A stretch of DNA of 28,651 nucleotides from IMG/VR virus record IMGVR_UViG_3300025120_000383, positions 1 to 28,651 of that record, one strand, 5' to 3'. The translations under genes and the position numbers were made by a program. Position 1 is the first letter of the stretch; every line of letters begins with the position of its first letter. Positions 1 through 28,651 of the stretch are shown one piece after another. The DNA is from a virus. Below the pieces are notes generated by a model, which was not told where the DNA came from, made no database searches, and saw nothing but the letters and a program-made list of their open reading frames with translations.

Positions 1-1319
1 CAGCACCTGCAAGTGGAGCTTCTATATTTATTGTAGAAATATCTGGTGCAGTAGGTGGCCCATTAGATTCAGACTTAAATGGTACAGAACTAATTTTAGA
101 TGCTGATGGTGACACAAGTCTTCACGCAAGTACAGATGACCAGATAGATATCAAAATTGCAGGAGCAGATGACTTTAAATTTTCAGCAAATGCAATGAAT
201 GTTTTATCTGGTTCTACCTTAACAATTGATTCTGGAGCAACCATCACGAACAGTGGTACGGCAAATGGATTTGGAACAGACCCAGATGGTGCTCAAGTAT
301 TTAACGAAAGTGGTGCTGATGTTGATTTTAGAGTAGAATCAGATGCAAAAACTCATATGCTTACAGTTGATGGTGGAAATAATGTTGTAGGTATTAGTAG
401 TGGCGGATTTATGGGAGACTTAGGAACAGGTTTACATATAAAAACAGCAGACAGTGGAGCTAGTGTAAGTTCAGAAGCAGACGAATTAGTTATTGAACAT
501 GGAAACGCAATAGGCGGAATGTCTTTTCTTGCGGCAACTGATGGTGTTTCAAAAATAGCATTTGGAGATTCTGGTGATAATGATATTGGAATGATTAGTT
601 ATACGCATGATGGAAACAATATGATGTTTAATACTAATGCGTCAGAAAGAATGCGTATTAATAGTTCTGGTAATGTTACTATATCTACAAGTGGCTCAAT
701 ACCAACTAATGAAGGTGGTATTCATGTTACTAGAGGAAATGGTCAGAATGGTATCGTTGGTTTATTTAATTCTGAAAGCACAAGTTATGACTCAACAGTT
801 ATGAATTTTATGTGTTCAAGAGATACAAGTAATAATAGTTTTTCTTTAATACAAGGTCGTAATGGTGGTGGAATGGTATTCCAAGTTAAAGACTCTGGTA
901 ATGTTGCTAATACAAATAATAACTATGGCTCAATTTCAGATAGCAGAGTTAAACAAGATATTGATGATGCTAGTTCTCAATGGGATGATATTAAAGCATT
1001 AAAGATTAGAAAATATAAACTTAAAAAATTAGTTAATAGAGATGGTGCAGATAACACTCCTTATCATCTTGGAGTTATAGCTCAAGAACTAGAAGCATCC
1101 AGTATGAATGGTTTAGTTGAAGAAAATAAACCAGAAAAAGAAGATGTTGCTTTAAGTTCTGATTTTGGAACAATAGATGGTGGAGGTAATTTTACAGCAG
1201 GACAAAAGAAAAAAGAAGTAAAGTATTCTATACTCTACATGAAAGCCATTAAAGCATTACAAGAAGCTATGGCAAAAATAGAATCTCTTGAAGCAAGAGT
1301 AACAACGCTAGAGGGTTAA
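1..1319 (+). CDS. Tail fibre/spike protein with C-terminal S74 self-cleaving chaperone domain (5' partial)
   Basis: The frame is open from base 3 and no start is visible, so the gene begins upstream of the window; an internal ATG at 195 is not the true start. The N-terminal part holds an acidic beta-rich module (LILDADGDTSLHASTDDQ) followed by a 32-residue VDFR-type module at 300-395. The last 127 residues form a Peptidase_S74 (endosialidase-type) intramolecular chaperone: the SDSRVKQDI motif, whose Ser codon is at 936, then GVIAQELE, then a C-terminal coiled-coil helix ending ARVTTLEG. In this family the chaperone trimerises the fibre and then cleaves itself off before that Ser. The stop overlaps the next ATG by one base (TAATG). 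This is very likely a receptor-binding fibre; the receptor cannot be inferred. Confidence 0.9.
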   Translation, partial: APASGASIFIVEISGAVGGPLDSDLNGTELILDADGDTSLHASTDDQIDIKIAGADDFKFSANAMNVLSGSTLTIDSGATITNSGTANGFGTDPDGAQVFNESGADVDFRVESDAKTHMLTVDGGNNVVGISSGGFMGDLGTGLHIKTADSGASVSSEADELVIEHGNAIGGMSFLAATDGVSKIAFGDSGDNDIGMISYTHDGNNMMFNTNASERMRINSSGNVTISTSGSIPTNEGGIHVTRGNGQNGIVGLFNSESTSYDSTVMNFMCSRDTSNNSFSLIQGRNGGGMVFQVKDSGNVANTNNNYGSISDSRVKQDIDDASSQWDDIKALKIRKYKLKKLVNRDGADNTPYHLGVIAQELEASSMNGLVEENKPEKEDVALSSDFGTIDGGGNFTAGQKKKEVKYSILYMKAIKALQEAMAKIESLEARVTTLEG

Positions 1320-1714
1320 TGTTACTAGGACACGGAGCAATAGGACAATTTGGAGTAGCAGAAGCGCTATCTGGAACTGTTGTGAATGCAGGCACTGTTG
1401 AACTATCTTTAGGTCAAAGTGCAAGTTTTAGTATTGGCACAGAGACTGTACAAGGTAGTGCTGTATTTGCTGTCACAACAGCAGGTGCGCCAAGCTTTAG
1501 TTTAGGTACAGAAGTAGCAACAGGTGGAGCAAACGTATCTCCAACAACTGCTGGCGCTATAACAGCAAGTGTAGGAGAAGAAACAGCATTTGGAGAAGCA
1601 TTCCAAAACTTAATTTCATTTACTGCAGGATCTCCAGATCTACAAATTTGGAACCAAGCAGATGATAGTCAATCAGTGACATGGGTAAATGTAGAACCAG
1701 GATCAACGGATTAA
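1319..1714 (+). CDS. Repetitive beta-rich virion-appendage protein, unknown function
   Basis: A 131-aa protein, mostly Gly, Ala, Ser, Thr and Val with almost no charged residues in its first 90 positions. It contains about three imperfect repeats of roughly 23 residues around the pattern S(L/I/V)G(T/E)E-x-A/V-x-G, for example SFSIGTETVQGSAVFAVTTA, SFSLGTEVATGGANVSPTTA and TASVGEETAFGEAF. The C-terminus is different (LQIWNQADDSQSVTWVNVEP). The ATG shares a base with the preceding fibre stop, so translation is probably coupled. Composition and position between two fibre genes suggest a structural appendage or fibre-associated protein. I recognise no family. Confidence 0.75.
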   Translation: MLLGHGAIGQFGVAEALSGTVVNAGTVELSLGQSASFSIGTETVQGSAVFAVTTAGAPSFSLGTEVATGGANVSPTTAGAITASVGEETAFGEAFQNLISFTAGSPDLQIWNQADDSQSVTWVNVEPGSTD

Positions 1715-1715
1715 T

Positions 1716-2165
1716 ATGGCAGATGACGCAACTATAAGTTTAAACGCAACTGTGTTACCAGATGAAATATCTAAAACTATTGCTGGTAGTGTAACTATTA
1801 CACCAGCAGATGCAAACGATAAATGGTATTATAAATTAACAAGTGTGTCTAATGCGAGCACAGATTTAATTGCAGGTTATTTTACAGATTATACTGCAGT
1901 GGACGATGACACAGCACCAACAGCTGTAGCTACAGGGGATAAAGTAAATTTTATTTTTATAAAAAATACTGATTCTTCTAACGATGTATATATTGTTTTG
2001 GATGCAGGCACTGCTTCTACTTCAGCAACGGACGCTATTAAAATAGCGGCAGGGCACTCTTGGTTTGGAAACTTGCCAAATACAACAGTAGCTGATATAC
2101 ATGCAATTTCATCATCTTCTACTGTAACATGTATTGTAGCAGCACTACTAGATGACGTAGGTTAA
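1716..2165 (+). CDS. Hypothetical structural protein of the fibre cluster
   Basis: A 149-aa protein starting one base after the previous stop. It is rich in Thr, Ala, Asp and Ser, with alternating hydrophobic residues typical of beta-sandwich virion proteins (KVNFIFIKNTDSSNDVYIVL). No signal peptide, transmembrane segment or catalytic motif is visible. The segment AAGHSWFGNLPNTTVADIHA resembles the loop-and-strand ends of small fibre or tail-decoration proteins, but this is not enough for a family call. Its place between two fibre genes and the compact spacing suggest a virion role. Confidence 0.75.
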   Translation: MADDATISLNATVLPDEISKTIAGSVTITPADANDKWYYKLTSVSNASTDLIAGYFTDYTAVDDDTAPTAVATGDKVNFIFIKNTDSSNDVYIVLDAGTASTSATDAIKIAAGHSWFGNLPNTTVADIHAISSSSTVTCIVAALLDDVG

Positions 2166-2174
2166 GGAGGATAA

Positions 2175-3176
2175 ATGGCATCAACATTTTCAAGTTCATT
2201 AAATTTAGAATTGCAGGCAACTGGTGAAAACTCAGGTGCGTGGGGTACTAAAACAAATAACAATTTACAAAAATTAGAATCAGCTGTTAAAGGTTACGTA
2301 GCCGTAGCTATTGCAAGCACAACAGATTCTTTAACAGCAACTGACGGTTCTACGGCAGATGAACAAAGTAATGCTATAATTAAATTAACAGGAACTTTAA
2401 GTGGTGACACAACTGTACAATGTGAAGCTGTAGAAACTTGGTATATTGTGGACAATGCAGCAAGCATGAGCACTCATACTTTAGGGTTTAAACCTGCTGG
2501 AGGCACCGCAACAAATCTTGTAGCAGGATCAAAACATATTTTATATTCTGATGGTTCTACTATGTTTGACGTATTGAACGATGCAGGTAATATTAAAGCT
2601 AACGGAACATTAACTGTATCCGGTAACACATCACTTGATGGTGGTACTTTTGTTTTTAATGAATCAAGTGCAGATGTAGATTTTAGAATAGAAGGTAATG
2701 GAGATGCAAACTTATTCTTTAGTGATGCAGGAAATGATAGGGTTGGTATTAAAACTAACTCGCCTTCTACAGAATTACACGTTGTAGGTGGCGTAAAAGC
2801 TACTGGCGCAATTGACTTTGATGGTGGTGGATTTACTTTTAATGACTCACATGCTGCAGTTGATTTTAGAATAGAAACAGACACTTTAACACATGCTTTT
2901 TTTGCTGATGGTTCTGCTGATAAAATTGGTTTTGGAACAAGCACACCAGCAGACGCAAGTGTAGAAATTAATCAAGCTAATACTTCTGGAGCTATTGCTT
3001 GTTTATCGTTAGACCAAGATGACACAGATCAAGAGTTTATTCGATTTGATGGTACGAGTGCCTCAGATCAAACAAAGAGTTTAACAACAGACACAAGTGT
3101 AGGAGACTTAACAGGACATATTAGAGTAAACATTAACGGAACAGATTTTTGGATACCATATTATGCCACTAACTAA
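2175..3176 (+). CDS. Tail-fibre-like structural protein with two VDFR modules
   Basis: A 333-aa protein preceded by a strong ribosome binding site (AAGGAGG at 2164-2170, four bases before ATG). The N-terminus (LNLELQATGENSGAWGTKTN) is of a type common at the start of marine phage fibre/appendage proteins. Two copies of a 32-residue module follow at 2655-2750 and 2838-2933 (FNESSADVDFRIE... and FNDSHAAVDFRIE...), matching one in the first fibre gene. The C-terminus ends with HIRVNINGTDFWIPYYATN and lacks an S74 domain, so any trimerisation must be intrinsic or provided in trans. The gene overlaps the next start by 14 bases. A role as second fibre or fibre adaptor is inferred. Confidence 0.8.
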   Translation: MASTFSSSLNLELQATGENSGAWGTKTNNNLQKLESAVKGYVAVAIASTTDSLTATDGSTADEQSNAIIKLTGTLSGDTTVQCEAVETWYIVDNAASMSTHTLGFKPAGGTATNLVAGSKHILYSDGSTMFDVLNDAGNIKANGTLTVSGNTSLDGGTFVFNESSADVDFRIEGNGDANLFFSDAGNDRVGIKTNSPSTELHVVGGVKATGAIDFDGGGFTFNDSHAAVDFRIETDTLTHAFFADGSADKIGFGTSTPADASVEINQANTSGAIACLSLDQDDTDQEFIRFDGTSASDQTKSLTTDTSVGDLTGHIRVNINGTDFWIPYYATN

Positions 3177-5031
3177 ACTACAAATAGCACCGGGTATAGA
3201 TAAACAAAATACCGAGTACGGTGCGGAAGGTAGATGGGTAGACGGCGATAATGTTCGTTTTCGTTACGGCCAACCAGAAAAAATAGGGGGTTGGGTAAAA
3301 GTAACAAATGATGCTTTGCTTGGTGCAACACGTGCAATACTTACATATTCAGATTTAAAAGGCGTTAACTATGCTGTGTATGGTACAAATAAAAAATTGT
3401 ATGCATATTCAGAAGGCAGCTACGCAGACATTACACCAACACGTGCTACAGGCACAGGCAACATTACACAATTTGAAACAACAAGTGGATCTACTTCTGT
3501 TATTGTAACAGATGCAGAACACGGTGCTTTGATTGGTGATTTTGTAACTATTGCTAGTGTAAGTGGTGCTGTTGGAGGTATATCACAAGCTAACTTGCAA
3601 GGAGAATTTGAAGTTCAAACAGTTCCAAGTGCAAATACTTATACAATAGTAGCAGGAGGTGCTGCAACATCGTCAACAACAGGTGCAACAGCCAACGCTA
3701 CTTATCAAATAAATACAGGATTACCAACATCTATTTATGGATACGGTTGGGGCGCTGGTACGTGGAACGCATCTACGTGGGACACATCCCGTGAAGGGTT
3801 AACTGGTGCTGATGGTGTTCTATTACAATCTGGTAAATGGGCATTAGACAACTGGGGTGAAGATGTTTTGTCACAACAATTTAATGGTAGTCTTTATTAC
3901 TGGGATACATCGGGTGGACTATCAAGTAATTTAGCTGCTAGAACTGAAGTATCTGGCGCACCAACTAAATCAAGATTTATGTTAGTGTCTGGTGATGACA
4001 GACACGTTATTTGTCTTGGCACAGAAACAACCATAGGGACATCATCAACACAAGACAATATGTTTATTCGTTGGTCTGATCAAGAATCAACAACTGATTG
4101 GACACCAACGGCAATAAATACTGCAGGATCACAAAGACTTACAGACGGAAATCAAATTAACACAGCAATAAGAAGTAGAGGTGCCATACTTGTGTACACC
4201 GATAATGCTTTGTATCAAATGCAATTTATTGGTCCACCGTTTACTTTTGGTTTTAAACAATTAGGTTCTAATTGTGGTGCTGTAGGAATAAATAGTGCAA
4301 TAGATGTTAGTGGTATATCATTTTGGATGGGTAACGATTCTTTTTTCCAATTTGATGGTGCTGTTAAAAAAATAGCTTGCAGCGTACAAGATTATGTTTT
4401 TGATGATATTAATACAAATGCACTTGGCGATGTATTTTGTGCATCTAACACAGATTTTAACGAAGTTATTTGGTTTTATCCATCTAAAAATTCATTACAA
4501 ATAGATCGACATGTTACATATAATTATGCAGAAAAATTATGGTATGTAGGAACATTGGCACGTAGCTCATGGGCAGACCGTGGTGTGTACTCTAATCCTT
4601 ACGCAGCAGAATTTGATTCTGATGATACAACTGCAACTATATCCACTATCAATGGCGTTAAAGAAGGACGTACATTTGTGTACGCACATGAAGAAGGGGT
4701 TAATGATGACGGCTCTGCTATGAATTGCCACATTGAATCAGGTGATATTGATATTGCCGATGGTGATCAATTTATATCTGTATCTAGATTTATACCTGAT
4801 TTTAAAAACCAAGTTGGTAACGTAGATTTAACAATTAAATCTCGTCCTTACCCAACTTCTACACAAAAATCACACGGACCATTTGAAATAGAAACAACAA
4901 CAACTAAAAAAGATACACGTATACGGGGTAGACAACTTGCACTGCGCGTATCTAGTGATGCGATTGATGATAAGTGGCGATACGGCACACTTAGATTTGA
5001 TGGTAAACCAGACGGCATGCGAGGTGGATAA
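3163..5031 (+). CDS. Large tail/head-tail protein, stabilisation-protein-like (beta-propeller type)
   Basis: A 622-aa virion protein. The N-terminus (MPLTKLQIAPGIDKQNTEY, then WVDGDNVRFRYGQPEKIGGW) is a hallmark of a protein widespread in marine podoviruses and loosely resembles P22-type packaged-DNA stabilisation proteins, which plug the tail hub. Around residues 100-185 lies an inserted Ig-like segment (VIVTDAEHGALIGDFVTI...). The rest shows repeated Trp- and Gly-rich strands with SGDDRHVICLG, MFIRWSDQESTTDWTP and SFWMGNDSFFQFDG, consistent with propeller blades. The start lies inside the preceding gene (14-base overlap) and the stop is TAATG-coupled to the next ORF. The tail-hub role is inferred from family resemblance. 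Confidence 0.75.
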   Translation: MPLTKLQIAPGIDKQNTEYGAEGRWVDGDNVRFRYGQPEKIGGWVKVTNDALLGATRAILTYSDLKGVNYAVYGTNKKLYAYSEGSYADITPTRATGTGNITQFETTSGSTSVIVTDAEHGALIGDFVTIASVSGAVGGISQANLQGEFEVQTVPSANTYTIVAGGAATSSTTGATANATYQINTGLPTSIYGYGWGAGTWNASTWDTSREGLTGADGVLLQSGKWALDNWGEDVLSQQFNGSLYYWDTSGGLSSNLAARTEVSGAPTKSRFMLVSGDDRHVICLGTETTIGTSSTQDNMFIRWSDQESTTDWTPTAINTAGSQRLTDGNQINTAIRSRGAILVYTDNALYQMQFIGPPFTFGFKQLGSNCGAVGINSAIDVSGISFWMGNDSFFQFDGAVKKIACSVQDYVFDDINTNALGDVFCASNTDFNEVIWFYPSKNSLQIDRHVTYNYAEKLWYVGTLARSSWADRGVYSNPYAAEFDSDDTTATISTINGVKEGRTFVYAHEEGVNDDGSAMNCHIESGDIDIADGDQFISVSRFIPDFKNQVGNVDLTIKSRPYPTSTQKSHGPFEIETTTTKKDTRIRGRQLALRVSSDAIDDKWRYGTLRFDGKPDGMRGG

Positions 5032-5201
5032 TGGCTAAAATAACAGTACCACTATTACCACAAGCAACAGAAGAATATGATCAATCACAAATGGCACAAC
5101 TCGTGCAGACTTTAGATCAACTAATTTTTGCACTTAATAATACTTATACGTCAGAGCCTCTTAGAAATGACGATGAAGCAATAGCATGGTTTTTAGGATA
5201 G
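5031..5201 (+). CDS. Small conserved-looking virion-module protein, 56 aa
   Basis: A short ORF filling the gap between the 622-aa protein and the next gene exactly: its ATG shares a base with the previous stop (TAATG at 5029-5033) and its TAG abuts the next ATG at 5202. The product begins MAKITVPLLPQATEEYDQSQ, continues as a probable amphipathic helix (MAQLVQTLDQLIFALNNTY) and ends AIAWFLG. The tight fit on both sides makes it very likely to be translated. Small helical proteins here are often head-tail or tail-assembly accessories, but the function is unknown. Confidence 0.8.
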   Translation: MAKITVPLLPQATEEYDQSQMAQLVQTLDQLIFALNNTYTSEPLRNDDEAIAWFLG

Positions 5202-5576
5202 ATGGCTAACGTATATACAAACTATAAAGCAGTATTAACAACAAATGCACTGACAACATTGTACACTGTTCCATCGGAGAAAACAGCCATAATAAAGTCA
5301 ATACGTGTTGCTAACATAGATTATGAAAATGATTGTAAAATATCTATATTTTTAGTAGACAGTAATAGCATTAGTTATAATTTACAGACAGATAGGACAG
5401 TGGAAAAATTAAGCACAGAGGAATTATTGGCTGCAGGGAACTTAAATCAAAGTTCAGCTGATTCTTCTATAGCCTCCCCTTGCCCCTTGGTTGCCAAAGA
5501 GTCTGAAAAAATAAACGTACAAGCTGAAAATGGCGGAGATTTACATGTCATTTTAAGTGTGCTAGAAATAAGTTAA
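5202..5576 (+). CDS. Small beta-sandwich virion protein, unknown function
   Basis: A 124-aa protein beginning MANVYTNYKAVLTTNALTTL with a pattern of alternating strands (TAIIKSIRVANIDY, CKISIFLVDSNS, EKINVQAENGGDLHVILSVLEI). This looks like a small jelly-roll or Ig-like fold of the kind found among phage head-tail or decoration proteins. No catalytic residues or membrane segments are evident. The ATG directly follows the stop of the 56-aa gene, so translation is likely coupled. The virion role is inferred from context and fold-like pattern. Confidence 0.75.
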   Translation: MANVYTNYKAVLTTNALTTLYTVPSEKTAIIKSIRVANIDYENDCKISIFLVDSNSISYNLQTDRTVEKLSTEELLAAGNLNQSSADSSIASPCPLVAKESEKINVQAENGGDLHVILSVLEIS

Positions 5577-5597
5577 TTATTGCATTAAGGAGAAAAA

Positions 5598-5828
5598 ATG
5601 GCTATAAAAGACGATATTACCGTGACTGCAGGAAAAATAACTTCTGTATTAGATGTGGAAACACAAGCCACTATCAAGCACGCAACAACAGGGAAGGTCT
5701 ATGCTGACGAAGCAGAAGCAGACAACGACATTAATGACCCTGAAACTAGCACAACAAAAGAGGACATAAAGCGCGACGTGGCAATAAAAGTTAACAAATT
5801 ACCGGACATATTTGGGGGAACATCTTAA
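5598..5828 (+). CDS. Small acidic hypothetical protein of the structural cluster
   Basis: A 76-aa protein with a good ribosome binding site (AAGGAG at 5587-5592, five bases before ATG), so initiation is independent of the previous gene. The sequence begins MAIKDDITVTAGKITSVLDV and is rich in Asp, Glu, Lys and Thr, with a central acidic stretch (YADEAEADNDINDPE). No known domain is recognised. It ends TAATG-coupled to the next gene. A structural or assembly role is inferred only from location. Confidence 0.7.
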   Translation: MAIKDDITVTAGKITSVLDVETQATIKHATTGKVYADEAEADNDINDPETSTTKEDIKRDVAIKVNKLPDIFGGTS

Positions 5829-6544
5829 TGGCATTTAGAAAACCAGAAGAAAATAGAAGTAGTCCTTCGCTAGGATACAGACTATCGAGCAACAGACAAC
5901 CAGGCGTAGAAATAGCAAACAACAGAATGCCTCAATACGCTAATCCTATTGACAAAGGTCCAAGACCTTTTCCACCAGAAGCTATGCCAATGCCGATGCC
6001 TAGATATGAAAGACCTATTGGCAGACCTGGAATGGGATCGTATCAAAACATGGGCCAAACTAATATGGGCCAACCATTAAAAAGACCAGAGTCTTTTACT
6101 AATTTAAATATGTTAGGAAGACCTGATTTAGCATTTAAATATTCTCATATGGAACCTGGTAGAGAAGAAAAGTTTTTTGGTTCTCTTGAAGATGCATCAA
6201 TTCGTGGTCTTTATAGAAGAACGGACGATGCTCGTAGATCTGAAGATTTAGACGAATACGGATATTTAGAAGGTGCTCCACGTCGAAGAACAACTTTTAC
6301 GGAAGGTTCTATGGGTCCTGGTTCATTTAATGAAATGTATGGTGGAATTTATGATGATGCAATTTTTAGAACAGTAGACCCTAACACTAACCAAATAGAA
6401 CAATTTCCTATGGCTGAAGGCATAGAACAAGCAGCAGTTGATCCTTCAGATTATAGAACAATATTAAAAATGATAGAAGCAGGTTTAAACCCAGATGATT
6501 ACATGGCAGCAAACCGTGGCGGAATAGCGAGCTTGATGAGATAG
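5828..6544 (+). CDS. Pro/Met/Arg-rich virion-associated protein ending in GGIASL motif
   Basis: A 238-aa protein, rich in Pro, Met, Arg and Gly in its N-terminal half (for example PFPPEAMPMPMPRYERPIGR), so probably extended or disordered. The C-terminal half is more regular and acidic (DDARRSEDLDEYGYLEG; PSDYRTILKMIEAGLNPDDY). It ends with ANRGGIASLMR; the GGIASL element recurs in neighbouring genes. The start is coupled to the previous stop and the next gene starts one base after its stop. I recognise no enzymatic domain. A minor or internal capsid protein is plausible. Confidence 0.75.
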   Translation: MAFRKPEENRSSPSLGYRLSSNRQPGVEIANNRMPQYANPIDKGPRPFPPEAMPMPMPRYERPIGRPGMGSYQNMGQTNMGQPLKRPESFTNLNMLGRPDLAFKYSHMEPGREEKFFGSLEDASIRGLYRRTDDARRSEDLDEYGYLEGAPRRRTTFTEGSMGPGSFNEMYGGIYDDAIFRTVDPNTNQIEQFPMAEGIEQAAVDPSDYRTILKMIEAGLNPDDYMAANRGGIASLMR

Positions 6545-6545
6545 T

Positions 6546-7721
6546 ATGGGATTTTTAAGCAAATTAATGAAGAACCCAATAGTGCAAATGGCACTACCAA
6601 TGGCGCTTACGGGTGGAGCAAGTGCATTATTTAGTGGAGGATTGGGTGCAAAGTTAGGAATTGGAAGTTTATTTAGTGGAATGAATCCACTCATGGCTAA
6701 CACATTAAAACAAACAGCACTTGGTTATGGTACAGCAGCACTTAGTGGATCAAGAAGACCAGGCAAAGCAGCAATGGCTGCAGGCCTTACATCAATACCA
6801 TTTTCATATTTAAGCGCAGCAAATGCTGCAAAAGCATTTAATCAATCAACTCAAGGAATGACACAACCAGAAAGATATTTAGTTAGTCCAGAACAAAAAA
6901 CTCCTTTGTTTAGTTCAGATTCTTTATCTGGTGTTCCTGTAGATGTTTATAACCCACTTCAAACAACACCAGCACAATACGGTTTTAGAGATATTCCATT
7001 TGATGTTCCTAAAATATCAGCAATGGATGTATTAACAGGTTCCGATAAACTAGCAAATGTAAGACCAAATGTATATTCACCAGAAAGTTTTTATAGTGAT
7101 AGCCCAACAGCAATGGGATCAGAAGGACTAACAAGAGTTGCAACTCCTGGTGAAACAGGAAAATATTTTTATGGTGGTATAGAACCAGGTGAAGCAGGAG
7201 TAATGCCAACAGCAGATATATTTAGTAAACCAGAAATGACAGAAGTAGTAACTGCAGATCCTTTGACAGGATTAACTCAAAAACAAATGCTTCCAACTGG
7301 AACATTTAAAACAGACTTCTTACCTACAGCAGTATCACAAGCAGCAGGATTATATGCAGGACGTGACACGCCGGAAGAAGAATTTGAAGCAGCTAAACGT
7401 AGAAGAAGAAAAGAATTAGCATTTATGTACGGTGTTGATGAAAGTTTAATTGAAGGTGAGATGGACAATCCATTTTATACTGGAGCGATGATGAACGCTG
7501 GAGGAATAGCATCATTAAACATGGACATGGGCGGAGACGTCAGTGGCCCAGGTGGTCCAAAGGACGATATGATTGATGCAAAATTATCTGACGGTGAATT
7601 TGTTATGACAGCAAAAGCCGTGAAAAACTTTGGTAATGGTGATCGTTATGCGGGTGCAAAAAAAATGTACCAAATGATGAACAAATTAGATCCAGAGTCT
7701 GAAACAATGAGTGAGGTATAA
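6546..7721 (+). CDS. Putative internal virion/ejection protein with hydrophobic N-terminus and GGIASL tail
   Basis: A 391-aa protein. Residues about 10-35 (PIVQMALPMALTGGASALFS) and about 75-98 (AAMAAGLTSIPFSYLSAANA) are Gly/Ala-rich hydrophobic stretches able to interact with membrane, a feature of ejected internal proteins. A basic cluster, AAKRRRRKELAF, lies near residue 280. The C-terminus has GGIASL at 319-324 followed by a segment common in marine phages: GGDVSGPGGPKDDMIDAKLS and DGEFVMTAKAVKNFGNGDRY. Neighbours are TAATG- or adjacency-coupled virion genes. The ejection role is inferred; the motifs are seen directly. Confidence 0.7.
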   Translation: MGFLSKLMKNPIVQMALPMALTGGASALFSGGLGAKLGIGSLFSGMNPLMANTLKQTALGYGTAALSGSRRPGKAAMAAGLTSIPFSYLSAANAAKAFNQSTQGMTQPERYLVSPEQKTPLFSSDSLSGVPVDVYNPLQTTPAQYGFRDIPFDVPKISAMDVLTGSDKLANVRPNVYSPESFYSDSPTAMGSEGLTRVATPGETGKYFYGGIEPGEAGVMPTADIFSKPEMTEVVTADPLTGLTQKQMLPTGTFKTDFLPTAVSQAAGLYAGRDTPEEEFEAAKRRRRKELAFMYGVDESLIEGEMDNPFYTGAMMNAGGIASLNMDMGGDVSGPGGPKDDMIDAKLSDGEFVMTAKAVKNFGNGDRYAGAKKMYQMMNKLDPESETMSEV

Positions 7722-8084
7722 ATGGCAAAAAAACAATTAGCAAAAGCTGCACTAGATAGATTAAAAAGATCAGCTAAAGGTGGTTATCCAATAAAAAAAC
7801 CTAAACCTAAATTTAGAGTAACCTCTAGTAAGACTATTTCTGAAGGTAAAAAATCTGCGCCTAAAGTTAAAACATTTAAACAAACAAAGGCAGCAAAAAA
7901 ACCAGGATTTAAAACTGGTGTTGCAGCTGGTGCTGCATCAGCTTACGCTACACAAAAAGGTTTAGGCACCAAAAAATCAAAAGCAAAAGAACCAACTAAA
8001 AGAATGGCTGATGATGCTTACAAAAAACAAAAAGAAAAACAAAAAAAGTATTACGATAAAAAAACGGAGAGTAAGAGGAAGTAA
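7722..8084 (+). CDS. Lysine-rich basic protein, candidate DNA-binding virion protein
   Basis: A 120-aa protein with 35 lysines and 5 arginines by my count, opposed by few acidic residues, so strongly basic. The N-terminal segment (MAKKQLAKAALDRLKRSAKG) could form a basic helix. The middle has Lys-Pro repeats (YPIKKPKPKFR), then an Ala-rich patch (TGVAAGAASAYATQKG) and a highly charged C-terminal tail (KKQKEKQKKYYDKKTESKRK). This resembles histone H1 tails or basic core proteins that neutralise packaged DNA. It abuts the previous gene and overlaps the following GNAT acetyltransferase by one base, which makes it a natural candidate substrate. The function is inferred from composition. Confidence 0.7.
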   Translation: MAKKQLAKAALDRLKRSAKGGYPIKKPKPKFRVTSSKTISEGKKSAPKVKTFKQTKAAKKPGFKTGVAAGAASAYATQKGLGTKKSKAKEPTKRMADDAYKKQKEKQKKYYDKKTESKRK

Positions 8085-8539
8085 TGAAATGGAGGTTCGT
8101 AGAACCTCAAGATTATGAGTGGGTCATTGCTGCTAGCAAAGATCACCACAAGGAATCTGACTGGAGTGAGGTAGAGTATAACGATGTCAAAGCTAAACGA
8201 TACTTTGATGTTGCAATAAAAGATCCAAATTATTTTGCGATCCTTGTTGAAAAAGGTGACAAAAGAATTGGATTTATGGCTGGAAGAATACTAGAGTATT
8301 CTTATAGTTACGAAACATTTGCAAAGGAACTAGAATTGTATGTAGATCCTAAGCATAGAAACGGGATGGCAGGAATATTTATGATGAAAAAATTTATGGA
8401 TTGGGCTAAGATAAAAGGAGTGCGTGAAGTTCTCTTTGAGCCACGCCTTTCTGATAACGCAGTAAAAAAATTTGACGCGATGGCAAAACGTCTAGGTATG
8501 GAACATTTTGCGAACGCATATAGGAGAAGATTTGTATGA
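8084..8539 (+). CDS. GNAT-family N-acetyltransferase
   Basis: A 151-aa protein of typical GNAT length. The N-terminal strand-helix (WRFVEPQDYEWVIAASKDHH) is followed by strands (YFAILVEKGDKRIGFMAGRI) and the acetyl-CoA-binding motif A at residues 83-105 (ELELYVDPKHRNGMAGIFMM), where HRNGMAG matches the R/Q-x-x-G-x-G/A loop. It should transfer an acetyl group from acetyl-CoA to an amine; the substrate is unknown. The gene sits inside the structural operon between a lysine-rich protein and a Gln-rich virion protein, so a virion protein may be the target. The start is TAATG-coupled, with a GAGG at 8074-8077, and the 3' end overlaps the next gene by four bases (ATGA). Confidence 0.85.
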   Translation: MKWRFVEPQDYEWVIAASKDHHKESDWSEVEYNDVKAKRYFDVAIKDPNYFAILVEKGDKRIGFMAGRILEYSYSYETFAKELELYVDPKHRNGMAGIFMMKKFMDWAKIKGVREVLFEPRLSDNAVKKFDAMAKRLGMEHFANAYRRRFV

Positions 8540-9537
8540 GTTTTGGTGCAGGCGATAGTCCACAGAATACACAGTTTCAGACAACGTATCAACGTGACGC
8601 GCCACAAATAGAAGCAGCTAAGCTGGGCCTAATGGATGCCGCAAAAGAATATACCATGTTTGGTATGAGTCCTTTTGAGGCTGTTGATCCAACTTTAAAA
8701 CCTGGTGAAGAAGGTTACGGCGAATACAAATACACTGGTACTGACGGCAAGTATGCTGAAGGCACAAAGTATTCTGATCTTACAAGAGAACAGAGAATGC
8801 AGGAAGGACAAGTTGACATACCTACACAAGGTGTGGCAGGCTTTGACCCAATGCAACAACAAGCTTTTCAACAAGCATCAGCTGGTATTGGTGCATACCA
8901 ACCTTTTTTAAACCAGTCAACACAATTAACACAATTAGCAACACAAGCATATGACCCTTCATCATACAAAGAATACATGAATCCATTCCAAGATGAGGTT
9001 ATTGCAGGCATAGAACAACAATTTGAAAAAGCTAGAAATCAAGCAACGGCACAAGCAGGATCTTCTGCTTTTGGAGAACGTGCAGATGTAAGTTTAGCAG
9101 AATTATCTAGACAACAAGCACAAGCTGTAGGACAAGCACAGGCACAAAATTACGGACAAGCGCAACAAACAGCGCAACAAAGATTTGACAATCAAATGGG
9201 GAGATACGGAGCAGCAGCTCAACAGATGGCTGGTCTTGGTGGTCAGACGCAACAACAAGGATTAACAGATGTTGGATCTCTAATGTCTGCTGGTTCGGTA
9301 CAACAGCAACGTCAACAACAATTAACGGATGCACAGTACCAACAACAGTTGCAACAAATTTACGAACCATACCAACGACTAGGATTTACTTCTGATATTT
9401 ATCAAGGTAATGTACCATCTGGAGCCATGGCTATATCAATGGGAACTGCACCAGGCAGTAATCCATTGGCGCAGACTGTAGGAGCTGGAATTTCAGGTCT
9501 CGCTGCATATCAGGGCTATCAAAACATGACAGGGTAG
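8536..9537 (+). CDS. Gln/Ala-rich virion protein, unknown function
   Basis: A 333-aa protein with a very Gln-rich central half (QAQAVGQAQAQNYGQAQQTA; TQQQGL; VQQQRQQQLTDAQYQQQLQQ), predicted mostly helical, possibly a long coiled coil or fibrous bundle. The N-terminus (MSFGAGDSPQNTQFQTTYQR) and C-terminus (PSGAMAISMGTAPGSNPLAQ) are Gly/Ser-rich. Proteins of this composition are common in marine podoviruses next to internal virion proteins. The ATG overlaps the acetyltransferase stop (ATGA), and the next gene begins three bases after its stop. Internal core or tail-tube function is inferred only from context. Confidence 0.7.
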   Translation: MSFGAGDSPQNTQFQTTYQRDAPQIEAAKLGLMDAAKEYTMFGMSPFEAVDPTLKPGEEGYGEYKYTGTDGKYAEGTKYSDLTREQRMQEGQVDIPTQGVAGFDPMQQQAFQQASAGIGAYQPFLNQSTQLTQLATQAYDPSSYKEYMNPFQDEVIAGIEQQFEKARNQATAQAGSSAFGERADVSLAELSRQQAQAVGQAQAQNYGQAQQTAQQRFDNQMGRYGAAAQQMAGLGGQTQQQGLTDVGSLMSAGSVQQQRQQQLTDAQYQQQLQQIYEPYQRLGFTSDIYQGNVPSGAMAISMGTAPGSNPLAQTVGAGISGLAAYQGYQNMTG

Positions 9538-9540
9538 GAA

Positions 9541-11487
9541 ATGAATCCATTTCTTCGACCATTATTTAAACCTATTATTAATAAAGCTGCAAGAGCTGCA
9601 TACAAAATGCAAGGCACTGCAGAAGAAGCTGCTAGTAAAGCATTTGAAAAAGCTAGGCCATACGCAAAAAATTACATGGATGCCGCAGCTGGTAACCAAG
9701 GTAGATTTAAACAAGGTGTTGCACTAGGTGGACCACTAGCCGCTTACGGTGTTTTTCCGGAAAGAACTACTACACCAGAAAAAGAAGATGCAGTCATACA
9801 AGAAGATCCAATAGTAAACCCTCCTACACAAGAAGATGATATATTTGTCGATGAGAATCAAGAAAAAGTTTCTGAAGATATAGAAATAAGTGAAGAGGTA
9901 AATGCAACTAATGACCAAGCAGACAATGCAGAAGCTAATACAAAAGCTGTAGTAGATGCTACTAACGCATACGCAGGGTTAATTGAGAACGAAAGCCTTA
10001 CAAGAATAGAAGGTTATAAAGATATTATAAGACAGATAATGGGTGACGGTGACGGCGCACAACAAATGCAAAGCACTGCACTATTAATGCAACTAGGATC
10101 AGCACTTATGTCCGGTAAGTCCTTGGACCCAGGTCTAAAAGGTTTTATGGACATTGTAGGACAAGCAGGAATGCAAGTTGCACCGACACTATTCCAAATG
10201 GGTGTAGAAAAAGGCAAGGCGGAACGTGAGATAGGAGCAGCAGCTCTTAACATGTACATGTCAGAGCTTGATAAAATGCAAGACAGAAGTGGGCCTTTTA
10301 CTGTTGTCTATGAAAACATATACAAAACAAATAAAAAGGGGGAAATGATGTATGACCAAAGTGGCGAACCTATTAGAACAGGAAAAAGAAGATTGCAAAC
10401 TTTCTATCGTCAGAGTCCAGAAGTACAAAACCTTATGAACATAAACAGTGAATTAGGTTATGAAAGATTTACATTTATAGACACAACAGCATCAAAAGAA
10501 GGAATGAATGTTGCTGGTTATGGTGGAGGCACTGCACAGTTCCAAACTGATGCTGCGCAAGCTGATCAATTAAAATATTCTAAATACTTAAAACGTACAC
10601 TTGATACGATGGCTGATTACATCATGCCTATATTAATAGACCAAAAAGATGTAGTGGCAGGTGCAATTGGAGAAATTGGTAGATACGTTGGACCTAAAGT
10701 ATCTTTACTTAATCAATTAATGAGTACTGCTGTTAGTGAAAGTGGTGACTTAAAACAATTTGAAACACAAGCATTTGATTTTGCAAAAGAAATAACTGTG
10801 CCAGAAAGAGCTACTTACCAAATGGATGTGGGTGGTGGCAATACTATTGGTGTATTTGTAGACACAGGTAACAAGTACGGACAAAATGAAGGTGCTAGGT
10901 ATTCTGATGATGGCAAAGAAATGCTTGATCCAGGCACACCGGCAGAAATTGTAGTGTGGGATGACATGAGATTAATTCTTGAAAATCCTAATCGTTCTGC
11001 ATTAATGACATTTGAAACAACACTTGGTCTTGCACTTGCAAGAGACAGACAGCCAACTGGTCGTATGTTAGCAGACGTTCTTCGTAGATCATTTGCAGAT
11101 ACAAGAATGACTGGTTTTGGGGGCACAACATCTACTGATCCAAATCAAGTAATAGAAAACTATGCATTTATATTTAACCAACTATCTAGAAACATGGCTG
11201 GTGCTTTAGAAGGTGCAGGGTTGACAAGTGATTATGATAAATCACAAGAGTTTGGATTAACGTATGCGCCTTATGATTTTGAAGTTAAAGGTTTAAGTAA
11301 ATTTGCTAACTCTTATTACATGTTAAGACATAACGATAGATCAAATTTCTTTAAGCATGATATTGAAGGTGCAGAATTGTACGGTGCATATGCAAATTCT
11401 ATAAGAGGTAATTTAAACGCTGACCACAATGAAAACAAACAAAGTAGTGAAGATATTAAAAACAGTTACTTGGAGCAACTTGAATAA
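9541..11487 (+). CDS. Large putative internal virion protein, 648 aa
   Basis: A 648-aa protein. The first 75 residues are basic and helical (PLFKPIINKAARAAYKMQGT), then residues about 77-130 are strongly acidic (DAVIQEDPIVNPPTQEDDIF; EDIEISEEVNATNDQ). The rest is a mixed helical protein with no catalytic motif I can identify; in particular, I see no lytic transglycosylase signature. Size, position upstream of an even larger partner and TAATG coupling to it (11485-11489) match the paired internal-core proteins of podoviruses that are ejected into the host. The functional assignment is inference. Confidence 0.7.
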   Translation: MNPFLRPLFKPIINKAARAAYKMQGTAEEAASKAFEKARPYAKNYMDAAAGNQGRFKQGVALGGPLAAYGVFPERTTTPEKEDAVIQEDPIVNPPTQEDDIFVDENQEKVSEDIEISEEVNATNDQADNAEANTKAVVDATNAYAGLIENESLTRIEGYKDIIRQIMGDGDGAQQMQSTALLMQLGSALMSGKSLDPGLKGFMDIVGQAGMQVAPTLFQMGVEKGKAEREIGAAALNMYMSELDKMQDRSGPFTVVYENIYKTNKKGEMMYDQSGEPIRTGKRRLQTFYRQSPEVQNLMNINSELGYERFTFIDTTASKEGMNVAGYGGGTAQFQTDAAQADQLKYSKYLKRTLDTMADYIMPILIDQKDVVAGAIGEIGRYVGPKVSLLNQLMSTAVSESGDLKQFETQAFDFAKEITVPERATYQMDVGGGNTIGVFVDTGNKYGQNEGARYSDDGKEMLDPGTPAEIVVWDDMRLILENPNRSALMTFETTLGLALARDRQPTGRMLADVLRRSFADTRMTGFGGTTSTDPNQVIENYAFIFNQLSRNMAGALEGAGLTSDYDKSQEFGLTYAPYDFEVKGLSKFANSYYMLRHNDRSNFFKHDIEGAELYGAYANSIRGNLNADHNENKQSSEDIKNSYLEQLE

Positions 11488-14400
11488 TGGCTAATCCTAA
11501 AAATTCAGCACAAGCTTTTAACGATGCCGTAAGACCTTTTTACGAACACAAAACTGCATACACAGCAGAGAAAGGATTTACAGGAGAAACAACTGAGGGC
11601 GGAGTTCCACAGTCAATAGAAAGACAAAAAATAATGGAGGGCAGAGAAGCTATTGATACAGTTCTTGATGTCCCTATGGCAGCAATTGGTTCTGCTTGGA
11701 ACATACCATTTGGTAAAACAGGATGGCGTTACGGAAAAGACAACTGGATTTTACAATCCAAAGCAGACAAAGAGTTACGAAAAACAGAATTAGCAAACGC
11801 AAGAAATTACCGCGAAAGAAGAGACCGTGTAAGAGATGACATATTAGAAATAGCAAATGCTGCAAAACTTAAATACGAAGCAACAGGCGATAACAAATTT
11901 TTAGATCTAGCTACACAAGCAACAAATGATTTACTTGCTAACGAAGGTCTAACACCAGAAAACGATTACGTTATACTAACACCTGAAGTACAAGATTTAC
12001 GTGATGGCATAGGATTATTTACAAACAATCCTAATCCTTATCCGGCAGTAGAAGCTAGTATGTACATTGGTGGTGGTATTGCAGGATCTGTAAAAGGTGA
12101 AAAACTTGTAAGAGATAAATTTTTAAAAGGTGCAGCAAAGTCATTTGCTAAATCAAAAGGCAATTGGCTTGCAAGATCTATAGGAGCAGTTACCGGTGGA
12201 GCTTTAGCTGTTGGAGTAGCAGACTATGGCTACGAAGGCATGTTAGATCTTATGGACAGAGCCGGTAAAGCAAAAGGATACATGCGTGACCCTAACCAAC
12301 AAGCTAGTCTTGTTGACGCAGCATTAGCATCAGTTGTGCCGGACGCATTAACGTTTGGCCCACAAGGTATTAACAGACCAGAACAAATGGAAAGAATTAA
12401 AAATGCTACGAGTGCGGCGATATGGGATGCAGGATTAACTGCAGGTTTCTTTGCACTTAGACCAGCATTTTATGGTTTAAGAAGAACGATAGGTGGTACC
12501 CCATTTGGTATGTTTAAACAAAAACCTAGTAGGGCACCAGGAGTTGTTAGTGGTAAAGAAATATTAGAAGGTGAACAAAGAATATTAGAACGATGGATGC
12601 CTTCTCAAAGTGAGCTTGATCAAGTTGCAACAAGAGGATTAAAACAACCAAAAGAAAAATTATCTTACAACATGCCATTTGGCTTAGGTAACTTTTTATT
12701 TCGTTTATCTAATTCCAAAGCATTTAATTGGCTTGGCCCACGTGATCCAATAAAACCTGGCACTAACGAATGGTTTCCTGAAGCTGCAGAAATAGGCGGC
12801 ACGATGGTTGCACGTACAAGTGTTGGAGGAGCATTTGGAGGAAGAATAGCAGGGATGTTATCACCAGCTCCTATATTTGGTATTAGTATAAAAAACAACA
12901 TGGCAAAACAAAGTGACTTTTACATTGATGGTGTCATGAGAAAAATGATTGGTGCGTTTGCACCGTATGCACATTTAGATGAAATGGTAGATGACTTTTC
13001 TTTCTTAGCATCTAAAAACTACAGGGGATTTGTTGCACAAGCAAAACAATTAGAAGATGATTTTGTTAAAGCTGCAGAAGGCATGGGCAAAGGTTTTTCT
13101 GATGAAAATTTAGTCAATGTTGCTAAACAAACATTAAGAGAATACGATTTAAAATTACAAAGAGATCCAAGCGGTAATATTATACCATCAGAAGTTCGTG
13201 ATAAATTAATTAATGTTTTAAAAAACCAAATAATAAAACCAGTTGGTGAAGGTAGAACACACGGTTTACGTGACGTTTACCAAATGAAAGGATTACGTGA
13301 ACAAATTGACGATTTACTAGCGCCGCTTAAAGATAAAACATTAGCAGAAACATCTTATGCAGATGATATATCAAGATTAATGAAAGCATGGGAAAATGAT
13401 GTGGCATCAATAGAAAGAATGGGTTACCCTGACGTAGCAAAAGCTTTTGATGCGTATGATAAATTTGTATCATCAGGTTTAATGTTATACGGAACTAACG
13501 TGGGTAAAGCAGCAGCTGGCGGTGAAGTTTCAAAAAGAGGATTTGGAGTTGTACTTAATCAAAGCACGACACGTGCTTCGCATGGTTTATGGGATACAGT
13601 AATTAAATCTGCAAGATCAGGCAATCTTAATAGTAAACAAGAAATACAAGCACTTAGAAGAATTGTAGGTGACCGTGGATATGTAAATGGTTTAGGTGTG
13701 TACATAAGAGATTCATTTGATGCAGCGATAAAAGATAAAGAAGGTGTACAGTTTTTTGATGCAGCAGCATTTAGAGATTCACTTGGCATAGGAACAACTG
13801 GAGCGTTGAATAGATTATTTAAAGAAGCATTACCAGGACCAACAATATCTAAGTTAGAAATATTTGATCCGGCAACAGGAATATTTAAAAAATTTGACGA
13901 TGAAATATATGAAACTGGTGTAAATAAAGGAATAAAAGACATATTAGGGGAAGAAGTTCCTGAAGGAATGACGAAAACAAACGCAACAAGATTACCAACG
14001 TTAGCAGAGTTTGACGATTTAACAAAAGTATTAGAAAAGTTATTTGAAAACGGTGTGCCTAGTGGTTCTAAATACATGATGCGTCGTGCAACAATGTCTG
14101 GAACTAGAGGAGCTGCACGTGCGTTATTGCCGTCAACCGCAATCGGTAAAGGTATAGTTAGCAGAGGTGGTGCAGAAGCTGGTGTAGCACTGATGGGACC
14201 TGTCGTGGCAAGTATTACTGCATTTTTAGTTAACTATGGAGGTAAAGTTTTAACAAACCCAGTTGCTATAAAAGTTCTTAAAAATTTAACTGACGTAAAT
14301 TTACCTAGTACAATTAGACAGGCAAATTTTGCTAGACTAGTTAGAATGTATCCAGAAGAGTTTGCAGCATATGATGCAGATTTAGCAGAAATGGAACAAG

Positions 14401-14879
14401 TACAAAAAGAATACAATAGAAATTCTAGAGTTGCACAAAATGCAAAATCAATAAGGTCAAAAGTTATGGAAGGTGTAGGTGATGCAATAAAACAAGCACC
14501 ATCTGTTCCAGGAAAAATATTTAACAGTCCTCTTAATCCTAATATTTTTGATCTTATACCTAGTCAATCACCACCAGGAGGTGCACCACAGTTTGCACCA
14601 GAAGCACCAGACGCTTCTGTCGGCGGTTATGATTCTGCCAGTGCAGGATCAGTGATAAATAGGAACCAGAATTTTAACCCAGCAGCAGCTGGCGCGTTAT
14701 ATACAGGTAATACGGATGCAGCACTTGCTGCACAGTATGGTGGCGGAACACAATACGCCGCAGGAGGTGGGCTAATGGAAATGAATCCAGTAATGAATAA
14801 CCAAGGTAAATTTAACAAACCACAACGAGGCATGAATGACAATCCGTTTGTTAAAAAAGGCATAGGGAGTTTAGTGTAA
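11487..14879 (+). CDS. Very large putative internal virion/DNA-ejection protein, 1130 aa
   Basis: The largest product in the window. Hydrophobic, potentially membrane-interacting stretches lie near residues 190-250 (AVEASMYIGGGIAGSVKG; RSIGAVTGGALAVGVADYGY) and near 900-920 (VALMGPVVASITAFLVNYGG), separated by long charged helices. The C-terminus is low-complexity Gly/Ala/Pro/Asn (SPPGGAPQFAPEAPDASVGG) and ends with GGGLMEMNPVMNN and KKGIGSLV, related to the GGIASL-type tails of its neighbours. By size and order it resembles the long internal proteins that form an ejection conduit in podoviruses. No enzymatic motif was recognised. Both ends are TAATG-coupled. Confidence 0.72.
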   Translation: MANPKNSAQAFNDAVRPFYEHKTAYTAEKGFTGETTEGGVPQSIERQKIMEGREAIDTVLDVPMAAIGSAWNIPFGKTGWRYGKDNWILQSKADKELRKTELANARNYRERRDRVRDDILEIANAAKLKYEATGDNKFLDLATQATNDLLANEGLTPENDYVILTPEVQDLRDGIGLFTNNPNPYPAVEASMYIGGGIAGSVKGEKLVRDKFLKGAAKSFAKSKGNWLARSIGAVTGGALAVGVADYGYEGMLDLMDRAGKAKGYMRDPNQQASLVDAALASVVPDALTFGPQGINRPEQMERIKNATSAAIWDAGLTAGFFALRPAFYGLRRTIGGTPFGMFKQKPSRAPGVVSGKEILEGEQRILERWMPSQSELDQVATRGLKQPKEKLSYNMPFGLGNFLFRLSNSKAFNWLGPRDPIKPGTNEWFPEAAEIGGTMVARTSVGGAFGGRIAGMLSPAPIFGISIKNNMAKQSDFYIDGVMRKMIGAFAPYAHLDEMVDDFSFLASKNYRGFVAQAKQLEDDFVKAAEGMGKGFSDENLVNVAKQTLREYDLKLQRDPSGNIIPSEVRDKLINVLKNQIIKPVGEGRTHGLRDVYQMKGLREQIDDLLAPLKDKTLAETSYADDISRLMKAWENDVASIERMGYPDVAKAFDAYDKFVSSGLMLYGTNVGKAAAGGEVSKRGFGVVLNQSTTRASHGLWDTVIKSARSGNLNSKQEIQALRRIVGDRGYVNGLGVYIRDSFDAAIKDKEGVQFFDAAAFRDSLGIGTTGALNRLFKEALPGPTISKLEIFDPATGIFKKFDDEIYETGVNKGIKDILGEEVPEGMTKTNATRLPTLAEFDDLTKVLEKLFENGVPSGSKYMMRRATMSGTRGAARALLPSTAIGKGIVSRGGAEAGVALMGPVVASITAFLVNYGGKVLTNPVAIKVLKNLTDVNLPSTIRQANFARLVRMYPEEFAAYDADLAEMEQVQKEYNRNSRVAQNAKSIRSKVMEGVGDAIKQAPSVPGKIFNSPLNPNIFDLIPSQSPPGGAPQFAPEAPDASVGGYDSASAGSVINRNQNFNPAAAGALYTGNTDAALAAQYGGGTQYAAGGGLMEMNPVMNNQGKFNKPQRGMNDNPFVKKGIGSLV

Positions 14880-15421
14880 TGGTTGATGAGATACAAAGAA
14901 GAAAAACACTTTTTAGAGAGCGTGCACCTTATAATCCTAATAGAGAGGTAGAAATATATAGGGAACCTGCACCTAATAATCCTAATAGAGAAAATGCTGT
15001 TTACCCTCTTATGAATAACGCAATTGTTAACACAATTAAAGAAGGATACCAACAGGTTAAACCGTATTTGCCTGACGTAGATATAGGGGACAAATCAATA
15101 GGGTACGACTACGAGAGGCCTATGGGCCCAGGTATTCTTAGCATTGGTGGCGAGTATGATGTTGACGACAATGAATACGGTTTAGATTTTGGATACAAAT
15201 TTGCTTTTGATGATGGTGGCATAGCAACTCTTGCAGGAGATTTAGAACAAAGAATGACACCTTTAGATCCACAAAACATAGAACCTAAAAGATTAACAGA
15301 CGAACAAAAAGATTATTTAATGGATTACATGTTAGACTTTATGTTTAAACAAAAACAAAGAGAGCAAATGGAGAACAAAGGTAGGGTGCCTCCGTTTAAT
15401 TATTTTAATATGGAAGTATGA
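14879..15421 (+). CDS. Hypothetical virion-module protein with NPNRE repeat and GGIATL motif
   Basis: A 180-aa protein. Its N-terminus carries a 15-residue tandem repeat (RERAPYNPNREVEIY then REPAPNNPNRENAVY). The middle, residues about 60-110, is beta-like and acidic (DIGDKSIGYDYERPMGPG; GGEYDVDDNEYGLDFGYKFA), reminiscent of a small barrel segment. GGIATL occurs at residues 113-118, then a charged helical C-terminus rich in Asp, Lys and Met. The start is TAATG-coupled to the 1130-aa gene and the end overlaps the next gene by four bases. No family is recognised; co-occurrence of the GGIA(S/T)L motif suggests it belongs to the same virion subassembly as its neighbours. Confidence 0.7.
   Translation: MVDEIQRRKTLFRERAPYNPNREVEIYREPAPNNPNRENAVYPLMNNAIVNTIKEGYQQVKPYLPDVDIGDKSIGYDYERPMGPGILSIGGEYDVDDNEYGLDFGYKFAFDDGGIATLAGDLEQRMTPLDPQNIEPKRLTDEQKDYLMDYMLDFMFKQKQREQMENKGRVPPFNYFNMEV
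14924..14991 (+). repeat. Two-copy direct repeat, 45-bp spacing, inside coding region
   Basis: The 23-base stretch at 14924-14946 is repeated at 14969-14991 with one mismatch (T at 14930 versus A at 14975). The 45-base offset is a multiple of three, so the reading frame is kept and the protein gains a duplicated APxNPNRE segment. It looks like a recent in-frame tandem duplication. Confidence 0.8.
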
Positions 15422-15621
15422 CCTTTAAAGATGTAATATGGTTAGTTGGTGTTGTCCTAGCTTTAGGCGGAACGTGGGGTATGACTTCACAAAGAGTATC
15501 TGCGTTAGAAAAAGACATGGATAGATTAGAAACATCATTACAATTATTATATTCTATAGATTCACGCATCGCTGTCATAGAGACAGAGATAAAACACATT
15601 AACGAAAAGTTAGACAAGTAA
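15418..15621 (+). CDS. Membrane-anchored coiled-coil protein, possible lysis component
   Basis: A 67-aa protein with one N-terminal transmembrane helix (residues about 5-22, VIWLVGVVLALGGTWGM) followed by a coiled coil with heptad-like hydrophobics (VSALEKDMDRLETSLQLL; IAVIETEIKHINEKLDK). The architecture fits a small phage holin-accessory or inner-membrane spanin-like protein, or an XhlA-like protein with reversed order. No recognisable endolysin lies next to it, so the lysis role is only a hypothesis. The ATG overlaps the preceding stop by four bases (ATGA). Confidence 0.75.
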   Translation: MTFKDVIWLVGVVLALGGTWGMTSQRVSALEKDMDRLETSLQLLYSIDSRIAVIETEIKHINEKLDK

Positions 15622-15640
15622 GGGGCCGCTTGGGGAAAGA

Positions 15641-16171
15641 ATGTACGGTATACTGTCGCTAATTGGGAAAAAATATGGCAAGGATGCGATGCGTCGTGTT
15701 CTTGCTGTAGCCCAAAATTTTCCTGATGATCGTTTTGTTAGATCAATGCGTAGTCCCATGTTTACTAATAGATCTAGGCTTGGGTCTGCGGAAGGCATTA
15801 TGAAAAACGCTTCTAAATATTTAACAGCAGATAATAATCCAACACCTTACAGTGGTATCATGTCAACGCTTCGTGCTAAAATAAATAACGATAACGTTAC
15901 AAAAGATTTAATAAATTATTACAGAAGAAATCCTGCAGAGTACAATAAGTTAAATAAAGCAGGCAGAACGTATTGGGGAGAGTATGGCGGCGAACAATAC
16001 ATAGATGACCTAGCACAAAATGCAATTGGTAAAATGTCAAGAGCAAATTTAATTGGTGATTTACCTCCAACGTTAACAGATTATGAAAAATACATGCTTG
16101 CGTTAGCAAGACAAAGAAGAATGTCTACAAGAAAAAGTGAAAATGTTATTCCCTTTCCAAAGCAGGATTAG
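15641..16171 (+). CDS. Hypothetical basic protein, 176 aa
   Basis: The product is basic and helical, starting MYGILSLIGKKYGKDAMRRV and ending KSENVIPFPKQD. It contains many Arg and Asn residues (NNDNVTKDLINYYRRNPAEY) and a Gly/Tyr patch (AGRTYWGEYGGEQYIDD). GGGGAAAGA just upstream of the ATG can act as ribosome binding site. The size and position after a membrane protein would suit an endolysin, but I see no lysozyme, amidase or peptidase catalytic signature, so I do not call one. It is the last gene of the structural block before the replication promoter. Confidence 0.65.
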   Translation: MYGILSLIGKKYGKDAMRRVLAVAQNFPDDRFVRSMRSPMFTNRSRLGSAEGIMKNASKYLTADNNPTPYSGIMSTLRAKINNDNVTKDLINYYRRNPAEYNKLNKAGRTYWGEYGGEQYIDDLAQNAIGKMSRANLIGDLPPTLTDYEKYMLALARQRRMSTRKSENVIPFPKQD

Positions 16172-16182
16172 TGTGATATAAT
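16154..16182 (+). promoter_or_regulatory. Sigma70-type extended -10 promoter for the nuclease gene
   Basis: TTTCCA at 16154-16159 (4 of 6 matches to TTGACA), a 17-base spacer, then TATAAT at 16177-16182 preceded by TG at 16174-16175 (a perfect extended -10). It lies at the boundary between structural and replication genes. The expected start of transcription, six to eight bases after the -10, falls on or next to the GTG start at 16189. Confidence 0.65.
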
Positions 16183-16188
16183 GCTGCA

Positions 16189-16863
16189 GTGCAAATCGTA
16201 CAGAAATATAATTACGCAGATTTAAAAAGAAAAGACGGTGCAACAAGATTGTATCTTACACCTGAAGGTGAAGCATTACCTTCTGTTACCACAATATTAT
16301 CAAAGACTAAAGACAAGACGTTTTTAAAGGAATGGCGTGCACGTGTGGGAGAAAAACAAGCAGAAAAAATTATCTCTGATTCTTCACAAATTGGAACCGC
16401 GCTCCACCTATATATAGAACATTATGTGAACGAACATGCATACAAGGATCTTACAGATGTGGGCATCCAAGCGGGGAAAATGGCCCAGGTTATTATTGAC
16501 CACGATGACGGGTTAAAAAAAATTAGCGAAGTGTGGGGATCAGAAGTACATTTGTATTATCCTGGTAAGTTTGCAGGCACTACAGATATGGTTGGTGTAT
16601 ATGATGGCAGGCCAACAATTATAGATTTTAAACAAACAAATAGACCAAAGAAAAGAGAATGGGTGCAAGATTATCTAATGCAATTATCTGCATATGCGAT
16701 GGCACACAATAAATTATTTGATACAGAAATAGATCAAGGTGTAGTTCTTATGTGCTCACGTGATTTATTATTTCAAAAGTTTGAGTTAAAAGGTGAGAAT
16801 TTTGTACGCGCAGGCGAAGCTTTTATGAAAAAATTAGATTTGTATTTACAATCTATACTCTAA
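16189..16863 (+). CDS. PD-(D/E)XK exonuclease (MGME1/RecB-nuclease-like)
   Basis: A 224-aa protein with the full PD-(D/E)XK core: GTALHLYIEH at 69-78 (His73), Glu119, Asp133 (AGTTDMVGVYDG), Asp146-Phe-Lys148 (the D-x-K catalytic motif) and Gln165 in the YLMQLSAYA helix. The family degrades DNA ends in recombination or breaks down host DNA. The conserved N-terminal PSVTTILS requires a start near 16189. The only canonical option is GTG, because an in-frame TGA lies at 16174-16176 and the ATG at 16181 is out of frame. No Shine-Dalgarno precedes it, and the promoter -10 ends six bases upstream, so a leaderless mRNA is likely. Its 3' end overlaps the opposing helicase gene by four bases. Confidence 0.88.
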   Translation: MQIVQKYNYADLKRKDGATRLYLTPEGEALPSVTTILSKTKDKTFLKEWRARVGEKQAEKIISDSSQIGTALHLYIEHYVNEHAYKDLTDVGIQAGKMAQVIIDHDDGLKKISEVWGSEVHLYYPGKFAGTTDMVGVYDGRPTIIDFKQTNRPKKREWVQDYLMQLSAYAMAHNKLFDTEIDQGVVLMCSRDLLFQKFELKGENFVRAGEAFMKKLDLYLQSIL

Positions 16864-18296
16864 ATCCAATTAGCTAATTCTTCTCCATTTATTTCACTAG
16901 CAATATTAACTTTATTTCTTAACGCCTGTATTATCTTTTCATCTACAGTTTCTTTTGCCACTAAATCAACATATAATACTGGATTTTTCTGACCTATTCT
17001 GTGCGCCCTATCTTCTGATTGTATTCTTTTTTCTAAATCATAATTATTAGAATAATATATAACTGTGCTAGCTTGTGTTAGTGTAATGCCGTATCCACCT
17101 GTCTGTGTGTTTCCTATAAAAAAACGTACAGGATTTGTTTCGTCTTGAAATTTATTTATACAAGCTTGCCTATCTTCTTGTTTAGTTGCACCATAATAAG
17201 TACAATAAGAATCAAGTCCAAATTCTTTTTTAATCGCATTTTCTATCGTGTTAATGTCGTGTATGTAATTAGCCCAAATTATTGCCTTACCAGTTGTCTC
17301 TCCTAGTATTTGCATTAATTCATCTAATCTAGAATTTTTTAAATTAATAATATCACCACTATCTGTTTTCATGTGACCACAAGTAATTTGGTGTAGTTTT
17401 ATTAATTGTGTTAAAACATTGACAGCTGTTGCAGCTTCTCCTTTTAGTATTGTTATGGCACTTGTCTTCATTTCACTGTAAGCTTTTTTCTGTTCATCAC
17501 TTAGTTCTATAATTCTTTTTGTAAAAATTTTATCAGGTAAATCTAAACAATCTTTTTTTAAAATACGGTATGAATGTGGCGACACTAATTTGCCTAATTC
17601 TTTTAAGTTTTTAAATTTGACTATTTTTTGAAATTTATGAGTGCCTCCTGCTGCACTAGCTGTAATTAGCACAGCATATTTTGTGCGAAAAGCGTAAAAA
17701 CTTTGTTGTCCTAATATTTCTGGTTCTAAAAAATCCATTTGGGACCACAAATCCATAGGAGATTGTGTCACTGGTGAACCTGTTAATATTCTTTTGTAGG
17801 GTGCCTCTTTACTTAATTCTAATATGTTTTTTGTCCTTTTTGCTTGTGGGTTTTTTATTGTTGTGCTCTCATCAATAATCATCATAGCTTTGCTAGACAA
17901 AAATAATTTTGCATAGTAACAACCTTTTTTAGTAGACAATGACTCTACGTTCATAACAAATATTTTTAATTTAAAGTTTTCTGGATTACGTATTGCTTTT
18001 AATTGTAATTCATATTTTTCTGTAATGTTTGGTTTCCAAGCAAGTACATCTTTTTCTATGTAATCGGGAACGTGAACTGGGATTTCTTGATCTACCCAGT
18101 TCATATACGTACCCTTAGGAGCAACTACTAATAATCTGTCTATTCGACCCTTGTTGTATAAAATACAAGCATTGTCTAATGCTATCTTTGTTTTGCCTGT
18201 GCCCATTTCAGCAAAAATAGCAAAAGCTTTTTTATTCCAACACTTCTTCAATGCATCTTTCTGATGCTCAAACGGCTTCGTCTTAAATTTATACAT
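16860..18296 (-). CDS. SNF2-type superfamily 2 helicase/translocase
   Basis: A 478-aa DNA-dependent ATPase on the strand opposite to its neighbours. Seen motifs: Walker A EMGTGKT at 30-36, motif II DEST at 142-145 (IIDESTTIKNPQ), motif III LTGSPVTQSPMDLW, and in the C-terminal RecA domain motif V (QTGGYGITLTQAS) and motif VI (RIQSEDRAHRIGQ) with arginine finger. This is the minimal two-lobe SNF2 core, without extra DNA-binding or nuclease domains. It probably remodels or translocates on DNA during phage replication or recombination. The gene is transcribed leftward from its own promoter and runs into the nuclease gene tail to tail. A short AAAGAAAGA precedes the ATG. Confidence 0.92.
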   Translation of the reverse strand: MYKFKTKPFEHQKDALKKCWNKKAFAIFAEMGTGKTKIALDNACILYNKGRIDRLLVVAPKGTYMNWVDQEIPVHVPDYIEKDVLAWKPNITEKYELQLKAIRNPENFKLKIFVMNVESLSTKKGCYYAKLFLSSKAMMIIDESTTIKNPQAKRTKNILELSKEAPYKRILTGSPVTQSPMDLWSQMDFLEPEILGQQSFYAFRTKYAVLITASAAGGTHKFQKIVKFKNLKELGKLVSPHSYRILKKDCLDLPDKIFTKRIIELSDEQKKAYSEMKTSAITILKGEAATAVNVLTQLIKLHQITCGHMKTDSGDIINLKNSRLDELMQILGETTGKAIIWANYIHDINTIENAIKKEFGLDSYCTYYGATKQEDRQACINKFQDETNPVRFFIGNTQTGGYGITLTQASTVIYYSNNYDLEKRIQSEDRAHRIGQKNPVLYVDLVAKETVDEKIIQALRNKVNIASEINGEELANWI

Positions 18297-18313
18297 TTAG
18301 TCTTTCTTTATTC

Positions 18314-18342
18314 TTGAAATGCATTATATACTATGTTATAAT
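18314..18342 (+). promoter_or_regulatory. Rightward sigma70-type promoter for the replication operon
   Basis: TTGAAA at 18314-18319, a 17-base spacer, and TATAAT at 18337-18342 with an upstream TG at 18334-18335 (extended -10). Predicted transcription start is near 18349, giving a leader of about 13 bases to the ATG at 18362. It would drive the downstream co-directional genes from 18362 to about 27879. Confidence 0.7.
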
Positions 18343-18351
18343 AAGAGTCAA
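18323..18351 (-). promoter_or_regulatory. Leftward sigma70-type promoter for SNF2 helicase
   Basis: On the minus strand: TTGACT (18351-18346), a 17-base spacer, TATAAT (18328-18323). Predicted transcription start is near 18316, giving a leader of about 20 bases. The -35 hexamer contains part of a GAGTC (GANTC) site at 18345-18349. It overlaps the rightward promoter completely. Confidence 0.65.
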
Positions 18352-18361
18352 GAAAGAGAAT

Positions 18362-18670
18362 ATGGCAAAAGTATACATACCGCAAGTAATGGATTATAAC
18401 GTTCGTTCAGCTGAAAAGTTTGGCGATTTAAAAGTTATGTTACCGGACAATAAACAGATGATACTTGCATCTGGACCTTTAACATTTAAACTTAAACAAG
18501 AATTAAAAGAATTTAGTGATGACGACTACTTGCTTTTAATTGGAGACCCTGCTATAATAGCAGTTTGTGGCGCAATTGCTGCAAAGAATAATCGTGGTAA
18601 GTTTAAGGTTCTAAAGTGGGACCGTAACGATAAAAGATACTACGATTTAGAAATAGATTTGAGAGGTTGA
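18362..18670 (+). CDS. Small conserved-type phage protein of unknown function, 102 aa
   Basis: The first gene of the rightward replication operon. The reading frame is open back to a TTG at 18314, but that codon is part of the -35 box and lies upstream of the predicted transcript start, so I place the start at the ATG at 18362. The product begins MAKVYIPQVMDYNVRSAEKF and contains DDDYLLLIGDPAIIAVCGAI and GKFKVLKWDRNDKRYYDLE, a pattern recurrent in marine phages near replication genes but without a known function. No membrane segment or signal peptide is evident. The next gene begins one base after its stop. Confidence 0.8.
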   Translation: MAKVYIPQVMDYNVRSAEKFGDLKVMLPDNKQMILASGPLTFKLKQELKEFSDDDYLLLIGDPAIIAVCGAIAAKNNRGKFKVLKWDRNDKRYYDLEIDLRG

Positions 18671-18671
18671 T

Positions 18672-19238
18672 ATGACAAGTTTAGATCCAAAAGATTTAAT
18701 TATGCAGATGAAAGAAGATGCTGAAACTATACCTGAAGATAACATGGGTAAGATTGGTGCAGTAGCTACTGACATTGCAGAAACAGAAAACGAAATACAA
18801 AAAATAAAAGAACAATTAAAAAGAAAAGAAGACTATAAAACAAAATTATCAGAAGAAGTTTTGCCTAGTCTTTTTTCAGAAGTAGGATTATCAGAATTAA
18901 AATTATCTGATGGCCGTAAAATAAAAGTTTCCGAGTATTACCGTGCAGCTATTAAAGTAGAGAATAGAGATGCAGCGTATACTTGGCTAAGAAACAATGG
19001 ATTTGGTGATCTAGTAAAGAACCAAGTCACTTGTAGCTTTGGAAGGAATGAAGATGAGAAAGCTAGCAGTCTTGTATCTGATCTCTCAGAGAAAGGATTA
19101 GAGCCTGCACAACGCGAGTGGGTCGAACCTTCCACCCTTCGCGCATTCGTCCGTGAACAATATGAAGCAGGTAGAGAACTTCCTATGGATCTTCTTGGTG
19201 CTTATATTGGTCACAAAACAACAATTAAATCTGAATAA
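18672..19238 (+). CDS. Coiled-coil protein of the replication operon, unknown function
   Basis: A 188-aa protein. Residues about 30-60 form a likely coiled coil (ETENEIQKIKEQLKRKEDYK). A compact domain follows (SELKLSDGRKIKVSEYYRAA; RDAAYTWLRNNGFGDLVKNQ), then a conserved-looking tail (LPMDLLGAYIGHKTTIKSE). Similar proteins are found next to SSB-like proteins in many phages, so it may be a recombination or replication accessory, but I cannot name a family. The gene lies eight bases upstream of the SSB-like gene. Confidence 0.75.
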   Translation: MTSLDPKDLIMQMKEDAETIPEDNMGKIGAVATDIAETENEIQKIKEQLKRKEDYKTKLSEEVLPSLFSEVGLSELKLSDGRKIKVSEYYRAAIKVENRDAAYTWLRNNGFGDLVKNQVTCSFGRNEDEKASSLVSDLSEKGLEPAQREWVEPSTLRAFVREQYEAGRELPMDLLGAYIGHKTTIKSE

Positions 19239-19246
19239 GGTAAATT

Positions 19247-20029
19247 ATGAATACTAAAAATGTAAAAACTAAAGATACTTTGGATCTAGCTGTTTTAGCA
19301 GAAGATTCAAAAGCCATGAGTGGTTTTGGTACTATAAACCTTGCAAGAGATACAGCTATTCCTTACATTAGCATCTTGCAAACGTCCAGCCCTCAAGTAA
19401 ATCCATCAAAAGCAGAATATATAGAGTCTGCAAAAGCTGGACAACTGTTCAACACAGTTACACAAGAATCCTTTGATAAACTCGAAGTCATTCCTGTTTT
19501 CTACCACCTCAAATATGTAGAGTGGAAACCTAGAGAACAAGGTGGAGGGTTTATCGACTCACATAATGCCGAAAGCGGTATTATTGGACAAACTAAACGT
19601 GACCCTATGACCGGTAAACAAGTATTGCCAAATGGCAATCATATCGTTCAAACAGCTTATCATTTCGTATTAATGTTAAGTGGTGATGGATACCAAAATG
19701 CTGTGATTAGCATGTCTTCAAGTCAACTCAAAAAGAGTAGACGTTGGAACAGCTTAATGCTATCGCAAAAAATTAAGGGTCCACAGGGTATGTTTACACC
19801 TCCTACGTATGCATTTACTTACAATCTATCGACTGTGAGTGAATCTAACGACAGAGGTAGTTGGTTTGGGTTCTCTATTGAGAAAGGTAACCAGGTAACT
19901 GATGCTTCCATCTATGGTGAAAGCAAAGCTTTTGCACAATCCGCAGCGTCTGGCGCTGTGGACGCAAAACCAGAAACCCCCAAATTAATATCAGAAGTAA
20001 AACCAAGCGAAGAATCAGTACCATTTTAA
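19247..20029 (+). CDS. Single-stranded DNA-binding protein-like
   Basis: A 260-aa protein. The central part shows strands and aromatic residues typical of phage SSB analogues (KLEVIPVFYHLKYVEWKPRE; YHFVLMLSGDGYQNAVISMS; GSWFGFSIEKGN). The C-terminus is flexible and ends KPSEESVPF, resembling the acidic D/E-x-PF tip of SSB proteins that recruits partner enzymes. Its location between an accessory coiled-coil protein and the primase fits an SSB of the replisome. The identification combines tail shape, size and context; I see no unmistakable OB-fold motif. Confidence 0.65.
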   Translation: MNTKNVKTKDTLDLAVLAEDSKAMSGFGTINLARDTAIPYISILQTSSPQVNPSKAEYIESAKAGQLFNTVTQESFDKLEVIPVFYHLKYVEWKPREQGGGFIDSHNAESGIIGQTKRDPMTGKQVLPNGNHIVQTAYHFVLMLSGDGYQNAVISMSSSQLKKSRRWNSLMLSQKIKGPQGMFTPPTYAFTYNLSTVSESNDRGSWFGFSIEKGNQVTDASIYGESKAFAQSAASGAVDAKPETPKLISEVKPSEESVPF

Positions 20030-20054
20030 TAAATAAAAAGGAACTGGAGGGTTC

Positions 20055-21572
20055 GTGGAAGTTGAGAAATTTAAACTTATATTTGAAGGTTTAGATGTAG
20101 CTTATGGTCAGCACCAGCCGAATGGCTCACGTGCTGACGGTAAGCAACAAGGTAAATCTTATATAGTTAGACAGGAAGTTGTAGATGAGCTTTGGCAAAA
20201 ACATTTGGAGGGCGAGGGTCCGTCTCTTGGTATTATTCCTATTAGGGCTGATAATACTACTAAGTGGGGATGCATTGATATTGATAGTTATCCTTTGGAC
20301 CATAGTGCTCTATTCAAAAAAATAAAAAAGTTAAATATACCTTTGGTATACTGCAAATCTAAAAGTGGTGGTGCACATTTATTTTTGTTTATGAAGAAAA
20401 CAATTGCATCAAAATTAATAAGAAATAAATTAACACAGATAGCTGCATTAATAGGTCATTCTACATCAGAAATATTTCCTAAACAATCTAGCATATCATT
20501 AGAAAAAGGTGACTTAGGTAATTTTTTAAATTTACCATATTACAATGGCAATAAGTCAGTGCGTTATGCATTAAAAGAAAACGGCACAACAGCGTCTTTA
20601 GAAGAATTCTATGAAATTTACAGTAGAAACGTTGTAGATAACATAGATGATGTAGGGGGAAAAAATAGTGAAGAAATTATAAAAGATGGACCACCTTGTT
20701 TGCAGGCTCTATGTGGACAAGGTTTTCCTCCTGGTACACGCAATAATGGGTTATTTAATATTGGTGTATATACAAAGAAATTTGATCCAGATAATTGGGA
20801 AAGATTATTAGAAGAGTACAATCAAAAGTATATGCAACCACCGCTAGATCATAAAGAGGTTGCCACAGTTGTAGCACAATTAAATAAAAAAGGTTATCAA
20901 TACAAATGTAAAGACCAACCTATTAGTTCTTTTTGTAATGTAAATGTTTGCAAAACAAGAAAGCACGGTGTTGGTGCAGAGAATGTGTCACAACAATTAG
21001 GATCTTTATCTAAGTTAGAAACAGAACCACCTATATGGTTTTTAGAAATACCTACAGATGATAACGAGCAAGATCTTAAAATACAATTAACAACAGAAGA
21101 ATTACAAATACAAACAAAGTTTCAGAAGAGGGTTATGGAAGTATTGACCATGATGCCTCCTTTGATGAAGGCGTCTGATTGGCAACAATTAGTGAATAGT
21201 AAGATGCAGAGTGCTCTTAAAATTCCTGTGTCAAATGACGGATCTGTGTCCGGCCAGTTTTTAGCTCACCTCCAGGAGTTCTGTACTGGTCGTGCACAGG
21301 GACAAATTAAAGAAGATATACTACTACGTAAACCTTATACAGAAGCTGGTAAAATATACTTTAGACTGCAAGATTTACACGCATATCTTATACGAAATAA
21401 GTTTACACACTACAGTAACACAGGTCAAATTATTGCTGAGTTACGTAAAATAAATGGAGAACATAAATTCTGGAAACTAAAAAACAAGGGAGTTAACACA
21501 TGGGGTGTGCCATCTTTTGACGAACAAGATTCAGAATACGAAGTGAGAAAACAAGATGCCACACCTTTCTAA
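20055..21572 (+). CDS. Archaeo-eukaryotic-type primase (TOTE-like AEP domain)
   Basis: A 505-aa protein. The N-terminal AEP catalytic core has Asp75-Ile-Asp77 (GCIDIDSYP), the metal-binding pair, and S104-G-G-A-H108 (KSGGAHLFLFM), the second AEP motif; GNFLNLPYYNG follows. A second domain begins near residue 215 with Cys residues (CLQALCG) and GTRNNGLFNIGVYTKKF, similar to helical primase C-terminal domains. The remainder is probably DNA- or helicase-interacting. It synthesises primers for phage replication. The start is GTG, supported by CTGGAGG at 20044-20050 four bases upstream. The 3' end overlaps the HNH gene by 17 bases. Confidence 0.82.
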   Translation: MEVEKFKLIFEGLDVAYGQHQPNGSRADGKQQGKSYIVRQEVVDELWQKHLEGEGPSLGIIPIRADNTTKWGCIDIDSYPLDHSALFKKIKKLNIPLVYCKSKSGGAHLFLFMKKTIASKLIRNKLTQIAALIGHSTSEIFPKQSSISLEKGDLGNFLNLPYYNGNKSVRYALKENGTTASLEEFYEIYSRNVVDNIDDVGGKNSEEIIKDGPPCLQALCGQGFPPGTRNNGLFNIGVYTKKFDPDNWERLLEEYNQKYMQPPLDHKEVATVVAQLNKKGYQYKCKDQPISSFCNVNVCKTRKHGVGAENVSQQLGSLSKLETEPPIWFLEIPTDDNEQDLKIQLTTEELQIQTKFQKRVMEVLTMMPPLMKASDWQQLVNSKMQSALKIPVSNDGSVSGQFLAHLQEFCTGRAQGQIKEDILLRKPYTEAGKIYFRLQDLHAYLIRNKFTHYSNTGQIIAELRKINGEHKFWKLKNKGVNTWGVPSFDEQDSEYEVRKQDATPF

Positions 21573-21981
21573 ATATAAATACGGAGATAAAAGAGAAGAT
21601 GGGTACATTTGGGTTGGTATAAGGTATAACAGAAGAAAATCAGACGGAACTTATCCAGATGATTGGAGAAGTCCAGAAGCTTTTAAAGAAAAGATAGAGA
21701 ATAACAGAAAGTGTAAAAAAATAGTGTACGATTTAATTTCAGACGAAGTAAATAATTATAAAATTAATAAAAGTTGTTTTCATTGTGGTTATAACAAAGA
21801 AGCTGTTGCCTTAGATTTTCACCATAAAAACAGAAAAGATAAAATTGTAAATGTTTCTTCTCATTGGAAAACGAGTTGGAAACAATTTGAGAAAATGAAA
21901 AAAGAAATTAAAAAATGTATAGTATTGTGTGCTAATTGTCACAGAATAGAAGAGAAAAGGATTAGAGATGCCAGACGTTAA
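21556..21981 (+). CDS. HNH endonuclease (zinc-binding type)
   Basis: A 141-aa protein. Its C-terminal half holds an HNH nuclease: zinc ligands CFHCGY near residue 75, catalytic DFHHKNR near residue 91, and CIVLCANCHR near residue 120 with the second Cys pair and final His. The N-terminal half (YIWVGIRYNRRKSDGTYPDD) is a small basic beta segment that may bind DNA. HNH proteins in phages act as homing endonucleases or as packaging or replication nucleases. The gene overlaps the primase by 17 bases and the helicase by 14, so it is either an old, tightly integrated insertion or a functional part of the operon. Confidence 0.85.
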   Translation: MPHLSKYKYGDKREDGYIWVGIRYNRRKSDGTYPDDWRSPEAFKEKIENNRKCKKIVYDLISDEVNNYKINKSCFHCGYNKEAVALDFHHKNRKDKIVNVSSHWKTSWKQFEKMKKEIKKCIVLCANCHRIEEKRIRDARR

Positions 21982-23467
21982 TATAATACTAGGGCCACCC
22001 GGCACAGGTAAAACTGAAAACTTACTGCGGATCGTGGACCAGGAACTTAAAAGTGGTACACCACCGGACAGAATTGCATTTGTAAGTTTTACAACAAAAG
22101 CAACAAATGAAGCACGTGATAGAGCAAAAGTAAAATTTAATTTAACTGACAAAGATTTTCCTTATTTTTGTACGCTGCATGCATTTGGTAAAAGACAGAT
22201 GGGATTTACAAAATCAGAGATTATGGACAATAAAGATTACTTAGATTTTTCTGATAAGTATGGTGTAGATTTAAAAAGAGTTACAACTGATTGGGAAGAA
22301 AAAGGTGTTGTGTCTACAGATAATAAATATTTAAGAGATATAAATAAATCAAAGATGCAAGATTTAGAATTACAAGATTTTTACAATGCAGCTAATTTAG
22401 ATTATGCTTGGGAAGAACTGTTGTGGGCTTATCGTTCTTTTGAAGATTATAAACAAACAAATAACAAATTTGATTTTACAGATATGTTGACACAGTTTAC
22501 ACAGTTTGGACACACACCACCTCTTGATGTTGTTATTGTAGATGAAGCACAAGACTTAACAAAGTTACAATGGAGAATGTGTGAAAAGATATGGGCTAAT
22601 TCTAAAAGAGTATACATAAGTGGTGATGATGATCAGGCAATATTTAGATGGGCTGGTGCAGACATTGAGCATTTAATTAAAATGGATGGAAATATAAGTG
22701 TGTTAAATCAATCATATAGAGTTCCTCTTGATGTGCATTTAATAGCAACACAAGTTGTATCAAGAATTAAAAACAGAAGACCTAAAGAATGGGCACCAAG
22801 AGCATACAAGGGAGAAGTTAGATATCATGCATATCCTGGCGCTGTTGATCTTTCTGAGGGTAACTGGTTAGCACTTGCAACATGCAGCTATATGCTAAAT
22901 GATATTGAGGAAGATTTACGTCATTTAGGATTACCTTATACAATTTATGGCAAGACACCTATTAAACAAGATTTATTAAAAGCTGTTAGTGCTTGGAAAA
23001 GATTAAATCATTTTGAGCAATTAAATTACAACGACGTAGCTGCTATTTATGCAAATTTAAAAACAGGCTTTAATGTAAAAAGAGGATACAAAACTTTAAA
23101 AACATTAGAGGAAGGTCAAATGTATAATATAGAATCTTTGTGCATGAATCATGGATTAATAAATGCCGGAATACCCTGGGATGTTGCTTTTACTTCTTTA
23201 AGTGAAAAAGATAAATCATACATAATGTCATTAGAAAAGCATGGAGGATTAGGTGTAGATCCAAAAATAAATTTAAGTACAATACACATGGCAAAAGGTG
23301 GAGAATGTGATAATGTTATGTTGTTGACAGATTTGTCTCGTGCAAATCAAGATGAAATGGAAGTTAGTCCAGATGATACAGACAGAGTTTTTTATGTAGG
23401 TGCAACTCGTGCAAAGAAATCATTACATATTATAAACCCCCAAACAGAGAGAGGATACTTTATATGA
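21968..23467 (+). CDS. UvrD/Rep-like superfamily 1 DNA helicase
   Basis: A 499-aa protein with all main SF1A motifs: Walker A GPPGTGKT at 9-16, motif Ia FVSFTTKATNEAR, motif II DEAQD at 192-196, motif III SGDDDQAIFRWAGAD, motif IV NQSYRVPLDV, motif V STIHMAKGGECDNVMLL, and motif VI VFYVGATRAKK. It unwinds DNA 3'-5' in UvrD relatives. It is shorter than UvrD, with reduced 1B/2B insertions. It may act as replicative or repair helicase, since no DnaB-type helicase is visible in the window. The start lies within the end of the HNH gene, and the stop overlaps the next gene by four bases. Confidence 0.93.
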   Translation: MPDVNIILGPPGTGKTENLLRIVDQELKSGTPPDRIAFVSFTTKATNEARDRAKVKFNLTDKDFPYFCTLHAFGKRQMGFTKSEIMDNKDYLDFSDKYGVDLKRVTTDWEEKGVVSTDNKYLRDINKSKMQDLELQDFYNAANLDYAWEELLWAYRSFEDYKQTNNKFDFTDMLTQFTQFGHTPPLDVVIVDEAQDLTKLQWRMCEKIWANSKRVYISGDDDQAIFRWAGADIEHLIKMDGNISVLNQSYRVPLDVHLIATQVVSRIKNRRPKEWAPRAYKGEVRYHAYPGAVDLSEGNWLALATCSYMLNDIEEDLRHLGLPYTIYGKTPIKQDLLKAVSAWKRLNHFEQLNYNDVAAIYANLKTGFNVKRGYKTLKTLEEGQMYNIESLCMNHGLINAGIPWDVAFTSLSEKDKSYIMSLEKHGGLGVDPKINLSTIHMAKGGECDNVMLLTDLSRANQDEMEVSPDDTDRVFYVGATRAKKSLHIINPQTERGYFI

Positions 23468-23760
23468 TAAATAAAGAAGAAATATTAAAGAAAGCAAAAG
23501 AGCTTGTCACTGGTGACAGGAACGAAACACATGGAGATGCATTTCAAAACCATGCAGAGATTGCAGAATTTTGGAATATATTTTTAGACAAAAAGTTACA
23601 ACCAATGGCTAATATTACAGCAGAAGATGTAGCGTTGATGATGGTGTTACTAAAAATATCAAGACACACACAAGGAACAAAAAACAATTTGGATAACTTC
23701 ATAGATATGTGTGGTTATGCAGCTATAGCAGGGGAAATTAATGAATCAGGATCTATTTAG
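23464..23760 (+). CDS. DUF6378-type small phage protein
   Basis: A 98-aa protein with a pattern I associate with DUF6378: AKELVTGDRNETHGDAFQNH, EFWNIFLDKK, DVALMMVLLKISRH and a C-terminal DNFIDMCGYAAIAGE. The all-helical sequence with conserved Asp, Glu and His is reminiscent of small MazG-like nucleotide pyrophosphohydrolases, but activity is unproven. Position directly before DNA polymerase (20-base overlap) suggests a role in nucleotide metabolism or replication. The start overlaps the helicase stop (ATGA). Confidence 0.75.
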   Translation: MINKEEILKKAKELVTGDRNETHGDAFQNHAEIAEFWNIFLDKKLQPMANITAEDVALMMVLLKISRHTQGTKNNLDNFIDMCGYAAIAGEINESGSI

Positions 23761-25606
23761 AAAAGACGAAGTAAAAGCAGAGTGGTTACACCCCACAGAA
23801 ACACCTTCAATGAAAGGTAAAGACGTGGTGGCTATTGACTTGGAGACGTGTGATACAGAATTAAAAAAAATGGGTCCAGGATGGCCTAGAAAAATAGGAT
23901 CTGTTATAGGTATTGCCATATCCAGTGGTGACTTTACTGCTTACTATCCCATAGCGCATGAGGGTGGCGGTAACATGGATAAATCAGTTATTGTGGATTA
24001 CATTAAAGAAGTATGTGAGGACGAATCTATACAAAAAGTATTTCATAACGCACAGTATGACATTGGGTGGTTATCTACTTTAGGGATAGAAGTAAAAGGA
24101 TACATACACGACACCATGATAGCTGCTGCATTATTAAATGAGAATAGATATTCTTTTACATTAAATAGCATGGTAGCAGAGTATTTAGGTGAGTTTAAAA
24201 ATGAATCATTATTAAAAGCCAAAGCAGAAGAGCTAGGTTTAGATCCTAAAGCTGACATGTACAAGATGCACGCATCATTTGTTGGAGAATATGCAGAGGC
24301 TGACGCTAGATTGACATGGCGTTTACACGAGAGATTTATTACAGAAATAGAAAAAGAAGATTTAACAAAAGTATATGACATAGAATGCAGATTAATACGT
24401 GTTATATTTAACATGACTAAACGTGGTGTACGCGTAGACATGGACAAAGCATTTGGTCTTAAAAAGAAATTACTTAACAAAGAAAAACAATATTTAAAAA
24501 GAATAAAAGATTTAGTAGGTCAAGATGTACAAATCAATGCAGCACGGTCTGTGGCCCAGGCATTTGACAGCGTTAATTTAGAGTATCCTAGAACAGAACT
24601 TGGAGCTCCTAGTTTTACACAAACATTTCTTGAAACACATGCGCATGAATTACCACGCATGATAACAAAGGCACGTGTGTTAAATAAATTACAAGGAACG
24701 TTCGTTGATGGTGTTGCTAGATATGTACACAATGGTAGATTACATGCACATATAAACCAAATACGTGGTGATAACGGTGGCACAGTAACAGGTAGATTTT
24801 CTATGTACGCTCCTAATTTACAACAGATGCCTATAAGAAACGAATACGGATCAGAGTTGCGTAAAATATTTATACCAGAAGAAGGAGAGTATTGGTTGTC
24901 TGCTGATTACTCACAGCAAGAACCTAGGATATTAACACATTTTGCCATATTAAATAAAAATGCAGGAGCAGAAGAGGTGCAACAAGCATTTATAAAAGGA
25001 TTAGACTTTCATAAACAGACAGCAGAAATGGCAGGAATTGATCGTAGGTTAGCTAAAACAATAGGTCTAGGGGTAATGTATGGCATGGGGTATAAAAAGA
25101 TGGCTATAGACTTAGATATAGCCCCTACAGAGGCAAAAGACATGTTAAAAGAGTTTAGACAAAAAGTTCCTTTTATGCAGGGCATGTTAGAAGCTGTGAT
25201 GAACCGTGCAAATCAAATAGGATCTGTGCGAACATATCTAGGACGTAGATGTAAATTTGATCTATGGGAACCTGCTTGGTATGAGGCTGGTGTATTTCAC
25301 AAAGCATTGCCACATAATGAAGCAACAACAAAATGGGGTGGTTCTATAAAAAGAGCTGGAACATACAAAGCATTAAACAGATTAATACAGGGCACAGCTG
25401 CGGATCAAACTAAAAAAGCCATGGTTGATATATACGAGCAATTAGGTATAATACCTCTCATACAGGTTCATGATGAGTTGAACTGTAGCGTAAAATCTGA
25501 TAAAGAGGCAAAAGAAATAAAAGATATGATGGAAACATGTATAGATTTAAAGGTGCCATCTAATGTTGATTACAAAATTAAAGATAACTGGGGAGACGCT
25601 AAATGA
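23741..25606 (+). CDS. polA: Family A DNA polymerase with 3'-5' exonuclease domain
   Basis: A 621-aa protein. The DnaQ-like proofreading domain shows Exo I DLET (Asp33, Glu35), Exo II HNAQYDIGW and Exo III YAEADARL, all intact. The polymerase domain has motif A with Asp389 (SADYSQQEPRIL), motif B R435-x3-K439-x3-L443-x3-Y447-G, and motif C His577-Asp-Glu (QVHDELNC). There is no 5'-3' exonuclease domain, as usual for phage polymerases. The residue equivalent to E. coli Phe762 is Leu443, a variant linked to slower, more accurate synthesis and often to temperate phages. The start lies in the end of the preceding gene and the stop overlaps the next ATG (ATGA). Confidence 0.96.
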   Translation: MNQDLFRKDEVKAEWLHPTETPSMKGKDVVAIDLETCDTELKKMGPGWPRKIGSVIGIAISSGDFTAYYPIAHEGGGNMDKSVIVDYIKEVCEDESIQKVFHNAQYDIGWLSTLGIEVKGYIHDTMIAAALLNENRYSFTLNSMVAEYLGEFKNESLLKAKAEELGLDPKADMYKMHASFVGEYAEADARLTWRLHERFITEIEKEDLTKVYDIECRLIRVIFNMTKRGVRVDMDKAFGLKKKLLNKEKQYLKRIKDLVGQDVQINAARSVAQAFDSVNLEYPRTELGAPSFTQTFLETHAHELPRMITKARVLNKLQGTFVDGVARYVHNGRLHAHINQIRGDNGGTVTGRFSMYAPNLQQMPIRNEYGSELRKIFIPEEGEYWLSADYSQQEPRILTHFAILNKNAGAEEVQQAFIKGLDFHKQTAEMAGIDRRLAKTIGLGVMYGMGYKKMAIDLDIAPTEAKDMLKEFRQKVPFMQGMLEAVMNRANQIGSVRTYLGRRCKFDLWEPAWYEAGVFHKALPHNEATTKWGGSIKRAGTYKALNRLIQGTAADQTKKAMVDIYEQLGIIPLIQVHDELNCSVKSDKEAKEIKDMMETCIDLKVPSNVDYKIKDNWGDAK

Positions 25607-26676
25607 GCATAAATAAAGAAACAAGGAAAAAAAGATTAGAAAATAAAAAGAATAGCTTTGCTATTAATCCGGAGCAGATGGAATTTGAAAGAAGAAAAGT
25701 ACTTGAACAAATGTCTACGAAAATTGATCGTAAAAAGCTCAACAATATGGCAGCAGTTGCAGCGACAAAAGAACCGGAATACTTTGACGAAGAAGGAAAC
25801 AAACGCGAACCAACGATGCGCATATTATCACTCGGGGCAGGGGTACAGTCTTCCTGTTTGGCACTCATGGCGCAAGAAGGATTAACAAAACATAAACCAG
25901 ACTACATGATATTTGCAGACACTGGGTGGGAACCTAAATTTGTATATGAACATGTAGAATATTTAAAGAAAGCAATAACAATTTGTCCGCTGATCACTGT
26001 GGAAAGAGGTAACATCCGTGAGGATCTTATCAAAGCAGCGAACCCAGAACCAGGGTCTAGAGAAGAGGAAAAATCGTTTGCTGGACGTGTACCAAACCCA
26101 CCGTTGTTTGCTGCTCGTCCTGGTGGTGGAAAAGTAGGGATGCTTTATCGTCAGTGCACACATGACTATAAGGTTATCCCTATTCAAAAAAAGATTAGAG
26201 AGTTGTTAGGTATTAAGCCGCGGCACCGTGTCAAAAAAGGACAATTGGTTGAACAGTGGATTGGTATATCTACTGACGAAGCCATGCGCATGAAAAACGC
26301 TAGGCTACCATGGTTAACATCACGTTGGCCTTTAATAGAAATGAAAATGTCACGTATGGATTGTCTTCAGTGGTATCGTGATATTAAGAAACATCCCATG
26401 CCAGGTAAATCATCTTGCATAGGGTGTCCTTATCACCATAACGACCAATGGAAAAACATGCAAAAAAATTATCCAGAAGATTTTGAAGATGCATGTGAAG
26501 TTGACGATAAGATTAGACATGGTTTAAAGAATACAACATCAGAATTGTTTTTGCACAAATCAGCAAAACCACTTCGTGATATAAATTTCTTGGAACCAAA
26601 AAAACAAGCTTCATTATTTGGCGAAACATTCGATGAGGAATTTGCCGATGAGTGTGAAGGTATATGTGGAGTATAG
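25603..26676 (+). CDS. PP-loop ATPase, PAPS reductase-like family
   Basis: A 357-aa protein of the adenine-nucleotide alpha hydrolase/PAPS-reductase superfamily. The PP-loop is SLGAGVQSS at 76-84, followed by FADTGWEP near 105-112, RQCTHDYK with Cys181, and a Cys pair SSCIGCPYH (Cys268, Cys271) that could bind a metal or Fe-S cluster. The C-terminus ends DECEGICGV. It lacks the ECGLH-type C-terminus of assimilatory CysH, so true PAPS reduction is doubtful; DndC-like or tRNA thiolation enzymes share this architecture. The first 70 residues are a charged helix. It is located just after the DNA polymerase (four-base overlap) and in the same operon as a SufE homologue. Confidence 0.85.
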   Translation: MSINKETRKKRLENKKNSFAINPEQMEFERRKVLEQMSTKIDRKKLNNMAAVAATKEPEYFDEEGNKREPTMRILSLGAGVQSSCLALMAQEGLTKHKPDYMIFADTGWEPKFVYEHVEYLKKAITICPLITVERGNIREDLIKAANPEPGSREEEKSFAGRVPNPPLFAARPGGGKVGMLYRQCTHDYKVIPIQKKIRELLGIKPRHRVKKGQLVEQWIGISTDEAMRMKNARLPWLTSRWPLIEMKMSRMDCLQWYRDIKKHPMPGKSSCIGCPYHHNDQWKNMQKNYPEDFEDACEVDDKIRHGLKNTTSELFLHKSAKPLRDINFLEPKKQASLFGETFDEEFADECEGICGV

Positions 26677-26677
26677 A

Positions 26678-26875
26678 ATGAAAGAAAAAATATTAGAGAG
26701 AAAAAAAGAATTAGAAAAACAAATGACTGATCTTGTTAACAATATTAACAAAGGAAGAGATGCAATTCGAAACATGGAGTCAAGTGTTGGACAAGTTCAA
26801 GGGGCAATACAACAATGTAATTGGACAATAGATCAAATGGAGTTGACAGATGACAAATCATTGGCGAAAAAATGA
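26678..26875 (+). CDS. Small coiled-coil protein, 65 aa
   Basis: The product, starting MKEKILERKKELEKQMTDLV, is almost entirely one predicted coiled coil rich in Lys, Glu, Gln and Asn. The frame is open upstream to 26618, but the ATG at 26678 lies one base after the preceding stop and has GTGGAG upstream, so it is preferred. It overlaps the next gene by 26 bases. Function is unknown. Confidence 0.65.
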   Translation: MKEKILERKKELEKQMTDLVNNINKGRDAIRNMESSVGQVQGAIQQCNWTIDQMELTDDKSLAKK

Positions 26876-27170
26876 AGAAATGGCCGTTTGGGGCTATGAC
26901 AAAAAAACCAAGGGTTTCCGCCAAATAAAAGAGGCCATAAAGGCACCGCTAGCGGGGTTTAAACTAATGACCCGGGTGATTGTATGGTCTGTTTTAGTCG
27001 GTTTTTACTTTTTTATCTTTGTTTTGCTTGTTTCTGGTTGTTCGTACATAAAAAAGAATAACGATGAAATTAAAATTACAGATTTACCTCCGATTGAATA
27101 CAAAGAACCTGTTGTTGATAAAATAAATATTGTTTCATGTATAAAAATGTTGCCGGAATGTAATGTCTAA
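26850..27170 (+). CDS. Membrane/lipoprotein candidate with two possible starts
   Basis: A 106-aa ORF with a hydrophobic segment at residues 43-62 (IVWSVLVGFYFFIFVLL) ending in a lipobox, LVSGC (Cys64). From the first ATG the hydrophobic segment would be preceded by 39 mostly basic cytoplasmic residues. Starting at the in-frame ATG at 26967 (Met40) gives a classic lipoprotein signal peptide (Arg near the N-terminus, hydrophobic core, Cys at position 25) and a 67-aa precursor. The mature part (SYIKKNNDEIKITDLPPIEY and two more Cys near the end) is short and polar. It could be an outer-membrane spanin-like or envelope protein; no partner is identified. Confidence 0.65.
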   Translation: MTNHWRKNEEMAVWGYDKKTKGFRQIKEAIKAPLAGFKLMTRVIVWSVLVGFYFFIFVLLVSGCSYIKKNNDEIKITDLPPIEYKEPVVDKINIVSCIKMLPECNV

Positions 27171-27336
27171 ATATATTTTACAAAGTTATAAAGAGAACAG
27201 AAAAGTATATCCATATGAGGAGACAACAGCGTACTACTATGGACCTAAACAAAGCTGGATGAAAGAAATAAAGAATGAGAAAAGTATGGACGGAAGAAGA
27301 AATAAAATTAGCAAAAGAGTTAAAGAAAAAATATAG
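27163..27336 (+). CDS. Possible small ORF, 57 aa
   Basis: The ATG lies inside the end of the previous gene and the ORF fills the 104-base gap before the GcrA-like gene, then overlaps it by 62 bases. The product (MSKYILQSYKENRKVYPYEE, later TTAYYYGPKQSWMKEIKNE) is basic and Tyr-rich. The C-terminal 17 or so residues lie within the overlap, so they may be a by-product. Whether it is translated is uncertain. Confidence 0.4.
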   Translation: MSKYILQSYKENRKVYPYEETTAYYYGPKQSWMKEIKNEKSMDGRRNKISKRVKEKI

Positions 27337-27466
27337 TGCATCGCAAGTTGGATTGTATTTTGGTGTTACAAAAAATTCTGTTATAGGATTGTTGTATAAA
27401 GAAAAACTAAAAGAGGGTTACGTGCCAGCTCCTGACTCTAAATACACTGTCAGAAAAAATTTATGA
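27275..27466 (+). CDS. GcrA-like mini DNA-binding regulator
   Basis: A 63-aa protein matching the N-terminal DNA-binding region of GcrA cell-cycle regulators: WTEEEIKLAKELKK, then SASQVGLYFGVTKNSVIGLL, which corresponds to the SASQIA-GVTRNAVIG helix-turn-helix signature. Full-length GcrA (about 170 aa) has a C-terminal RNA-polymerase-binding part that is missing here, so this protein could bind the same DNA but not activate normally. GcrA is characteristic of Alphaproteobacteria and acts at promoters carrying methylated GANTC. The gene overlaps SufE by four bases (ATGA). The family assignment rests on visible motif similarity. Confidence 0.75.
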   Translation: MRKVWTEEEIKLAKELKKKYSASQVGLYFGVTKNSVIGLLYKEKLKEGYVPAPDSKYTVRKNL

Positions 27467-27879
27467 TTCAAAAAAAATTAGAAAGATATCTACAAATACT
27501 AAGTAACATAGATTCAGATCAAGATAAGTTTGTATGGATTATGGATTTTGGAAAAAATTCTATGCCTATGGATGAAGAGCATAAACACAAATCATTTGAA
27601 GTTCCTGGATGTCAATCACAGACATGGTTAGTGCCGCATTTTGTTGATGATAAAATATACTTTAGTGCTGACTCAGCTGCATTGATCAGCAAGGGCATGG
27701 TCTGTATTATTGCAGACGTGTACAGTGGATCTAGGGCCCAGGATATTAATGAGTTTGATCAAAAAGAATTTGAGAAAATGAATCTTGATTCGTTGTTAAC
27801 ACCAGGTAGAAACAATGGTGTGCACAGTATGCTAAAGAAAGTAAAATTTTACGCTAAAAAAAATAAAGAGTCTATTTAG
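27463..27879 (+). CDS. sufE: SufE-like Fe-S assembly sulfur acceptor
   Basis: A 138-aa protein, the normal length for SufE. The active-site region VPGCQSQTWLVP contains Cys50, which accepts persulfide sulfur from the cysteine desulfurase SufS. Other SufE-typical elements follow: SADSAALISKGMVCIIADVY, DINEFD, and LTPGRNNGVHSMLKKVKF. All expected features appear intact, so the protein is probably active and could boost or redirect host Fe-S cluster assembly, or supply sulfur to the phage PP-loop protein encoded about 0.8 kb upstream. It is the last gene of the rightward operon; its stop overlaps the opposing gene by eight bases. Confidence 0.93.
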   Translation: MIQKKLERYLQILSNIDSDQDKFVWIMDFGKNSMPMDEEHKHKSFEVPGCQSQTWLVPHFVDDKIYFSADSAALISKGMVCIIADVYSGSRAQDINEFDQKEFEKMNLDSLLTPGRNNGVHSMLKKVKFYAKKNKESI

Positions 27880-28396
27880 ATAAAGGATTATTAGAATTCT
27901 TTTTTATTTCTTTAATTTGTATGTCTTGTAATTCGTTTTCTTTTGATACAATTGCAACTTGTTTAGAAAGTTCTTCAGTGTCCTCTTCTAATTCCCAACC
28001 GTATTCTTCTAATGCTTGAAGGGCATCAAGAATAGGTTGTAGATTAGCAGGCTCAGGTAACATAGCTATCTGCTCTCTAATTTTACCTATTTCTTTAAAT
28101 ACAGATGTTAAATCAACTTGAGCTGGTATCTCTTCTCTTACAGCTATAAATTCTTTTACTACCCAAGTCATGTCTTGTGTTTCAGGAATACTATCCTCTA
28201 CTGCATCAATACGATCTATAAGTTCTATTTTATTTTGATTTATTTTTTTATTAATTGCACTTACATCAACAGCTGGTGTTGATTCTATTGCATCAAGACG
28301 TGTATTAAACTGGCCCCAAGTGTAAAAACCTCCGCCTATGGCCCCTATAACGCCTATTAATGCAGCGTATGTTGATAATTTCTCTATAATTTTCAT
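27872..28396 (-). CDS. Membrane-anchored long coiled-coil protein
   Basis: A 174-aa protein with an N-terminal transmembrane helix (residues about 9-27, YAALIGVIGAIGGGFYTWG) and a long charged helical region with heptad-like hydrophobics (AINKKINQNKIELIDRIDAV; LQALEEYGWELEEDTEELSK). It resembles the shorter protein at 15418-15621 in plan. No catalytic domain is seen. A function in lysis (inner-membrane spanin-like), membrane anchoring or superinfection control is possible but not shown. It is leftward, TAATG-coupled to an upstream leftward gene, and convergent with SufE. Confidence 0.8.
   Translation of the reverse strand: MKIIEKLSTYAALIGVIGAIGGGFYTWGQFNTRLDAIESTPAVDVSAINKKINQNKIELIDRIDAVEDSIPETQDMTWVVKEFIAVREEIPAQVDLTSVFKEIGKIREQIAMLPEPANLQPILDALQALEEYGWELEEDTEELSKQVAIVSKENELQDIQIKEIKKNSNNPLSK
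27882..27906 (+). terminator. Candidate rightward intrinsic terminator
   Basis: AAAGGATT (27882-27889), loop ATTAG, AATTCTTT (27895-27902): an eight-pair stem with one G-U pair, followed by more T (TTTATTTCTTT). It begins three bases after the SufE stop and lies within the end of the opposing gene. The stem is AT-rich and therefore weak. Confidence 0.4.
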
Positions 28397-28651
28397 TAGT
28401 TACCTCTTAATAGTTTGAGTTCTATCATAATGCCAGCTTTTTGTATAGCCAATTCTTGCATTTCCTGTTTGTACACAGTCACCGGATCTGTCTGTATGTA
28501 AGCTATTAAAGTAACATTTGTGTATATTTCTTTGTTGTATTGAATCATACTTGCTTGTTCAAAGAAATCGTCATTTACTTTGTATTTGAGGCCGTCATCC
28601 TTGTAAAAATCCTTACCTTCGTATGAATCTAGGTTAACGACCTCCTTAAAT
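28396..28651 (-). CDS. Hypothetical protein (5' end beyond window)
   Basis: The leftward frame is open from the window edge to TAA at 28398-28396, giving at least 84 residues. The visible part includes EVVNLDSYEGKDFYKDDGLK, an aliphatic segment (IYTNVTLIAYIQTDP) and a helical end (QEMQELAIQKAGIMIELKLL). An AAGGAGG-like stretch on the minus strand near 28648-28642 is not followed by a usable start, so the gene probably begins outside. No family is recognised. Its stop shares a base with the next leftward ATG. Confidence 0.65.
   Translation of the reverse strand, partial: FKEVVNLDSYEGKDFYKDDGLKYKVNDDFFEQASMIQYNKEIYTNVTLIAYIQTDPVTVYKQEMQELAIQKAGIMIELKLLRGN

Follow-up and report, generated by a model that had tools for sequence, protein, structure and literature searches.

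A compact, probably bidirectional promoter between the helicase gene and the replication operon of a virus related to pelagiphages

The window analysed here is a virus record of 28,651 bases. At 18297-18361, a space of exactly 65 bp separates the start codons of an SNF2 helicase gene, transcribed leftward, and of a replication operon, transcribed rightward. We conclude that this space probably holds a compact bidirectional promoter for the host housekeeping RNA polymerase, which would co-express the helicase and the operon. Four things seen directly bear on this reading: the sequence, its position, a statistical excess, and promoter matches that relatives conserve on both strands despite changes of geometry. 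The hexamers listed below were located by sequence inspection and agree with the scoring and with the relatives; the starts follow the usual rule of 7 bp downstream of the -10 box.

18297-18361, no strand: divergent intergenic region with the predicted bidirectional promoter; gap kept at ~45-75 bp in relatives
18314-18319, + strand: rightward -35, TTGAAA
18337-18342, + strand: rightward -10, TATAAT, 17-bp spacer, extended -10 with TG at 18334-18335
18346-18351, - strand: leftward -35, TTGACT (read 18351-18346)
18323-18328, - strand: leftward -10, TATAAT (read 18328-18323), 17-bp spacer
18349, + strand: predicted rightward start, inside the leftward -35
18316, - strand: predicted leftward start, inside the rightward -35
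16860-18296, - strand: SNF2-type DNA helicase (Pfam SNF2-rel_dom, 2e-24, plus Helicase_C; PHROG 62 DNA helicase)
18362-18670, + strand: Pam3_gp32 family protein, first gene of the rightward operon (PF23992, 1.7e-28)
18672-20029, + strand: Pam3 gp33-like DUF7307 and Pam3_Gp34 proteins, operon genes two and three (family matches)
20055-25606, + strand: replication genes for an AEP-type primase, an HNH-like ORF, a UvrD helicase, a DUF6378 protein and a putative DNA polymerase I (family matches; the polymerase was read from its translation, not from the profile library)

The two -10 boxes lie 8 bp apart, and both -35/-10 spans interleave within 38 bp, with an overlap of 20 bp measured from -10 to -10. 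The predicted starts are separated by 33 bp. The -10 is extended on the rightward side only, the leftward promoter having GT instead of TG before its box. The first-pass annotation had described two promoters here, both with 17-bp spacing, and had set each start on the -35 region of the other; the former is plain from the sequence, and the latter holds for the predicted starts. When the window was scored with a weight matrix set by hand and the consensus of E. coli sigma-70, which may not fit the promoters of the host fully, both promoters reached 11/12; they are two of the three 11/12 matches in 10001-28651 and head the list. Promoter-like matches as a class are not above chance in that region (57 found vs 70 expected). 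This is the strongest of the interleaved pairs in the whole window and the only one whose two promoters both reach 11/12; among 120 dinucleotide shuffles none equalled it, against a rate of 0.075 per shuffle when 10/12 was accepted.

The closest named phages by helicase identity are 023Pt_psg01 (54%) and Pelagibacter phage HTVC027P (51%), a kinship that points to a likely pelagibacter-like host. HTVC027P encodes no RNA polymerase and depends on that of its host (PMC12753301). Several other features of the record were noted. The ends of the helicase gene (-) and of a PD-(D/E)XK exonuclease-like gene (+) overlap by 4 bp at 16860-16863, and with no good terminator detected in the vicinity, leftward transcripts may continue antisense into the exonuclease gene and the late genes. 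Just upstream of this exonuclease-like gene at 16189, the sequence TTTCCA-17-TATAAT with an extended -10 (16154-16182, +) is likely a second promoter. Farther along the + strand lie a gene at 25603-26676 with a weak PAPS-reductase-domain match (E 0.0069, below the cut-off) and a SufE-family gene for Fe-S metabolism at 27463-27879 (Pfam E 2.4e-32), here carried in a phage genome.

Loci for comparison were gathered around the gp32 homologue and via three helicase queries, and belong to relatives of HTVC023P-type pelagiphages; many of them are near-copies, and sequence counts are not counts of independent events. The divergent helicase/replication pair recurs in these relatives, usually with a gap of ~45-75 bp. 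The best promoter per strand was scored in 137 distinct gaps, each against 100 dinucleotide shuffles, and most gaps retained strong promoter matches on both strands. Both hexamer sets are thus kept in relatives, and the adverse outcome named by the first-pass annotation, that only one promoter would be conserved, did not occur. Conservation of the pair is strongest in the L108 clade and weaker in the HTVC027P clade. In the clade of the window, the weaker promoter of each gap averages 8.5 bits compared with 4.0 for shuffles, 74% beat the shuffles at 0.05, and the -10 boxes are exactly 8 bp apart in 32 of 43 gaps; a subgroup (e.g. L304, L317 and L298) has a weak -10, and its weaker side does no better than shuffles. 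The corresponding mean in the L108 clade is 10.3 bits vs 3.5, with all 57 of 57 at or below 0.05, and its members usually place their -10 boxes 8 or 11-13 bp apart, with 12, 8 or 11 bp in most. In both directions, five members of this clade (L118-L122) carry TTGACA-17-TATAAT with TG before the -10, i.e. the full consensus. Members of the HTVC027P clade mostly have -10 boxes that share 2 bp, giving a common TATATAAT-like core; the weaker promoter averages 5.7 bits vs 3.1 and 59% beat the shuffles, and in several members the rightward promoter is weak too.

TG is present on both sides in many relatives, and the 8-bp form then often reads as two extended -10 motifs back to back, ATTATAnCA-NN-TGnTATAAT, which offers a simple account of the 8-bp spacing. 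When the tree was labelled, 34 rows fell under 'other', many of them interleaved in the same way, with a spacer of 16 bp or one weaker box, so that counts of change on the tree allow no close reading. In several relatives (L008, L044, L067, L070 and L071), the helicase is separated from the element by a leftward gene that weakly matches Pyr_excise (pyrimidine dimer glycosylase); the element remains at the divergence point despite this insertion.

Because strength is conserved on both sides, we prefer co-expression to a choice between sides. Two near-consensus promoters of the sigma-70 type, interleaved on 38 bp with each -35 overlapping the opposite start, would let a single polymerase load either way, start and clear within seconds, leaving the site free for either direction. 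One short element would in this manner serve the helicase on the left and the replication operon on the right, probably for an early-to-middle programme of DNA replication. Competition between the two orientations would set the left/right ratio and would not form a switch. Activity, timing, steric exclusion and competition as the setter of the ratio are the parts of the model that we infer. The published account of the HTVC027P RNA-seq gives no time class for the helicase or for the first operon genes in its text (PMC12753301). With phage boxes this close to consensus, competition could be stronger here than in the E. coli cases, and would then fix the ratio and perhaps also reduce noise.

A version of this reading that stands only slightly short of even chances is pure compactness, in which two independent promoters occupy a short gap and their overlap has no regulatory consequence. 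Gaps of this length leave no room for two separate promoters and their leaders, and the offset of the -10 boxes varies (8 bp, 11-13 bp, or an overlap), as compactness would allow. However, this version is compatible with the bidirectional promoter and differs only on whether the overlap matters; moreover, the interleaved form is kept in relatives that have extra flanking genes, though these insertions leave the gap itself unrelaxed. At the other end, the phage family might have kept a polymerase-sharing two-way promoter as the starting point of replication while rebuilding its inner geometry, from shared -10 boxes to full interleaving with boxes 8 or 11-13 bp apart or the reverse, with the overlap and the steric competition of two near-consensus promoters themselves under selection, fixing the ratio of helicase to replisome and damping noise without a regulator. 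We regard this stronger proposal as rather unlikely.

Less probable still is that the dyad is mainly an operator for a dimeric regulator, of phage or host, that represses or activates both directions. Conservation of the element is highest in its TTGAC...GTCAA inverted repeats, the arms of the 34-bp form are near-perfect over 11 bases, and divergent pairs elsewhere often share an operator, such as pLS20 Pr/Pc (PMC4207663). A dimeric regulator should, however, have preserved the spacers as well. The 34-bp elements, 26 in number, mostly hold 1.5-2.0 bits of information per column in their boxes, compared with 0.2-0.5 bits at several columns in the centre; the hexamers are thus near-invariant, whereas the central part drifts. 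Furthermore, in 31 distinct elements the dyad agreement at three -35/-10 spacer positions is 0.32, 0.26 and 0.35 compared with 0.34, 0.31 and 0.26 expected, so that symmetry does not extend beyond the promoter hexamers. We therefore take the palindrome to be the product of two opposed promoters and reject the operator as the main reading. The spacing of the arms also varies by clade as promoter geometry permits, and a GANTC site of the GcrA/CcrM type occurs in only 15/43, 1/57 and 0/37 relatives. A regulator site may still overlap the promoters.

In the window itself, GAGTC covers the leftward -35. A 63-aa ORF at 27275-27466 (+) weakly matches two regulators, GcrA of the cell cycle (Pfam E 0.0057, below the cut-off) and the 'D5-like' regulator of PHROG 323; judged by these matches, it is a possible phage-encoded sigma-70 cofactor. 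A GcrA/CcrM link was considered from the GAGTC over the -35 and this weakly GcrA-like ORF, yet it was set aside as GANTC is not conserved in relatives.

The first-pass annotation had proposed that each DNA molecule would express either the helicase or the replication operon, making the element a potential bistable or timing switch, which we consider very improbable. Its starting point, that polymerase cannot occupy both promoters simultaneously, agrees in principle with experiments on E. coli bidirectional promoters (PMC12825309). RNA polymerase is very likely unable to take both orientations at once here, where the geometry makes double occupancy implausible. Both promoters are also near consensus, where competition is expected, and Warman et al. 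2026 found one side repressed when the other was strongly activated (PMC12825309). Mutually exclusive expression does not follow, because exclusion lasts only while one polymerase occupies the promoter, and clearance resets the choice in every round. The divergent partners in E. coli are made independently, with no mutual effect unless one direction is strongly activated, and at none of the five promoters that Warman et al. 2026 tested was basal transcription high enough for competition (PMC12825309). In the phages, both sides stay strong together in evolution, with no trade-off between them. Bistability requires feedback, and no feedback regulator acting on the pair was recognised: profile searches of the two flanking genes (SNF2 helicase and Pam3_gp32) matched no regulator family, though a regulator may be encoded beyond the 28.6-kb record or be of an unrecognised kind. 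The bistable or timing role was accordingly not borne out.

A replication origin or other non-promoter element at the divergence point is exceedingly unlikely: an AT-rich dyad does adjoin the replication genes, but the GC skew shows no lasting change of sign here, for which the origin was rejected, its sole dip tracks the strand of the helicase gene, and what is conserved is the hexamers of promoters, set as far apart as promoters require. No known RNA family or tRNA was found at the element.

To look beyond the family, IMG/VR was scanned with a pattern for the strict 38-bp element, TTGAN5ATTATAN8TATAATN5TCAA. It occurred in 30 contigs, 24 of which carry it beside homologues of this helicase and the other six elsewhere; in IMG/VR the strict element is thus essentially specific to the helicase locus. 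A stricter scan of genomes from 84,980 species gave 7 sites, of which five lie on Treponema contigs (L358, L359 and L361-L363). These hold the exact 38-bp two-way pattern upstream of an HxlR-like regulator gene, with a divergent gene on the other side that is flavoreductase-like in most (gene names were read from the translations). As both the genes and the host are unrelated, the Treponema element is apparently an independent occurrence, which indicates that the architecture arises elsewhere too, again between divergent genes. A near-perfect palindromic form of the two-way pattern was also seen at 13768-13805 of an unrelated phage contig (L112).

Bidirectional promoters have been seen as widespread only recently, and polymerase competition has been studied on a handful of E. 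coli examples. The family described here is a natural series of two-way promoters in marine phages, with three inner geometries and one gene context, and some of its members match the consensus fully on each strand; such a series makes selection on the overlap itself directly testable. In phages with a largely unmapped transcription programme, the element also marks what is likely a main promoter.

The founding paper on bidirectional promoters is that of Warman et al. 2021. Like the window element, the bacterial examples are short pseudo-symmetric stretches of DNA on which polymerase can bind either way to give divergent transcripts, which in the window are predicted (PMC12825309, PMC10268837); they often lie between divergent mRNAs, as at the window locus. 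They are defined by a shared, near-symmetric -10 and starts 7-25 bp apart, most commonly 18 bp (Middlemiss et al. 2023, PMC10268837). In contrast, each promoter of the window has its own -10, the two boxes being 8 bp apart, and the predicted starts, at 33 bp, lie outside the range; overlapping -10 boxes are confined to the HTVC027P clade, whose members appear to resemble the bacterial promoters in this respect. The pLS20 Pr/Pc pair likewise has two divergent promoters on the same DNA, but these are of unequal strength and a site-encoded regulator makes the switch, whereas both are strong in the window and no regulator was recognised (PMC4207663). Among named phages, HTVC027P, HTVC023P and 023Pt_psg01 share the divergent helicase/replication junction with the window, and several GenBank records of HTVC023P-type pelagiphages are cut open at it. 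Unlike the window, HTVC027P has a -10 of the shared type, and HTVC023P has no obvious match in the portion of sequence examined. Other overlapping promoter pairs include Tn10 tetA/tetR and phage P22 ant/mnt. With two opposed -35/-10 pairs inside the 15-19 bp spacing range and overlapping footprints, the window element is, judged by its motifs, a member of the general class of overlapping divergent sigma-70 promoters; such promoters are already known, and this one is a well-conserved phage example.
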